Source of the DNA: Gelidibacter algens
GTDB lineage: Bacteria > Bacteroidota > Bacteroidia > Flavobacteriales > Flavobacteriaceae
Direction of reading: 5' to 3'
Assembly (NCBI RefSeq): GCF_001678675.1
Contig: NZ_LZRN01000003.1
Coordinates: 62,001-126,000 of the forward strand
Length of the DNA stretch: 64,000 bases
Shown: one piece after another, positions 1 through 64,000 of the stretch
Position numbering within the stretch: the first letter of the stretch is position 1
How the letters are laid out: each line of letters starts with the position of its first letter
Notes under the pieces: generated by a model
Database searches by the model: none
Told to the model about the DNA's origin: nothing
The model's input: only the letters and a program-made list of their open reading frames with translations
Made by a program: the position numbers and the translations under genes

Positions 1-112
1 TTTGTTAATCTAAAGTCTGACACAAAGGTCTTGCTTAAGTATTCACTTTGATGCAAGTTTTAGGGGTATTTTTTTTGAGATCTTATAAAGCACTTCTTGA
101 TGCTAATATGAT

Positions 113-337
113 TCATTCTATAATTTCATAGTCAAGATCTAATTTTCTAAAAGCTCGTAAAGCCGAACCAGAGTTTTTATCCTTCATTTCAATAACTACA
201 GCATCGCCTTCTAAGAGTATATCTGTAAGTTCATTGGATAAGGCTTCATCACTACTGGATGAAAACTCTGCAATACATTTGGATATCGCTCTTCTATCGG
301 GTCTTTGGGCATCACAAGACAATAAGTTTATTTTCAT
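113..337 (-). CDS. Small hypothetical protein (74 aa)
   Basis: I do not recognise a family. The reading frame could be opened further upstream, but that would add a run of isoleucines encoded by an ATT trinucleotide repeat. I therefore take the ATG at 337, which begins MKINLLSCDAQ. The product is small, soluble and acidic, with no signal peptide or membrane segment. Its last 20 residues (ending LDLDYEIIE) look like a folded alpha/beta end, not random translation. It lies alone on the minus strand, and the window edge hides its downstream neighbour. Existence is moderately likely; function is unknown. Confidence 0.4.
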   Translation of the reverse strand: MKINLLSCDAQRPDRRAISKCIAEFSSSSDEALSNELTDILLEGDAVVIEMKDKNSGSALRAFRKLDLDYEIIE

Positions 338-357
338 AATAATAATAATAATAATAA
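336..357. repeat. (ATA)n trinucleotide repeat
   Basis: About seven uninterrupted ATA units overlap and directly precede (on the minus strand) the start codon of the small hypothetical gene at 113-337. Slippage here would change leader length or an N-terminal isoleucine run, but not the reading frame. Confidence 0.7.
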
Positions 358-412
358 ATAGATTGATGTAAGGTACAGGAGGTGAGATCCATCTGAACGA
401 TGCTAACACCAT

Positions 413-775
413 TATTCATTTCTTGGTTGTAGTTTTACTAACTGCAAACATTCATTTTAAAGGTACTCCAAAAATTCAATTCGCTAATTTTAAAAAGCGA
501 TAAGGTTACTCTTGCAGTCATTGCACCTGATTATTTTGGAGGTCGCCAATAAAACTGGTGGTGTCCACTGTTAAACGAAGTTAGTTGATTTTTGCCGAAA
601 AGCCCATATCTAGTTATGGTCATTTTTAAAACAACACAAACATACACGTGGTTTTTTGGAAGCGAAATGAATTGAAAAATTTTTCAGTTTTTTGTCTAAC
701 AAATATTTAAATAATATAAACAAATAAAGGTAAATAGTTAGATTAAATGATTCTATCACCTTATTTTTGTCTGCT
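413..775. other. Intergenic region, no supported gene
   Basis: This 363-bp gap lies between a minus-strand hypothetical gene and the plus-strand prenyltransferase. I find no gene. A TATTTTTG sequence at 762-769 matches the flavobacterial -7 element but has no well-placed TTG. It would give an almost leaderless transcript for the prenyltransferase ATG at 776, so it is not called as a promoter. Confidence 0.5.
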
Positions 776-1627
776 ATGAAACTGACCCTAAGAGAGATTT
801 TCTTTTTATCAAGACCGAGATTCTGGATGTATGTCCTCGGAACTTTTCTTGTGGGTGTCATCGCATCTGGGAATCTGTTTTTATATGATGCTTCCACAAC
901 GCTTCTTTTAATCGCATTTGGAATATTTTTTTCTTTGCCAGCTAATGTGTTTATCTACGGTGTCAATGATATTTATGACTATCAAACCGATATCCATAAT
1001 GATAAAAAGACAAAATATGAATCGGTGTTGAAACTCGAAAAACATAGGAGCCTCTGGACGATCATTGTACTGCTCTTACTTCCTTTTGCGCCTTTACTTT
1101 TGAGTGTTAATGTGCCCACAAAGCTCGCCTTAGTAGTGTTTCTTTTTACAGGACTTTTTTATTCAGCGACGCCTATAAGAGCAAAAAGTAAACCCCCTTT
1201 AGACGTTCTTTTTTCTGCAATTATATATGTTTCTCCGGCACTCGTTGGATTTTTTATCACAGGAAATACGCATATTCAATGGCTGGCAGTGCTTGGAGGT
1301 CTTATTTGGGCCTTTGGGATGCAAACCTATTCTGCGGTACCAGATATTGAGGCTGATAAAAAAGCAGGCGTGAATACCTTGGCCATTATGCTTGGTGAGA
1401 AAAAGGCCTTATGGTTTTGCTTACTGGCCTATTTGATCTCTGCGTCTATCGGATTTTACTATGTAGGGTTTATTGCGATCCTCTTCGGAATTGTTTATAT
1501 AGTGATCGTACTACTGAGTATCTATAACAGCTCAAAACTATTTAAATACTATACCTATTTCCCCCTTATCAATGTGATCACGGGAGCAGTCCTGTTTTTC
1601 TATCTGTTTTTTAAAGAAATTCTTTAG
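776..1627 (+). CDS. UbiA-family prenyltransferase (possibly carotenoid-modifying)
   Basis: This is a polytopic inner-membrane prenyltransferase of 283 aa. Two Asp-rich motifs that bind Mg-diphosphate are visible: NDxxDxxxD at residues 64-72 and DxxxD at 190-194, in about nine hydrophobic segments. The frame could open at a TTG at 767, but ATG 776 gives the usual short cytoplasmic N-terminus. UbiA enzymes attach or rearrange prenyl chains on quinones, hemes, chlorophylls or carotenoids. The SRPRFW start and the convergent carotenoid desaturase 7 bp away suggest the lycopene elongase/hydratase branch that makes C45/C50 or hydroxylated carotenoids. That substrate assignment is inference; a quinone role is possible. 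Confidence 0.85.
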   Translation: MKLTLREIFFLSRPRFWMYVLGTFLVGVIASGNLFLYDASTTLLLIAFGIFFSLPANVFIYGVNDIYDYQTDIHNDKKTKYESVLKLEKHRSLWTIIVLLLLPFAPLLLSVNVPTKLALVVFLFTGLFYSATPIRAKSKPPLDVLFSAIIYVSPALVGFFITGNTHIQWLAVLGGLIWAFGMQTYSAVPDIEADKKAGVNTLAIMLGEKKALWFCLLAYLISASIGFYYVGFIAILFGIVYIVIVLLSIYNSSKLFKYYTYFPLINVITGAVLFFYLFFKEIL

Positions 1628-1634
1628 GAAAAAA

Positions 1635-3140
1635 TTACAGCGATTTTAAGGGCTTGGAGGTTTTAATGTTTTGAATACGTTTATAGACCAGTTCAGCCGA
1701 AATCAAACAGATAGGCATTCCAATGCCCGGACTTGTACCAGCACCAACATAATACAGGTTTTTTACCTTCTTACTGTAATTTAAGGGCCGATTCAGGGTT
1801 TGCTTTAAAGTATGCGCCAATCCTAAAGCGGTGCCTTTATAGGCGTTGTAATCTCTTCGGAAATCATCACTCCAGTAAGACCGCTCATAGACAACGTATT
1901 CTTCAATTGCCGGTAGATTTAAGTCGGTTTTCATCATATTTAAAACCTTTTGGCGGTAGCTTGCCATATCCATTTCAGAAAGCGTTAACCCTGGAGGAAT
2001 CGGCACTAGAACAAACAAATTATCAGTTCCCGGTGGCGATAAGTCTGGATCGGTTTCCGTCGGCTTACAGATATAGTAACTAGGATCTTCAGGAAGCTTT
2101 GGCGTATCAAACAGCTCTTTAAAGTTTTGCTTCCAATCACCACCAAAGCGCAGGTTGTGATGACTTAAAACATCTAATTTTCTATCTAAGCCAAGGTACA
2201 TGATAAACGCACTCGGACTCAACACAGCCTGTTCCCAATATTTTTCAGGATAGGTTTGGTTTTGCTTTTCAAGTAAATGGGTTTCTGTAAACCATAGATC
2301 GGCATTGGAGATGACGATATCCGCTTCTAAAACAGTTCCATTTTCGAGGAGAACGCCAGTTGCTTTTTTATTTTCAACTATAATTTTTGACACTGGGCTA
2401 TTGGTCATAAAATGTGTGCCATGCTTTTTATTGATGGTTACCAATGCCTTTACAATCTCATAAATGCCGCCTTTGGGGTAGTAAACGCCCATATTGAAAT
2501 CGATGGCATTCATAATATTATACATGGCCGGTGTTTTTGCAGGATCAGAACCTAAAAAGACCAAGGTATATTCCAAAATCTTTTTGACACGCTCACTTTT
2601 AAACCATTTATTGAGATAGGATTGCATGGTTTGGAACGGGTTGAGTTCAATCCCTTTTTTAATCACATCCCATTTTAAAAAATCTAATGAAAAGCCCATA
2701 TTCCGATACATAAAAGTATCCTTGGCCATTTCATATTGCTCACCAGAACGTTTGAGGTATTCTTTAATTTTAGGCGTAATCCCTGGCTCGAGCTGCTCAA
2801 AAAGTGGCAAGTCCTTCTCCAGGTCAGAATGGATATCAACAATGGGTAATTCTTTATCATTGGAAAAAAAGACACGGTAAGAAGGGGAGAGTTTTACCAA
2901 ATCTAAATGTTTGGAAATGTCTTCATCGAGCAATTTAAAATACTGCTCAAAAACATCTGGCATGAGATACCAAGAAGGGCCCATATCAAACGTATAGCCT
3001 TCAGCTTCAAAAATATTGGCACGACCACCCAATTTAGCATTTTTTTCAATGACTGTCACGTCATATCCAGACTTAGCCAACAATGCAGCTGAACCTAGAC
3101 CTCCAATTCCGGAACCGATAATAATGATTTTCTTTTTCAA
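1635..3140 (-). CDS. Phytoene desaturase family FAD oxidoreductase (CrtI/CrtD type)
   Basis: This 501-aa FAD enzyme introduces double bonds into carotenoid backbones at the membrane. The N-terminal dinucleotide motif IIGSGIGGLGSAALL is followed by an acidic strand end (VIEKNAKLGGRA) and the CrtI-type signature FDMGPSWYLMPDVFE near residue 52. The C-terminal FAD motif YYVGAGTSPGIGMP is intact. The start codon is TTG at 3140: an in-frame stop lies about 24 bp upstream, no ATG intervenes, and the next Met would delete the FAD-binding fold. The gene converges on the UbiA prenyltransferase. No phytoene synthase lies alongside, so whether it acts as CrtI or as a later desaturase such as CrtD is undecided. 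Confidence 0.88.
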   Translation of the reverse strand: MKKKIIIIGSGIGGLGSAALLAKSGYDVTVIEKNAKLGGRANIFEAEGYTFDMGPSWYLMPDVFEQYFKLLDEDISKHLDLVKLSPSYRVFFSNDKELPIVDIHSDLEKDLPLFEQLEPGITPKIKEYLKRSGEQYEMAKDTFMYRNMGFSLDFLKWDVIKKGIELNPFQTMQSYLNKWFKSERVKKILEYTLVFLGSDPAKTPAMYNIMNAIDFNMGVYYPKGGIYEIVKALVTINKKHGTHFMTNSPVSKIIVENKKATGVLLENGTVLEADIVISNADLWFTETHLLEKQNQTYPEKYWEQAVLSPSAFIMYLGLDRKLDVLSHHNLRFGGDWKQNFKELFDTPKLPEDPSYYICKPTETDPDLSPPGTDNLFVLVPIPPGLTLSEMDMASYRQKVLNMMKTDLNLPAIEEYVVYERSYWSDDFRRDYNAYKGTALGLAHTLKQTLNRPLNYSKKVKNLYYVGAGTSPGIGMPICLISAELVYKRIQNIKTSKPLKSL

Positions 3141-3443
3141 CAGTGTAAAAATAATGAAGCTTTAAGTGGTTTGAAATTTTTTAGGAAGGAATTTTAAAGA
3201 TGTTTATGAGTGATGCCATCTTAGCGCACAAAAGAAGGGCATAAACAAAGAAGAATTCAGAAAACAGCAACAAGAGCTGCTTGTTTTGTCATGATCTGTA
3301 AATTAATTTAAGGCCTGACATACGAAGCGCTCATTTTACAAATAATCTTCCTATCTTGACCCTCTCTAATTCCATTCAACAAAGGCGCTATAATTCCCTT
3401 CGGTTATAGTCCTAAAGTAAACCAAATATATTCCTAAACAATT
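3141..3443. other. Intergenic region with a small inverted repeat
   Basis: This roughly 300-bp divergent gap holds no gene. The only structure I see is the perfect inverted repeat CTATAA/TTATAG with a 10-nt loop at 3388-3409, 35 bp before the hypothetical gene at 3444. It could be an operator or a leader hairpin. Confidence 0.4.
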
Positions 3444-3767
3444 ATGAACAATAGACCTTATACCAACAATGAGATTCAAGAAAAAATTTCTGCAGCAGCC
3501 AAAAACTTGTCCGATGCTGATTTAGATAAATTATGCAAAAAGGATCATTCCAAAGTGATGTTTGATATTAACATGCCTCTTTTTTTGAGAGTTCCGGAAC
3601 ATTTTACCGATGCTGAAAAATCCGCTGCGGTGAAGGATAAAAAGGACCAAGACCGTTGGACATGGGAGTATGAATTTAAAAGAAATGGATTCATCTATGC
3701 CATAAGTACACAGTGGTACGCCAGAAATGATGAGTATGTGCAGCGATGGTTGCAAAAAGTTCAATAG
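3444..3767 (+). CDS. Hypothetical protein (107 aa)
   Basis: The family is not recognised. The protein is 107 aa, soluble and highly charged, without a signal peptide. It is rich in Lys and Asp (residues 20-35 and 55-75) and ends in an aromatic segment (WTWEYEFKRNGFIYAIS, QWYARNDEYVQRWLQ) suggesting a compact alpha/beta domain. Start ATG 3444 is the first in frame. The gene stands alone, with a possible hairpin terminator about 40 bp downstream. Codon use and composition look like the neighbours, so I think it is a real gene. Confidence 0.6.
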   Translation: MNNRPYTNNEIQEKISAAAKNLSDADLDKLCKKDHSKVMFDINMPLFLRVPEHFTDAEKSAAVKDKKDQDRWTWEYEFKRNGFIYAISTQWYARNDEYVQRWLQKVQ

Positions 3768-3809
3768 TCTACATCTATAAATTGCAGTTATATCTTTAAA
3801 CACGATAAT

Positions 3810-3832
3810 AAGCGACTTCAAAAGGGTCGCTT
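3810..3832 (+). terminator. Possible hairpin terminator
   Basis: AAGCGAC and GTCGCTT can pair over 7 bp with a 9-nt loop, 43 bp after the stop of the 107-aa gene. No T-run follows, so termination is uncertain. Confidence 0.35.
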
Positions 3833-4250
3833 CTGTATTGGAACCAACTAGTCATTTTTAATCTCTTCGTTTATTTCCCAATCAGTTACGCGAACATATT
3901 TTATAGATCCTAAAATAGGTGGTACTCTTAGGAACTATTAAATGTTGCCAGATACTATTGCATTATCACGGATCCCTCGACATCACAACGACAGAATAAA
4001 TATCATAAATCACGAAATCACAGGATATTAGCCTGGGCATTGAGTCTAAATATTTATCGCTAAAATATTAGGAGAAATTCAAAATTTTACATAATATTAT
4101 GCTATTCATTTCCCTTCTAACTTAATCATCGATTTTAATAGTGCCTTTCAAGGCTTTTCTTAATAGTTTTTTTAGTCCCCACTTTTTGTTTTATAATTCC
4201 CTAATTTTTAAATGGCACTTAGCAATAAGTATCTTCTAAAGACATGAATT
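3833..4250. other. Intergenic region, nothing recognised
   Basis: This gap of about 420 bp precedes the giant unknown gene at 4251. It is AT-rich, with no frame worth calling. A GCCTT/AAGGC mini-hairpin followed by TTTT lies near 4143-4160. I see no clear TTG-N17-19-TAnnTTTG promoter. Confidence 0.4.
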
Positions 4251-7200
4251 ATGGACAAACTTCAACTTGCCTCGCTCCTTGAGCATATCACTGGTCATTT
4301 GAAAACTTCAAATGACACACAAGCAAGTGATTTGCAAAACGCACAGAAAAGAATCGCCAATTCCTTACTTCAAAATGAAGACATTGGCGGCGAACAACTG
4401 TTCGCTAATTCTAATTTCTACAACAAGGAAAACATCACTAGTGACCGATTGAAGAGCATAGAAACCGTCGCTAAGGAATCCATTGAAGCGTCTGAAGATG
4501 ATGGTTTCCGTACATTCATTCGGACTATCCCAACAAGGACTTCGCAAATTTCAGGCAGTATCCCAGATTGGGCCAATGGCGCCAAAACTTCTGAGAACTT
4601 GGGGCCATTTATCAATTCTGAAGGCCGTTATGTTTGGGTAGATGTTTATAAAACTATTAAATTGACCACCCTATATATGGGTACAGACCCTGTGCTCTTA
4701 TTTAATTCTAAGGTCGATAGAATCTCTACTAGAAGACTAATTACTGAATATTCTATAGTTGGGGGTACGGTTTGGGTGAATGCGAAACTTTTTTCTGCAG
4801 AGGCAGCAGAAGGTTTTTTTGCTGGAATAAAAGTGACCTCTGGAAGTATTAAATTGAGTAAGGCAGCAAGCCTTGTCAATAAGAAAATTACGCTATTGCC
4901 CAATACAACCATCGAGGTCTCCTTAAAGTTGGAACAAGCTAACAGTGCCACCTCATCTGAAACGTCACTATATGGCAAGGATGCTAGAAACTGTGAGTTC
5001 AAATTGCCAGAAACCCTCCAATTTAATTGGAACGGCACCACAAAAAAAATTACATCCTTAGCAATAGGGGATTCCTTTTCAAAAATGTATGGGCAATCTC
5101 TACAATTTACCTACAATCCCGTACCCAATCCAACAATAGATTACAATTCACTATTAAAGGTGCTTGCATTTCCTTTGCAGCAAGACAAAACTGAATTTGA
5201 AGTTTCTGAAAGTAGCAGCAATTTCATTAGTCTTTCAGGTAGCGCAGCTATTAAAAAGAGCTATTGGTATTTGCCTACCGCAAAAATAGATGTGGATCAT
5301 CCTTTGGAAGCCCAAGGCAATGGCGGAATTATAGTACAATGTGACAAGGGTTTAAGAGCAGCATGGTCAAATTTGGCCAATGACGATGTCCGACTTGTAC
5401 AGCCTCTAATTGTGGGTTCCCCCGGATACCTTGGTATTTTGGATCATGCCGCAGATGGCTCCGGTACATCACAACATCCTGATTTATGGCAGGATGGACA
5501 ACATCCCCATAAGTCCTCTATTGATCTCAAGTTTTTAAAGAATACGCCCTTGTTGATGAGTAGTTCTGGTGCGGAAAATGAAGAATACATAACCACACAA
5601 TGTGATACTGATTTTAATATTGACAGACCAATAAAAGTTAATGGCGAACCTTTTGAAGTCCGCACCAAATCTTCGGTGTTAATGCTGTCGGCCTCTGAAG
5701 ATCGACGACTGGTTTACTTGTATGACGGTAATATCATTGCCGATAATATATCCAAAACAAGAGAGCAAGACCTTCCAAAACCTGTCGCCATCGCTCTTGA
5801 AAATGCGCTTTTCACCGTTTCTCAAGTCAATACTTGCCTCCTATTTGGAGAATTTGATAAAGATTGGTTAAAAGTGACGAAGGGGAACCTCTTTCTGTCT
5901 TTCGGACTCTATGGATATTTACCGACCTTGCCTGACCCTTATGTCGGAAATTTAAAATCTTGGGAACGGATATTTAGAAGTCAAGGAACATTTAACAATT
6001 CTCGCAAAAACAGTCTTAACATGCTTATCTGTGCGGTAAAGCATAGACCAGTTGATGAACTTACAGACAAGGTATCCACGTCTTTTTATTTTGGTTCTTT
6101 TGGAGCCTCATCGGTAACTGATTTAGATGATACACCCGCGGTTTCTGACGCTGACAATAACACTACTGCAAATTCAGATCCAATTAATAGTGAGGATTCC
6201 CCTTCTATAGGTGATAGTCACATCTCACGTATTTTAAGTAGAAGGACCTCAAGAGTATCACCTCTTCTCCTTAGAAAACAACCAGCTGATAGAATAGCTC
6301 TTACCAAGAAGCGAATTAAAGAACTCAACAATGACGACACCAAGACCTTATTTGCAACAGGGAAGGTCATGAGTGCCGTAAGGATTACTAAGTCCTATTT
6401 AGAAGAAATTTCAAAAACTAATAATAATTTATTGGAAAGTATTGGGATGCAACCAAATTGGGATGCAAATGTCCAATCAAATGAACCGACATTAGCTACT
6501 AACTATGACGCAAAAGTACTTGCTAAAGAAATAGCAGGTTATAATCTTGAAAACGCTTGGGATGGTATTGTGTTTGGTGGGAGACTCTCTGCAGAACCAT
6601 TCGCCTTATTGGATATCAGTAGTAATGCCAACCAGTTAGGAGTTAGTGTCGGTAGTGATATGGTCATCGTTAAAACCGGTAGAGTGACACAGGGCACAGA
6701 AGAAAATACGGCGGTTGTGCAAAATAGCTGGCCATTTGTTGTAGAAGGGATGCAAGTTAAAGTAAAAGGCCAAATGGCGCGCTCCTTTGCTTTGCCTCAA
6801 ATTGCCTGGGAGCCTGTAACCAATCTTACTCCTCCGGACAGATCTGACCCACCAGCCTCCATAAAACTCGCTATGGATCCCGAAGCTGGTCCACTTTTTT
6901 ATGAAGATGATGGAGGTGCTACCCGTATCTGGAACAATAATCAGGATTTGGTAGGTCTTGCACCAATTCCCGTGGTCAATTCGCTAGTGGACAATTTTCA
7001 GGACAACCCTCAAAATTATACTGTTTCTACTTTTACACTGCCCTTCGGATTAAAGGCCATCAGTTATATTTCTAAAAATTTCATAGAGACAGTTAAACCA
7101 GATATTAACAACCTCCGTCCTGAATTTCGAAAAAATACCGACGGAACAAATAGATATAAAGGCGGAATACAATTAAGTCTCACTTCGGGGAATTTTGGCA

Positions 7201-9902
7201 AATCTTTCTCCAATCATGTAGAGAACGACAGTCCTATGTTTCCGGGCTATATCATTCAGTTAAACAACCTTGTTGATCAACTCGGCGTAAAATCGGGAGA
7301 AAGTAATCTTGGACACCGTGTGACAGAAATTTTCAACAATGAATTTTTGGTTGGTCCCTTGACAAAATCCAATAAATTAAAAGATTCCAGAGGAGTGCCT
7401 GTTTCCCGTATGGACATTACAGGTTATGGTGCTAATATTTTTAGTGATTGGGTGAGTCCTACAGCTGCTATGGCGCAAACAAGTCAGGCAAAGTTTGATG
7501 TGATGATGGGGCGCACAGCGCATGAAGTCGTTCAGGTGAAGAGCATTCTCTATCCATGGGGGATAAGAGTAGTGCGTACCATTACCGTTTTCCGAACAGG
7601 TACTGGGCGTATTTACCGGACAGACAGTGGATGGAAAGCCGAATCGGATGGTCTTTTCGATTTTTCCTATCGCTATTTGAAAATAGGAAACGACCCTATG
7701 GATCCTGACCTCACTGATGCCGATTTTAAAACTGTGACCGCACCATTTGAAGTGCATCCAGGAACAATTAAAGGGGTATTTAATGTTAGGAATATTAAAG
7801 ACGCACCGTCTGTTAAAGAATATACAGCTTCAAATACTTTTGTAAATGGGCAAACCTATGTGGATGGTATCAAAGGCGTAGAATTCATCCAATCGGGACC
7901 AAGAGATCCGGAACCGGTGAAATGCGGTGGTGTCTATTTTGATGCCGATGTTGAAATTGAAAATCCGACGCAGGGCCATACCAACAATAGGGTGGTCTCC
8001 AAGAAAATTTTAGGTTATGTTCAGGTTGCGCCTGCCGGAAAACCGCTGACACCAAAACAATTGCAAGAGTTATTGGACCTTCAGCAAGGGAGTATTGGCG
8101 GTGATCTTGACTGCGTGATCGATGTGAACAAAAGTAATCAGCAAATGCGTATCAATCGTTTTGATGTTAATAATGCAAATGATAAAAATGGAAACCCTGT
8201 TTTTGTCGTGGCAGCGCGAGGAATGGTGGTTTTGCCAAAAGCTGGCAGTTGGTCGGTGGTGCAGCATCAAGCGGGAACGGGGGAAGTTAGCCCTATCCCT
8301 TCAGGCACTACAGTACCACTTATCCGGACAGGGACATGGATTAAGAACCAGGTTATTGATCCTTCAGTGGTCAGCAGTCAATTATTGCGGATTGCACATC
8401 CTATAGAAATCCTAAAAAATCCTTCGAACCAAACTATTAATTTCGGGTTTTTACAAACCACTGCGACCCAAAAAGCCCTCTTTTTGACCCCTTCATTTGG
8501 AAACGGCATCAAACAACTCTTGAGTAAGACACCGCCTGTATTTGCTGATGCTTATCGTTTGATGGAAGGTAATGGCATTTTTCCAAATATAGGCAATGCC
8601 ATTGACAATTTTGGTAAAGCGATGCCCATGCTAAATGGTATAGACAGCGCGGGGAACACTGTGAAGGCCTTTGTTACCAATGCCTTAAAAGATGGTGAAA
8701 CAAAAGTGCTGGAATTAATGGCGATTGAAATAGAGGAAGCAGGGGAGGCCATTGTAGATCAAGGCATGACAATGCTTCAAAAAGGTGCCAATGGTGTCAT
8801 AGACAAAGCGCTTAAATTTGATATCCCACAATTTGAAGTGCCCTTGGTGGATACTGATGCCTTAAAGATTTACATTGAATACAATACCAAGAATAAACCT
8901 TCCAGCCCGAACCCGAATCCTGTGGAGGGTAAACTGAATTTTGATGTCGATTCTTTTGCCGATAAGTTAGATGAGGCAGCTGAAACTTGGAAAAGCAGGG
9001 TAAACAACCTCGCTATGGTAGTAGATCTTGGAGAAATGAAACGCTTGTTGACCATTAAGGGGAACTTTGATGCCAAAAAAAGCAAGGAAACTGGGTATGA
9101 AGGTGCTGATCCTTCAGGAACTAATGGCTTGCCTGTACCTGAAATAGAATTCAGCGATGCACTGCAGCCTGTCATAGATATACTGGAAGTACTGGCACAA
9201 TTAAGTCAGGGCGATTATGGAGAAACCATGAAAAAAGGCCTAAAAGTCGCCATGAGCAACAGTGGTGAAATTTGGGAATACAAATTTGAAGCCACCAAAG
9301 AAATCCCGCTGGTTCGTTTTCCACCTTCAGATGAATTATACAACAGTGCGCAAACCCCCTTGAAACTGGAGGCTTCTTTGGCTTTGGGCGTGTATTTCAA
9401 TGCTGCACTAAAGGTCACTACTGATCCTACACAATTACTGCCTACCGCCGGCGCATTTCTCCAATTCAAGGGAGGTTTAAGTGTGATGTGCGTTTCTGTG
9501 GGTGTCGGATCTATTTATGCGGTAGGTTCAGTAGGTGTAAAGATTGCGGCCGATACCAAAGTAGGTCCAAATTTAGAACTGGCTTTCGCCTTCGGAATTT
9601 CAATTGTGGTGAGTTTGCCTGTGGTAGGAAATGCCAGCGTCACCTATATGATGGGCATTACAATGTACGCAGATAAAGACAAGGTCATCATTACGGCCCT
9701 GATGACGTTTAAGGGAACTGCCAATCTACTTGGTGGTATTGTGACGGTGACCATAATGATCGAAGCCAAAGGAATTATAGAACGAATAGGGAACCAAACC
9801 AATGCTTCGGCCCAGGTAACTTTTGCTTTGGATATCAGCATCTTCCTAGTCATCGATATCAGTTTTTCAAAAACTTGGGGAGAAGACAGACAAGTGGCTT
9901 AA
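4251..9902 (+). CDS. Giant protein of unknown function (1883 aa)
   Basis: I recognise no family. The protein has no Sec signal peptide or lipobox and no gliding-type C-terminal domain, so by sequence it is cytoplasmic or exported by an unusual route. Visible parts are a charged helical start (1-95) and a beta-rich N-terminal region to about residue 620. An acidic Ser/Asn/Asp linker follows (about 622-655), then a second beta-rich half with Gly, Pro and Asn turns. A helical stretch at about 1450-1540 (GNAIDNFGKAMPMLNGI, many Glu/Ala) comes next. The last 150 residues alternate hydrophobic and small residues like amphipathic beta strands (GGLSVMCVSVGVGSIYAVGS), which could be a barrel, pore or self-assembly region. 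It is followed after 36 bp by a second giant gene, probably co-transcribed. The frame is open throughout with no sign of decay. Confidence 0.75.
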   Translation: MDKLQLASLLEHITGHLKTSNDTQASDLQNAQKRIANSLLQNEDIGGEQLFANSNFYNKENITSDRLKSIETVAKESIEASEDDGFRTFIRTIPTRTSQISGSIPDWANGAKTSENLGPFINSEGRYVWVDVYKTIKLTTLYMGTDPVLLFNSKVDRISTRRLITEYSIVGGTVWVNAKLFSAEAAEGFFAGIKVTSGSIKLSKAASLVNKKITLLPNTTIEVSLKLEQANSATSSETSLYGKDARNCEFKLPETLQFNWNGTTKKITSLAIGDSFSKMYGQSLQFTYNPVPNPTIDYNSLLKVLAFPLQQDKTEFEVSESSSNFISLSGSAAIKKSYWYLPTAKIDVDHPLEAQGNGGIIVQCDKGLRAAWSNLANDDVRLVQPLIVGSPGYLGILDHAADGSGTSQHPDLWQDGQHPHKSSIDLKFLKNTPLLMSSSGAENEEYITTQCDTDFNIDRPIKVNGEPFEVRTKSSVLMLSASEDRRLVYLYDGNIIADNISKTREQDLPKPVAIALENALFTVSQVNTCLLFGEFDKDWLKVTKGNLFLSFGLYGYLPTLPDPYVGNLKSWERIFRSQGTFNNSRKNSLNMLICAVKHRPVDELTDKVSTSFYFGSFGASSVTDLDDTPAVSDADNNTTANSDPINSEDSPSIGDSHISRILSRRTSRVSPLLLRKQPADRIALTKKRIKELNNDDTKTLFATGKVMSAVRITKSYLEEISKTNNNLLESIGMQPNWDANVQSNEPTLATNYDAKVLAKEIAGYNLENAWDGIVFGGRLSAEPFALLDISSNANQLGVSVGSDMVIVKTGRVTQGTEENTAVVQNSWPFVVEGMQVKVKGQMARSFALPQIAWEPVTNLTPPDRSDPPASIKLAMDPEAGPLFYEDDGGATRIWNNNQDLVGLAPIPVVNSLVDNFQDNPQNYTVSTFTLPFGLKAISYISKNFIETVKPDINNLRPEFRKNTDGTNRYKGGIQLSLTSGNFGKSFSNHVENDSPMFPGYIIQLNNLVDQLGVKSGESNLGHRVTEIFNNEFLVGPLTKSNKLKDSRGVPVSRMDITGYGANIFSDWVSPTAAMAQTSQAKFDVMMGRTAHEVVQVKSILYPWGIRVVRTITVFRTGTGRIYRTDSGWKAESDGLFDFSYRYLKIGNDPMDPDLTDADFKTVTAPFEVHPGTIKGVFNVRNIKDAPSVKEYTASNTFVNGQTYVDGIKGVEFIQSGPRDPEPVKCGGVYFDADVEIENPTQGHTNNRVVSKKILGYVQVAPAGKPLTPKQLQELLDLQQGSIGGDLDCVIDVNKSNQQMRINRFDVNNANDKNGNPVFVVAARGMVVLPKAGSWSVVQHQAGTGEVSPIPSGTTVPLIRTGTWIKNQVIDPSVVSSQLLRIAHPIEILKNPSNQTINFGFLQTTATQKALFLTPSFGNGIKQLLSKTPPVFADAYRLMEGNGIFPNIGNAIDNFGKAMPMLNGIDSAGNTVKAFVTNALKDGETKVLELMAIEIEEAGEAIVDQGMTMLQKGANGVIDKALKFDIPQFEVPLVDTDALKIYIEYNTKNKPSSPNPNPVEGKLNFDVDSFADKLDEAAETWKSRVNNLAMVVDLGEMKRLLTIKGNFDAKKSKETGYEGADPSGTNGLPVPEIEFSDALQPVIDILEVLAQLSQGDYGETMKKGLKVAMSNSGEIWEYKFEATKEIPLVRFPPSDELYNSAQTPLKLEASLALGVYFNAALKVTTDPTQLLPTAGAFLQFKGGLSVMCVSVGVGSIYAVGSVGVKIAADTKVGPNLELAFAFGISIVVSLPVVGNASVTYMMGITMYADKDKVIITALMTFKGTANLLGGIVTVTIMIEAKGIIERIGNQTNASAQVTFALDISIFLVIDISFSKTWGEDRQVA

Positions 9903-9938
9903 GAAACGAGGCCGTAACAAATTTTAATTACTAAAGAT

Positions 9939-12900
9939 ATGGAAACTAAGAGAAGATATACCACAATGGTCTTTCCACAGGGACTCGATGGAACTAAAAT
10001 GAAGTTGAACATTGTGCTAATCCCAAGAAATCAAGATCCTTTTAATAGCAACACGGGGTTGCCTGCTCCTGATCATGTAGCGACATCTTTTGCTGATCTC
10101 ATTCCAGAGTTTGAACTAAAGATTATTAAAGGTTTGGACGAATGGCCCTTAAGTAATTCAACTAATGCGGGTAGCGTTCCAGAAACAATTCCGATTAACG
10201 TTCCTACCGCTGTCAATAAAAAAGCAGTGTTAGATGCCATTGCTGCTGAATTTGGGGCGAAGATCAATTTGGACAATACGACAGATAAGGCTGAAACACA
10301 AGAGATCACCCTAAACAAATACTTGCCGGAGACCTATCGTGATGCTTTCAATTTTACAACGCCGCGACATAAAAATGCAAAAACCGATGACAGCTACCAT
10401 TGTGCGATAAGAGAGCCTGCCAATAAAAAACCAGATTGGAAGACTAATGATGATATGAGTTGGGGACAGGTCTTCGCCCATATACTTCGCCAACCCTTGC
10501 TTGCAAGATCCTGTGGTATGATATATAGTGCGGAAATTTCTATTGCGGATCATCCTGATTGGTACGATAAGGGAAGTTATGTGTATGTTGATCTCGTTAA
10601 TGCCGATTACAGCGCTATTCAGGATCGGCTTTATGAAGATGCAGATGGTCCTTTTGTAAAACGCTATGCTGCGCGGCTCCCAAAATTATTGAAAGATAAA
10701 TCGCGTCCTGTATTTGCGCCTTTGTTGTTCCCTGTGCTTTATCGTAAGGCACTTTCACTGGTAGACCCAGAGCCTCCTAATGCACCGTGGGACCAAATAT
10801 TTGCAGAGCTCAATGAATACAATGATGGTTTTGCAAAAATTGTACATGCTGCACAGCCTGTAAGTAGTAATCTGTTAAGAGAGCAGCCAGACGGTGTTCA
10901 TCCAGTGAATGACTTGGGTTTCAGGTTGGCATGGGATGATGAGCAAATCTTGATTTGGTACATCCGTCAGTTGACCCATAATCCTGAAGATCCAGGTAAA
11001 CGAATTGATGCTCCTTTGGGCGTTTATGGGTACAAAATAGATGTGAAAATGGAAGGCGCTACCGAATGGAATAGCCTCAACCTAGTAAAAAGCAAGCAGG
11101 TTTACACAATTGGAGGGGTGAGCCTCGGTAATTCCGCAGACGACCAATGGGAATTACCCTATCAGGTATTCCCAACCCAGCCTGATAATGATACCAATGG
11201 TGCTTATTGGTTACCGATGTATTTTACAAGTTGGATCGGTAAAAGCGTCGTTTTAAAAGATGAAGATGCCATTTTGATCTATCGTAACGATGAAGCGTTG
11301 GATCCCGTTGGAAATCCGAAAAATGTCAATGCTACAAATGCCTTTGCTGAGGTACCCGTTGCTGCCAAACTTTTATATGGAAACACCTATGAATTTAGAG
11401 TGCGACTGATGGACATCAGTGGCGGTGGTCCAGAAATGGAAGAAGAGTTGTATAACAATGCGGCTAGTCCCACTGCAAAACGCTTGTTCAAAAGATATAT
11501 CGCACCAGGACTCTGCCAGATCAATAAGCCTGAGGCTATTAGAAATGTAACAGCAACCTATTTCAATGAAACACTAGTGGACGACAACTCCGTATTTGAT
11601 GCAAATCCCGTACTTGAAATCGGTCGCCCTCTTCTTACTTACCCAGCGGTCATCTTTACAAATAAATATCAGGAAAAAGGATTAGATCCCGTAGCCTTAC
11701 TAATTCAATCCTCAAGTGGGGTAACATCAACAGATGCCATTCCTAAGAAGATTATAACCCCTGCAATAGAAGATCCGGATGTTGACCGAGTGGAGATTAC
11801 AGTGGAAGTAGAAACCTTAAGGATGGACAACTTATTAAGTGAAAGCGGGATGGAAAATTATATTACGTTATATAAAACCCACCGCAATTTTCCAACAGAG
11901 TTTGATGGGCAACTGGACGTCCCTATTATTTTCAGAGACGTTAATTCCTTGAATTTAGGCAATGACGCTGATCCTTTTAATGATTTGGAGATGAATACTA
12001 TCACCATCGACGCCATGAACGAATTGCCTTTACCTACCGCTCGAAAAATAAGAATAACGCTCAGGGGTGTGTGTAAAGATCAAGCTAATTATTATGGATT
12101 TGAGAATGCGGCCGATCGTAATCTTGACTCACGCTATGGAAAAACAATGCAATTTTTGTTTTATAAGGAATCCGCTGTGGAAGATGACATGCTACTTTTA
12201 AAACCTAATATAGCGCCTATAAAAGCCATTTATTTACAACCAGATCCCCCACATATTATTGAACAGCTTAACACTAAAATCTATTATAATCTGCAAAACC
12301 AAAATACCGTTCCCGATATTGTGGAGAGATTGGCCCAGCAGTTGGGAGTAGTCTCCAAAGGGATGACTCTTGTAGGAGAAAAAGGAGAGCGCGTTGTCTT
12401 TGGATGCAGCAATAAAATCCAACATCATTTAGCGCCAGATCACAGCAGTATTACCTTAGGCTCAAAAGGAGACCTTTGCAATCATTGGATAGGTTGTCTC
12501 GTTTACCGCATCAATAGAGATTGGAGTTGGGATGCCCTCAAAAATGTAAGCTTTTCTATCTCCAGAACTAAAAAATTCAAAAACGATGGGGACGAAGACC
12601 TAGAAACCTTGAAAGTAGGGGATATCCAATTTAAGCACTATGCGTCGTTTGAATCATTGATTGCTGACGATTTCGGAATCGTCAACCGGGGTCATACTAC
12701 CTTAATTTTTATAGATGCCATTGAACCAAAATCGAGACTATTGAGACCTAATGGTCAATTGCGATTCCCTGACGAACTGGAAGTAGAATATACCATTACA
12801 CCACATTTTAAGGCAGATCATGGCAGTGCACAAGAATATAAACCAGATATGCTAAGGTTGCCTACAACAATAATTCCTGCGCAGGTTCCAAAAATTGTAA

Positions 12901-14288
12901 GTGTAGGCATGGCTTTTTCTCCCTATCTAAAAAATGAAAAATACAGCGCCACTGAGCCACGTCAGAGGTATTTGTGGGTGGAGCTGGAAGAGCCGGTAAA
13001 AGATCCTCATGATACCCTGTTTTGCAGACTGCTGCGTTATGCGCCCGACCAATTGTTAAGTCATAATCGAGAATTTATGGATGAGACGCTGCCTGATCCC
13101 ATACTGCCCATAGATCCTGAGTACGTCAGAAGTATCACTCCCAACCAGACCGATGATATGGCAGGTTTAAGAGCAATGCAGGCCATGGAAAAAGCAAGCG
13201 GTAACGATGATATTCATTATCTGCTGCCCTTGCCACCAGGATTACATCCTGAGAGTCCTGAAATGTTCGGGTTTTTCACCTATGAATTTAGGGTAGGACA
13301 CGGGCATTGGAGCAATCTTGAAGTTGGAAAGTCTAACTTATGGAGTACTGCTAAAGGACGTTTTGGCAGGCCATTGCGGGTAACAGGAATGCAACATCCT
13401 GCACCAACGTTACTGTGCAATGTCAATAGAGATGATATTGGAGTAAAGGTTAATGCACCTTTTGCGAAAACTGTTCTCAATGGAAAAGATGTTACTGCAG
13501 ATCCTCCACGAACCCAATTACACTCTGTTTTATATACTCAGGTAAACCAAGCAGATGGGGCTGAATTCAGGAATATTTTGCTCGATGAAAAACTGATGAC
13601 ACTGGTAGATCCTGTTAAGGTCAAAACCGACTTCAATAGGGCATCTGTTTTAGTTAAGACCATGGAACAAACAGGTAAATACCGCGTGACCGAGCAAAAT
13701 GAGCAGGAGAAAGCCAGGCATCTACTTACTCAATTTCAATTGTTTAATCAGGTAGATGACCTTGATTTGGATATTGAAACCAGAAGTAAAGTTTCTAAAT
13801 TGATTCAAAGTCGTTCTAAAGGAAAAATTTTCACTCCAGATGTTGCTACGTCACGTACCTTATTAAAGGCTTATGAAAAGTATAAAAAGCGACCAGATTT
13901 TGTCACTCCAGTTCCAGCAAATGCGTCATTTACCAATGCTTCTCTGATTGAGGGTGCGAAGATTGCCATTTATAAAGATAAGGTCAAAACGGGAAGTTGT
14001 AGTTGGACCAATCAGGAAATTAGTGATCTAATAAACAGGTATGGCTTGCCAGAAGACGCACCCCTTAGTGTTCTTGTGGTTGAGGTATTTGGTAACATCA
14101 CCAATATCTTTGACTATCTCAGTTATCCAAAGGAAATACGGGAAGAATTATTCTCAGACTATTCTGCCAATATTGAAAAGCAAAAAATAAGAAGTGAAAA
14201 AGCACTGTCAGATCATCTTGGGCACTATCGTATCTTAAGGACGTCGCCCTTGACAGAAGTACCTTTTATCTGTTGTGTGGATTGTTGA
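9939..14288 (+). CDS. Giant protein of unknown function (1449 aa)
   Basis: I recognise no family. It starts at ATG 9939, 36 bp after the 1883-aa gene and in the same direction, so the two probably form one unit. There is no signal peptide, membrane span or sorting domain. The protein is mixed alpha/beta, with many Asp-Pro, Trp and Tyr residues. A fibronectin-like segment lies near residue 480 (LLYGNTYEFRVRLMDISGGG). A more helical, charged part spans about 1220-1320. The end is unusual in carrying three clustered cysteines (PFICCVDC) at the very C-terminus, suitable for metal binding or disulfide linkage. Tc-like toxin, phage-like structure and giant surface protein were considered; none has positive motif support. 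Confidence 0.72.
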   Translation: METKRRYTTMVFPQGLDGTKMKLNIVLIPRNQDPFNSNTGLPAPDHVATSFADLIPEFELKIIKGLDEWPLSNSTNAGSVPETIPINVPTAVNKKAVLDAIAAEFGAKINLDNTTDKAETQEITLNKYLPETYRDAFNFTTPRHKNAKTDDSYHCAIREPANKKPDWKTNDDMSWGQVFAHILRQPLLARSCGMIYSAEISIADHPDWYDKGSYVYVDLVNADYSAIQDRLYEDADGPFVKRYAARLPKLLKDKSRPVFAPLLFPVLYRKALSLVDPEPPNAPWDQIFAELNEYNDGFAKIVHAAQPVSSNLLREQPDGVHPVNDLGFRLAWDDEQILIWYIRQLTHNPEDPGKRIDAPLGVYGYKIDVKMEGATEWNSLNLVKSKQVYTIGGVSLGNSADDQWELPYQVFPTQPDNDTNGAYWLPMYFTSWIGKSVVLKDEDAILIYRNDEALDPVGNPKNVNATNAFAEVPVAAKLLYGNTYEFRVRLMDISGGGPEMEEELYNNAASPTAKRLFKRYIAPGLCQINKPEAIRNVTATYFNETLVDDNSVFDANPVLEIGRPLLTYPAVIFTNKYQEKGLDPVALLIQSSSGVTSTDAIPKKIITPAIEDPDVDRVEITVEVETLRMDNLLSESGMENYITLYKTHRNFPTEFDGQLDVPIIFRDVNSLNLGNDADPFNDLEMNTITIDAMNELPLPTARKIRITLRGVCKDQANYYGFENAADRNLDSRYGKTMQFLFYKESAVEDDMLLLKPNIAPIKAIYLQPDPPHIIEQLNTKIYYNLQNQNTVPDIVERLAQQLGVVSKGMTLVGEKGERVVFGCSNKIQHHLAPDHSSITLGSKGDLCNHWIGCLVYRINRDWSWDALKNVSFSISRTKKFKNDGDEDLETLKVGDIQFKHYASFESLIADDFGIVNRGHTTLIFIDAIEPKSRLLRPNGQLRFPDELEVEYTITPHFKADHGSAQEYKPDMLRLPTTIIPAQVPKIVSVGMAFSPYLKNEKYSATEPRQRYLWVELEEPVKDPHDTLFCRLLRYAPDQLLSHNREFMDETLPDPILPIDPEYVRSITPNQTDDMAGLRAMQAMEKASGNDDIHYLLPLPPGLHPESPEMFGFFTYEFRVGHGHWSNLEVGKSNLWSTAKGRFGRPLRVTGMQHPAPTLLCNVNRDDIGVKVNAPFAKTVLNGKDVTADPPRTQLHSVLYTQVNQADGAEFRNILLDEKLMTLVDPVKVKTDFNRASVLVKTMEQTGKYRVTEQNEQEKARHLLTQFQLFNQVDDLDLDIETRSKVSKLIQSRSKGKIFTPDVATSRTLLKAYEKYKKRPDFVTPVPANASFTNASLIEGAKIAIYKDKVKTGSCSWTNQEISDLINRYGLPEDAPLSVLVVEVFGNITNIFDYLSYPKEIREELFSDYSANIEKQKIRSEKALSDHLGHYRILRTSPLTEVPFICCVDC

Positions 14289-14474
14289 AATAGCTAAGTT
14301 TTGTTTGGATTGATTTTAGGTTTTGGTTAAGGACGTATAAAAGAATCCTAGAAATACCATACTTTAGCATGGGCATTGCTAGAAAATATTTCAGGTATTT
14401 TTAGGATCCTCAAGTCCATTTCAAAAAGTAACCGCCAATTCATTAATCATCATATTACAAGAAAAGATCTACCT

Positions 14475-14834
14475 ATGGAATTAAACGTATTAGGAACGCC
14501 TTTACAGTCTTGCTGTACTGAACCTGCAACAGGATATTTTAGAGATGGCTATTGCAGAACCATTAGCGAAGATTCGGGGACGCATATTGTATGTGCCATT
14601 ATGACGCCTGAATTTTTAGAATACACAAAAGAGAGAGGGAATGATTTAACCACGCCAATTCCACAGTGGAAGTTCCCCGGACTTGTGGCGGGTTCAAAAT
14701 GGTGTCTATGCATCTCGAGATGGTTGGAAGCAGAAAAAGCGGGCGTTGCACCAGCAATTGTTCTTGAGGCTACCCTCCAAAAAGCATTGGAATACACCTC
14801 GTTGCAACTGTTAAAACAATATGAAGCTTCATAG
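14475..14834 (+). CDS. DUF2237 family protein (119 aa)
   Basis: This is a small soluble protein of the DUF2237 family, whose biochemical role is unknown to me. The family pattern is clear across its length: NVLGTPLQSCCTEPATGYFRDG, then HIVCAIMTPEFLEYTKERGND, then FPGLVAGSKWCLCISRWLEA and APAIVLEATLQKALE. The conserved Cys residues (CC near 13-14, one in HIVCA, and WCLC) and Trp are present. An upstream in-frame start at 14376 would add 33 unconserved residues; ATG 14475 gives the family's usual length of about 120 aa. It lies 186 bp after the 1449-aa gene, so co-transcription is uncertain. Confidence 0.88.
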   Translation: MELNVLGTPLQSCCTEPATGYFRDGYCRTISEDSGTHIVCAIMTPEFLEYTKERGNDLTTPIPQWKFPGLVAGSKWCLCISRWLEAEKAGVAPAIVLEATLQKALEYTSLQLLKQYEAS

Positions 14835-14836
14835 TT

Positions 14837-14854
14837 AAACTATTCCCGTAGTTT
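14837..14854. terminator. Short bidirectional hairpin between convergent genes
   Basis: AAACTA and TAGTTT pair over 6 bp with a 6-nt loop in the 23-bp gap between the convergent DUF2237 and FAD-oxidoreductase stops. It is the only structure available to end both transcripts. Confidence 0.4.
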
Positions 14855-14857
14855 CGC

Positions 14858-16114
14858 TTATGATGGACTTTCGTTGGAGAGTGCATCAATCACACCTAAA
14901 GCTGCACTTTCACCAGAAAGCATTGCGGCATTTAAAGATCCATTAAGTTGAATGTCGCCTGCAAGAAAAACGCGTGTGTTCAGCCTCGTTTCAGAAGGGG
15001 TCATGTTATATTTTAAGTCCGCTAGTTTTGGCAGTGCTTTAGCTATTTCGTAGTGCTTGATAAACCGATAGGCGTTTTCCCCACAATAACGTTGTAATTC
15101 TTTTTCAACTTCCTTTTTTAGTGCGTCGCTGGTCAAACCGTGGTTCTTAACTATGGTGACAGATAGCAGCTCTTTACCACCTGTAGCGTTCGTATCAAGA
15201 CTGGTATGGTAAAATATATTGTTGATGAGCGCGTCTTTATTTGCAATCAAACCAATAAGAGGTTTCTTAATCAACCTATTAGGCGTTTCAAAATACAGGG
15301 TGTCGCAAGATTTCCATGGTATGTCTTTTACTTTTTGAGTGGAGATAAGTCCGCCTGCCTCTGTTGCAATAATTGTAAAATGGGATTCTAGCTGGGTACC
15401 ATTAGCAAGGACAATCGTCCCGTCTTCTATTGATTCGACTTTTGTATTGAAATGAAAGGTGGTTCGTTTTAAATTATTTTTTAAGTGTTTCGGAATCGCT
15501 TCAATGCCAGCCTTAGGTAATGCCGCAAACCCTTCTCCAAACATTTTATAAACAAACTCAAACATTCTGCTCGAAGTTTCCAGTTCAGGTTCTAAAAATA
15601 TACCGCTAAAAAAGGGTTTGAAAAATTTGGAAATCATCGCTTCCGTAAATCCAAAGTCTACCAAATATTGAAACGTCGTTTTTTCAGGCTTTGCAAAAAT
15701 CTCAGCGAGTGTTGATTTCTTTAATAAAACATTTAGTTTAAGGATTCTCAATTTATCTGAAAATGTGCCGATACCTGAAAACAAGGTTGGAAAAAGTAAG
15801 GAAAGATCTCTCAAGGGGTCACCAAGAGTTTTTTGCTGTCCGTTGGTAAATATAGTGGCTCCTGGAAGAAAATGTTGAAGCTCCAAAGCGTCAAAATCCA
15901 AATAGTTCTGAGCTGCCGGATAGGCTGTAAGCAGTACTTGAAATCCGCGATCCAATTGATAACCCTCAACACTATCAGTCTTTACGCGTCCGCCAACACG
16001 GTCAGTGGCTTCAATTATTACTGGACTGTACCCATGATCTTCCAAAACCTTAGCGGCAACTAGTCCGCTTACTCCACCACCTATAATATGGATGTGATAC
16101 TGTTCTTTTTTCAT
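14858..16114 (-). CDS. FAD-dependent oxidoreductase, amine oxidase/protoporphyrinogen oxidase-like
   Basis: This is a 418-aa flavoprotein of the NAD(P)/FAD amine-oxidase superfamily. The N-terminal FAD-binding motif IIGGGVSGLVAAKVLEDHG is followed by VIIEATDRVGGRVKTD, the ribose-binding Glu and GGR turn of the family. The C-terminal FAD signature VFLAGDIQLNGSLNAAMLSG is intact. There is no signal peptide, so it acts in the cytoplasm or at the inner membrane face. Such proteins oxidise amines, porphyrinogens or carotenoid-like lipids; the substrate cannot be read from the sequence. The upstream gene on the same strand, 15 bp away, encodes a four-span membrane protein, and the two are probably one operon. 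Confidence 0.85.
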   Translation of the reverse strand: MKKEQYHIHIIGGGVSGLVAAKVLEDHGYSPVIIEATDRVGGRVKTDSVEGYQLDRGFQVLLTAYPAAQNYLDFDALELQHFLPGATIFTNGQQKTLGDPLRDLSLLFPTLFSGIGTFSDKLRILKLNVLLKKSTLAEIFAKPEKTTFQYLVDFGFTEAMISKFFKPFFSGIFLEPELETSSRMFEFVYKMFGEGFAALPKAGIEAIPKHLKNNLKRTTFHFNTKVESIEDGTIVLANGTQLESHFTIIATEAGGLISTQKVKDIPWKSCDTLYFETPNRLIKKPLIGLIANKDALINNIFYHTSLDTNATGGKELLSVTIVKNHGLTSDALKKEVEKELQRYCGENAYRFIKHYEIAKALPKLADLKYNMTPSETRLNTRVFLAGDIQLNGSLNAAMLSGESAALGVIDALSNESPS

Positions 16115-16119
16115 TTTTT

Positions 16120-16530
16120 TTACAAATTAGTGTAGACGCTCCAACAGAATATGACGGTCCATAAGATGGTTCGCCACCAATTTCTCGCTACAAGACGTTT
16201 CAATAAAGCGGGTGTTGCTTTGTTATCAGCAATTTTTTTATGAAGTGGCACAAATTGAATAAAGGTGAGTGCCCAAAGCAAAACAACCAACAGGAGATTT
16301 ATAAGTGTTTCCGCAGATAACGTATTAAACCATTGCACACTGGCTAGTATCAATTGCCCAAACATAAGCGGAATAACAATTATCGACAGTCCAACAGTGT
16401 AGTGTTTGTGCCAAATCACTAAATTCGGCTTGTCATAATATCTAAAGCTTGGGTAGACCAAAAGCTGAACCATCCAAATAAGTACAAGGAGTCCGGTATC
16501 AAATAACAATCTCATGCTGTCTATATCCAT
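16120..16530 (-). CDS. Small four-helix membrane protein of unknown function
   Basis: This integral membrane protein of about 136 aa has four hydrophobic segments: roughly LLFDTGLLVLIWMVQLLVYP, TVGLSIIVIPLMFGQLILA, TLINLLLVVLLWALTFIQFV and WRTILWTVIFCWSVY. The frame extends to a TTG at 16548, but the ATG at 16530 (MDIDSMRLLF) is preferred. Conserved-looking features include the Trp/His in VIWHKHYTVG, the FVPLHKKIAD loop and NWWRT before the last helix. It precedes the FAD oxidoreductase by only 5 bp (stop to start), so it may anchor or serve that enzyme. The family was not recognised with certainty. Confidence 0.7.
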   Translation of the reverse strand: MDIDSMRLLFDTGLLVLIWMVQLLVYPSFRYYDKPNLVIWHKHYTVGLSIIVIPLMFGQLILASVQWFNTLSAETLINLLLVVLLWALTFIQFVPLHKKIADNKATPALLKRLVARNWWRTILWTVIFCWSVYTNL

Positions 16531-16610
16531 AGTTTTTAATAGCCACAAAATTTAAGGAAAGTTAAAAGAATTTCTTTGAGATTGAGTGTGTTTTAAAGTA
16601 TACTTTTTAG

Positions 16611-16695
16611 GAGCTGATTCCTGCTTTCCGCTATATCTTTTTTAACTTTCCGCTACCGCTCCAAGCTAAAAAAGGATGCCGCTGCAATCAGGGCT
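16611..16695. repeat. Long imperfect hairpin, likely a dispersed flavobacterial element
   Basis: An inverted repeat runs from AGCTGATT near 16612 to AATCAGGGCT near 16686-16695. The inner arms ATCTTTTTTA (16635-16644) and TAAAAAAGGAT (16667-16677) pair perfectly except for one bulged base. Between and around them are CCGCT-rich pieces (TTCCGCTA, CCGCTACCGCTCC, GCCGCTGC). From memory, very similar CCGCT/AAAGGATGCCGCT strings recur between genes in Flavobacteriaceae, but I cannot search here. Its role is unknown: structured RNA, terminator-like repeat or non-autonomous mobile element. Confidence 0.55.
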
Positions 16696-16884
16696 ATGGC
16701 GTTCGTGCAATCCGAAAGTTCCATTTATATCTAGGTCGGTCGGCGTTCAAAAAATGAAAAATTATAAGGTTGTGGAAAACAGAATTACGTTTGCAACTTT
16801 CTATCCCACTCGGGATGCATTGTCTTATGACATTACAATTCACACATCGACAGGAAATCTTGGAAATGGGCAATTCAATTCAAA
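16696..16884. other. Rest of intergenic gap, no supported gene
   Basis: Together with the hairpin element this gap between two minus-strand genes is 354 bp. A plus-strand frame crosses it and runs into the end of the UspA gene, but it has no recognisable content, so I leave it out. Confidence 0.4.
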
Positions 16885-17730
16885 TTATAAAGGTTTTTCT
16901 ACACGTGGAATGACCAAAAACGGAATTTTGGATTGAAACCCCATTTTCTTTATGATAGGCTCCTTAGTTACATTTTCAATAAAGCTATGCTCATAATTGA
17001 TCATGGTAAGGATGTTGCTTTTGTTAGTTTCAATAAAATCTGTGATGGCATGTGCTTTGGTATCATAATTTGGCATCCAGTTGAAGCTATGCTTATAGTC
17101 TTCTAAATAATCTTTGAGCATTCCTAAGTTAGCATTCTGTGTGTCTGACAAATTAGTCTTCCCATTAACATGAAGAATATTTATTGTAGAATCATGCAAA
17201 CCGGCCAATTGCTTTATTGGACGTAATTCTTCACCATAAAATCTATTAAAATCAGTAGGAAAAGCAATCTGATCAGGTACCGCAAACTCACAATTGTTTG
17301 GTACTAACATTAAAGGACACAATCTTACTTTTTTAATGACAGTTACGGTATTACTTCCAAGTAGAAATTTCTTGGCGCCTGTTGCACCTTTTGTGCCCAT
17401 TACTACCAAGTCTATCTTGTGCTTTTTAATTGCAAACTCTATCGATTCCATAAGGGAGCCCAAACTGAAAATTATTTCAAACTCATGACCGTCATTAGTA
17501 CTTGCCATTTGAGCTTGTTTTTTTAGCTCAGCCAATTGCAGTTTCGATTTTTCTTTAAGTGGTTCTATATAACTGGGTGATATGTGGGTTCTAGATCCTG
17601 AATTTAAAAAAGTCCAAGCATGAGAAAAATAAAACGTACACGGTTCATCGGCGTACAATTTTATGGCATACAGTGCGGCACTCCATGCATTATCTGAAAA
17701 ATCTGTGGGTATTAAAATCTGATGTCTCAT
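16885..17730 (-). CDS. Universal stress protein, tandem UspA domains
   Basis: This 281-aa cytoplasmic protein has two Usp folds in tandem. Domain 1 (about 1-145) is complete: it opens with ILIPTDFSDNAWSAALYAI and carries the ATP-binding signature VVMGTKGATGAKKFLLGSNT, of the G-2x-G-9x-G-S/T type. Domain 2 (about 150-281) begins IAFPTDFN but has lost the Gly signature (MINYEHSFIENVTKEP instead) and probably does not bind nucleotide. One functional and one degenerate half is common in Bacteroidota UspA proteins. These proteins aid survival under starvation or stress by mechanisms not readable here. It is a single gene with a possible promoter about 50 bp upstream. Confidence 0.9.
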   Translation of the reverse strand: MRHQILIPTDFSDNAWSAALYAIKLYADEPCTFYFSHAWTFLNSGSRTHISPSYIEPLKEKSKLQLAELKKQAQMASTNDGHEFEIIFSLGSLMESIEFAIKKHKIDLVVMGTKGATGAKKFLLGSNTVTVIKKVRLCPLMLVPNNCEFAVPDQIAFPTDFNRFYGEELRPIKQLAGLHDSTINILHVNGKTNLSDTQNANLGMLKDYLEDYKHSFNWMPNYDTKAHAITDFIETNKSNILTMINYEHSFIENVTKEPIIKKMGFQSKIPFLVIPRVEKPL

Positions 17731-17783
17731 GCTCTTATTGGTTTATCTTTCTAAAAATAAAATTAAGGGTTTACATTTAAATA

Positions 17784-17791
17784 CAAAACTA
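17784..17791 (-). promoter_or_regulatory. Possible -7 element for the uspA-type gene
   Basis: On the minus strand TAGTTTTG matches the Bacteroidetes -7 consensus TAnnTTTG. It would give a leader of about 45 nt to the UspA start at 17730. No TTG sits at the expected -33 distance, so support is partial. Confidence 0.3.
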
Positions 17792-17799
17792 AGGTTTTA

Positions 17800-18055
17800 T
17801 CTAATAACCTCGCGTGACTATTATCAGATTTAACCTATAAAATTCTACCAGTATTAAAACCTTAAAAATAGAATTTTAAAGTTGAACTATCGAGATCAAA
17901 TAATCCAGAGCAACAAACAAGCAGCCTAGCCATAGGATAGGAAGATTTAAAAAAGCCGACTCTGCCAAAGCTCAAAAAAGCGAAACTGCCGAAATAGTTA
18001 AAAGTTGTAAACAGTTTACATCATAATCCTTCGGTGAAGTGATTTTATACCATCA
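17800..18055. other. Intergenic region with a 15-bp perfect palindrome
   Basis: This is the rest of a 325-bp gap between two minus-strand genes. It holds no gene. TGTAAACAGTTTACA at 18006-18020 is a perfect palindrome around a central A, like a dimeric regulator site. It lies 36 bp past the membrane-hydrolase stop and about 275 bp upstream of the UspA start. Confidence 0.5.
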
Positions 18056-19051
18056 TCAATTCCCCTTTAGCCGTGTCCATAAATCACTTAACAGTTTTTT
18101 GCCATCCCGCTGGTTTTTTTCTTGTTCCACAAATTGAACGTTACCTTTGTCATCACTGACAATTTCATATTGGAACACAAATTTTTGAGACCCTTCCTCT
18201 AGGCTCAACAATCCAAATCTTAAATCGTTATACAAAAGTTTATCGTCCTTTTCAATAAGAGTGTACCAACCTTTGGAAATGGCAATCATGCGTTGCACCT
18301 TTTCGTTTTTAACGAGATCTCCCAGAAGTTCATGATTTTTTTTATAGCTTACAAAAGCGATGGGTTGGGTGTCAAAAAAGGAATAGTTACCCAGCAAATA
18401 GGCGTCTTCAGTTTCAATGTTGGCACTCCATAATATGGTAAGGGGAGAGGGTCTGGTATCTATTTGATTGTAGGTAATATGTTGCTCTTCTAAGGCAGAT
18501 TCGAATTTTGTGAACGCCATCCATTTCAAAAAAAATGTTAAAAGTAAATAGGCGCTACTCACTATCAAACCTGTAGTATTGTAGACACGTCTTTTATTGG
18601 AAGTTCTATGTTGCAGCATAGCTAAAATTAAAAACACCAGAAAAGGCAGGGTGTAAAGAGGGTCAATGACAAAAATGGTCTTAAAGGCAAGTCTTTCATC
18701 CAATGGCCAGAATAATTGTGTGCCCCATGTAGTATGGGCATCCAATATTGGATGGGTCACAAAGGCGAAGAAAAATAACCAAGCCCATCCTTTAAAATCT
18801 TTATAACGTTCATAGCGAGATACCAGCCATCCGCATAGCGGTCCAAATATTAAAGAAAATACAATGGAATGTGTAAACCCTCTGTGTATGTCCAAAGCGG
18901 TTACAGTATCTGTGAAATAAGAGGAAATGATGTCCAGATCTGGAATTGTACCAGCAATAGCGCCATATAGCATGGCTTTGTTGCCTACTTTCTTTCCTAA
19001 AACAGCCTCGCCAACAGCGGCACCTAAAATAATTTGTGTGAGTGAATCCAT
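18056..19051 (-). CDS. YdjM-type membrane-bound metal-dependent hydrolase (DUF457)
   Basis: This 331-aa membrane protein belongs to the LexA-binding/YdjM family (PF04307 type). The N-terminal half shows the conserved start MDSLTQIILGAAVGEAVLG, then AGTIPDLDII, HRGFTHSIVFS and FVTHPILDAHTTWGTQLFWP. These carry the His and Asp residues expected to bind metal at the membrane. About four to five hydrophobic segments lie in residues 1-190. The C-terminal part of about 140 aa is soluble and rich in charged beta strands, as in the longer Bacteroidota members. The natural substrate is unknown; phospholipid-related activity is only suspected for the family. It is a single gene, upstream of UspA on the same strand but 325 bp away. 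Confidence 0.85.
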   Translation of the reverse strand: MDSLTQIILGAAVGEAVLGKKVGNKAMLYGAIAGTIPDLDIISSYFTDTVTALDIHRGFTHSIVFSLIFGPLCGWLVSRYERYKDFKGWAWLFFFAFVTHPILDAHTTWGTQLFWPLDERLAFKTIFVIDPLYTLPFLVFLILAMLQHRTSNKRRVYNTTGLIVSSAYLLLTFFLKWMAFTKFESALEEQHITYNQIDTRPSPLTILWSANIETEDAYLLGNYSFFDTQPIAFVSYKKNHELLGDLVKNEKVQRMIAISKGWYTLIEKDDKLLYNDLRFGLLSLEEGSQKFVFQYEIVSDDKGNVQFVEQEKNQRDGKKLLSDLWTRLKGN

Positions 19052-19296
19052 ATGTTTTGTAAAAGTAAATCAAATACTATATAAAACCAGCGCCATCTTA
19101 AAGTTGATTATCATGCAAATTCCTCAATATGCATGCTGGTTTCAATTAGTAAGTATCTGTGATCCTGTCAATTTTATAGGTAGCAATCTAGCAAAATAGT
19201 GATCATTTGGGGTAATAAATTTGTAAATGAAGAAACTAAATCTCAAGGAATTGCATCCTCAGTAAATGAAAAAAAAAGAAAAAATCGACCAAACGC

Positions 19297-19326
19297 TTGC
19301 TTTTTTCGTTTAATTACATAAATTTG
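19297..19326 (+). promoter_or_regulatory. Flavobacterial consensus promoter
   Basis: TTG at 19297-19299 and TAAATTTG at 19319-19326 are separated by 19 bp, an exact fit to the Bacteroidetes -33/-7 consensus TTG-N17-19-TAnnTTTG. The predicted start of transcription leaves a leader of about 20 nt before ATG 19353. The rest of the 301-bp gap (19052-19352) shows nothing else. Confidence 0.75.
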
Positions 19327-19352
19327 CGATAATAACCCCTTAACTCTCAATT

Positions 19353-19799
19353 ATGAAAACTAAACTTACAATACTTAGTATTGTTTTTTTACTAATCACA
19401 AGCTCTGGTTTTGCACAAAAAGATCCTCAAAGTATTATCAGCGGAAAAGTGTCAATTTCAAAGTATCACGATCGTTCTGAACTGGACCAAATGGTAAAAG
19501 GCGATTTGTTAAGCTTATATAACGAACGCATAGAAGTTATAGTTAAAATTTTACCCAACATTGCTTTTGCGACAAAGCCAGGTGTAACGATGTCCTCTTT
19601 AGGAATTCCTGACACAAAAGATAACAGGAAAGCTCTTGAAGAAAATATTCAGGCATCCAATACTTATTTTGATAGCACCATTGAGTTTCAAAATAAAGTG
19701 TTGCCATATTCGGATAAGTCCAATTTGATTTCTGCAATCTTATTTTACGAAGAGACTTTGAAATCTCTGCATACCTACAGTGAATTCAACAAATATTAA
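19353..19799 (+). CDS. Small secreted hypothetical protein (148 aa)
   Basis: The family is not recognised. A clear Sec signal peptide (MKTKLTILSIVFLLITSSGFA, cut before QKDPQ) sends it to the periplasm or beyond. The mature part of about 127 aa is mostly helical and charged: SELDQMVKGDLLSLYNERIEVI, KALEENIQASNTYFDSTIEFQ, then a C-terminal helix. There is no lipobox, membrane span or sorting domain. It has its own consensus promoter and a textbook terminator 74 bp downstream, so it is a single-gene unit and probably well expressed. It lies next to the surface and motility block, but nothing links it functionally. Confidence 0.75.
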   Translation: MKTKLTILSIVFLLITSSGFAQKDPQSIISGKVSISKYHDRSELDQMVKGDLLSLYNERIEVIVKILPNIAFATKPGVTMSSLGIPDTKDNRKALEENIQASNTYFDSTIEFQNKVLPYSDKSNLISAILFYEETLKSLHTYSEFNKY

Positions 19800-19872
19800 A
19801 ATTGTAAAGAGTTTCATAAAACAACATTGATTTTTTCACAGCATATTTTGAGGTCACTTATACCGCTATTTA

Positions 19873-19904
19873 AAATCCTAGAGAATTATCTGGGATTTTT
19901 TTTT
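19873..19904 (+). terminator. Rho-independent terminator
   Basis: AAATCCTAGA (19873-19882) pairs with TCTGGGATTT (19889-19898), a 10-bp stem with one G-T wobble and a 6-nt loop, followed by a run of T to 19904. It ends the 148-aa gene transcript. Downstream to 20060 the gap shows nothing further. Confidence 0.85.
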
Positions 19905-20060
19905 CCTCTTTTTACGTTGTGAAACGTTTCAGCCACATCAAAAAATAAGATAAAACACGTAAAAAACAGTATCTAAATAAATGAATTTGTCTTATTATGA
20001 ATGAATTTGTAGGAAATAACCTATTAAAAAATATGTTTTTATGCATTTCGTCGACTTTAT

Positions 20061-20091
20061 TTGTATTTCATAGGATTTGTTTATATGTTTG
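20061..20091 (+). promoter_or_regulatory. Probable promoter of the beta-helix surface protein
   Basis: TATGTTTG at 20084-20091 matches TAnnTTTG, and TTG at 20061-20063 lies 20 bp upstream, one base beyond the usual range. Transcription would begin near 20098. This argues against the ATG at 20102 and for the ATG at 20135 as the start of the next gene. Confidence 0.45.
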
Positions 20092-20134
20092 ATCTTAATT
20101 AATGAATCCTAATTGTATTACTAATATCCTTATT

Positions 20135-21445
20135 ATGAAAAACTTTACTCAAACCCTGTGCTTGTTCCTTCTGCTGGTAAGTAGCAGCTTCGCACAACAG
20201 GAAAAAGGAATAACTGGTAAAAATAGCTGGCTGAACAATTGGACAGAATTCAGACCCAACCAATCTGAATATGGAGAACCTACCCAAATTTTAAGTGGCA
20301 ATATCAATCAGGACACAAAACTGAATAAGAAAGATACCTACCTTTTATTGGGTAGTGTATTTGTAACTGACAGCACAACCCTTACCATTGAACCAGGAAC
20401 CGTTATTATTGGCGATTTCAAAACTAACGGAGCACTTATCATTTCTAAGGGTTCTAAAATTATGGCTGAAGGATTGGAAACTGACCCTATTATTTTTACC
20501 TCAAACAGAAGTGTTAAGAAAGAAGGCGATTGGGGTGGTATCTTTTTATTGGGAGATGCACCAATCAATAAATTTGGAAATGCATCTTCAGTAAATTACG
20601 GCCTGAGGCCAACTTCATTTGATAATATTAGCTATGGCGGCTTGAATGCGGAAAGCAATTCTGGTGTTATGAGATATGTCAGAATTGAATTTGCAGGAAA
20701 ACGAACCCAAGCATTTGGCTATTTCAATTCGCTAACTTTAGCGGGTGTTGGTAGAAAGACAGTGATAGAGAATATCATGGTAAGTTATTCTGATGGCAAT
20801 TCGTTCAATATCTTAGGAGGTGTGGTGAATTTGGAAAAGATGGTATCTTTTAGAACGAAGAGTAATGATTACGAATTTAATTTTGGCACACAGTGCAACA
20901 TAAGCAATTCATTGGCTGTGAGGTCTCCTTATGTTTCTGGATCTGATGGATCAAGATGCCTGTTTGTAGCATCTTATGACAAGAAAGAGGAGGTAGATTT
21001 GAGCAAGAAAGGTACTTACGTAAATGCTGAAAATTTAACGTTGATCAATTTGAGTGATAATCTTGCTTCAGACATTAGTGTTGGTCTGGTAAAAGAAGCC
21101 TTGTATATTTCTGAAAACGCTTCTATTGACATGCGCAAAAGTGTGATTTCAGGATTTAATCCGGCTGTTATTATCGATAATAAAGTCCAAATCAATGCTG
21201 AAAATCTAGAGCGCATAAAGTTTACCGACATGTATTTTAACAATTGCAAAGGCAACATATTTACTGAGAACGATACTAATAACGCCGATTTAGAAAATTG
21301 GTATGGTAACAGTGTCTTTTTCAATGTGTATTCCAAAGGAACCGATGCCGAAACTTTTATTGATGCTAAAAACCCAAAACGACCAGACTTTAGGCTGCGT
21401 ATTAACAAAATCCTTGCTTCAAATCAAGTAGATACTGAAAACTAA
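20135..21445 (+). CDS. Secreted right-handed beta-helix-like surface protein
   Basis: This secreted protein of 436 aa resembles flavobacterial proteins built from parallel beta-helix coils. ATG 20135 is chosen over the in-frame ATG at 20102 because it starts the signal peptide directly (MKNFTQTLCLFLLLVSSSFA, then QQEKG) and leaves a sensible leader after the predicted promoter. Typical family phrases are ILSGNINQDTKLNKKDTYLL, VTDSTTLTIEPGTVIIGD, LIISKGSKIMAEG and GDWGGIFLLGDAP. Coils of short strands with Asn, Gly and Ser turns follow. There is no obvious type IX sorting domain at the C-terminus (ends KILASNQVDTEN), so export past the outer membrane is unproven. A carbohydrate or adhesion role is possible. 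It precedes the spr-type operon by about 190 bp. Confidence 0.75.
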   Translation: MKNFTQTLCLFLLLVSSSFAQQEKGITGKNSWLNNWTEFRPNQSEYGEPTQILSGNINQDTKLNKKDTYLLLGSVFVTDSTTLTIEPGTVIIGDFKTNGALIISKGSKIMAEGLETDPIIFTSNRSVKKEGDWGGIFLLGDAPINKFGNASSVNYGLRPTSFDNISYGGLNAESNSGVMRYVRIEFAGKRTQAFGYFNSLTLAGVGRKTVIENIMVSYSDGNSFNILGGVVNLEKMVSFRTKSNDYEFNFGTQCNISNSLAVRSPYVSGSDGSRCLFVASYDKKEEVDLSKKGTYVNAENLTLINLSDNLASDISVGLVKEALYISENASIDMRKSVISGFNPAVIIDNKVQINAENLERIKFTDMYFNNCKGNIFTENDTNNADLENWYGNSVFFNVYSKGTDAETFIDAKNPKRPDFRLRINKILASNQVDTEN

Positions 21446-21637
21446 CTAAATCATTTAAATGCTTTTGATTACAGATGGCCCAAAATTTTTTCACCTGTCC
21501 TTTTCTTAGTACTTGTCATTTCTTTGACATTTGATCCTGATAAATATAATGGTGGTATTCAACTTTGTTCAGGCCTATTATTTAACAAGCAATTTAAATG
21601 AACTAAAAAAAATTACTAACTAACTAGCTAACCTTTA

Positions 21638-23101
21638 ATGCGTAACATTACTATTCTTAAGCGAACTTCTTTTCTTGTGGGCCTCTTTGTTCTTTTTTTA
21701 TCAGGACAACTTTGTGCACAGGTTGTTATTGGTACGCCTAACTTAGAATTTAGTAAGGCTTGCGCAAGTCCGTCATTTAATACCTACAGTGTTGCATTCG
21801 CATTTACGCCTGAATCTGCTCTCAGCCCAACCAACCAATTTAAGGTTGAATTGTCTGATGCTACAGGAAATTTTTCAAGTGCAACCGTCGTTTTTACCTC
21901 TCAACCAGGAGCGGTAACAACCTCTCCGGCCAAATTAAATTTTGCTTTGCCAAATACAACGGCAGGAGAAGGGTATCGATTAAGAATAAAAACTACTGCA
22001 CCTGTAGCGAGCAGTTCAAGTTCAGTGCCTTTTGCGGCATATTACAAGATTCAAGACAGTCCATTTTCCATTAATAATTTGGTATCTACTGGTGCCTATT
22101 GCACTGGTGGCAGTTACTTATTGACCATTGATAATCCTGGAAGTGGCACTAATGATTCGCCTCTAAATTATCCGTCACTTACCTTTAAATGGTATAAGGA
22201 AACCAGTGCTACAACCTCAGTATATGTAGGAGATGGAGCAACACTCTCTGTAAATCAGCAAGGCACCTATTTTGTAAAAACCAATTATGGCACCTGTACA
22301 TCCAACTCCTTCTCAAACCGGGTCACCATAAGTGAGGTCAGTTCAGGAGCGGCCACTGCAACTATAATCTCCAGTTTGGGTAATCTATTTTGTCCTTCAG
22401 ACGGCATGACAACCTTAAATACTATTGGGGGGTTGAGCCACCAATGGTTCAAAGACGGTAATGCAATTGCAAACGCTACCGATAAAATGTATCAAACTGA
22501 TGTTGCTGGAACCTATTCTGTGCAAGTAAATTTGGGCAGTTGTACGGCTTCTGGTTCTATTGATTTAGAAACTGAAGGGTTTGAAGGCGCAATCAATGTG
22601 CCTGAAACAAACACGATAGAGTTAGGAGAAACACTAGAAATTGAGGCAACCACCAATGCAACTAATCCTGATTTTAAATGGTATTTGGATAGTGTCTTAA
22701 TAGGTGGTGCAGATAGTGCTAATTATGAAGCCACCTCTTTTGGGGATTACAAACTAGTAATTTCACAAACTTCTGGATGCCCAGTTTCAAAAGAATATTT
22801 GTTTGCAATCAATGAAATGATGGATCCATTCCCGGACGTTGACAATATACCCAACCTGATTAGTCCAAATGGCGATGGAATTAATGATACCTGGGTCATT
22901 CCAACAAAATATGTGGGTGGTACCAATACCCAAGTGGTCATCATGACCAATCAGGGCAAGGTGGTTTTACAAACTACAGAATATCTCAACAATTGGCCTG
23001 AAAATCAATTGGAACTGAGTAGCATCAATCAAGTGTTCTATTATATCATCACCACCCAAGACCAGCAGACCAAAAAAGGTTCAATAACCGTAGTTAAGTA
23101 A
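21638..23101 (+). CDS. sprC: SprC-like secreted protein with gliding-motility C-terminal domain
   Basis: The product is 487 aa. The N-terminal signal peptide ends LFLSGQLCAQ. The body is a series of Ig-like beta domains with regularly placed Cys and Trp (SPSFNTYSV; FKWYKETS; HQWFKDGNAI; FKWYLDSVLI). The last 80 residues form a gliding-motility-associated C-terminal domain (NLISPNGDGINDTWVIP to KKGSITVVK), the type B signal for export by the type IX secretion system. It stands first of four tightly spaced genes (1-bp gap to the next) in the same order as F. johnsoniae sprC-sprD-sprB-sprF, where the products support delivery and function of the SprB adhesin. The name rests on position and domain type, not on an alignment. 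Confidence 0.75.
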   Translation: MRNITILKRTSFLVGLFVLFLSGQLCAQVVIGTPNLEFSKACASPSFNTYSVAFAFTPESALSPTNQFKVELSDATGNFSSATVVFTSQPGAVTTSPAKLNFALPNTTAGEGYRLRIKTTAPVASSSSSVPFAAYYKIQDSPFSINNLVSTGAYCTGGSYLLTIDNPGSGTNDSPLNYPSLTFKWYKETSATTSVYVGDGATLSVNQQGTYFVKTNYGTCTSNSFSNRVTISEVSSGAATATIISSLGNLFCPSDGMTTLNTIGGLSHQWFKDGNAIANATDKMYQTDVAGTYSVQVNLGSCTASGSIDLETEGFEGAINVPETNTIELGETLEIEATTNATNPDFKWYLDSVLIGGADSANYEATSFGDYKLVISQTSGCPVSKEYLFAINEMMDPFPDVDNIPNLISPNGDGINDTWVIPTKYVGGTNTQVVIMTNQGKVVLQTTEYLNNWPENQLELSSINQVFYYIITTQDQQTKKGSITVVK

Positions 23102-23102
23102 C

Positions 23103-26100
23103 ATGAAACAGTCCCTTCTAAATAACAACCCGATAAAACAACGTCTCTTAGAAGTGTGGTGTCTTGTTGTTGACAAAAGTGTGGGGCGCCGTCAGCTGAA
23201 AATGATGCTATTGGCTCTAGTTTGTTTCTGTACCATTCAAATATCTCAGGCTCAAGAAGAAGATGGTGTGGTCTCGCTTTCACTACCAGTAAGAAATTCA
23301 TTAACATTTAATAGATATACTATTAACCCTGCGTTTAGTTTTGTCAGGGAACAAAATAAATACATCAGTCTTTATAATAAGAGAGAATGGGTACAATTTG
23401 AAGATGCGCCACAAACGTATTTAGCAAGTTATTCAGGACGATTTGCTGAAAACATTGGTGCTGGCTTAGGATTGTTCCAACAAAACTATGGTGTACTGAC
23501 TACTTTTGGAGGTGTTTTAAATTTTGCCTATAATGCAAGATTGGAGCGCGATAGCAATTTAACCTTTGGTCTTAACTTAGGTGTTTATAAGAGTGGTGTC
23601 AATGCCGCAAATGTGGTGACCAATTTTCCTGACCCTTCATTAGATAAAATTCCGTCAAACCTCTTGCTTACTGTAAATCCAGGAATTAATTATGGTACAA
23701 CCTTTTTAGATTTTGGTGTTTCCATCAACAATGTGGTGCTTTACAATGTACAATCTTCAGAGCTCATTCAAGATGATCCACGTCAAACCATTCAAGCGCA
23801 TGTTATGTACACAGGATATTTTGGCAGAGGAGGATTTTTTGATGAAGCTAAATTTTCTGGATTGTTGAGATCTGAGTTCGGGAAGGAAACGACCACTATT
23901 TCAGGAATCGCCATGTTAACCGTTCCAAAGGGAATCTGGGCTCAAGTGGGGTACAACACCCTTTACGGAGCTTCTGCAGGTTTAGGTTTGAACATCACTT
24001 CTCAAATAGCCATTGAGTATAATTTTGAAAAAGCATTGGGAGATTTGACTGACTTTGGACCTTCGCATGAAATCACCTTGGCATACAAATTCAAGAAAAG
24101 AACCAATTATGATTATAGTGATGAAGATGAGGTCAGCGCTATATTCTCATCAGACAATAAGCGTGTTTTAGCATCCAGCAAACCTGCAATAACTGATGAA
24201 GCCAAAGAACAAATGGCAGCAGAAGCAACAGCCAAACGTGAAGAAATAAAAGAAAGAGCACAAGATAGAGCAGATATGCGTGCACAATTGGCGGCCGATG
24301 CGAAAGCATTACAAGATAAACAAGCAGCAGAAGCAGCAGAAGCCAAGGCGAAGCAAGAGGCAGAACTAGCAGCACAGAAAGCATTAGAGGCACAAGCTAA
24401 ATTGGATGCTGAAAACAAAGCGAAGATAGAACCGGTGGTTACACCAGAGCAACAAGTAAAAGCAAGATTGGCAACCGTTGAAAAAGCAAAAGCAGACGCG
24501 AAATCTAGAGCGGAAGCTCAAGCTAAATTTGTTGCAGAAGCTCAGGCGGATATAGCAGCTAAAGCAAAAGCAAAGGCCGCTCAAGAAAAATCTAAAACAG
24601 AAACGCAAGCACAATTAGATGCTGATCTTAAAGCGAAGGTTGAAGCCGCTGCAAAAATAAAGGCGGAAGCCGAAGCGAAAGTAAAACTAGCTGCCCAGGA
24701 AAAAGCTAAAGCAGACGCTCAGGCAAAATTAGCGGCTGAAGCGAAAGCAAAAACTGAGGCGGAAGCAGCAGCAAAATTATTAGCAGAGACCAAAGCCAAG
24801 GAAGCAGCAGCAGCGAAAGTAGCACTAGCTGCTCAAGAAAAAGCTAAAGCCGAGGCAATAGCAAAAGCGGATGCTCAGGCAAAATTGGAGGCAGAAGCAA
24901 AAGCAAAATCTGAGGCGGAAGCAGCAGCAAAATTAGCAGCAGAAACCAAAGCCAAGGAAGCAGCAGCAGCGAAAGTAGCACTAGCGGCTCAGGAGAAAGC
25001 TAAAGCAGAGGCAAAAGCAAAAGCGGATGCTCAGGCAAAATTGGCGGCAGAAGCGAAAGCAAAAACTGAAGCGGAAGCAGCAGCGAAGGTATTGGCAGAT
25101 GCCAAGGCTAAGACAGAAGTAGAAGCGAAAGCAAAATTGGCAGCATTAGAAAAAGCCAAAGCAGACGAAAAAGCTAAAGCTGAAGCTCAGGCAAAATTAG
25201 CGACAGCCGTCAAAGCGAAAGCCGAGGCTGAAACCGCAGCGAAGTTAGCCGCTGAGACCAAAGCGAAAGCAGATCAAGAAGCGCAAGCAAAACTAGCAAT
25301 TCAGGAGGAATCTAATGCAGCGGAAGAAAATGTTAGGGCTGAAGCTCAGGCGAAACTAGTTGCTCAAAATAAAGCAAAAGCAGAGATTGAAAACACGTTA
25401 CAACTAGCTGTTGCAGCTCAGGCAGCCCATAAGGCAGCTCAGGTAGAAATTGCAGCTCAGACTAAAAAATCTGCTGAAAAGAAAGTTATTGAAAATCCAA
25501 CGGATGCCATTGGCATTTCAATGAAGTCGCTTGCTGATTTAACAGAAACCTCAAAAATCAACCAACAACAATTATTGGCAAAATTCTCTGAGGTCGTGGC
25601 AAGTAAAGATAAAGATCTGAAAGCTCTTAGAGAAGAAAACGATTTAAGTGAACAGGGTATTTATAAAGCGCCAAGACCATTTAAAAGCATCTCTGAAGAA
25701 AACAAGGCGCTCGAAGCACTAAAAATTGAGTTGGATAATAGTATTGAAACCAATAACTCGCGTATTAAAGAATTGGAGACCTTATATGCAGAGCGCTCTA
25801 AGGTGCCAACGCTTCAAAATGATGAGGTCACTTTATATTACCAAAAAGCACTCAAAAATTTAAAAGCGGAACAGGCGAAAGCGTTACAGACCAGAGAACA
25901 GTTGACTGCAACTCTGAAACAAATTAATGAGGCGACAGAGTTTGAGAGAAAACGAAGAATTAAACGTGCGGTCTATACCAATGAAGAAGACAAGTTTGTG
26001 CAGGACAGAACAGCCCTTAAAGTGATTAAACAAAACACGGTATTAAGCCCCGTGCCATTGAAAGCGTCCGACTTTGATTTTGGTGAAGAACAGAGCAATA

Positions 26101-26372
26101 GCATCCAAATTCTTAAAAACATCAAAAATACTGAAAGTGGCTTTTATGTTGTGGTTGCTGTGCATAATGATGTTGCTAAAAGAGATGCGTTCTTAACCAA
26201 AGCTGTGGCAGCAGGACAATCTAATATAGATTTCTTTTATGATGTCAATACAAGTAAATATTTTATCTACTATCAAAAGCTTGGTAGTATTGAAGCAGCC
26301 AATGACGCTTTGAAAACCAAAGGAAACCAACCTTATAACGGTAAATTATCAATCATTAAAATAGAAAACTAA
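23103..26372 (+). CDS. sprD: SprD-like PorP/SprF-type protein with long Ala/Lys/Glu coiled coil and SPOR-like end
   Basis: The product is 1089 aa with three parts. A signal region (about residues 33-51, MMLLALVCFCTIQISQAQ) follows a 32-residue N-terminal extension. A PorP/SprF-type outer-membrane domain spans about 52-340 (YTINPAFSFV, GLGLFQQNYGVLTTFGG, ITLAYKFKKR). A low-complexity segment of Ala, Lys, Glu and Gln spans about 360-790 and should form a very long single helix or coiled coil. A more ordinary coiled coil follows. The last 80 residues (SGFYVVVAVHNDVAKRDAF to GKLSIIKIEN) look like a SPOR-type fold, which in other proteins binds peptidoglycan. Inference: it links an outer-membrane platform to the cell wall for the SprB adhesin. 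Confidence 0.78.
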   Translation: MKQSLLNNNPIKQRLLEVWCLVVDKSVGRRQLKMMLLALVCFCTIQISQAQEEDGVVSLSLPVRNSLTFNRYTINPAFSFVREQNKYISLYNKREWVQFEDAPQTYLASYSGRFAENIGAGLGLFQQNYGVLTTFGGVLNFAYNARLERDSNLTFGLNLGVYKSGVNAANVVTNFPDPSLDKIPSNLLLTVNPGINYGTTFLDFGVSINNVVLYNVQSSELIQDDPRQTIQAHVMYTGYFGRGGFFDEAKFSGLLRSEFGKETTTISGIAMLTVPKGIWAQVGYNTLYGASAGLGLNITSQIAIEYNFEKALGDLTDFGPSHEITLAYKFKKRTNYDYSDEDEVSAIFSSDNKRVLASSKPAITDEAKEQMAAEATAKREEIKERAQDRADMRAQLAADAKALQDKQAAEAAEAKAKQEAELAAQKALEAQAKLDAENKAKIEPVVTPEQQVKARLATVEKAKADAKSRAEAQAKFVAEAQADIAAKAKAKAAQEKSKTETQAQLDADLKAKVEAAAKIKAEAEAKVKLAAQEKAKADAQAKLAAEAKAKTEAEAAAKLLAETKAKEAAAAKVALAAQEKAKAEAIAKADAQAKLEAEAKAKSEAEAAAKLAAETKAKEAAAAKVALAAQEKAKAEAKAKADAQAKLAAEAKAKTEAEAAAKVLADAKAKTEVEAKAKLAALEKAKADEKAKAEAQAKLATAVKAKAEAETAAKLAAETKAKADQEAQAKLAIQEESNAAEENVRAEAQAKLVAQNKAKAEIENTLQLAVAAQAAHKAAQVEIAAQTKKSAEKKVIENPTDAIGISMKSLADLTETSKINQQQLLAKFSEVVASKDKDLKALREENDLSEQGIYKAPRPFKSISEENKALEALKIELDNSIETNNSRIKELETLYAERSKVPTLQNDEVTLYYQKALKNLKAEQAKALQTREQLTATLKQINEATEFERKRRIKRAVYTNEEDKFVQDRTALKVIKQNTVLSPVPLKASDFDFGEEQSNSIQILKNIKNTESGFYVVVAVHNDVAKRDAFLTKAVAAGQSNIDFFYDVNTSKYFIYYQKLGSIEAANDALKTKGNQPYNGKLSIIKIEN
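24719..25080 (+). repeat. 156-bp tandem repeat within the coiled-coil region
   Basis: Nearly identical 156-bp (52-codon) units begin at about 24725, 24881 and 25037; the third is partial before it diverges. Shared pieces such as GCGAAAGTAGCACTAGC recur at exactly 156 bp. The longer surrounding region (about 24.2-25.5 kb) is a more degenerate Ala/Lys/Glu codon repeat. Confidence 0.75.
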
Positions 26373-26449
26373 TAAAACAAAATTATAAGTATCAGTCGTT
26401 TTTGACAATGCCCCTTGAAGAAAGCGAAACACCCAAATCTACCATTATC

Positions 26450-29400
26450 ATGAAAAAACCTACTTATGTACATTTTATGAATTTAATATGTTGCTTCCTT
26501 ACCATTGGCATGCATAAAATTCAGAAATTAACAGTATCATGCTTAGAATGTCAAGGTGAATCCACTACGTCTTTCTTGGGATTTAAAGCCTTGCAAACGC
26601 GACAACTTTTACATAGAACTGTTCTGTTTTTAGCACTGCTATTCAGTGTGCATACTTTCGCACAACTTCCTGTTCCTTTTACGCCTCGTTTAGATGGGGG
26701 GAGCATAAAAGTTAAGGGGGACATTCTATTTATTGGAAACAGTATGGTCACGGGTAAAGGCTTACCATCTCCTTACAATGGGACTGCCAACAATAATAAT
26801 ATGGAGGGGGTGTACATCAATGCTGCAAGTGGTGGAGACCCATCAATTTTCAGTTCGAGTAGTGCTGATCTTAATATAGATAACAGTTGTAAGAAAATTG
26901 TATACGCCGGCTTATATTGGGCTTCAGTATATCCTAATGAAGTGGGTACAGATAAGGGAAAGCCATTTGCAGGAACCCCGCGTCTTGAAGATTGGAATCA
27001 AATTAAATTTAAACTTCCCACGGGTGGATTCTTAGATTTGGTGGCTGACAATAATCCAGATCCAGTAGGGGAAGAGGATGATATTATTTTTGACGGCTAC
27101 AAATATTATGGTCCAAATGTCACCGATTCATTTAAGGATTCTCCTATCATATGTTATAAAAATGTGACCAACCTTGTTCAGAGTCTTACAGAGGCTGATG
27201 GCACCTATACGGTTGCCAATTTAAGAGCAACACGAGGCTTGAGAGAGGGTGGTTGCTCGGCAGGATGGACCTTGGTTGTTGTTTATGAAAGCCCAATTAT
27301 GCCAAGCAAGTACATCACATTGTTTGACGGGTACGCTGGTGTACAAAACACAACAACCTTAGACATCCCAGTTTCAGGTTTCCAAACGTTACCGGCACCA
27401 TATCCTGTTAATGCAAACATTAGTGTTGGTGCATTGGAAGGCGATATAGGTATCCAAGGAGATTCTTTCCAATTTAAAGCAAATTCAGTTGCCAACTATA
27501 CGGTATTGAGCGACGCCATCAATGCGGCTAATAATTTTTTCAATTCCACAATTACCATTAACGGCGTTCACAATACCAATCGTAACCCGGCAAGTAGAAA
27601 TACGTTAGGGTTGGATATTAATAACATAAAAATTCCGAATCCTGGTAATATCGTTATTCCAAATGACGAAACTGCAGGTGCCTTAAGACTCACCACACGG
27701 GGGGATGGCTATGGTGCTTTTGTGACGTCATTTTCCGTTGAGATAATTGAGCCAAAAATCGTACTTACAAAAATTGTGGAGGACGAATTTGGAAACAATA
27801 TTGGTGGTTCAGTAGTTCAGCTTGGTCAAGAGTTGAATTATGTTTTAGGGTTTAGAAATAATGGTAATGATGATGCTACTGATTTTATAATCAGGGATAT
27901 TTTACCTATAAATGTTGTTTTTGACTATCCTACTGATGTCATCTCTTTGCCGCCTGGTGTTTCTGTTCAAAGTTATAACCCAGCAACGCGAGAAATTATC
28001 TTCAAAATTGATGACTCTGTGGTTGAAGAAAATGATCCTGTATCTACCATTCGTTTTAAGGTGACCGTGGTAGCAACCTGTAGTTTATTGGTAGATGTAT
28101 GTTCCAATATTATCAACAATCAAGCTTTTGCATCTTATAGAAGTAAACTCAATCCGTCATTCTTAATTTCTGATGATCCAAGTTACAGTAGCAATACAGG
28201 ATGTTTGCTGTCTCCTCAAGTAACTAACTTCTTGGCAGATTTAGATGATTGTATTTTTACTCAAGAAGAAATACTTTGTGGCAATAGTCTTCAGATAACC
28301 GCAGGTGATGGTTACGATTCCTACTCGTGGTCTACCAGTCCTTCAGGAACTCCTGTTATTGGCACTACGCAAACCATTACCGTAACCAGTACCGGAACCT
28401 ATTATGTTCGGAACACTGCTGTTGCGCCTTGTCAGTCCATTGATCAAATATTCGAAGTGTCGCTTTACGGCGGAAATATTCCGAACCCAATCCTTCCGTA
28501 TGCTGATGAAGTTGTCACATGTCCTAATGATGGCAAAATATTGCCAAATATATTTTTATGTGGGGCTAATGATTTTCGAAATATCCAAACCAATATTTCT
28601 GGATCCTCATCACTTATTTGGGAAAAATTAGATGAAGGCAGCTGTTCAGCAGTCACCAATTCTGATTGTGCCAATGAGAGTCCTTCATGCACATGGAACC
28701 AAGTGGGAACAGGCGCTGATTTTCTTGCGAATGCTTCTGGGCAATACCGATTAACCATAAATTATGATGGCGGGTGTTTTACACAGTTTTATTTTAACGT
28801 GTATCAAAACTTGTTGAACCCGACAGCTATCACCAAAGACATTATCTGTACCACACCAGGAAGTATTGCCGTTGGCGGTGTGCCTTCTGGTTATGAGTAT
28901 AGTTTGGATGGTGTAAACTACCAAACCAGTAATACGTTTCCTGTCAATACTCCAGGTTTTTATACAGCTTATATCAAGCAGAGTGGGGTAACTACAAATC
29001 CGTGTGTATTCACTGTTCCTGATATCCAAATCAGAGCACGTGCCTTTACGGGATCAGTAACGGTTATTCAACCTTTCTGTAATGGCGATAAAGGCAGTAT
29101 CCAAATTGCTGCAAATGATGTAGATCCACAATATTATTTCTCACTTTATCAAGGCGCCACATTAATCACTACCGTGGGACCAATAGTGTCAAATAATTAC
29201 AAATTTCAAAATCTAAACCCAGGTACTTATACTGCGAGTTTGACCACAGATAATGGGTGCACATTTTCAGAAGAAGTTACGATTACAAATCCGCCAGTAT
29301 TATCCGCTACAGCAGACCTTACAAGCCCCTTAACGTGTACAGATGGTGAGATTACAGTAAAACCAATCGGCGGGACACCACCATATTTCTATTTTGTAAA

Positions 29401-32400
29401 TAGTGCCACTGACTTCCAAACTGTTCCGGAAATTGTTGTGACAGCTGCTGGTACTTTTAATATCACAGTGGTTGATTCCAATAACTGTTCAACGCAAACC
29501 ACAATCACCGTTGCCGCTACCCCAGCTCCAGTTTTTACAATTGCAACGACAGATATTTTATGTTCTAACGCCTCATCAGGAACTATTAAAGTGAACGTCA
29601 GCAATGCCAATGGCAACAGTTTAAAATACAGTATTGATGGCGGACTGAGCTTTATCAATGGCAATCTTTTTTCAGGACTTACAGCGGGAGATTACGATGT
29701 TGTGGTGCAATACACTTCAGGGAAATCTGTGTGTGTAACAGACCCACAAACAGTAACTATCAATCCAAGTGTGGCTATTGAAGGTACTGCAACCTTAACA
29801 ACACCTTACACCTGTACCACTAATGGAACAATTACTGTTTCTGGAGTTTCGGGAGGAGTAGCGCCTTACACCTACAGTATTAATGGAGTTAATTTTCAAG
29901 CGTCATCTACTTTCTCAAATCTGACCAATGGCAATTACACGGTAACTATTAAGGATGCTAGTAGTTGTGTGTTTGCTACTAACAGTATTACAATCGCTCC
30001 ACTAAACCCACCAACAAATTTAACGTTTGGCAATACGGCGTTAACATGTCCGGCCAATACATCTACAGTTTCTATTACCGGAACAACAGGAGGAACGGGA
30101 ACTTTGGAATATCAAATTACTGCGCCTGCAGCTGCTGCATCCGCATACCAAACATCCACTAATTTTTCAGGATTGGCACCAGGAACATACACATTCCAAG
30201 TAAAAGATGCTAATGACTGTACCTATAGCGAATCTTATACCATTGCGCCATTGCCAACCATTTCTATCGTCGCGCAACCTATAAATGATGTGACCTGTTT
30301 TGGAGCTGCAGACGGATCGGCAAGATTTACAGTTTCAGGAACTTCAAATTTTACGTATACCGTTAATGGAGGTGCTTCCACAACTGGAACTTCACCTGTT
30401 GTTTTAACAAGATTGGCCGCTGGAACCTATGCTATCGTTGTGACGGATACGACTACTAATTGTACCGCCACAGCGTCAACTACCATTGCATCACCAACCA
30501 CAGCGTTGGCTGTTTCTGCAACCGTTTCACCTTTGACATGTAGTGTTGAAGGCAGCGCAGTTATAAACGCTACAGGTGGTTGGGGAGGTAACCAATATAC
30601 TCTTACGTTGCCAAATGCAACCGTATTACCAACCCAAGGGAGTAATATCTTTTCAAATTTAAATCAAACAGGAACATATTCTGTAACAGTTAGGGATGCA
30701 AGAGGCTGTGAAGTTTCTGTAGCATTCGATCTTATTGCTCCAACCGCACCAACGGCAACAATTGCCGTGTCAAGCTATTGCTACGATGGCGTTAGCGGCA
30801 CCACTCTTGAAGTGACTGCAGCCGACGGTCAGGCGCCGTACCAATATAATATGAATGGAGGAGCATTTTCGTCTAACAATATCTTCACAGGTTTAACCCC
30901 CGGAAGTTATAGTGTTACCGTAAGGGATGCCTATGGTTGCGAAATTACATTACCTGCTGAGATTATTCAAGATCAGTTGGTATTGACCACGGGTTTGACC
31001 AAGGATTTAGACTGTACCGCATCTTCCGACGCTGTAATTACAGGAACTTTTTCAGGAGGATATGCACCTTATACCTATGCAGTTTCAATTAATGGAGGCG
31101 CTTACGCAAATTTAGGAACCACGGGAACACCGTTTAGCTACACAACATCGAATGATGGCAGTTATCAATTTCAAATAACAGACGCTAAAGGGTGTACTGC
31201 AAATTCTGGAATGACTATAATTGACGCGAAAGCAAACCCATCGGCAACCACAACGGTTGTGAATGCCACTTGTAATGGCACCAATACTGGAGCGTTCCAA
31301 ATTATTCCATCCGGCGGAGTTGCACCTTACACCTATAGTTTTGAAGGCAGTGCATTTACTGCAACATCAAAGTATACTGGATTGGCAGCAGGCACTTATA
31401 CCTATCAAGTTAAAGATGCTAAAGAATGTATTTTTGACGGGTCAGTAACCATTACAGAACCAACTGCATTAGTGGCTTCAGCTACTGCAACGTCATTTTC
31501 TTGTAGTGTTAGCAATACTTCGCAAACGGCAGTGGTCACTATTGCTGTTCCAACAACCGGTACAGCGCCTTATACCTATAGTTTTAATGGGTCGGGATAT
31601 ACGTCAACAAACACATTGACTGTAAATGATAACGGCACCAACCGAACTATTACCTACTCAGTCAAAGATGCCAATGGCTGTATTGACGGAGGATCTGTTT
31701 CTATTTCACCACTAAATCCACCAACAGATTTAAGTTTTAACGTTTCAGCAATTACATGTGTGGCAACAACGTCTACCGTAACACTTACCGCAACAAATGG
31801 GGTAGGTGCATTAGAATATGAAACGATAGCGCCATCACCGATCATAAGAGTTAAGCAAACTTCAAATTCATTTGCCGGTTTAACGCCAGGAACTTATGTG
31901 TTTAGAGTCACAGACGCCAATGGCTGTTATTACACTGAATCTGTCACTATTGCTCCAGTCGCCAAGATTACAGTTACGGGAGTTAAGTTGAGTGATGTCT
32001 TATGTTATGGCGATAATACTGGAGCCATTCGATTTACTGTTTCTGGTTTTTCAGGTGCTTATACAAGTTCCTTAACTTCTGGAACAGGGACTATAAATCA
32101 GTCTGGGAATACAATAGATGTCACAGGATTGGTTGCGGGCAGTTACACGGTATTGGTTACCGATACCACTACAGGATGTACAGCTACAGAAACCATTACC
32201 GTTTCAGAGCCTGCTGATCCGCTAGGCATTACGGCAATAGCAACCGCTGTATATTGTGTTCAATTTGAATCTCAAATTACAGCGACAGCTACAGGTGGCA
32301 CACTTAATTATACGTATGCCGCTGTCATTTCTGGTAACCCTGCACCAACTGCTGCTGACTATAACGCTAGTAATAGTATTACTGTAGACACTAATTCAGG

Positions 32401-35400
32401 AGCCGATTTAAATTGGGATGTGTATGTAAAAGATGCCAATGGGTGTATTGCAACAACAGCAGTTGCAATAGTATCAGATGCACTACCAACAGTTTCAGCC
32501 CCAACGGTATCCAACCAATGTACAGCATCTTCAGGGTTTACGTTTACCGCTGTTGGAACGGGTATTGCGCCATTGAGCTATAGTATTAATGGTGGGGCGT
32601 CTTACCAGGACAATGGTACGTTTACGGTTAATGCCGCAGGTAATTATACAATTACTATTAAAGATGGCAATGGGTGTACCGCAACAAGTACTGCAGCTAC
32701 GCAAGTATTTGCACCTATAACGGTAAGTGCGCTCTTAACTCAAGATTTAAGCTGTTTTCCAACACCAGATGCTTCTATTGCTATTACGGCTTCAGGTGGA
32801 AATGCACCTTATACCTATGAGGTGAGCTCTGATGGTGGAACAACATATAACTCTATATCAGGATCCCCTTATACCACCACTACCGCTGGTACCTATCAAT
32901 TTAGAATTACCGACGCCAATGGTTGTGAGAAAGTAACGGCAAGCGTTATTGTTAATCCAACAGTCCTCCCAGAAATTACTGCCGTTGTAGTAGCACAAGA
33001 TATCAATTGTAACGGTGAGGAAACAGGAGCATTGACAATCACCGTAGACACTACTAAAGGCTTAGCGCCATTTGTTATTAATGTTTTAAATACCACCACA
33101 GGAACAGATTACGGTACGCAAACTTCTGGCTTGGCAGCTGGTAGTTATGTTGTTACTGTAACTGATGCGAAAGGGTGTACAGATACAGATACAATTGATA
33201 TTACAGAACCGGATGTGATTGATTTTGATTTAACTAAGATCGATATTACTTGTAATAATCCGGGAGGATCTAGTTTAGGTTCCATCACTATTGAAAATGT
33301 TTCTGGTGGCACCGGATCCTTTACATACTTTATTACAAATAATTTTGGAGATGTTATTCCTGGAAATCCATATTCAGCTGTATCAAACGAAAACTATACT
33401 TTCAGTATTATCAATTATGGTATTTATACAATTAATGTAATTGATGCAAATGGATGTAGTTTATCTAAACAAATCACAATGGCTTCACCGCCTTCAGATT
33501 TGGTTATAGATGTTACTACAGCCGTCATTGATTGCGCAAGTGGTGGTACAGCGGTTATAGAAGCTATATCGACCGTGGGAAGTGGCAGTTACGAATTTGG
33601 TATAGTTGAATTTAATATGGCCCCATATACTACAACTTATTATGCTCCAGATGTTTCTGGAGGTGCCATAAAAACCTTTACCAATTTAGTACCAGGAGTT
33701 CTTTATACATTCGTTGTGCATGACCTTGTAACAGACTGCTATTTTGTAAAGGCTGCAGATGCCCCAATTGCGCCAGCGTCTGCATTAACTTCAACCGTTA
33801 GTCCTAATAATGTTATTTGTACGGGGGAAGATAATGGTAGTGTTACGTTTACTATAGATAATTTTGATAGCACAACAACCTCAATAGATTATGCTATTTA
33901 TAGAGCATATACTAACGTATTAGTTGATGGGCCAACAAATTTGCTCGTTACTTTTGGGACACCTGAAACGGTAACCACACCATCTCCAGGAACTTTGGGC
34001 GTGGGGCAGTATTACATACTGTTTACTGAAAATGGAACAGGAGCATTCAACGGCTGTGAGTCTGCATCAGCAATATTTGAGATTAGAGAATCTGCAATCG
34101 ATTTAAGCCTTACAGCTTCAGTTTCTAAAAACGAGAACTGTAATGAAGATGGAGTAATTTCTGCCACAGCAAGTAACGGAACTGCACCTTATCAATATAT
34201 GTTATTGTTGGACACAGCAACTGCACCGTTATCGGGTGATGCTGGATGGGGTTCTGCTAACACCTTTAAAGCAACTGCTGACGATTATACAGTTTATGTT
34301 TTGGATGCTTATGGATGTATTAAAGCTGCTGATGTTACATTAATTAAAGACCCAGAACCAACAATAGACCCAGTTACGCTGCCATGTTTTGATGGTACAG
34401 CGTTTCCGGTTACATTAACAGGAACGACCTTCAATACTATAGCAACTTATAGTATAGGCGGCGCATATCAAGCCAGTCCTGATTTTACAATCACAGCTGC
34501 AGGCAGTTATACGGCAAGCATTAAAGATGCCAACGGCTGTATCGCAACCACGACATTTGTAGTACAACCACCATTATTATTAGATGTGAGCGCGACAGAA
34601 TTAGATTGCGTTGTAACTCCAGTAGTATTTACTTTTACACCTAGTGGAGGAGATGGCGTTTATACTTATGAAGTGAGTATTGGCGGTGGTTCTTATGCAC
34701 CAATTAGTTTACCATATACAACTACGACACCTGGAAATTACCAATTTAAGGTCACCGATTCACAAATGTGTTTTGCAGAATCGACTGTGGTTATCGTAAA
34801 TCCAGCCGCAATCCCAACACTTACTGAAACCCATGTTGATGTAAGTTGTTTTGGAGAAGCAGACGGAAGCATCGTAATTACTGCTGCCAATGGCATAGCA
34901 CCATACCAATACAGTATTGATGGCGGGACATTCCAAACATCAAATGTATTTAGTGGATTACTTGCAGGGACTTATACAATAGAAGTTAGAGATAGTAAAA
35001 GTTGTGACTCGGCTATTATATCCGTTGATATTGACGAGCCAACTGCTTTACTGACATCTGCCAGTGTTACACCATTTTCATGTGCTACGGATAATTCAGC
35101 ACAGTCGGCTTTAGTGACCATTGTTATTCCTACAACGGGGACAGCGCCTTACGCATACAGTTTTAACGGTTCGGTTTATACGTCCACAAATACGTTAACC
35201 GTAAATGACAATGGGACAGTACAAACCATTACTTATTCAGTAAGAGATGCGAATGGCTGTTTGTTTTCTGATTCTGTTACTATTTTGCCATTGGATGAAC
35301 CAACCGACTTAGATTTTGCAGCAACGCCTGTCACGTGTTTAGATCTTGACAGTGATGTTACTATAACAACTACAGATGGTGTTGGCATATTAACTTATGA

Positions 35401-38400
35401 GATCATTTCACCGGCAAGTGCTGTTGGAAATACAACAGGTGCTACCACAGGTATATTTACAAGTTTAGCACCAGATACTTATGTGTTTACAGTAACTGAT
35501 GCAAATGGATGTTACTATACAGAAGCTTATACCGTAATTCCTGTGACTAACATCATCGTGTCAGGTACTTTAGTAGCTGATGTAAGTTGTGCTACAGGAA
35601 ATGACGGGGCAGTAACATTTGAAGTTGCCAACTTCTCTGGAAATTATAGTTATCAAATTAATGGCGGCGCATTGGTGACCGGTCAAACAATTACAACCAT
35701 TCCTTTGACTGGTTTACCAGCAGGCGACCAAATTATTGTGGTAACCGATGAAACAACAGGATGTACCGCAACAGCTACAGTAACCGTTAGCGAACCTACA
35801 GCAGTAGCATTAACAGAGATAACCAATATTAATGCTAACTGTGGTTTTGGTGCGCAAGTGACGGTTGAAGCTTCAGGAGGTACGGCACCTTACCAATATG
35901 CTTTTGTAGCAGATGGTGTTGCACCGGTAGCATCAGATTACACCAATAGTGCCACCGCAGTTTTAGATCCTGCAATCAGTTTAGATTGGGATGTTTGGGT
36001 AATGGATAGTAATGGCTGTACAGATCAAATTGATGTGGTCATCGCGACTGATCCCTTACCAACCGGAATTGTTCCAACAATTGCCTCAAACCAATGTACT
36101 GCAGCTTCAGGATTTGAATTTACAGTAACAGGCGTTACAGGTATCGCACCGTTTACTTACTCCATAGGCAATGGGTTCCAAACAAGTCCGACATTTACAG
36201 TGTCTGCACCTGGTACCTATACAGTAACAATAAAAGACGGAAATGGATGTACAATCACCATCCCTGCAACTATAGAAGTGTATCCAGCCTTGGCACTTAC
36301 ACCAAACATAACCGCTTTACCAAGTTGTGCTAATAATGACGGTATCATTACCGTAAGCGCAGTAGGAGGATCAGGAACTTATAATTATAGTATCAGTCCA
36401 AGTCCAGCAGGTATTACGTTATCCGGAAATGTATTCTCAGGAGTACCTTCAGGCACCTATACCATAACTATTGAAGATGCAACAACAGGTTGTACAGAAA
36501 CGGCCGATATCACTTTAGAAGCTGCCACTCCTGTACTATTTACAGCGGACCCAACTGATGTTTCGTGTAATGGCGGAAGTGATGGAACCATAACGGTTAA
36601 TTTGCCAGCAACTAATGATAACCCTTCTTACACTTATGCAATAACAGCAGGCCCAACTACAAGACCAGCTCAAAACTCAAATGTGTTTGTAGGTTTGCTA
36701 GCAGGTGTTTATACTGTTGAGGTAAATTCAGGAAGAGGTTGTGTCGCAACTGAAACAGTAACCATTAATGAACCTCTATTATTGGAGGCTTCTGCTACCG
36801 CTACTGATTTTGCGTGTGCGGTTGATAACTCTGTAAATACTTCAGTGCTTACAATTACTGCAGTAGGGGGAACAACAGCTTATGAATACAGTATTGATGG
36901 TGTTAATTATTTCACCTCTAACACTTTTGATAGTATTGATACTGGAAGCCAACAAATCATTACAGTATATGTACAAGATGCCAATGGCTGTTTAGCAACC
37001 AATACGATTACTATAGATCCGTTACCAAAAATAACGGCTGCTCTTGTAGCTATTGCATCACCTATAGATTGTAATGCGACAGGATCAGTAACAATAAATG
37101 TCACTGGTGGCTCAGGAAATTTCACCTACCAAATGCTTCCAAGCGGAACGCCTCAGGCTTCAGACACGTTTAGCATCACCGCACCTGGCGATTATTATTT
37201 CCAAGTGACGGACGATGTCACGGGATGTTTTGTTGAAACCTTAGTGTTTACAGTAGATCCGTTTGATGTGATAGAAGTTGAAGCAACAGCAGCAACAGCA
37301 GTCACCTGCTTTGGTGATACCAATGGCGCATTATCAATTAATGTAAGCGGTTATACTGGTAATTACACCTATGAAGTTTTAGATAGTGCAGGTGCAACGG
37401 TTATTCCAGCAACAGCTGCAAATACAACAACAAATCCTCAACTTATTAACGGATTAAGTGGTGGAAATTACACGGTCGTAGTTACAGAAACAGACAGTCC
37501 GTTCTGTGCAACGGTTACCAATGTGGTCACCATCGCATCGCCTTCAGCACCTTTAACGCTTACTGCTTTAGAGACTTCAAATGTGACTTGTGATAATGAT
37601 TCTGGTACCATTACAGCTACCGCAAACGGTGGTTGGGGAACTTATGAATATGAATTGACTGGTGCTGCTTCAGTGGTCTATTCTCCAAACGGAACCTTTA
37701 CCGGCTTGTCAGCTGGAACTTATATTGTAAATGTAAGAGACGCTGTAGGTTGTATTGCTTCAGACACGGTAACGCTTGTTGAACCAACACCAATCACCGC
37801 GACCTTCACACCAAGTGTGACCTCATTATCATGTTTTGGAGATCAAGATGCGAGTATCACTGTAAGTAATGTTTCAGGCGGACAAGGAAGCAACTACACC
37901 TATACCTTAAATACGGTATTGCCAACACCAAGTAGTTCTGGTCCACAAGCCTCTCCTGTTTTTAGCGGCTTGGGTGCAGGAACTTACAACATCACCATTA
38001 CTGATGGTTATAACTGTAGTGTTTCTTCTGTTGACATTGTCATTGCACAGCCAACTCCAATTGAAGCGCGCTTGGTAACTGCCACGACACAAACTTGTTT
38101 GACAGATGCGTCACTGACATTAAGTGCCACAGGCGGAACAGGTCTATATAGTTATAGTACAAGCAGCACGTTCGCAACTATTATAGGAACCTTTACAACG
38201 TCTACCACATTTGATGTCACTGTCGGCACTTATAAATATTATGTAAGAGATGCCAATGGCTGTGTGGCTACCGTATCTAATGACATTACGATAAACCCAA
38301 TTCCAGACTTAACCTTAAATTTAAACTTGACCAATGCTGTTATCAATTGTGCTGGAGACAACACAGGGGTTATCGTCGCTACGGCACAGGGCGGATTGGG

Positions 38401-39790
38401 TAGTTATGTATATACATTGCAGGATGCTTCAGGAACGCCAATACTTACAGCAGTTCAAAACACCCCTGGTGTATTTACTGAGCTATTTGCTGGAACTTAC
38501 TTTGTACAGGTAGATAGTGGCGATTGTGATACAACATCTTCAGCTATCGAAATTAAGGAGCCTATCTCACCACTTATTGTCACTTCCATTCAGACTGATG
38601 TCAGTTGTTTTGGAGACAATAATGGTGTGATTGAAATTAATGCAACGGGTGGTACTGGGGTTATCAAATACGCTATTTCTCCACAGTTGAATCAGTTTTT
38701 TGATACCAATGTATTTGAGAATTTAGCACCAGGAACTTATGATGTTATTGTTCAGGATGAATTGGGATGTTATGAGAACCTCAGTTTTACAATCGCTGAA
38801 CCAGCGCCAGTTATCGTAAACGTAATACCAACTTCTATTTTTCCAGAGGTTTGTGAAGGCGATGTCAATGGCGAGTTTAGCGTCACTATTTCTGGAGGAA
38901 CAGCGCCATACAGCGTAAGTCTGGATGATGATAACGGACCTTACACCACTGGTGCAATGGGTCAAACACAATTCGATTTTACCGGATTGGGTGGCGGAGA
39001 TCATACCGTGTTTGTTCGCGACAGTCTAGGTTGTGAGTCTGAATGGAATATCACCTTCCCTGAATCTGTGCTTATCGATCCAACAGTTGAGATTGACTAT
39101 GTATGTGAAAACAACGCTTCCGGAAATAGTGTGACAGTAAATGTTGACGCTAGTATTACAGATCTTTCTGATATGGATTATGCCTTGAATGGCGGTGATT
39201 ACCAATCGAGCAATGTGTTTAATAACGTCCTTGTTGGAACAGGCCAATATATTGATGTCAGACATACCAATGGCTGTATCAAGAGAACGCCATTGTTTGA
39301 CATCAACCAAGTAGATCAGTTAACGCTGACCATTGCCGATGGAGGCCTCAACGAAATAGTGGCCACTGCAACAGGCGGTACAGGTGATTATCAATTTACA
39401 TTAAACGGTGAAGATATGGGCAGCACCAGTTCATTTATCATAAAGGCATCTGGAGACTATACGGTAACAGTTACAGATAGCAGTGGGTGTATTGCCAGCG
39501 CAACAAGATTCTTTGAATTTATCGACATCTGTATCCCTAATTATTTTACACCTAACGGCGATGGTTATCTTGACCAATGGGCCCCTGGATGTGCAACCAA
39601 TTATCCAAACCTGGAGTTCAAGATCTTTGACCGTTACGGACGTGAAGTAGGAACCTATCGTCAAGGTCAGGCTTGGGATGGAAAATATAATAGCAAAGAA
39701 TTGCCTACTGGAGATTACTGGTATGTTGTTAAATTAAATGATGGTGAAGAGGACCGTGATTTTGTAGGACACTTTACACTTTACAGGTAG
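26450..39790 (+). CDS. sprB: SprB-like giant gliding-motility adhesin
   Basis: This cell-surface adhesin of about 4446 aa is the main product of the locus. ATG 26450 is preferred; alternatives are ATG 26408 and TTG 26402. A signal segment lies at about 51-72 (VLFLALLFSVHTFAQ), behind an unusually long N-terminal tail. Then come a domain of about 350 aa starting RLDGGSIKVKGDILFIGNSM, a DUF11-like domain (about 436-550, IVLTKIVEDEFGNN) and roughly 43 SprB-type units from about residue 790 to 4360. Each unit is about 75-100 aa with a Cys near the start, AGTYT in the second half and a DANGC-like Cys near the end. The C-terminus (about 4361-4446, IPNYFTPNGDGYLDQW) is a gliding-motility-type domain for type IX secretion. 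In F. johnsoniae SprB moves along the surface and drives gliding. Confidence 0.88.
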   Translation: MKKPTYVHFMNLICCFLTIGMHKIQKLTVSCLECQGESTTSFLGFKALQTRQLLHRTVLFLALLFSVHTFAQLPVPFTPRLDGGSIKVKGDILFIGNSMVTGKGLPSPYNGTANNNNMEGVYINAASGGDPSIFSSSSADLNIDNSCKKIVYAGLYWASVYPNEVGTDKGKPFAGTPRLEDWNQIKFKLPTGGFLDLVADNNPDPVGEEDDIIFDGYKYYGPNVTDSFKDSPIICYKNVTNLVQSLTEADGTYTVANLRATRGLREGGCSAGWTLVVVYESPIMPSKYITLFDGYAGVQNTTTLDIPVSGFQTLPAPYPVNANISVGALEGDIGIQGDSFQFKANSVANYTVLSDAINAANNFFNSTITINGVHNTNRNPASRNTLGLDINNIKIPNPGNIVIPNDETAGALRLTTRGDGYGAFVTSFSVEIIEPKIVLTKIVEDEFGNNIGGSVVQLGQELNYVLGFRNNGNDDATDFIIRDILPINVVFDYPTDVISLPPGVSVQSYNPATREIIFKIDDSVVEENDPVSTIRFKVTVVATCSLLVDVCSNIINNQAFASYRSKLNPSFLISDDPSYSSNTGCLLSPQVTNFLADLDDCIFTQEEILCGNSLQITAGDGYDSYSWSTSPSGTPVIGTTQTITVTSTGTYYVRNTAVAPCQSIDQIFEVSLYGGNIPNPILPYADEVVTCPNDGKILPNIFLCGANDFRNIQTNISGSSSLIWEKLDEGSCSAVTNSDCANESPSCTWNQVGTGADFLANASGQYRLTINYDGGCFTQFYFNVYQNLLNPTAITKDIICTTPGSIAVGGVPSGYEYSLDGVNYQTSNTFPVNTPGFYTAYIKQSGVTTNPCVFTVPDIQIRARAFTGSVTVIQPFCNGDKGSIQIAANDVDPQYYFSLYQGATLITTVGPIVSNNYKFQNLNPGTYTASLTTDNGCTFSEEVTITNPPVLSATADLTSPLTCTDGEITVKPIGGTPPYFYFVNSATDFQTVPEIVVTAAGTFNITVVDSNNCSTQTTITVAATPAPVFTIATTDILCSNASSGTIKVNVSNANGNSLKYSIDGGLSFINGNLFSGLTAGDYDVVVQYTSGKSVCVTDPQTVTINPSVAIEGTATLTTPYTCTTNGTITVSGVSGGVAPYTYSINGVNFQASSTFSNLTNGNYTVTIKDASSCVFATNSITIAPLNPPTNLTFGNTALTCPANTSTVSITGTTGGTGTLEYQITAPAAAASAYQTSTNFSGLAPGTYTFQVKDANDCTYSESYTIAPLPTISIVAQPINDVTCFGAADGSARFTVSGTSNFTYTVNGGASTTGTSPVVLTRLAAGTYAIVVTDTTTNCTATASTTIASPTTALAVSATVSPLTCSVEGSAVINATGGWGGNQYTLTLPNATVLPTQGSNIFSNLNQTGTYSVTVRDARGCEVSVAFDLIAPTAPTATIAVSSYCYDGVSGTTLEVTAADGQAPYQYNMNGGAFSSNNIFTGLTPGSYSVTVRDAYGCEITLPAEIIQDQLVLTTGLTKDLDCTASSDAVITGTFSGGYAPYTYAVSINGGAYANLGTTGTPFSYTTSNDGSYQFQITDAKGCTANSGMTIIDAKANPSATTTVVNATCNGTNTGAFQIIPSGGVAPYTYSFEGSAFTATSKYTGLAAGTYTYQVKDAKECIFDGSVTITEPTALVASATATSFSCSVSNTSQTAVVTIAVPTTGTAPYTYSFNGSGYTSTNTLTVNDNGTNRTITYSVKDANGCIDGGSVSISPLNPPTDLSFNVSAITCVATTSTVTLTATNGVGALEYETIAPSPIIRVKQTSNSFAGLTPGTYVFRVTDANGCYYTESVTIAPVAKITVTGVKLSDVLCYGDNTGAIRFTVSGFSGAYTSSLTSGTGTINQSGNTIDVTGLVAGSYTVLVTDTTTGCTATETITVSEPADPLGITAIATAVYCVQFESQITATATGGTLNYTYAAVISGNPAPTAADYNASNSITVDTNSGADLNWDVYVKDANGCIATTAVAIVSDALPTVSAPTVSNQCTASSGFTFTAVGTGIAPLSYSINGGASYQDNGTFTVNAAGNYTITIKDGNGCTATSTAATQVFAPITVSALLTQDLSCFPTPDASIAITASGGNAPYTYEVSSDGGTTYNSISGSPYTTTTAGTYQFRITDANGCEKVTASVIVNPTVLPEITAVVVAQDINCNGEETGALTITVDTTKGLAPFVINVLNTTTGTDYGTQTSGLAAGSYVVTVTDAKGCTDTDTIDITEPDVIDFDLTKIDITCNNPGGSSLGSITIENVSGGTGSFTYFITNNFGDVIPGNPYSAVSNENYTFSIINYGIYTINVIDANGCSLSKQITMASPPSDLVIDVTTAVIDCASGGTAVIEAISTVGSGSYEFGIVEFNMAPYTTTYYAPDVSGGAIKTFTNLVPGVLYTFVVHDLVTDCYFVKAADAPIAPASALTSTVSPNNVICTGEDNGSVTFTIDNFDSTTTSIDYAIYRAYTNVLVDGPTNLLVTFGTPETVTTPSPGTLGVGQYYILFTENGTGAFNGCESASAIFEIRESAIDLSLTASVSKNENCNEDGVISATASNGTAPYQYMLLLDTATAPLSGDAGWGSANTFKATADDYTVYVLDAYGCIKAADVTLIKDPEPTIDPVTLPCFDGTAFPVTLTGTTFNTIATYSIGGAYQASPDFTITAAGSYTASIKDANGCIATTTFVVQPPLLLDVSATELDCVVTPVVFTFTPSGGDGVYTYEVSIGGGSYAPISLPYTTTTPGNYQFKVTDSQMCFAESTVVIVNPAAIPTLTETHVDVSCFGEADGSIVITAANGIAPYQYSIDGGTFQTSNVFSGLLAGTYTIEVRDSKSCDSAIISVDIDEPTALLTSASVTPFSCATDNSAQSALVTIVIPTTGTAPYAYSFNGSVYTSTNTLTVNDNGTVQTITYSVRDANGCLFSDSVTILPLDEPTDLDFAATPVTCLDLDSDVTITTTDGVGILTYEIISPASAVGNTTGATTGIFTSLAPDTYVFTVTDANGCYYTEAYTVIPVTNIIVSGTLVADVSCATGNDGAVTFEVANFSGNYSYQINGGALVTGQTITTIPLTGLPAGDQIIVVTDETTGCTATATVTVSEPTAVALTEITNINANCGFGAQVTVEASGGTAPYQYAFVADGVAPVASDYTNSATAVLDPAISLDWDVWVMDSNGCTDQIDVVIATDPLPTGIVPTIASNQCTAASGFEFTVTGVTGIAPFTYSIGNGFQTSPTFTVSAPGTYTVTIKDGNGCTITIPATIEVYPALALTPNITALPSCANNDGIITVSAVGGSGTYNYSISPSPAGITLSGNVFSGVPSGTYTITIEDATTGCTETADITLEAATPVLFTADPTDVSCNGGSDGTITVNLPATNDNPSYTYAITAGPTTRPAQNSNVFVGLLAGVYTVEVNSGRGCVATETVTINEPLLLEASATATDFACAVDNSVNTSVLTITAVGGTTAYEYSIDGVNYFTSNTFDSIDTGSQQIITVYVQDANGCLATNTITIDPLPKITAALVAIASPIDCNATGSVTINVTGGSGNFTYQMLPSGTPQASDTFSITAPGDYYFQVTDDVTGCFVETLVFTVDPFDVIEVEATAATAVTCFGDTNGALSINVSGYTGNYTYEVLDSAGATVIPATAANTTTNPQLINGLSGGNYTVVVTETDSPFCATVTNVVTIASPSAPLTLTALETSNVTCDNDSGTITATANGGWGTYEYELTGAASVVYSPNGTFTGLSAGTYIVNVRDAVGCIASDTVTLVEPTPITATFTPSVTSLSCFGDQDASITVSNVSGGQGSNYTYTLNTVLPTPSSSGPQASPVFSGLGAGTYNITITDGYNCSVSSVDIVIAQPTPIEARLVTATTQTCLTDASLTLSATGGTGLYSYSTSSTFATIIGTFTTSTTFDVTVGTYKYYVRDANGCVATVSNDITINPIPDLTLNLNLTNAVINCAGDNTGVIVATAQGGLGSYVYTLQDASGTPILTAVQNTPGVFTELFAGTYFVQVDSGDCDTTSSAIEIKEPISPLIVTSIQTDVSCFGDNNGVIEINATGGTGVIKYAISPQLNQFFDTNVFENLAPGTYDVIVQDELGCYENLSFTIAEPAPVIVNVIPTSIFPEVCEGDVNGEFSVTISGGTAPYSVSLDDDNGPYTTGAMGQTQFDFTGLGGGDHTVFVRDSLGCESEWNITFPESVLIDPTVEIDYVCENNASGNSVTVNVDASITDLSDMDYALNGGDYQSSNVFNNVLVGTGQYIDVRHTNGCIKRTPLFDINQVDQLTLTIADGGLNEIVATATGGTGDYQFTLNGEDMGSTSSFIIKASGDYTVTVTDSSGCIASATRFFEFIDICIPNYFTPNGDGYLDQWAPGCATNYPNLEFKIFDRYGREVGTYRQGQAWDGKYNSKELPTGDYWYVVKLNDGEEDRDFVGHFTLYR
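29771..37790 (+). repeat. Seven-unit super-repeat in the SprB-like gene
   Basis: The SprB-type units are not random copies: every seventh unit is most alike. Cycles start near 29771, 31469, 33215, 35048 and 36776, so the period is about 1.70-1.83 kb (about 580 aa). For example, the phrase TSTNTLTVNDNGT occurs at the same phase of cycles 2 and 4, SNQCTASSGF and SNQCTAASGF fifteen units apart share one phase, and GGWG marks the same phase in cycles 1 and 5. Confidence 0.75.
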
Positions 39791-39832
39791 TAGAAATTAA
39801 TGAAGATGAGGTTTCAAATTAAAACTATTGAG

Positions 39833-40813
39833 ATGAAAAAAATTATAATATCTATGTTCCTTTTGATAATGACCCACGGCTATGGTCAAGAGTTGAACTT
39901 ACCTGTATTTACACAATATTTGGCCGATAATAATTTTGTGATTTCTCCAACCTATGCCGGTATTGGTGATAATCTCAGAATCAGGGTAAACGGATTGACC
40001 CAATGGGTGGGCATCAAGGATGCCCCAGATAACCAATCGCTGTACGCCGATTTTAGAATTGCAGACCGGTCAGGTGTTGGCGTATCCTTATATAATGACA
40101 AAAATGGAAATACCAGACAAAAAGGGGTCAAGTTTTCTTTTGCCCACCATTTGATTTTAGATTATTATTCAAAGCAGTACCTGTCTTTCGGTATTTCTTA
40201 TAACATCAACAGTTTTAGGATTGACACTCAAAATTTTCAGCCCAATTTTGAAGCGCCAGTGATTGATCCTTATGTTACCGATGATAGGGCAGTTAATAAT
40301 AGCAACTTTGATGCAGGCGTGCTTTACAGAAATAAAGGCTATTATTTTAGTTTCAACGCCAATAATATTTTGAAGAAAGAGATTGATCAATTTACGGGTA
40401 TTGAACCCAATTTGCTACTAAACTATCAAATCTATTCCGGGCTTGTCATTCCAAGTAAAGGTGATAAAAGCGTGGAGTTTGAACCTTCTGTCTATTATCA
40501 AATGTTCAGCAGTGACAAAAGATCCACTACCGATATCAACTTCAAATACCGAAAGTATACAGGTAGGAATGATTCAGGAGATTACTATTGGGCAGGTGTA
40601 TCTTACCGCTTTCTCAATGATCAAATGTTTAAACCTTTAAACCTTGGCCCGATGGCGGGGATTATGAAATCAAAATTCTATTTTGCATATTCCTACCAAG
40701 TGACCATCAATGATTTGTCTGGTTACAATTCCGGGACGCACATGATTACCATAGGCATTGATTTCTTACAAGGCGTTAGCAACTGTCCATGTACGAAAAG
40801 CCCGATCCATTAG
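39833..40813 (+). CDS. sprF: SprF-like PorP/SprF family type IX secretion outer-membrane protein
   Basis: This outer-membrane protein of 326 aa belongs to the PorP/SprF family. In F. johnsoniae SprF is needed to secrete or attach SprB. ATG 39833 is chosen because it opens a clean signal peptide (MKKIIISMFLLIMTHGYGQ); an in-frame ATG at 39800 would add 11 residues. Family features are the early LPVFTQYLADNNFVISPTYAGIG, the repeated Gly/aromatic beta strands (VGVSLYNDKNGNTRQKGVKFSFAHH) and the closing strands YSYQVTINDLSGYNSGTHMI. The tail ends NCPCTKSPIH, with a Cys pair. It follows the adhesin gene by 42 bp and is the last gene before a strong terminator, matching the sprB-sprF order. Confidence 0.87.
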   Translation: MKKIIISMFLLIMTHGYGQELNLPVFTQYLADNNFVISPTYAGIGDNLRIRVNGLTQWVGIKDAPDNQSLYADFRIADRSGVGVSLYNDKNGNTRQKGVKFSFAHHLILDYYSKQYLSFGISYNINSFRIDTQNFQPNFEAPVIDPYVTDDRAVNNSNFDAGVLYRNKGYYFSFNANNILKKEIDQFTGIEPNLLLNYQIYSGLVIPSKGDKSVEFEPSVYYQMFSSDKRSTTDINFKYRKYTGRNDSGDYYWAGVSYRFLNDQMFKPLNLGPMAGIMKSKFYFAYSYQVTINDLSGYNSGTHMITIGIDFLQGVSNCPCTKSPIH

Positions 40814-40881
40814 CGTATATTCCTTAACGTGAAATTGGCCAAATTTTTGTTAAGCAATTTTAACTACGTATTATAAACCGT

Positions 40882-40926
40882 AAAAAGGCCCTCAATAATT
40901 TAAAGTTATTGAGGGCCTTTTTTTTA
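40882..40926. terminator. Strong bidirectional terminator
   Basis: A perfect 17-bp stem (40882-40898 with 40906-40922), with GC-rich core GGCCCTC/GAGGGCC, a 7-nt loop, and A-run and T-run on the two sides. It serves the spr-type operon on the plus strand and the 175-aa gene that converges from the minus strand. Confidence 0.93.
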
Positions 40927-40947
40927 TAAAGAGAGGAATTTGAAGTT

Positions 40948-41475
40948 TTAGTTGAGAGCGTTGCTGCTGATGACTTTTGTTTTGTCTCCTTTTTTAATTT
41001 CTATACTGTAACTGGTTTTAGGTGATTTGTCAAACGAGTAATTACTATAGCACCATGACTTGTGGAACTCCCATCCAGGATACTTCTTGGCCAGTTCATA
41101 ACCGATATGAAACGGAATTGGTACATTCTCAAATACACCTTCCGATTGTATAAATTGACCATCCTTAGCATAAATGGCGTCTATACGATAATTACCTTGA
41201 GAAAAACGGACACTGTAAGTCGTGTTTGCTTTTGGTGAAAAAACCTTGGCGCTCTTAATGTCATAATTAAAGACTTGCAATTGAAGCTTTTCAGATCTCT
41301 CTGCCATAGGTAACCCATCATCTGAAATTTTGGGAAATGTAGAGACACTGCTATTTGAGTTGTCTTTAGTAGTGATAAAGGCCATGTTCGTGTTTTCTGC
41401 GCTGGCGATGTCCATTTGGGAATACGTTGCTTGTGCAAATCCTAACAAAAGGAGAGTGGTGAGAAATGTTTTCAT
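40948..41475 (-). CDS. Secreted hypothetical protein (175 aa)
   Basis: The family is not recognised. It carries a Sec signal peptide (MKTFLTTLLLLGFAQATYSQ) and a mature part of about 155 aa with no lipobox, membrane span or sorting domain, so it is probably periplasmic. The middle holds beta strands typical of small periplasmic domains (TYSVRFSQGNYRIDAIYAKDG). The end holds a Trp/Cys segment (YPGWEFHKSWCYSNYSFD) and a charged strand (SYSIEIKKGDKTKVISS). It shares the strong terminator with the convergent sprF-like gene. It is a single gene and nothing ties it to gliding. Confidence 0.7.
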   Translation of the reverse strand: MKTFLTTLLLLGFAQATYSQMDIASAENTNMAFITTKDNSNSSVSTFPKISDDGLPMAERSEKLQLQVFNYDIKSAKVFSPKANTTYSVRFSQGNYRIDAIYAKDGQFIQSEGVFENVPIPFHIGYELAKKYPGWEFHKSWCYSNYSFDKSPKTSYSIEIKKGDKTKVISSNALN

Positions 41476-41666
41476 CTGATTTAAATTTTAAAGAGTTAGA
41501 ATACCATTTTTTTGCTATTGTTTTAGAAGAGGAAACCGTAATTGGAATACTCAGCAAATTTAACGGAAACAAGTGCTAACGCCTTGATATTTAAATAGAC
41601 TACCAATGGACAAACCATAGACTACGGATAGACAGTTGGCAGATTCTGATAAAATACAAAGGTTTT

Positions 41667-43421
41667 TTAAAGCTGTTGGATAAAGTCGTCAAGATAAACG
41701 GCATCTGCCAGTTGCATTTTTTTTCGCATTCTGTAACGGCTCGTATTTAAAGACGCAAGTGTTATATTTTGTAGTGTAGCAATACGGTTGCTGTCCATTT
41801 TTAAGCGGATTAGAGAACACAACCTTACTTCATTTTTACTCAAATTGGGGAACTTACTATTAAGATGGCTGTAAAAGGCATCATTAAGTTTATCTAAGCG
41901 TTCATAAAAAACCTTAGTGTCGCTGTCTAATTGAACCTTATTTTTTATGTCCAATTCCAAGGCCTCTAAAACCGAATGTCTGATTTTTGGATCTCCAGAT
42001 TTTAGAAGCTTAAGCTTAGAAGCAAACAGTTCTGCCCACTGCTGGTTTTGTGTCAAATTCAGTGCAAAATCAGATAGATCGCGCTGTTTTGATTCAATTT
42101 CCAAATGAAGCTGCTCCACTTTTAACGCGGCATTTTCCAAGTGTTGCTCAGCTAACAAGGCTTTGCTATTCGCATTGATAAGATGCTGTCTTCTGCCAAG
42201 AAAGAGGAGCAGCAAAAAAATGATAAAAGCTGAAGATATTAGCGTGGTGAACCTTAACGCGGTTTTTTGGCTTTTAATTTCGCTCTCCTTTTCCATACGG
42301 TCAATCTCAAACTTGAGCGCCACTCTATCAACGGTGATTGTATTAAGTTCATCACGCCATTGACTGTCTTGTTGTGCAGCAACTGCTGCCAAACTATCGG
42401 ACAAAAATGCCTTATATTCTAGAGCAGCATATGCAGTGTACAGTTTATTTTGTGCTTTGTAAAGGTTTGCCTTGGCAGAGAGATACTCGAGTTTAGAATT
42501 TGGCATGAACTCATTTCTTGTTTTAGCATTTGCTACAATAGTGTCAAGTTCTGAAAAAACATCTTGGGCCTGTTCAATATTTTCAATATTCAAATTGGTC
42601 TGGATCAATTGGGCTCCTGCACTGATCAATCGAGAAATGTCTCTGGCATTAGTGGTTTCTTCAATTGCCGTTTTGTAGAATTCAAAATTCATGGCATATA
42701 AATCTCTTGCTTCGGCATCTTTATTTTGGTCAAGATAGATGTCAGCTATATTATCGCGAATACTTGCACTAAGGGTGTTAGAAGGAAAATGTTGCTTGGT
42801 AATGTCATAGGCCAATTTAAAATTGATCAAAGCAGAGTCCTTATCTTTTTTTGTCCAATAAAAAAATAAACCATAATTATTGATTGCAGACGGATGGGAA
42901 ATTGTAGAAAGAGTGTCATTAAACCGGATATTCTTCTTGTGTTCGGCAGCAGCACTGTCTAAATATTTTAATTGCTCATAATTATTTGCCAAATTGCTGT
43001 GGGCAAAACTTATCATACTGTTATACCCTTTAATTTGCTTTGGTGTTAACTCTTTTTGGTGGGCTTTATAAAAGTTAAAAAAATCGTTATAGGATATAAT
43101 GGATTGTGCTACAAAACCAATGGCACGAAACCAATTGCCTGAATGGAGATAGGCATCCATTACAAATGTGGGCCTATCTGTTATAAAAGGTAAAAGATCT
43201 AGACGCTTAAAATGCTGAGAGAGATAGATCTCTAATTGACGCTCTGAAAAAGAAGTACGATAGTAGGTTTTCATGGCATCTTCAGGAAAAGATTTGGCCA
43301 TTGCAGCACTCAATCGTTGATATTCCTTATAGGCATCATCACTTGTAACCTGTTGCTGAGATATCATAACCAAGTGGCAAAAAAGAAAAACAATGCCCAC
43401 CAAATAACGTGTACCCTTCAA
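41667..43421 (-). CDS. TPR-containing membrane-anchored HTH regulator
   Basis: This 584-aa one-protein sensor and regulator has four parts. A signal-anchor start (YLVGIVFLFCHLVMISQQQ) leads into a periplasmic TPR-like helical domain (about 30-385). One membrane span follows (about 392-410, SSAFIIFLLLLFLGRR). A cytoplasmic coiled coil (about 415-470) precedes a C-terminal LuxR-like helix-turn-helix, LSKNEVRLCSLIRLKMDSNRI through LNTSRYRMRKKM. The start is TTG at 43421: the first ATG is 18 codons in and would destroy the signal segment. It diverges from the 940-aa propeller regulator of the PUL, and the two share the same HTH type. Whether it controls the PUL or another target is open. Confidence 0.82.
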   Translation of the reverse strand: MKGTRYLVGIVFLFCHLVMISQQQVTSDDAYKEYQRLSAAMAKSFPEDAMKTYYRTSFSERQLEIYLSQHFKRLDLLPFITDRPTFVMDAYLHSGNWFRAIGFVAQSIISYNDFFNFYKAHQKELTPKQIKGYNSMISFAHSNLANNYEQLKYLDSAAAEHKKNIRFNDTLSTISHPSAINNYGLFFYWTKKDKDSALINFKLAYDITKQHFPSNTLSASIRDNIADIYLDQNKDAEARDLYAMNFEFYKTAIEETTNARDISRLISAGAQLIQTNLNIENIEQAQDVFSELDTIVANAKTRNEFMPNSKLEYLSAKANLYKAQNKLYTAYAALEYKAFLSDSLAAVAAQQDSQWRDELNTITVDRVALKFEIDRMEKESEIKSQKTALRFTTLISSAFIIFLLLLFLGRRQHLINANSKALLAEQHLENAALKVEQLHLEIESKQRDLSDFALNLTQNQQWAELFASKLKLLKSGDPKIRHSVLEALELDIKNKVQLDSDTKVFYERLDKLNDAFYSHLNSKFPNLSKNEVRLCSLIRLKMDSNRIATLQNITLASLNTSRYRMRKKMQLADAVYLDDFIQQL

Positions 43422-43431
43422 AATAAATGAT

Positions 43432-43463
43432 GGTCTTTTGTTGGGAAGACCTTCTCAAATATA
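43432..43463 (-). promoter_or_regulatory. Possible promoter -7 element and hairpin in the leader of the TPR regulator
   Basis: On the minus strand TATATTTG (43456-43463) fits TAnnTTTG and predicts a leader of about 28 nt to the TTG start. A perfect inverted repeat GGTCTT/AAGACC (43432-43437 with 43446-43451) sits between the two and could be an operator or a leader hairpin. No TTG is seen at the -33 distance. Confidence 0.35.
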
Positions 43464-43877
43464 CTATATATATGAGAGCTATTATATGTTTTTTTTCTAT
43501 TGAGATAAAAATAATTACAAAAATAATAGTAGGAAATTGGGACGCCATGGTTTTGTTGACTATCTGTAAACGAAAGAGATATACCAGCCCTACATGCATT
43601 TTGGCCGGGGTTTTTAAACAGACAAAGTCTGTTGCATAGATGAAATTAAAGTAAATAATATACGCTTGAAATTTTAGGAAACGAGTGAATCTGTTGAAAT
43701 CCGTGATCCCGATAGATTCGAGACGGTCAAAATTTTTAAGGTGGTCATCACAACTAAATAATGTCTTTATGAACACTTCTAAAACTGAAGAGCTCGTTTA
43801 GTCTTCTTAGGATTAAACTGCTAAATATTCAAGAAATACATTTTCTTTACTTTTATTGAACTAGAAACGATATTTTT
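43464..43877. other. Divergent regulator gap, nothing more recognised
   Basis: This is the rest of the 456-bp gap between the two divergent regulators. No gene is supported; a minus-strand frame crossing it is low-complexity and overlaps the TPR regulator. I see no consensus promoter for the plus-strand regulator at 43878. Confidence 0.4.
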
Positions 43878-46700
43878 ATGGCAATGAAATCAAAAATGCC
43901 ATTCCTATTACCGTCCCCTTTTGTGGTGGTTCTTTTTTGCTGCCTGTTTTTTCAAAGCAGGTTAGAGGCTCAATATTCGCCATATTTTCAAAATTATGAT
44001 TTGTCTCAATACAATGCTGGGAATCAGAATTGGGGCATTTCTAAAGCGGAAGATGGTAGGCTCTATGTAGCTAATAATAAAGGGTTGTTAGAGTTTGATG
44101 GTCTTAAATGGACCCTAAATGTACTTCCAAATAAAACAACCATTCGTTCTGTACTGGCAGTAGATAAAAAGATTTATATAGGCTCCTATGAGGAGTTCGG
44201 TTTTTGGGAACGCGACAAATTTGGAACGCTCAATTATACCTCCATTAGTAAAGATTTAGATCCAAGGGAATTTTTGAATCAAGAATTTTGGCAGATTATT
44301 TCAACGGATGATGCGATAATATTTCGCTCGTTTTTGAATATCTATATATTTAGAAATGGCGTGATTAAAAAAATCGAACCCCCTTCTACAGTAATGTCAT
44401 GCAACGTGATAGACGGAACCTTGTATATAGCCACGTTGACTAATGGAATTTTAAGTTTGCAAAATGGCGATTTAAAACCTTTTATAGAACATGGGGCACT
44501 AGTAGATACCAAGATCGTTTCCATCTCAAAAACGGACGGCGCATTTTTTATTACCACCTCCTTGGAAGGCATTTTTACTTACGCTAAGGGTGTTTTAAAA
44601 CCATGGACTACTGAAATTACTGCAATAGTAAAAGAACATCAGCTCAATGTGTTTACTGAAATGGAGAATGGGAATATGGTATTTGGAACCATTCAAAATG
44701 GTGTTTATGTCACTAACCCAGACGGACAAATAAAGTTTCATATTCATAAGGAGAATGGACTTATCAACAATACCGTACTCTCACAATATATAGATGAGAA
44801 TGACCAATTATGGATGGGACTTGACAATGGCTTAGCTTCTGCCGATTTGAAAAGTCCTTATTTATTCTACAATGATGTCTCAGGAAAATTGGGTGCCGTT
44901 TATGACGTGATCAACTATAAAAACACGGTTTACATTGGCAGTAATACAGGTTTGTTTTACTTGGACCAGAAAAATACTTTGCAATTTATTGATGGCTCTC
45001 AAGGTCAGGTTTGGGATTTAACTGAAATTGAAGGCGATCTTTTTTGTGGCCATAACAACGGCACTTATATTGTTGAGGATAAAAAATTAAAACTCATATC
45101 CCAATTCACGGGAGGTTGGGTCATTAGAAAAGTAGTAGATGCTCCAAGAACATATATTCAAGGCACCTATGCTGGACTGGTAAAATTTAAAAAGGAAAGT
45201 ACCGGTTGGACAGTAAAGCAGTTGGGAGGCACGACCATACCCAGTCGCTTCTTGGTCTTTGAAGACGCTTACACCGCTTGGGTGGCACATGCTTACAAGG
45301 GCTTGTACAAAATAAAGTTCAGTAAGTCCTATGACAGTATTTTGGACATAAAAAACTATGAGCATAAGGGACTGTCGTCCACCTATAATGTTCGTGTGTA
45401 TAAACTCAAAAATGACATCTCCATAAAAACGAACAATGGCTGGCAAAAATATGAACCTTTATTGGACACCATTGTACCATATGATCTGTTAAATACAAGT
45501 TTTGGGAAAAATTCATATATCATTTCTGAAAATGACGTCACTACCTTAGCTGTTAAAAATCAGAACAGTATTAATTTCAAGACTTTTCCAGAGGATGGTT
45601 TCAAAGCATCATTGAGTGATAAGTATTTTAAGAAACGTCTGATTGTGGGCTATGAAAATGTATCACAGTTAAAAGATGATACACAAGCTTTGAGTTTGGA
45701 TAATGGTTTTATGCTGTTTGACACCTCCTTAAGTGCGGAATCCAATGTTTTACAAAAGCCCTATTTTGAAGGTATCGAAATAGATCAGCAACGGATCGCT
45801 TTAAATGCTATTGAAAATATTGAGTTGCCAAATAATTTTAAAACATTCACTATTGCCTTGACCGCTCCAAAATCTAAAGACCATTTTTTCGAATATACCG
45901 TGGCTTCTATGGATGCGGTACATTGGTATAAAATTGAAAATGAGACGTTGGATCTTTCAAACATTAGCTACGGTACCTATGAGTTTTTGTTTAGGGCTTC
46001 AAATCATTTGGGAGAAACGTCAGCTAATCAAAAGTTGATGGTCACCGTTTTGCCACCTTGGTATAGAACCGCGCAAGGCTATCTGTTTTTTGCATTTATA
46101 TTAGCGCTAATTTTGATCTTGTTTTATGTACTGCACCGTAGGAAAATTGAAAAAGAGCAAAAATTATTGCAAATCAAATTCGCCGAAAAACAAAATGAAT
46201 TGATCAAGGAGAAGAATGTCGAAAACCAGCGCCACATCGTCGAGCTTAAAAATGAATCATTGAAAAATGAAGTTAAATTAAAGAGTAAGCAGCTAGCCAA
46301 CACCGCTATGGCTTTGGTGAAAAAGAATGAAACACTTTTAGAACTTAAAAAGGAAATCTCAATCCATAAAAACACCTTTGATAATTACATTTCCTATAAA
46401 AATATTATCAAGAAAATTGACACATCCATAGGACATAAAGACGAATGGAAAGTATTTGAGTACAATTTCAATCAGGTGCATGAGGAATTTTTTAAACAAC
46501 TGAAAGGTGAACATCCCAACCTTACGTCTAAGGATTTGAGGGTTTGTGCCTACATCAAAATGAATTTATCTACAAAAGAGATTGCGCCCTTATTGAACAT
46601 CTCTATTAGAGGCGTAGAAACCCAGAGATATCGATTAAAAAACAAATTGAAGTTGAATTCTGATAAATCTTTGACGGATTATTTGCTAAATTTCAAATAA
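43878..46700 (+). CDS. Beta-propeller/Y_Y_Y membrane-spanning HTH regulator of the PUL
   Basis: This 940-aa SusR-like sensor and regulator starts with a signal peptide ending FFQSRLEAQ. A long periplasmic region of two-component-regulator-type propeller blades follows (WGISKAEDGRLYVANNKGLLEFDG, and repeats of VYIGSNTGLFYL form). A triple-tyrosine (Y_Y_Y) domain lies near 650-725. One membrane span (about 735-756, YLFFAFILALILILFYVLH) leads to a cytoplasmic coiled coil and a LuxR-like HTH at about 885-940 (LTSKDLRVCAYIKMNLSTKEI, then RGVETQRYRLKNKL). There is no kinase or receiver domain, so it should bind DNA itself. It directly precedes susC, the classical place for the sensor of the sugar released from the target glycan. 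Confidence 0.87.
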   Translation: MAMKSKMPFLLPSPFVVVLFCCLFFQSRLEAQYSPYFQNYDLSQYNAGNQNWGISKAEDGRLYVANNKGLLEFDGLKWTLNVLPNKTTIRSVLAVDKKIYIGSYEEFGFWERDKFGTLNYTSISKDLDPREFLNQEFWQIISTDDAIIFRSFLNIYIFRNGVIKKIEPPSTVMSCNVIDGTLYIATLTNGILSLQNGDLKPFIEHGALVDTKIVSISKTDGAFFITTSLEGIFTYAKGVLKPWTTEITAIVKEHQLNVFTEMENGNMVFGTIQNGVYVTNPDGQIKFHIHKENGLINNTVLSQYIDENDQLWMGLDNGLASADLKSPYLFYNDVSGKLGAVYDVINYKNTVYIGSNTGLFYLDQKNTLQFIDGSQGQVWDLTEIEGDLFCGHNNGTYIVEDKKLKLISQFTGGWVIRKVVDAPRTYIQGTYAGLVKFKKESTGWTVKQLGGTTIPSRFLVFEDAYTAWVAHAYKGLYKIKFSKSYDSILDIKNYEHKGLSSTYNVRVYKLKNDISIKTNNGWQKYEPLLDTIVPYDLLNTSFGKNSYIISENDVTTLAVKNQNSINFKTFPEDGFKASLSDKYFKKRLIVGYENVSQLKDDTQALSLDNGFMLFDTSLSAESNVLQKPYFEGIEIDQQRIALNAIENIELPNNFKTFTIALTAPKSKDHFFEYTVASMDAVHWYKIENETLDLSNISYGTYEFLFRASNHLGETSANQKLMVTVLPPWYRTAQGYLFFAFILALILILFYVLHRRKIEKEQKLLQIKFAEKQNELIKEKNVENQRHIVELKNESLKNEVKLKSKQLANTAMALVKKNETLLELKKEISIHKNTFDNYISYKNIIKKIDTSIGHKDEWKVFEYNFNQVHEEFFKQLKGEHPNLTSKDLRVCAYIKMNLSTKEIAPLLNISIRGVETQRYRLKNKLKLNSDKSLTDYLLNFK

Positions 46701-46735
46701 AAGTACTTCACAATTCCGAATTTCGAATTTTATTA

Positions 46736-46843
46736 TACGTCAATACTACGTCAAGTGTCCCTTACTCCATCGTTTGCGGACTTTTTTTAGTATCTTCAAG
46801 CTACGTCATTATTGAAATTTAAGATTTTTTTAACTCTGACGTA
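46736..46843. promoter_or_regulatory. Cluster of four TACGTCA sites upstream of susC
   Basis: TACGTCA occurs at 46736-46742, 46747-46753 and 46802-46808, and inverted (TGACGTA) at 46837-46843. The first two are 11 bp apart and the second and third 55 bp apart, so these three lie on one DNA face. A weak -7 element, TACCTTTC, lies at 46887-46894, which puts the last site around 50-60 bp before transcription start. The cluster lies between the HTH regulator and susC and is a candidate operator for that regulator. Confidence 0.45.
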
Positions 46844-46923
46844 ATCAAAATGTAATTCAAATTTACTTCAGCTTTTAAAATCATTATACCTTTCGATTAG
46901 CTAACGCAATAAATTCAATAGAT

Positions 46924-49900
46924 ATGAAAGCAAAACTAGTTTTATTCTTATTTTTTCTTTTCAGTTACACGGTGTCCCAGGCCCAGGAATCTACTGTCAC
47001 AGGAACGGTAACGAGCGCAGAAGACAACTTACCAATACCAGGCGTAAATGTTTTAGTCAAGGGGACAAATAGAGGAACAAGCACTGATTTTGATGGAAAT
47101 TATTCATTACAAGTAGCTAAAGGTGAAGTTTTAGAATTTTCATCCATTGGTTTTAAAAGCGTTGACATCACAATTGATAGTCAAACAACGCTTAATGTAG
47201 GTTTAGTATCTGATGTAGAAGCATTGGGTGAGATTGTTGTGATTGGTTATGGAACCCAAAGGAAAGTGGATTTGACAGGAGCCATAACTACTGTTAAAGC
47301 AGAAGATATTGAAAAAACACCCAATAGCAACGTCATGCAATCTTTGCAAGGTAAAGTTGCTGGGGTACAAATTGTAAGTAGTGGCGCTCCGGGTGCTTCT
47401 CCAACAGTAAGGATACGTGGTGTCAATTCCTTCTCTGCTGGTGGTGGTCCATTATATGTAGTAGATGGCATGTGGTACGAGAATATAGATTTTTTAGATA
47501 ATAGCCAAATAGAAACCGTCTCTGTTTTAAAGGATGTTTCTTCTATTGCCATCTTTGGCCAACGGGGTGTTAATGGCGTCATCATTATTGAAACAAAAAG
47601 TGGAAAGTTTGAAATGAAACCCGTCATTACCTACAACGGATATACAGGCGTTCAATATGCTCGAAATGTAGTGAAGATGGCAAATGCCGAACAGTTTACA
47701 ACTATGGCTTATGAATCAGGATCTGCTCCTGATATTCAATTTGTTGAAAATGCGATTGCCAGATTTGGTAGAAGTAGAGTAAATCCGAATTTGCCAGATG
47801 TCAACACTGATTGGTATAAGGAAGTTTTGAGACCTGCCACAATTTCAAGCCATAGTATTGGAGTGACAGGTGGGGGCGAATCTGCAAGCTATGGTGTGAG
47901 TACCAATTACTTTTCTCAGGATGGTATTCTGGATATGAAAAATGAATATGAACGTTTTAACATACAATCTAATGTTGATGTGAAAGTAACAGACCGATTG
48001 AGGATTGGCACCAATTCAATTTTCAGCAATGCTTTGCGCTACAATCCCGAAAATAGTGCATGGTTCCAAGCTTATTTTGCAGTGCCTATTTTACCGGTAT
48101 TTGATTATGTTAATCCAGATGCAGTTACAACACCATATTCTGATGCTACTGTTTTAGGATATCGCGGGTCACAAAACCCTTTCCCAGTTATGCGGTATAA
48201 CGAGAACCAATTGAAAATCAGAAAAGTATTGACCAGTATTTATGGTGAATTTGACATTGTTCCTGAAAAATTAACCTTCAAAACCTCATACTATCACGAT
48301 TATTCAACAATTTCTGAACGTAATGTCAGATCGCTTTATTATATCTCACCAAATTCAAATAGACAACAACCTGATACTTCCATAAGACGTGCAGAACAGG
48401 ATTATTCGACTCAAATATGGGATAATACGCTAACCTATAAAGACCAATTTGGCAATCATAATCTAACGCTATTGGCGGGGTCCTCTTACAGGGATGAGCA
48501 GGTAAATTCATTTAGCGCAACTGGAAATGACATACAGGGTATTGCATTTGAAAGCTCTTGGTATTTAAATTTTGCCGATCCTACCAAATTCAATGATAAT
48601 GTAAGTGAGATTGGCGACCGTTTTTATGCATTGGCGTATTTTGGAAGATTGGAGTATGGCTTTGACGACAGATATTTAGTGAACGCTACCGTTAGAACTG
48701 AGGGAGATGCTAAATTTCCTAGAGAAATTTGGAAGACAACGCCGCAGATTGGTGTAGGATGGGTTATTTCTCAAGAGAGTTTTATGCAGGAAAACGGTGT
48801 ATTCGATTTCTTAAAGTTGCGCGGTAGTTGGGGGCAATTGCCTAATGCGGCTTTAGGGGGAAGCGCAGGCACAAGAACCGTAAGTCAAGTAACACTTGCC
48901 ATTCAAGATTTATTGACCAATGGTATTATTAGTACCAATGACTTTACCGATTTAAAAAGAGAGATTCTTGAAGAAACCAACGTGGGTCTCAGTGCCCGAA
49001 TGTTTCAGAATAAATTGACATTGGAAGCCGATTATTATATACGGGATACAAAAGATTTAGTGGTACCTGTTATCCAAAGAATTACAAATCAGTCATTAAT
49101 CAAAAATGCAGGTGAAATGAGAAACGAAGGTTTGGAACTAAGTGCTGACTGGAGCCAAAGGGTTTCTGATAACTGGAGTTTTAGCATCGGTGCTAATATT
49201 GGCACCAATAAAAACACGATCACAAAAATAGAGAGTGATCAAGGGTATTTTGATACGGGTGAGGCAGAATTCCGTCAACGGCTTATTGTTGGCGAACCTA
49301 TCAATTCCTTCTTCGGCGTTGAAGTAGCTGGGGTTTATCAAAATGCAGCAGAAGTGGCGGCAGATCCTGTTGCTGTAGCTAATAATTTGGTTCCTGGAGA
49401 CCTAAAATATGTTGATCAAAATGGTGATGATGTTATTGATGATGCCGACAGAGTTGTACTTGGATCATATTTGCCTACACTTACTTATGGTGGTAACATG
49501 CAGGTATCTTACAAAAACTTTGATTTATCGGTAGCCGTATCCGGACAATCAGGAAACAGCATTTTAAATAGAAAAAGGGGAGAGGTGATTTTTACAAATG
49601 ACACCAATATTGATGCTGACTTTGCAATCAACAGATGGCATGGTGAAGGAACCACCAATTCATATCCATCGTCTGCAGCGAGAAGAAAAGGTTGGAATCA
49701 AAAAATGAGCTCATTCTTTGTTGAAGACGGAATGTATTTCAGAATTCAGAACATCCAATTGGCTTACACGATTCCTTCTGGCTCATTATTGGGACAGAGA
49801 TCTCCAGAAACTAAAATTACGTTTACGGCCGATCGTCCTTTTACCTTCTTTAAATACAACGGATTCAACCCTGAAGTATCTGATGGAATTGATCGTCAAA

Positions 49901-49950
49901 CCTATCCAATACCTGCTGTTTACACAGTTGGGATAAATATAAAAATCTAA
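46924..49950 (+). CDS. susC: SusC-type TonB-dependent glycan transporter
   Basis: This 1008-aa outer-membrane protein imports oligosaccharides with its SusD partner, powered by TonB. The signal peptide ends TVSQAQ. A carboxypeptidase-regulatory-like domain at about 25-105 contains GTVTSAEDNLPIPGVNVLVK and GTNRGTSTDFDGNYSL. The TonB/plug region starts with EIVVIGYGTQRKVDLTGAI and includes LQGKVAGVQIVSSGAPG and VRIRGVNSFSAGGGPLYVVDG. The rest is the 22-strand barrel, ending in an aromatic-rich strand (IPAVYTVGINIKI). It heads the PUL operon, 12 bp before susD. The symbol denotes the family role only; the substrate differs from the starch of the type SusC. Confidence 0.93.
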   Translation: MKAKLVLFLFFLFSYTVSQAQESTVTGTVTSAEDNLPIPGVNVLVKGTNRGTSTDFDGNYSLQVAKGEVLEFSSIGFKSVDITIDSQTTLNVGLVSDVEALGEIVVIGYGTQRKVDLTGAITTVKAEDIEKTPNSNVMQSLQGKVAGVQIVSSGAPGASPTVRIRGVNSFSAGGGPLYVVDGMWYENIDFLDNSQIETVSVLKDVSSIAIFGQRGVNGVIIIETKSGKFEMKPVITYNGYTGVQYARNVVKMANAEQFTTMAYESGSAPDIQFVENAIARFGRSRVNPNLPDVNTDWYKEVLRPATISSHSIGVTGGGESASYGVSTNYFSQDGILDMKNEYERFNIQSNVDVKVTDRLRIGTNSIFSNALRYNPENSAWFQAYFAVPILPVFDYVNPDAVTTPYSDATVLGYRGSQNPFPVMRYNENQLKIRKVLTSIYGEFDIVPEKLTFKTSYYHDYSTISERNVRSLYYISPNSNRQQPDTSIRRAEQDYSTQIWDNTLTYKDQFGNHNLTLLAGSSYRDEQVNSFSATGNDIQGIAFESSWYLNFADPTKFNDNVSEIGDRFYALAYFGRLEYGFDDRYLVNATVRTEGDAKFPREIWKTTPQIGVGWVISQESFMQENGVFDFLKLRGSWGQLPNAALGGSAGTRTVSQVTLAIQDLLTNGIISTNDFTDLKREILEETNVGLSARMFQNKLTLEADYYIRDTKDLVVPVIQRITNQSLIKNAGEMRNEGLELSADWSQRVSDNWSFSIGANIGTNKNTITKIESDQGYFDTGEAEFRQRLIVGEPINSFFGVEVAGVYQNAAEVAADPVAVANNLVPGDLKYVDQNGDDVIDDADRVVLGSYLPTLTYGGNMQVSYKNFDLSVAVSGQSGNSILNRKRGEVIFTNDTNIDADFAINRWHGEGTTNSYPSSAARRKGWNQKMSSFFVEDGMYFRIQNIQLAYTIPSGSLLGQRSPETKITFTADRPFTFFKYNGFNPEVSDGIDRQTYPIPAVYTVGINIKI

Positions 49951-49962
49951 AAAATTTGCCTT

Positions 49963-51498
49963 ATGAAAAATTTGAAATTAGTTCTCAAACCAATGGCGCT
50001 TCTAACCGTGTTGGGCATGCTCTTTACGGCATGTAGTGAGAAATTAGAAGAAAACGATGGCCAATTGGCTACAGATGATTTGGATTTTACCAATATGTCT
50101 GATATGATACTGCCTGTATATGGCGCCTACTCGGTAACCTATTCTCGAGGCTGGGAAGATCCTTTGTTGCTTGGGGTTAGAGGAGATGATGTCAATGCAG
50201 GCGGATTAGGAGATCAGCCGTTATTTGCTCAAACGGACCTTTATAACTACGACAATGGTTTTTGGATGTTTAACCAAGTATGGATCAATTTTTATAAAGA
50301 TCTTGCTGATATTATCAACTCTATGGAGCTCCTAGAGAGGTACAAGGTGTTTGCCACAGGCCAGGATATCACAAGAGCTGATCAGTATATTGCAGAAACG
50401 AAGGTTTTAAGTGCGTATCAGCATTTAAACATGGCTAAATTATGGGGAAATATTTTCATCATAAAAACTACTGATTTTGATGCCGAAACCAATAATGGGG
50501 TGGATACTAAAATGGAAGTTTTGCAATATGTGTCTGATTTGATGGATGAAGCGATTCCTTTTTTACCAGATGTTAGACCTAATGAACGCGTTGATATCCC
50601 TGGTGGCGTTACAAAATATACAGCTTTGGCCATAAAAGCCATGGCTAATTTAGAGATGGAAAATTACCAAGGTGTTGCTGATGCAACAGGTCAAATCATT
50701 AGCTCCAGTAAATTCAGTTTATTTCCAGATTTTTATGAATTGTTCAAAAAACCAGGAGAATTGAGCAACGAAAATTTATTCGAATTGCAGTTTTCTGATT
50801 ATAACCAATCGTCTGGAGCAGCCAACAATCACGAATATGGTCCTTTCGGACCTGCAAATTGGACGCCCGTTGTTAAAACAGCTGATCCAGGTTGGGGCTT
50901 TTATGAGCCAAGTGTCAAGTTTATCAAATTCATGTTGGACAGAGGAGAAACAAAACGATTGTTAACCAGTGTCTTATTTACTCCAGATGGTATTAGCCAA
51001 ATAAAGTCAGATCCTAGTTACGCCACCTTGCCTAACTTTATCTCAAATGTAACACCAGATGGTGACCAAATTAATAATTATGCAAGAGCAAAATTTGCTA
51101 GTGGAAAACACTATTTGCCTTCCAACCAATTAACAGAAGGACGAAACAATTATGGGTCCAGTAAAAACTTTATTGTTATCCGTTATTCTGAAATATTGTT
51201 GATGTATGCAGAAGCCCTTACAAGAGGCGCCTCAGGAACTACAATGACAGCAGATCAAGCTGTAAACACTGTTAGAGTTAGAGCAGATATGGCGCCGCTT
51301 TCTGGGGTTACAAGTGATCAAGTTATGGAAGAGAAATTTGCTGAACTCGCAATGGAATGGGGCGTTCGTTATTTTGATATGATTCGCCTAAACAAATATG
51401 ACGAATTGAGTTATGACGGCAGAACTTTCAGTGCAGATAAAGAATTACTGCCATACCCTCAAGCCCAATTGGATTTATTGCCTTTGGAAAACAATTAG
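49963..51498 (+). CDS. susD: SusD/RagB-type surface glycan-binding lipoprotein
   Basis: This 511-aa lipoprotein acts as the lid of the SusC transporter on the cell surface. The signal peptide ends in a lipobox (LGMLFTAC, Cys 24) followed by acidic residues (SEKLEEND), in keeping with surface export. The fold is mainly helical with TPR-like pairs (YIAETKVLSAYQHLNMAKLWG; YTALAIKAMANLEMENYQG). The late SusD signature is clear: IRYSEILLMYAEALTRG, then VNTVRVRADM and FAELAMEWGVRYFDMIRLNK. It immediately follows susC, the standard pair. The ligand is inferred to be a beta-glucan from the enzymes downstream. Confidence 0.93.
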   Translation: MKNLKLVLKPMALLTVLGMLFTACSEKLEENDGQLATDDLDFTNMSDMILPVYGAYSVTYSRGWEDPLLLGVRGDDVNAGGLGDQPLFAQTDLYNYDNGFWMFNQVWINFYKDLADIINSMELLERYKVFATGQDITRADQYIAETKVLSAYQHLNMAKLWGNIFIIKTTDFDAETNNGVDTKMEVLQYVSDLMDEAIPFLPDVRPNERVDIPGGVTKYTALAIKAMANLEMENYQGVADATGQIISSSKFSLFPDFYELFKKPGELSNENLFELQFSDYNQSSGAANNHEYGPFGPANWTPVVKTADPGWGFYEPSVKFIKFMLDRGETKRLLTSVLFTPDGISQIKSDPSYATLPNFISNVTPDGDQINNYARAKFASGKHYLPSNQLTEGRNNYGSSKNFIVIRYSEILLMYAEALTRGASGTTMTADQAVNTVRVRADMAPLSGVTSDQVMEEKFAELAMEWGVRYFDMIRLNKYDELSYDGRTFSADKELLPYPQAQLDLLPLENN

Positions 51499-51528
51499 AA
51501 GGAAGAAATAATCTTTAAAATAAACAAA

Positions 51529-53253
51529 ATGAAAAAAATCAATAAAATTTTTATTGGGTTATTTGCCTTAGTCCTAATGACGTCATGTTATGAAGGTATT
51601 GACTCAATTTCAGAAGTGGATCCGGGTCCTGACGCAGGAGCGCCATTAATCTCTATTATGAGACCCGCCAATGGACTGGAGATTCAAGTGCCAGAGCCAG
51701 TAACTTCAACAACTATTGAATTCAAAGTTGAAGATGATATTGAATTGGGAACTATTTCAGTCATGCTTGATGGTGTGGAAATAGCTTCCTATAATCAATT
51801 TGTAGATTATAGAATTGCAAAAGAGCAGTTTGTTTATGACAATATCACCACTGGTGATCATATACTAAGTATCACTGCTACTGACTTGGTTGGAAATGTC
51901 AGCACATCCACTGTCAATTTCACAAAATCACCTCCTTACACCCCTATATTTGCTGGCGAGCAGTTTTACATGCCATTTGATGGCGATTTTACAGAACTTG
52001 TAAGCGTTATGCCAGCAGGGGAAGTTGGCAATCCGGATTTTGGAGGCAGTGCTTACGCGGGATCAAATTCATACAAAGCAGGTACTGATAATTATTTAAC
52101 CTTTCCTGTAAGCGAATTGACATTGGGCAATAACTTTAGTGGAGCATTTTGGTATAAGGTGAATGCTACCCCTGATCGGTCTGGTATATTGACCATTGGT
52201 GCCTCCGCAGAAAACCGTAATCAAGGTTTGAGATTGTTCAGAGAAGGTAACGGGACAGCACAACGCATTAAATTAAATGTTGGTACTGGTGCCAGTGATA
52301 GCTGGAATGATGGTGGTGAAATTAATGTGGCTGCAGGAGAATGGGTGCATGTGGTCTTTACCATTTCAGAAACGCAGACTAAAATTTACCTTAACGGAAT
52401 GGAAGTAAACACCGGAACTTTAGGCGCACCAATAGATTGGACAGGAACGTCGCAATTGGTCATCGGGGCTGGTGGCCCTACCTTTAGTTATTGGGATCAT
52501 AAATCAGATTCAAGTTTAATGGATGAGCTCCGATTGTTTGATAAAACATTATCACAAAGTGAGATCACTAGCATGATTGCCCAAGGCAGTCAAAAATTAC
52601 ATGTTAATTTCAACGGTAGTTATACAGATAATGTCAGAGATATAGAAGCCACCGTTGTTGGCAATCCAGGTTTTTCTGGAGATGCCTATGCGGGATCAAA
52701 TGCTTACAAAGGCGCTGAAAATTCGTACCTCACATTCCCTACTACAGGGCTATTGGAAAATCAGTTTAGTGCTGCATTTTGGTACAAGATGAATGCTACA
52801 CCTGATCGTGCCGGAATTTTAGTTGTAGGTCCTCCTGATTCAGGAAATGCAAATTTCCCTGGGGTACAGAACAACCGCACCAGCGGTTTCCGTTTCTTCC
52901 GAGAAGGAGGTGCCACCAATCAGACTTTTAAACTCAATGTGGGCAATGGAACTGCCGATAATTGGTTTGACGGTGGAGCAGCAGCGACTATAGATCCGAC
53001 TGCAAATAATGGATGGGTTCATTTGGCCTTCACGATTTCTTCTACAGAATGTGTGGTTTACATTAATGGAGAAGTTGTCAAACAAGGTGAATTTACAGGC
53101 GTAGATTGGACCGGCTGTGATCTTCTTTCAGTGATGTCTGGGGCTCCTCGATTTACAGAATGGGGTCACAAATCTGACTTGAGCGTTATGGACGAGTTGA
53201 GAATTTTTGATAAAGCCCTGTCACAAACAGAAATTCAGGCACTTATGTTCTAA
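51529..53253 (+). CDS. Surface glycan-binding lipoprotein with tandem LamG domains
   Basis: This 574-aa lipoprotein (MTSC lipobox, Cys 20) sits where SusE/SusF-type binding proteins sit. An Ig-like domain at about 40-130 (MRPANGLEIQVPEP to VGNVSTSTVNF) is followed by two LamG/concanavalin-like jellyrolls, about 145-355 and 360-574. The two halves are clear duplicates, sharing GSNxYK, FWYKxNATPDRxGIL, LRLFREG/FRFFREG, IKLNVGTGASD/FKLNVGNGTAD and MDELRxFDKxLSQxEI. No catalytic residues of a glycoside hydrolase are apparent, so binding of the glycan at the surface is the likely job. It is 30 bp after susD and followed by a strong stem-loop. Confidence 0.85.
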   Translation: MKKINKIFIGLFALVLMTSCYEGIDSISEVDPGPDAGAPLISIMRPANGLEIQVPEPVTSTTIEFKVEDDIELGTISVMLDGVEIASYNQFVDYRIAKEQFVYDNITTGDHILSITATDLVGNVSTSTVNFTKSPPYTPIFAGEQFYMPFDGDFTELVSVMPAGEVGNPDFGGSAYAGSNSYKAGTDNYLTFPVSELTLGNNFSGAFWYKVNATPDRSGILTIGASAENRNQGLRLFREGNGTAQRIKLNVGTGASDSWNDGGEINVAAGEWVHVVFTISETQTKIYLNGMEVNTGTLGAPIDWTGTSQLVIGAGGPTFSYWDHKSDSSLMDELRLFDKTLSQSEITSMIAQGSQKLHVNFNGSYTDNVRDIEATVVGNPGFSGDAYAGSNAYKGAENSYLTFPTTGLLENQFSAAFWYKMNATPDRAGILVVGPPDSGNANFPGVQNNRTSGFRFFREGGATNQTFKLNVGNGTADNWFDGGAAATIDPTANNGWVHLAFTISSTECVVYINGEVVKQGEFTGVDWTGCDLLSVMSGAPRFTEWGHKSDLSVMDELRIFDKALSQTEIQALMF

Positions 53254-53310
53254 TTACAAACGCCTATCACAAGGATGGCTGTATAAATCTTATTGAATTA
53301 TTCTAATTCT

Positions 53311-53348
53311 ATTTTGGCTGCATTCTGGTAACGGAATGCAGCTAAAAT
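53311..53348 (+). terminator. Strong stem-loop after the susCD/LamG genes
   Basis: A 15-bp stem (ATTTTGGCTGCATTC, 53311-53325, with GAATGCAGCTAAAAT, 53334-53348), with one G-T wobble and an 8-nt loop, lies in the 111-bp gap before the first GH144 gene. There is no clean T-run afterwards, so it may be a partial terminator or an RNA-stabilising hairpin that gives susCD higher expression than the enzymes. Confidence 0.55.
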
Positions 53349-53364
53349 TTATTTAACACTCTTT

Positions 53365-54732
53365 ATGAACAACCTTTTGACCAAAATAGTAATGCTTTGG
53401 ATGCCATTGTTTTTGCTTTTTTCGAGCTGTAATTCAACTGAAAAAAGGCAGAACATGGGATCTTTTGATGCCAAGTCAGAGCCAATAAATGCTGATGATG
53501 CTTTATTGGACACCCTTCAAAAACAAACCTTCAACTACTTTTGGGAAGGTTCGGAACCAAATTCAGGTTTGGCAAGAGAGCGCCTTCATATGGATGGTGT
53601 TTATCCCACAAGCCCAAAAAACACAGTAACAACAGGCGGCTCCGGTTTTGGGTTTATGGCACTTTTAGTAGGCATTAAAAGAGGCTACATTTCAAGAGAA
53701 GAGGCCGTAGAACGCTTTACAAAAATGGTCAACTTTCTTGAAAAAGCCGATCGTTTTCACGGCGCTTGGCCTCATTGGATGAATGGTGAAACTGGGAAAA
53801 TAGTGCCTTTCAGCAAAAAGGATACAGGTGGCGACTTAGTGGAAACTGCTTTTTTGGTGCAGGGGATGTTGACCGTTAAGGAATATTTCAAAAATGGGAA
53901 TACTAAAGAAAAACAGCTCGCCAGTAAAATAGATCAACTGTGGAGAGAAGTAGAATGGGATTGGTATACCAAAGGTGAAAATGTGCTGTATTGGCATTGG
54001 TCTCCAACTGATCATTGGGATATGAATTTTCCCGTGGGTGGCTATAATGAGGCGCTTGTGATGTATATACTTGCTGCAGCATCGCCTACACACGGTATTT
54101 CCAAAGAAGTTTATGATGAAGGTTGGGCGTTGATCGGCAATATCGTTTCTAAAGATTCTTTATATGGGATTCCTCTAGTGCTAAATTACTATGAAAATGA
54201 TGATGCCGACATTGGTCCCTTATTTTGGAGTCATTATTCCTATTTGGGATTGAATCCAAAAGGCTTGAAAGATAGGTACGCCGATTATTGGCAATTGGTC
54301 CAAAATCAAGCGAAAATTCATCACGCATACGCAGTTGATAATCCTAAAAATTTTAAAGGCTACGGTGATAGTTTATGGGGCATGACCTCAAGTTACTCCA
54401 TGAAAGGGTATGATAGTCATAGACCAGGGAATGATTTGGGAGTTATCTCGCCTACAGCGGCCTTAGCGTCCTTTCCTTATACACCTGAAGAAAGCATGAA
54501 GATGCTTCATTATTTATATACAAAACAGGACACCTTGATTGGTAAATACGGCCCTTATGATGCGTTCAGTTTGGATAAAAATTGGTCAGTACCACGGTAT
54601 TTGGCCATTGATCAAGGACCAATTCCGGTAATGATCGAGAATTATAGATCAGGAATGCTTTGGGATTTGTTTATGAACAATGACGATGTCCAACACGGAT
54701 TGGACAAACTCGGATTTACGTATCCAAAATAA
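53365..54732 (+). CDS. GH144-type (glycoamylase-domain) lipoprotein, probable endo-beta-1,2-glucanase
   Basis: This 455-aa lipoprotein (LLFSSC, Cys 22) carries the PF10091-type (alpha/alpha)6 domain, the family of GH144 endo-beta-1,2-glucanases such as Chitinophaga pinensis SGL and Bacteroides BT_3566. Family blocks seen are TFNYFWEGSEPNSGLARER, TTGGSGFGFMALLVG, ADRFHGAWPHWMNG, GGDLVETAFLVQGML (155-169, with Glu 160) and the late LAIDQGPIPVMIENYRSG. The enzyme should cut the polysaccharide at the surface or in the periplasm into sophoro-oligosaccharides. The next gene is a full-length paralog in the same direction, 46 bp away. Substrate is inferred from the family and the GH3 partner. Confidence 0.87.
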   Translation: MNNLLTKIVMLWMPLFLLFSSCNSTEKRQNMGSFDAKSEPINADDALLDTLQKQTFNYFWEGSEPNSGLARERLHMDGVYPTSPKNTVTTGGSGFGFMALLVGIKRGYISREEAVERFTKMVNFLEKADRFHGAWPHWMNGETGKIVPFSKKDTGGDLVETAFLVQGMLTVKEYFKNGNTKEKQLASKIDQLWREVEWDWYTKGENVLYWHWSPTDHWDMNFPVGGYNEALVMYILAAASPTHGISKEVYDEGWALIGNIVSKDSLYGIPLVLNYYENDDADIGPLFWSHYSYLGLNPKGLKDRYADYWQLVQNQAKIHHAYAVDNPKNFKGYGDSLWGMTSSYSMKGYDSHRPGNDLGVISPTAALASFPYTPEESMKMLHYLYTKQDTLIGKYGPYDAFSLDKNWSVPRYLAIDQGPIPVMIENYRSGMLWDLFMNNDDVQHGLDKLGFTYPK

Positions 54733-54778
54733 AATAATAGGTTGAACATGGTAGGACCTAAACTTTATAAAAGAAAAC

Positions 54779-56146
54779 ATGAAAAAAACAATTAGTCTCT
54801 TATTTATTGCAATCCTTATATATACCTGTTCTGGAAACTCGTCATCTGAATCATTTGACCCAGATCCTGTTGATGATGGCCCCGTAGTTATTGATCCGTT
54901 ATCTGATGAAGACATGTTGGATTTGGTGCAGCGCGAAACCTTCAAATATTTTTGGGACTTTGCAGAGGCTAATTCCGGAGCTGCAAGAGAGCGTTATATT
55001 CCGAGCAATCCTGCCCAAGATAAAAATATAGTGACCACAGGCGGTACAGGGTTTGGGTTGATGGCAATTTTAGTGGGGATTGAAAGAGGTTATGTTACAA
55101 GAGCGGAAGCAGTATCAAGATTACAAACCTTACTGACTTTTTTTGAGAACGCCGATCGCTTTCACGGCGCATGGCCACATTGGCTCAACGGGACAAATGG
55201 AAGCGTTATTCCATTTAGTGAACAGGACAACGGTGGCGATTTGGTAGAGACTGCTTTTTTGGTTCAAGGCTTGATATGTATCAAGGAGTATTTTAAAAAC
55301 GGCTCACCAGCTGAAGTGGCATTGGCAAACAAAGCCGATGTCCTCTGGAAGGGTGTGGAATGGGAGTGGTACACCCAAGGTGAAAATGTATTGTATTGGC
55401 ACTGGAGCCCAACTAATGAATTTGCCATCAATTTAAAATTACAAGGCTATAATGAAACCTTAGTGGCGTACATTTTAGGAGCAGCATCACCAGAACATGC
55501 CATCGCACAGGAAGTTTATACCCATGGTTGGGCGGGCAATGGAAGTATTAAATCTTCCAATGTGCAATATGGCTTACCACTCGTTTTAAACCATCCAGGT
55601 TCGGCTCAATTTGGTGGCCCATTATTTTTTAGCCATTATTCATTTTTGGGTTTGAACCCAACTAATTTGGTAGATCAATATGCCAATTACAAAGATGTGG
55701 CTACCAACCACGCTAAAATCAATTATCAATATTGTGTTCAAAATCCGCGAAATTTTGAAGGTTACGGTATGGATTGCTGGGGATTATCGGCAAGCTACTC
55801 CAGAAATGCTGATGGTTCCCTCGGGTATTCTGCACACAGTCCTGCAAATGATAAAGGGATTATTTCACCCACAGCCGCCATTAGCTCTATGCCTTATACT
55901 TCAGCAGAATCTTTGCGCGCCATGCATTATTTTTATCAGGAAAAAGATAAATTATTGGGTGTTGCGGGGTTTTATGATGCCTTTAGCCCGGAATATGATT
56001 TTTGGGTTGCAGAAGCTTATTTAGCAATTGACCAAGGCCCTCAAATTATTATGATTGAAAATCACAGAACAGGGTTACTTTGGAATTTGTTCATGCAGAA
56101 CCAAGAGGTCCGTAATGGACTTGACGCTTTAGGATTTACGTATTAG
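54779..56146 (+). CDS. GH144-type lipoprotein, second paralog
   Basis: This 455-aa lipoprotein (lipobox IYTC, Cys 17; acidic linker SFDPDPVDDGP after it) is the paralog of the gene just upstream. It has the same blocks: TFKYFWDFAEANSGAARER, TTGGTGFGLMAILVG, ADRFHGAWPHWLNG, GGDLVETAFLVQGL (from residue 152, Glu 157) and LAIDQGPQIIMIENHRTG. The two differ near the active-site rim and at the tail, so one may be endo-acting and the other prefer different chain lengths, or one may sit on the surface and one inside. Start ATG 54779 is the only one giving a lipoprotein signal. Function as a beta-1,2-glucanase is inferred from the family. Confidence 0.87.
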   Translation: MKKTISLLFIAILIYTCSGNSSSESFDPDPVDDGPVVIDPLSDEDMLDLVQRETFKYFWDFAEANSGAARERYIPSNPAQDKNIVTTGGTGFGLMAILVGIERGYVTRAEAVSRLQTLLTFFENADRFHGAWPHWLNGTNGSVIPFSEQDNGGDLVETAFLVQGLICIKEYFKNGSPAEVALANKADVLWKGVEWEWYTQGENVLYWHWSPTNEFAINLKLQGYNETLVAYILGAASPEHAIAQEVYTHGWAGNGSIKSSNVQYGLPLVLNHPGSAQFGGPLFFSHYSFLGLNPTNLVDQYANYKDVATNHAKINYQYCVQNPRNFEGYGMDCWGLSASYSRNADGSLGYSAHSPANDKGIISPTAAISSMPYTSAESLRAMHYFYQEKDKLLGVAGFYDAFSPEYDFWVAEAYLAIDQGPQIIMIENHRTGLLWNLFMQNQEVRNGLDALGFTY

Positions 56147-56191
56147 TGAATAGGATTTATAGCTTTTAAGTAGAATTTAAAATTACAAAAA

Positions 56192-56989
56192 ATGAAACTA
56201 CATGTTAAACAGATTGACTTAGTGTTTTTGTTGTGTTTTCTTTTAGGTGTCCAAAATGCGATGGCGCAATATCAAGAGCACTATTTGGAAGAAGATTTTA
56301 TTTCAGGAGAAGACACCTTAAACTATCGATTATTGTTGCCAAAAAATTTCGACGAATCCAAACAATACCCAGTGGTGTTGTTTCTTCATGGTGCTGGCGA
56401 AAGAGGCAGTGATAATGCCAAACAACTGGTGCATGGTAGTGAATTATTCTATAAAACGAGCGACACTTTTCCCGCCATTGTCATTTTTCCGCAATGTCCA
56501 CAAAATGATTATTGGGTAAATGCCACAGTTGATAGAAGCACAACACCTCTTTCTTTAAATTTTCCATTGGACGTCGCACCAACTAAATCCATGACCTTGG
56601 TAATGGCCTTGCTGGACGAGATGTTAGCGAAACCTTATACCAACACCAATGAGATGTATGTTGGCGGACTCTCCATGGGAGGGATGGGTACTTTTGAAAT
56701 CCTTTATAGAAAGCCGGAAGTTTTCGCTGCAGCTTTTGCTATTTGTGGGGCGGGAAATGCCGAGGCTACAAAAGCGTATGCTACAACTGTTCCGATGTGG
56801 ATTTTTCATGGCGCTAAAGATAATGTGGTTGCTCCGCAGGAATCGGTAGACATGGTTTCCGGTATTTTAAAATACGGAGGAACTCCTAATTTTTCGCTTT
56901 ACGCCAAAGACAATCATAACAGTTGGGATTCGGCATTTGCTGAACCTGAACTTATTCCCTGGTTATTTTCTAATTCTAAATCAAAATAA
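56192..56989 (+). CDS. Secreted alpha/beta-hydrolase (carboxylesterase/prolyl-oligopeptidase-like)
   Basis: This 265-aa secreted serine hydrolase has a signal peptide ending QNAMAQ. The oxyanion segment VVLFLHGAGERGSDN lies at 61-76, the nucleophile motif GLSMGG with Ser 161, an acid in WIFHGAKDNVVAP and a His in KDNHNSWDSAF, so the catalytic triad is complete. Family members in PULs remove acyl or feruloyl groups from glycans, but the substrate cannot be read here. Its stop overlaps the start of the GH3 gene by one base (TAATG), implying translational coupling and a shared job with the beta-glucosidase. It suggests that the target glucan carries ester groups. Confidence 0.82.
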   Translation: MKLHVKQIDLVFLLCFLLGVQNAMAQYQEHYLEEDFISGEDTLNYRLLLPKNFDESKQYPVVLFLHGAGERGSDNAKQLVHGSELFYKTSDTFPAIVIFPQCPQNDYWVNATVDRSTTPLSLNFPLDVAPTKSMTLVMALLDEMLAKPYTNTNEMYVGGLSMGGMGTFEILYRKPEVFAAAFAICGAGNAEATKAYATTVPMWIFHGAKDNVVAPQESVDMVSGILKYGGTPNFSLYAKDNHNSWDSAFAEPELIPWLFSNSKSK

Positions 56990-59298
56990 TGAAATCACAA
57001 TCCATCAACTCCGTTCTTTTTAGTGCACTTACTTTTTGTTTGCTATCCTGCAATTCCTATCAGGCACAAACTCAAGTTAAATCTGAAAAATCCACTGCAC
57101 AAAAAGTAGATTCCATTCTCAAATTAATGACTTTGGATGAAAAATTGGGACAGCTCAATTTACCATCTGCGGGTGACATTACTACGGGTCAAGCTACAAG
57201 TTCCGACATTGCCAAAAAAATTGAAGAAGGTAAGGTAGGCGGTCTTTTTAATATCAAAACGGTTGCAAAAATTAGGGATGTCCAAAAGGTAGCCATGGAA
57301 AAAAGCCGATTGAAGATTCCGTTATTATTTGGGATGGATGTCATTCACGGCTATGAGACCACATTCCCAATTCCGCTAGGATTATCCAGCTCTTGGAATA
57401 TGCCAATGATTGAGAAAACCGCGCGTATTGCGGCCATTGAGGCTAGCGCTGATGGAATTAACTGGACGTTTTCGCCCATGGTAGATATCTCAAGGGATGC
57501 CCGTTGGGGCCGTGTTTCTGAAGGTTCTGGTGAAGATGCTTATTTGGGAAGCCAGATTGCAAAAGCAATGGTCAATGGGTATCAAGGTAAAGATTTGACC
57601 CAAAATACAACCATAATGGCCTGTGTAAAGCATTTCGCTTTATATGGTGCATCAGAAGCAGGACGCGATTATAATACGGTAGATATGAGCCGTATTAAAA
57701 TGTACAATGATTACTTACCGCCTTATAAAGCGGCAATTGATGCTGGCGTGGGTTCAGTAATGGCAGCATTTAATGAAATTGATGGCGTACCTGCTACTGG
57801 GAATAAGTGGTTGTTGACCGACTTGTTGCGTACCGATTGGGGTTTTGACGGGTTTGTGGTGTCAGATTACACCGGTATTAATGAAATGGTCGATCATGGT
57901 ATGGGAGACCTGCAAGCCGTTTCAGCCTTGGCATTGAATGCTGGTGTGGATATGGATATGGTTGGCGAAGGGTTGTTGACTACTTTAAAGAAATCTTATG
58001 AGGAAGGTAAAGTCACCATGGCAACCATTGATACAGCTGTTAAACGCATGCTGACTGCAAAATATCAATTGGGCTTGTTTGAAGATCCTTATAAATACTG
58101 CGATATTGATAGAGCTAAAACAGATATTTTTACGGATGACCATCGTGCATTTGCAAGAAAAGTGTCAGCAGAATCGATGGTATTGTTGAAAAACGACAAC
58201 CAGACCTTACCACTAAAAAAATCAGGAACGATTGCGCTAATCGGACCGTTAGCCAATAATGCGGTGAATATGGCAGGGACTTGGAGTGTGGCCACCAAGC
58301 AAGAAAAATCCAGTCCGCTTTTAGAAGGTTTAAAAACTGTTGTCGGTAATAAAGCTAAAATACTATACGCCAAAGGCAGTAATCTGGCTAAAGATTTAGA
58401 ATACGAGAAACGGGCGACCATGTTTGGGAAAGATATTCCGCGTGATGGAAGAACGGATCAACAAATGTTGGATGAAGCTTTGGAGATCGCTTCAAAATCT
58501 GATGTTATAATTGCGGCTTTGGGAGAATCGGCTGAGATGAGCGGCGAAAGCAGCAGCAGAACCAATCTTGATATTCCTCAAATTCAAAAAGAGTTATTAA
58601 AAGCGCTTTTAAAAACAGGAAAGCCTGTAATTTTGGTCATGTTTACCGGGCGGCCATTAACTATTCAGGAAGAAGTGGAAACCGTTCCCGCTATTTTGAA
58701 CGTTTGGTTTCCTGGCAGTGAAGCGGGCTTAGCAATTTCAGATGTGCTGTTTGGCGATGTCAATCCTTCAGGGAAACTGACAGCAACCTTTCCTCGCAAT
58801 GTGGGACAGATTCCAATTTATTACAATCATAAAAATACGGGTCGACCATTGAACAATGATGAAGGGAATTTTGAAAAATTCCGCAGCAATTATTTAGATG
58901 TGCGCAACGAGCCTTTATTTCCTTTCGGATATGGGTTAAGCTATACCCAATTTGAGTATTCCAACTTAAAGTTAAGCGCAAATCAAATGGCCATGACTGG
59001 TGATATTGAGGTTACTGTTAACGTGAAGAACTCAGGAAATTACGACGGAAAAGAAGTCGTCCAATTGTACATCAGAGATTTGGTAGGCTCGGTAACGAGA
59101 CCCGTTAAAGAACTGAAAGGCTTTCAAAAAATAGAAATGAAAAAAGGGGAAACTAAAACGGTGACTTTCAAAGTGACTGTTGACAATTTAAAATTCTACA
59201 ATTACAATTTAGATTTTGTTGCTGAACCAGGACAGTTTGAAGTATTTGTGGGCACTAATTCTGACACCACCATGAAAGCAGGATTTGAATTGAGATAA
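56989..59298 (+). CDS. bglX: GH3 beta-glucosidase (BglX-like) lipoprotein
   Basis: This 769-aa glycoside hydrolase family 3 enzyme has a lipoprotein signal (CLLSC, Cys 21), so it acts in the periplasm or on the outer membrane. Domain 1 carries LFGMDVIHGYETTFPIPLG, the active-site GRVSEGSGEDAYL and KHFALYGASEAGRDYN. The nucleophile is Asp 293 in GFVVSDYTGI. The second, sandwich domain has the acid/base region (ALGESAEMSGESSSRT). A fibronectin-III-like domain ends the protein (RPVKELKGFQKIEMKKGETK). It releases glucose from the ends of beta-linked oligosaccharides. With GH144 neighbours the expected substrate is sophorose-type beta-1,2 oligomers, as for Bacteroides BT_3567. It is coupled to the upstream esterase. 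Confidence 0.92.
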   Translation: MKSQSINSVLFSALTFCLLSCNSYQAQTQVKSEKSTAQKVDSILKLMTLDEKLGQLNLPSAGDITTGQATSSDIAKKIEEGKVGGLFNIKTVAKIRDVQKVAMEKSRLKIPLLFGMDVIHGYETTFPIPLGLSSSWNMPMIEKTARIAAIEASADGINWTFSPMVDISRDARWGRVSEGSGEDAYLGSQIAKAMVNGYQGKDLTQNTTIMACVKHFALYGASEAGRDYNTVDMSRIKMYNDYLPPYKAAIDAGVGSVMAAFNEIDGVPATGNKWLLTDLLRTDWGFDGFVVSDYTGINEMVDHGMGDLQAVSALALNAGVDMDMVGEGLLTTLKKSYEEGKVTMATIDTAVKRMLTAKYQLGLFEDPYKYCDIDRAKTDIFTDDHRAFARKVSAESMVLLKNDNQTLPLKKSGTIALIGPLANNAVNMAGTWSVATKQEKSSPLLEGLKTVVGNKAKILYAKGSNLAKDLEYEKRATMFGKDIPRDGRTDQQMLDEALEIASKSDVIIAALGESAEMSGESSSRTNLDIPQIQKELLKALLKTGKPVILVMFTGRPLTIQEEVETVPAILNVWFPGSEAGLAISDVLFGDVNPSGKLTATFPRNVGQIPIYYNHKNTGRPLNNDEGNFEKFRSNYLDVRNEPLFPFGYGLSYTQFEYSNLKLSANQMAMTGDIEVTVNVKNSGNYDGKEVVQLYIRDLVGSVTRPVKELKGFQKIEMKKGETKTVTFKVTVDNLKFYNYNLDFVAEPGQFEVFVGTNSDTTMKAGFELR

Positions 59299-59308
59299 TA
59301 ATTTGAGA

Positions 59309-59339
59309 AACCTTTCAGGTTTTCAAAACTTGAAAGGTT
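59309..59339. repeat. Palindromic stem-loop after the GH3 gene
   Basis: AACCTTTCA (59309-59317) pairs with TGAAAGGTT (59331-59339) around an AT-rich loop. No T-run follows. From memory, ACCTTTCAGGTTTT-type palindromes are common between flavobacterial genes; I cannot confirm copy number here. Confidence 0.5.
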
Positions 59340-59681
59340 AAATTGTGCTAAACATGAACAAACGATAGCATATCATTTCGTTAAAGAAGAAAGTAAAATG
59401 GCGACATTCCAATTGCGCAATTAAGAGTTAAAGTTTCACTATAACTAAGATGGAATATCATTTGAAACCTGAAGAAATAGTAATTGCTCCGGACTTCGAT
59501 TTTAATTTCGAGCAGTTATTCACATTAAAAAAGACATGGCACTAATTCTTGAGATCAGGGAAGTTCATGTGCTTTTTTATCCATGTCAAAGGATATTGAG
59601 TTAATAAATTAAAATTGTTTCTAATATTTGAAGCCTATTATATAAAAGACCTTTATTTTAGTGGCAAACAGAGACATCCTT
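59340..59681. other. Intergenic gap with a 31-codon frame, no supported gene
   Basis: This is the rest of a 383-bp gap inside the PUL. A short frame at 59450-59545 starts with ATG and encodes MEYHLKPEEIVIAPDFDFNF and 11 more residues. It looks protein-like but matches nothing I know; it could be a remnant or a small gene. No promoter consensus for the next esterase is seen. Confidence 0.3.
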
Positions 59682-60569
59682 ATGAAGAAACTTATTTTTT
59701 ACAGCTTTTTACTCAGTGCAACCGCTGTATTTTCCCAAGCCAAAGTAACCACCTACACTTATGCAATTAAAGGAATGGACACCTTACAGATGGATGTGTA
59801 TACTCCTAAAAAAATGAAGAAAAATGATTCTGTTCCGGTTCTATTATGGATGCATGGTGGGGGTTTTTCAGGAGGTAGCAGAAGTTTTCCAAGCGAGGTC
59901 AAAATGGCCGAACTGGCAGCAGAAAATGGTTACTTAGGTGTTTTTATCTCCTACAGACTCACACGCAAAGGTCAACTGACAGGCTTTGGCTGTGACTGCC
60001 CAAAAGCTGAAAAACTGCTAACCTTCAAAAATGCAGCAATCGATTTTATGGATGCAGCAAAATTTATTTATGATAATAAGAATGAATTGGGAGCTGATAC
60101 CACTAAAATTATAGCCGGTGGGAGTAGCGCTGGGGCAGAAGGGATGCTCAATGCCGTGTATATGCGCGAGTATTTTATAGAAGATTTAAAAAGATACAAT
60201 GAGATTAAATTTGCAGGAGTATTTTCTTTGGCGGGAGCGATGGTCAATGCCGATTATGTGACAAAAGAAAATGCCTTGCCTTCTGCATTTTTTCATGGCA
60301 CTGCAGATAATTTGGTGCCTTTTGGCAGTGCAGCACATCACCAATGTAAACCTGAACGAAAGGGATATATCATGTTGGACGGATCGGCGACCATTGTGGA
60401 GCGATTGCTGGAATTGGAAATGCCCTATTATTTTTATAAAGTTATTGGAGGGCGGCATGAATTGTCATCCATTCCATTTGAGCAGCTAGAGGGTGTATTT
60501 GAGTTTTTCAACCAAACTGTTATCAAAAAAGAAATCATACAAACCGTAAGAATAATTAGGAAGACATGA
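59682..60569 (+). CDS. Secreted alpha/beta-hydrolase, HGGG-type esterase
   Basis: This 295-aa secreted esterase resembles carboxylesterase/acetylxylan-esterase-like (hormone-sensitive lipase) enzymes. ATG 59682 is used; the frame also opens at GTG 59661, but 59682 starts the signal peptide directly (MKKLIFYSFLLSATAVFSQ). The oxyanion motif HGGG is at 58-61, and the nucleophile Ser 149 is in GGSSAGAEGM. The acid (FHGTADNLVPFGS) and late His (VIGGRHELSSIPFE) complete the triad. A segment with GFGCDCPKAEKLL carries two close Cys, possibly a disulfide. Family members remove acetyl or other acyl groups from sugars. It is the second esterase of the PUL, which again hints at an acylated substrate. 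Confidence 0.82.
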   Translation: MKKLIFYSFLLSATAVFSQAKVTTYTYAIKGMDTLQMDVYTPKKMKKNDSVPVLLWMHGGGFSGGSRSFPSEVKMAELAAENGYLGVFISYRLTRKGQLTGFGCDCPKAEKLLTFKNAAIDFMDAAKFIYDNKNELGADTTKIIAGGSSAGAEGMLNAVYMREYFIEDLKRYNEIKFAGVFSLAGAMVNADYVTKENALPSAFFHGTADNLVPFGSAAHHQCKPERKGYIMLDGSATIVERLLELEMPYYFYKVIGGRHELSSIPFEQLEGVFEFFNQTVIKKEIIQTVRIIRKT

Positions 60570-60721
60570 AAACCTAGTGTTTTCTTAAAGGTTGCTGTGG
60601 CCCTTGAGATGTGCAACACTTAACATCATAATCATATAAAAGAAACACCGTGTACAAAAGCCAACATCATTCAAATTATGGCCAACTCATGAACACTTAC
60701 AAACATTAAACTGATGCCATT

Positions 60722-62575
60722 ATGATTAAAACTTTATCAACGTTAATGTTATGCCTTTTCCTGGTTGCTCTAACTGCGTGCAAGGAAAATGAAGAAGATG
60801 GTAGAACCACTGAAAAGGTTCAGAATAAAGTTGAAAATTCCAAAAACAATTTCACCACCTATTGTAATCCAATAGATATCGATTATTCCTATATGTCCCA
60901 TTACCGTGCGGAAAATAATGTATCGTATCGTTCTGGTGCTGATCCTGCAATCGTCAATTTTAAAGGTCGTTTTTATATGTTTGTCACAAGGTCGCACGGC
61001 TATTGGGCATCTGATGATATGAGCAATTGGAAATTCATCAAACCTCAAAGCTGGTATTTTGATGGGAGTAATGCACCCGCAGCCGCAGTAAAGGACGGAA
61101 AAATTATTGTTCTGGGAGATCCGTCTGGGAGAGGTGCGGTCATTGAAACTGACAACCCTGAACTTGGGGATTGGAAAACAAATTATGCGGTGATCAATAT
61201 GCCGGGAGGTACACAAGATCCCAATCTTTTTGTGGATGATGATGGAAAAGTGTATCTGTATGAAGAATCCTCCAACAAATGGCCCATAAGAGGGATTGAA
61301 TTAGATCCTAAAAACTATTACATCCCCATTGGCGAGCAAGTTGATCTTTTCAATTTAAAACCAGAGAAACACGGGTGGGAACGCTTTGGACAAGATCATA
61401 AATCAGATCTCAAACCTTTTATTGAAGGCCCTTGGATGGTAAAACATAAGGATACTTACTATCTTGAATATGGTGCCCCAGGAACCCAATGGAATGTGTA
61501 TGCTGATGGCGTTTATACGAGTAAAAATCCGCTAGGTCCTTTTGAATATGCACCTTATAATCCTATTTCTTACAAGCCTGGAGGATTTTTGAAAGGCTCT
61601 GGGCATGGCAGTACGGTGAAGGATAACAATGGCAATTATTGGCATTATTCTACGATGGCCATTTCTGTTAATTTTAAGTTTGAAAGACGCTTGGGCATGT
61701 ATCCTGCAGGATTTGAAGATGATGGCCAAATGTATGTCAATACGGCTTATGGCGATTATCCTCATTATCTGCCAGACACCAAAGTAGCCAATCACAAGGA
61801 ACGTTTTACAGGATGGATGTTGCTTTCCTATGACAAGCCTGTCAAGACCAATTCACCTCTGGTAGAAAAGGAAATCAATGTAGTAAATGAAATTGAGGAA
61901 GGCTATATGCAGGAGCAGATCAAGGATTTCAATAGCAATAAAATTAATGATGAAGAGATTCGTAGTTATTGGGTTTCTGAAAGCAACAACGATTCTATTT
62001 ATGTCGAAATCGATTTATTGAAACCGATGGAGGTGAGGGCAGTTCAAATTAATTTTCAGGATTTTAACAGTGTGATTTTTGGAAGACCCGAAGGTATCAA
62101 ACAGCAATTTGTGATTGAAACTTCTTTGGACGGAAAAAAATGGAATGTGGCAGTGGACTACTCAAAAAACACAAAAGACATGCCTCACGCCTATATTCAG
62201 CTTGAAAATTCAGTCGAAGCCCGCTACATTCGGTATAATCATGTATTTTGTACCAATAAATATTTAGCCATTTCAGAATTGAGGGTTTTTGGCAAAGGAA
62301 AAGAAGCACAACCTCAAACCCCTTCAAATTTTAAAGTGCTAAGACAAAAGGATAGAAGAAATGCCGACTTAACCTGGGATGCTGTTAAAGATGCTACAGG
62401 GTACGTGATATATTGGGGAATTGAAAAAGATAAATTGAACCTCAATGCCATGATGTACGACCATCCAAATTATGAATTGAGAGCATTGAATACCGAGCAA
62501 TCCTATTACTTGCAAGTAGAAACTTTTAATGAAAATGGAATTTCTAACCGAAGTGAGATCATTTTTATAGAATAA
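60722..62575 (+). CDS. GH43-type five-bladed propeller lipoprotein with discoidin-like and Fn3-like domains
   Basis: This 617-aa lipoprotein (VALTAC, Cys 20) has acidic residues just after the Cys (KENEED), in keeping with surface export. The first 340 residues form a GH43-like propeller with the expected catalytic set: Asp 74 in SGADPAIV (base), Asp 166 in GTQDPNLF (pKa modulator) and Glu 235 in IEGPWMV (acid). A discoidin/F5/8-type carbohydrate-binding domain follows (about 390-530, AVQINFQDFNSVIFG to YLAISELRVFGKG). Then comes a fibronectin-III-like end (PSNFKVLRQKDRRNADLTWD). GH43 enzymes remove alpha-L-arabinose, xylose or galactose units. Here it could strip side chains from the target glucan, but its specificity is unknown. 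Confidence 0.86.
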   Translation: MIKTLSTLMLCLFLVALTACKENEEDGRTTEKVQNKVENSKNNFTTYCNPIDIDYSYMSHYRAENNVSYRSGADPAIVNFKGRFYMFVTRSHGYWASDDMSNWKFIKPQSWYFDGSNAPAAAVKDGKIIVLGDPSGRGAVIETDNPELGDWKTNYAVINMPGGTQDPNLFVDDDGKVYLYEESSNKWPIRGIELDPKNYYIPIGEQVDLFNLKPEKHGWERFGQDHKSDLKPFIEGPWMVKHKDTYYLEYGAPGTQWNVYADGVYTSKNPLGPFEYAPYNPISYKPGGFLKGSGHGSTVKDNNGNYWHYSTMAISVNFKFERRLGMYPAGFEDDGQMYVNTAYGDYPHYLPDTKVANHKERFTGWMLLSYDKPVKTNSPLVEKEINVVNEIEEGYMQEQIKDFNSNKINDEEIRSYWVSESNNDSIYVEIDLLKPMEVRAVQINFQDFNSVIFGRPEGIKQQFVIETSLDGKKWNVAVDYSKNTKDMPHAYIQLENSVEARYIRYNHVFCTNKYLAISELRVFGKGKEAQPQTPSNFKVLRQKDRRNADLTWDAVKDATGYVIYWGIEKDKLNLNAMMYDHPNYELRALNTEQSYYLQVETFNENGISNRSEIIFIE

Positions 62576-62589
62576 TAATTACATTTAAA

Positions 62590-62673
62590 ACATCTAACAT
62601 CTAACATCTAACATCTAACATCTAACATCTAACATCTAACCTCTAACCTCTAACATCCAACAACTAACATCTC
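62590..62673 (+). repeat. Heptanucleotide tandem repeat (ACATCTA)n
   Basis: Seven perfect ACATCTA units (62590-62638) are followed by about five degraded copies (ACCTCTA twice, ACATCCA, ACAACTA, ACATCTC). The array fills the gap between the GH43 stop and the transporter ATG, ending 6 bp before that start codon. Confidence 0.9.
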
Positions 62674-62678
62674 AAACC

Positions 62679-64000
62679 ATGACTAAAAAAACTTTTTTAC
62701 TACTAATAGCTGCTGTTTCAGCATTAGGCGGACTCCTATTTGGATACGATACAGGCGTTATCAACGGTGCTCAATTTTATTTGAGTAAGTATTTTGATTT
62801 GAGTGATGCCATGAAAGGATGGGTGGTAGGAAGTGCACTTATAGGCTGCTTTGTAGGCGCCATAGTTGCAGGACCCTTGAGCATCAAAATTGGCCGTAAA
62901 TATTCGTTGATTATCTCTGCAGTATTATTTACGATTTCTGCATGGGGCTCTGGTCTGCCTTCATTTTTACCAGAGTCCGTAACACTTTTGGTGGTTTTTA
63001 GAATTATTGGAGGATTGGGAATTGGGATTGCCTCTATGAATGCGCCCATGTACATTGCTGAAATTGCACCGAGTGATATTAGGGGCCGTATGGTAACCTA
63101 TTACCAATTGGCTATTGTAATTGGTTTTTTTGTGGTGTTTTTAGCCACTTATTTTATCGGAACCAATTTAACGGAAGCTGAAAACATTCAAGAAGGATGG
63201 CGAAAGATGTTCTGGTCAGAATTGATTCCGAGCGGTTTGTTTTTGATATTATTGTTCTTCGTGCCTAAAAGCCCGCGATGGTTGGCCTTAAAAGGAAAAG
63301 ATGACGAAGCATTAGTGGTCTTGAAAAAAATACATGATGACGAACAGGCCAACAAAGAAATTTTCCAGATTCAACAGTCCTTAAAAGCTGATGATACAGG
63401 ATTAAAGGTCAATTACTTTTCAAAGGCTATTTTAACAATTATCGTTATTGGGACTGTGTTCTCCATGCTGCAGCAGTTTACGGGTATCAATGCGGTACTG
63501 TACTATGGTGCAGATATTTTTGAAAAAGCTTTAGGTTTTGGAAAGGAAGATGTCCTATTACAACAAATTCTATTGGCATTTGTCAATTTGGTATTCACCT
63601 TTGTCGCGATGTTTACTGTCGATAAGTTTGGTAGAAAACCATTGATTTATATTGGAGCCTTCGGTATGCTTGCTGGGTTTTTATTATTAGGCATAACCCT
63701 GCAACAAGAGGCGGTTGGATTTTTATCCTTATTGGGTGTGTTGATTTTTATAGCCTCGTTTGCATTGTCCATGGGGCCAGTGGTTTGGGTGTTGCTTTCA
63801 GAAATGTTTCCTAATAAAATACGAAGTGTGGCCATGTCAGTTGCCGTTGCAGCCCAATGGGCCGCCAATTATGTGGTGTCACAATCTTTTCCAATAGTCA
63901 TGGGAAGCGAAGTCAATAACAGTTCAACCTGGAATGGGTCATTGCCATATTTCATTTTCATCGTGTTTATAGTAGTCATCGTTTATGTAACCTACAAATT
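62679..64000 (+). CDS. Sugar-porter family MFS transporter (truncated by window end)
   Basis: This inner-membrane sugar/proton symporter belongs to the MFS sugar-porter family (XylE/GLUT-like). 440 codons are present and the frame is still open at the window edge. Family signatures are visible: SALGGLLFGYDTGVINGAQ in helix 1, SIKIGRKYSL after helix 2, PMYIAEIAPSDIRGRMV between helices 4 and 5, PKSPRWLALKGK at the central loop, QQFTGINAVLYYGADIF in helix 7 and VDKFGRKPLIY after helix 8. Start ATG 62679 lies 6 bp after a heptanucleotide repeat. As last known gene of the PUL it probably takes the released monosaccharide, expected to be glucose, into the cytoplasm. Confidence 0.92.
   Translation, partial: MTKKTFLLLIAAVSALGGLLFGYDTGVINGAQFYLSKYFDLSDAMKGWVVGSALIGCFVGAIVAGPLSIKIGRKYSLIISAVLFTISAWGSGLPSFLPESVTLLVVFRIIGGLGIGIASMNAPMYIAEIAPSDIRGRMVTYYQLAIVIGFFVVFLATYFIGTNLTEAENIQEGWRKMFWSELIPSGLFLILLFFVPKSPRWLALKGKDDEALVVLKKIHDDEQANKEIFQIQQSLKADDTGLKVNYFSKAILTIIVIGTVFSMLQQFTGINAVLYYGADIFEKALGFGKEDVLLQQILLAFVNLVFTFVAMFTVDKFGRKPLIYIGAFGMLAGFLLLGITLQQEAVGFLSLLGVLIFIASFALSMGPVVWVLLSEMFPNKIRSVAMSVAVAAQWAANYVVSQSFPIVMGSEVNNSSTWNGSLPYFIFIVFIVVIVYVTYK

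Follow-up and report, generated by a model that had tools for sequence, protein, structure and literature searches.

Arrays of direct and inverted sites are bound by the LuxR-type HTH of MalT-type activators, and helical phasing between distant sites is a feature of lac-type phased loops. For Bacteroides, the predicted operators of the SusR-like motifs are direct repeats 67 or 77 bp apart, the DNA-binding domain of SusR is described as not significantly resembling that of any other known regulator, and HTCS operators are tandem sites that average 21 bp apart (Ravcheev et al. 2013, PMC3878776, in the portions of that source available to us). In the accessible portions of two further papers (PMC12125979 and PMC5061871) the subject is other regulators, and a search of the open-licence literature, whose terms were possibly too narrow, returned no description of operators for the regulator class considered here. 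The locus analyzed lies in a 64,000-nucleotide stretch of Gelidibacter algens DNA (hereafter the window), in which a gap of 223 bp between a regulator stop codon (46700) and a susC ATG (46924) contains an array of short repeated sites (Table 1).

The motif TACGTCA occurs in this gap at 46736, 46747, and 46802 on the forward strand and at 46837 on the reverse strand, with start-to-start spacings of 11, 55, and 35 bp, just as a sequence-only reading of this DNA had noted (three direct copies spaced 11 and 55 bp apart, and one inverted copy). The background density assumed in that reading (about one per 8 kb) was too high, as shuffles yield 3.58 copies per 64 kb, or about one per 18 kb. Four of the seven copies in the whole window fall in the gap; a total of seven is reached by 6 of 100 window shuffles, and 20,000 dinucleotide shuffles of the gap gave a mean of 0.037 copies and a maximum of two, so that the four observed there are beyond chance. 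A fifth half-site, missed in the sequence-only reading, has the same orientation as the inverted copy and lies 11 bp farther along, and the complete array consists of two tandem half-sites spaced by 11 bp, a middle site at +55 bp, and an inverted tandem pair. In the genome of the strain itself, TACGTCA-N4-TACGTCA has a single exact match, and a search allowing two mismatches gave 11 matches versus 21 for a control with the pattern reversed, so there is no conspicuous second target. The string TGACGTCA, reported earlier at 27723, 45533, and 51578, was found at all three positions, which are inside ORFs by their coordinates; the shuffle mean for this string is 0.40, and none of 100 shuffles reaches three copies. 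Downstream of the array, a -7 promoter box was predicted at 46887-46894 from its likeness to the TAnnTTTG consensus; a sigma-70 promoter scan (3 sites versus 1.7 expected) was not used.

Table 1. Features of the array and its neighboring genes (window positions)
Feature	Position	Strand	Evidence
Probable cognate regulator: periplasmic propeller-type sensor, TM, coiled coil, C-terminal GerE/LuxR-type HTH	43878..46700	+	Pfam GerE, model, sensor fold
Possible additional half-site TACTTCA (weak), 32 bp before half-site 1	46704..46710	+	4/5 Gelidibacter loci; weak in 41-locus column profile
Half-site 1 (TATACGTCA), distal tandem pair	46734..46742	+	Core ACGTCA: A, C, C, A in 41/41 loci, G in 39/41
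Half-site 2 (ACTACGTCA), 11 bp from half-site 1	46745..46753	+	A, C, C, A in 41/41, G in 37/41
Half-site 3 (GCTACGTCA), 55 bp from half-site 2	46800..46808	+	Exactly +55 in 37/41
Half-site 4 (ATTACGTCA on -), proximal inverted tandem pair	46837..46845	-	TGACGTA-N7-TGTAA, <=1 mismatch, 35/41
Half-site 5 (ATTACATTT on -), 11 bp from half-site 4	46848..46856	-	inv+15 G 41/41, +16 T 40/41, +17 A 40/41
Predicted -7 promoter box TACCTTTC (TAnnTTTG-like)	46887..46894	+	inv+50: T 36/39, A 36/39, T 36/39, T 39/39
susC, first gene after array	46924..49950	+	TIGR04056, E 3.3e-227
Rest of PUL: susD, LamG protein, two PF10091 (GH144-type) enzymes, esterase, GH3	49963..59298	+	Pfam

The genes flanking the array suggest both a substrate and a sensor. 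The first PF10091 enzyme matches a solved endo-beta-1,2-glucanase (5gzh, E 3.8e-177), and the predicted PUL substrate is therefore beta-1,2-glucan; the gene set of a beta-1,2-glucan PUL (susC/susD, two PF10091 genes, and GH3) is present. Elsewhere in the window (26402-40813), a 4462-aa ORF precedes the gene for a PorP/SprF-type protein (PF11751), an arrangement known from adhesin modules linked to type IX secretion. In the regulator, Pfam at E<=0.001 reported only GerE and no kinase, receiver, or AraC domain. The GerE match (PF00196, residues 881-935) scores 28 bits against a cut-off of 23.5 and places the HTH in the GerE/LuxR (NarL-FixJ) type; the HTH profile also matches the EsrB (E 9.7e-06) and FixJ (E 0.0043) chains, and the recognition helix comprises residues 909-924. 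A hydrophobic stretch at ~733-751 is read as a putative membrane helix. An alignment-based structural model was used (mean pLDDT 83, compared with only 36 for a single-sequence model), and its residues 34-728 align with the sensor of the HTCS BT4663 (4a2l) over 662 residues at a VIA-align Z of 28.1, an rmsd of 4.9, and 15% identity. The protein looks like an HTCS-like sensor joined directly to a LuxR-type HTH.

Orthologs were sought in 299 genomes of the family by scoring the two best candidates per genome. Regulator matches of at least 48% identity were found in 24 genomes (own included), the next best match being 38%. Together with 17 further named, non-duplicate loci, whose stretches end after susD and among which those from Gelidibacter have the closest regulators (72-74% identity), these form a set of 41 non-redundant loci, clade A; duplicates (L173, L175, L178, and L182), loci with no usable gap (L193, L196, and L199), and a locus with broken regulator and susC frames (L197) were dropped. 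The regulator lies directly upstream of susC and co-directional with it in 24/24 ortholog genomes, the 17 added loci are all co-directional as well, and GH144-type genes follow downstream in all 24 except L081, where the contig ends. Conservation in orthologous PULs, the check proposed in the sequence-only reading, holds for the tandem pair, which is present in all 41 loci, and single boxes are degraded or missing in some. Tandem ACGTCA-N5-ACGTCA is exact in 31 loci, has one mismatch in nine, and has two in one, compared with a shuffle mean of 0.04 of 41 loci at <=1 mismatch. The middle site is absent from two loci and is displaced to 54 and 57 bp in one each, and the boxes are the most conserved columns of the upstream block in the 41-locus profile. 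The distance from box 2 to the inverted pair is 89-93 bp in 35 loci and 101-103 bp in six, with none at 94-100 bp. In both clade A and clade C, the start of the inverted pair is followed 50 bp later by a TAnnTT box. A search with all four boxes at fixed gaps found only the strain's own genome (1/299) since the spacing from box 3 to the inverted pair is not constant. Across the clade A loci, SusC is 32-85% identical to that of the window although the regulators are orthologous, suggesting that the transporter may have been exchanged within the PUL.

The distribution of the array across genomes follows that of the regulator. A three-box pattern with <=1 mismatch was found in 21 of the 24 genomes with the ortholog (the exceptions being G142, G047, and G154) and in none of the 275 without it (Fisher p = 2e-29, a value that ignores relatedness). 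When up to two mismatches are allowed, 23 of the 299 genomes match: the 21 with <=1 mismatch adjoin the regulator ortholog, and the other two (G190 and G297, two mismatches and no ortholog) are near chance level, with one match in the reversed control. In a comparison of 24 of the 63 susC matches, drawn from 11 ortholog genomes, the tandem pair is present with <=1 mismatch in 10/10 cognate susC promoters, and the 14 others all have at least three mismatches. Twelve of the 40 other clade A loci keep the ACGTCA array before a susC that shares just 32-44% identity with the window's gene, whereas 26 loci with a closer susC (49-61%) and a clade B or related regulator carry ACATCA-type sites (L090 and L154 being mixed with ACGTCA, and a few having only one good copy). 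Since the array is kept with divergent susC genes and changes its letters with clade B regulators, it goes with the regulator, and the co-occurrence supports the propeller-HTH protein as the probable partner of the sites, as had been proposed from the window itself.

The geometry, conservation, and regulator co-occurrence computed here make it very likely that the sites serve as operator for the adjacent regulator, a membrane-spanning one-component protein that would sense an oligosaccharide of the PUL and, through phased pairs, recruit polymerase at susC. In the periplasm, the propeller sensor probably recognizes an oligosaccharide of the PUL substrate, beta-1,2-gluco-oligosaccharides being the inducer guessed from the GH144-type genes, and its binding would change the regulator dimer. 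The cytoplasmic LuxR-type HTHs would then bind 9-bp half-sites (ACTACGTCA) arranged in tandem at a spacing of one helical turn (11 bp), with the distal pair ~90 bp upstream of an oppositely oriented proximal pair and a single site between them. The two pairs would lie on one helix face and probably cooperate, plausibly by looping, a step suggested by the phasing, and the in-phase HTHs would recruit RNA polymerase to the susC promoter. We infer binding and the inducer from these arrangements, and activation from the position of the array. Repression by the same regulator through the same sites is improbable: activation is not provable from position alone, but the inverted pair ends ~31 bp before the -7 box and just upstream of the expected -33 region, which is a usual position for an activator.

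There is very little to favor binding by the neighboring TPR-TM-HTH regulator (41667-43421, - strand), which the sequence-only reading had offered as an alternative binder. Its gene adjoins that of the propeller regulator, and over the C-terminal 150-180 residues it shares 24-29% identity with the propeller regulators, but an ortholog is found near the array in only 2/40 other clade A loci (Gelidibacter L169 and L170; L198 is without upstream sequence), and the array tracks the propeller regulator instead. Equally hard to credit is the idea that the repeats have nothing to do with the regulator and are a general susC promoter element or an RNA/attenuator signal, since the constant location of the array upstream of susC in the counted loci follows from how the loci were selected, the pair is present in 0/14 other susC promoters of ortholog genomes, the half-site letters differ by regulator clade, the array uses both orientations, and neither an Rfam match nor a terminator-like site was found.

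The propeller-HTH regulator, favored here as the binder, has relatives that also precede susC genes and whose own arrays are similar but use different letters. Clade B regulators (34-38% identity) are followed by susC/susD and then by LamG or GH144-type genes, with GH144 seen in 4 of 17 fetched stretches (L087, L093, L099, and L101); most of the other stretches stop inside the LamG gene. The clade B sites read ACTACATCA-N2-ACTACATCA plus an inverted TGATGTA-N6-ATGTAG. Amongst the 37 loci that fit the clade B model best, the inverted pair is present with <=2 mismatches in 25, and the tandem-to-inverted distance is 90-94 bp in 27, counted from the start of the 9-bp half-site, a scale on which clade A distances are 3 bp longer. 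Several ACATCA-type loci have no clear inverted pair (L103, L147, L149, L150, L153, L192, L212, and L225), possibly reflecting another operator layout. Clade C regulators (~30-37% identity) precede other susC genes; the one locus read further (L258) encodes, after susC, susD, PKD, an unassigned protein, GH16, GH3, and GH16, a laminarin-like set. The clade C half-sites are ACCTATACA and ACCACAACA, with TGTATNTTTTTTGTNNNGG inverted. Within clade C (L127-L257), a half-site-like ACA was also observed upstream of the tandem pair, at a distance of ~21 bp from the pair and 32 bp from box 2.

Distances between the two pairs vary far more widely in clade C, and they do so in steps. A regulator-susC gap was obtained from 30/40 loci in one set and from 51/69 in another (11 of them retried), and the clade C filter retained 59 of 80 loci; four of the 21 failures pass when the reading is extended by 200 nt, and more than half of the remaining failures are of the ACATCA type. 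Box 2 lies 81-82, 102-103, 111-117, 123-129, 134-138, 150-151, or 163 bp from the inverted pair. As computed here, 59 of 63 distances fall within 3 bp of an 11.3-bp grid, versus 33.5 expected if uniform (34/37 outside the main class); the grid was fitted to the same data, and 0/5000 jittered sets reach the observed periodicity under a null that rescans the period. The best period is 11.3-11.5 bp, above 10.5 bp. Parsimony on a FastTree tree of 52 clade C regulators requires at least 18 changes of distance class, an approximate count because many forks of the tree are open (23 of 49 inner branches are starred, and the starred branches alone force seven changes for the main class). The helical phase is therefore not one inherited distance, and the 11-bp stepping points to a requirement that the two sites share a helical face.

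Variation in the half-site letters was compared with the recognition helix in 150 regulators with an assigned half-site pair. The scorer used three consensus patterns and so favors these over other letters, G and A at the key place being equal. Regulators with T915 and a residue other than K at 916 have a G-core in both copies in 35/41 cases and in one copy in 6/41. With I, L, or V at 915 and no K at 916, CATCA is present in both copies in 36/45, in one copy in seven, and in neither in two, one of which (L213) has a misaligned C-terminus; in the seven loci with one CATCA copy, the other copy has G in two, C[AT]ACA in three, and other letters in two. Where I, L, V, or M at 915 is combined with K916, both copies are of the C[AT]ACA type in 63/64. 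Residues R917, Y918, and R919 hardly vary, and neither do the C and CA of the half-site. Trees were built from regulator ORFs longer than 700 aa (141/150 and 52/59 rows). On the sensor-domain tree (141 rows), where three ties with one CATCA and one C[AT]ACA copy were assigned to the CATCA type, operator type changes twice and the residue pattern three times, so about two switches underlie the match between residues and letters. Many further residue changes between clades fall on the same branches, and each independent-pair test on the tree could draw on a single pair and lacked power. The correlation between letters and helix, calculated here, leads to the hypothesis that residues 915/916 may set the half-site letters. 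Residue 915 presumably matches a base-contacting residue of NarL, although a literature search on that equivalence found nothing.

The chances are marginally better than even that the propeller-LuxR-type class, in the GH144-type PULs of the Flavobacteriaceae and in another PUL group (laminarin-like in the one locus read), shares one phased grammar, with an 11-bp tandem pair and an opposed tandem pair beside the promoter kept in phase over 81-163 bp, and with letters that would be set by residues 915/916. If true, a shared grammar would mean that a membrane-tethered regulator holds a phased DNA loop, and the 11-bp stepping would be a handle on how a membrane-bound activator acts at a distance. 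The operator definition would make PUL induction testable with short DNA probes and, together with the two-residue specificity hypothesis, could allow regulons to be predicted from sequence for flavobacterial glucan PULs.

Compared with the SusR-like systems, as far as the available text of PMC3878776 describes them, the present locus is alike in that both concern Bacteroidota PUL regulators with a periplasmic sensor and a C-terminal DNA-binding domain, and perhaps in a long, helix-compatible distance between direct repeats (box 1 to box 3 here is 66 bp, and box 2 to box 3 is 55 bp). The layout here also includes an 11-bp tandem pair, a middle site, and an inverted tandem pair; neither pair is described for the SusR-like operators in that text. 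The HTH, in contrast to that of SusR as characterized there, is a recognizable GerE domain. With the HTCS regulators (BT4663, PDB 4a2l) it shares the fold of the periplasmic propeller sensor, whereas Pfam at E<=0.001 reported none of the histidine kinase, receiver, and AraC-type HTH that they combine in one chain. Relative to MalT-type activators and lac-type loops, the regulator at this locus has a membrane-anchored sensor, and its sites differ in both letters and spacing.
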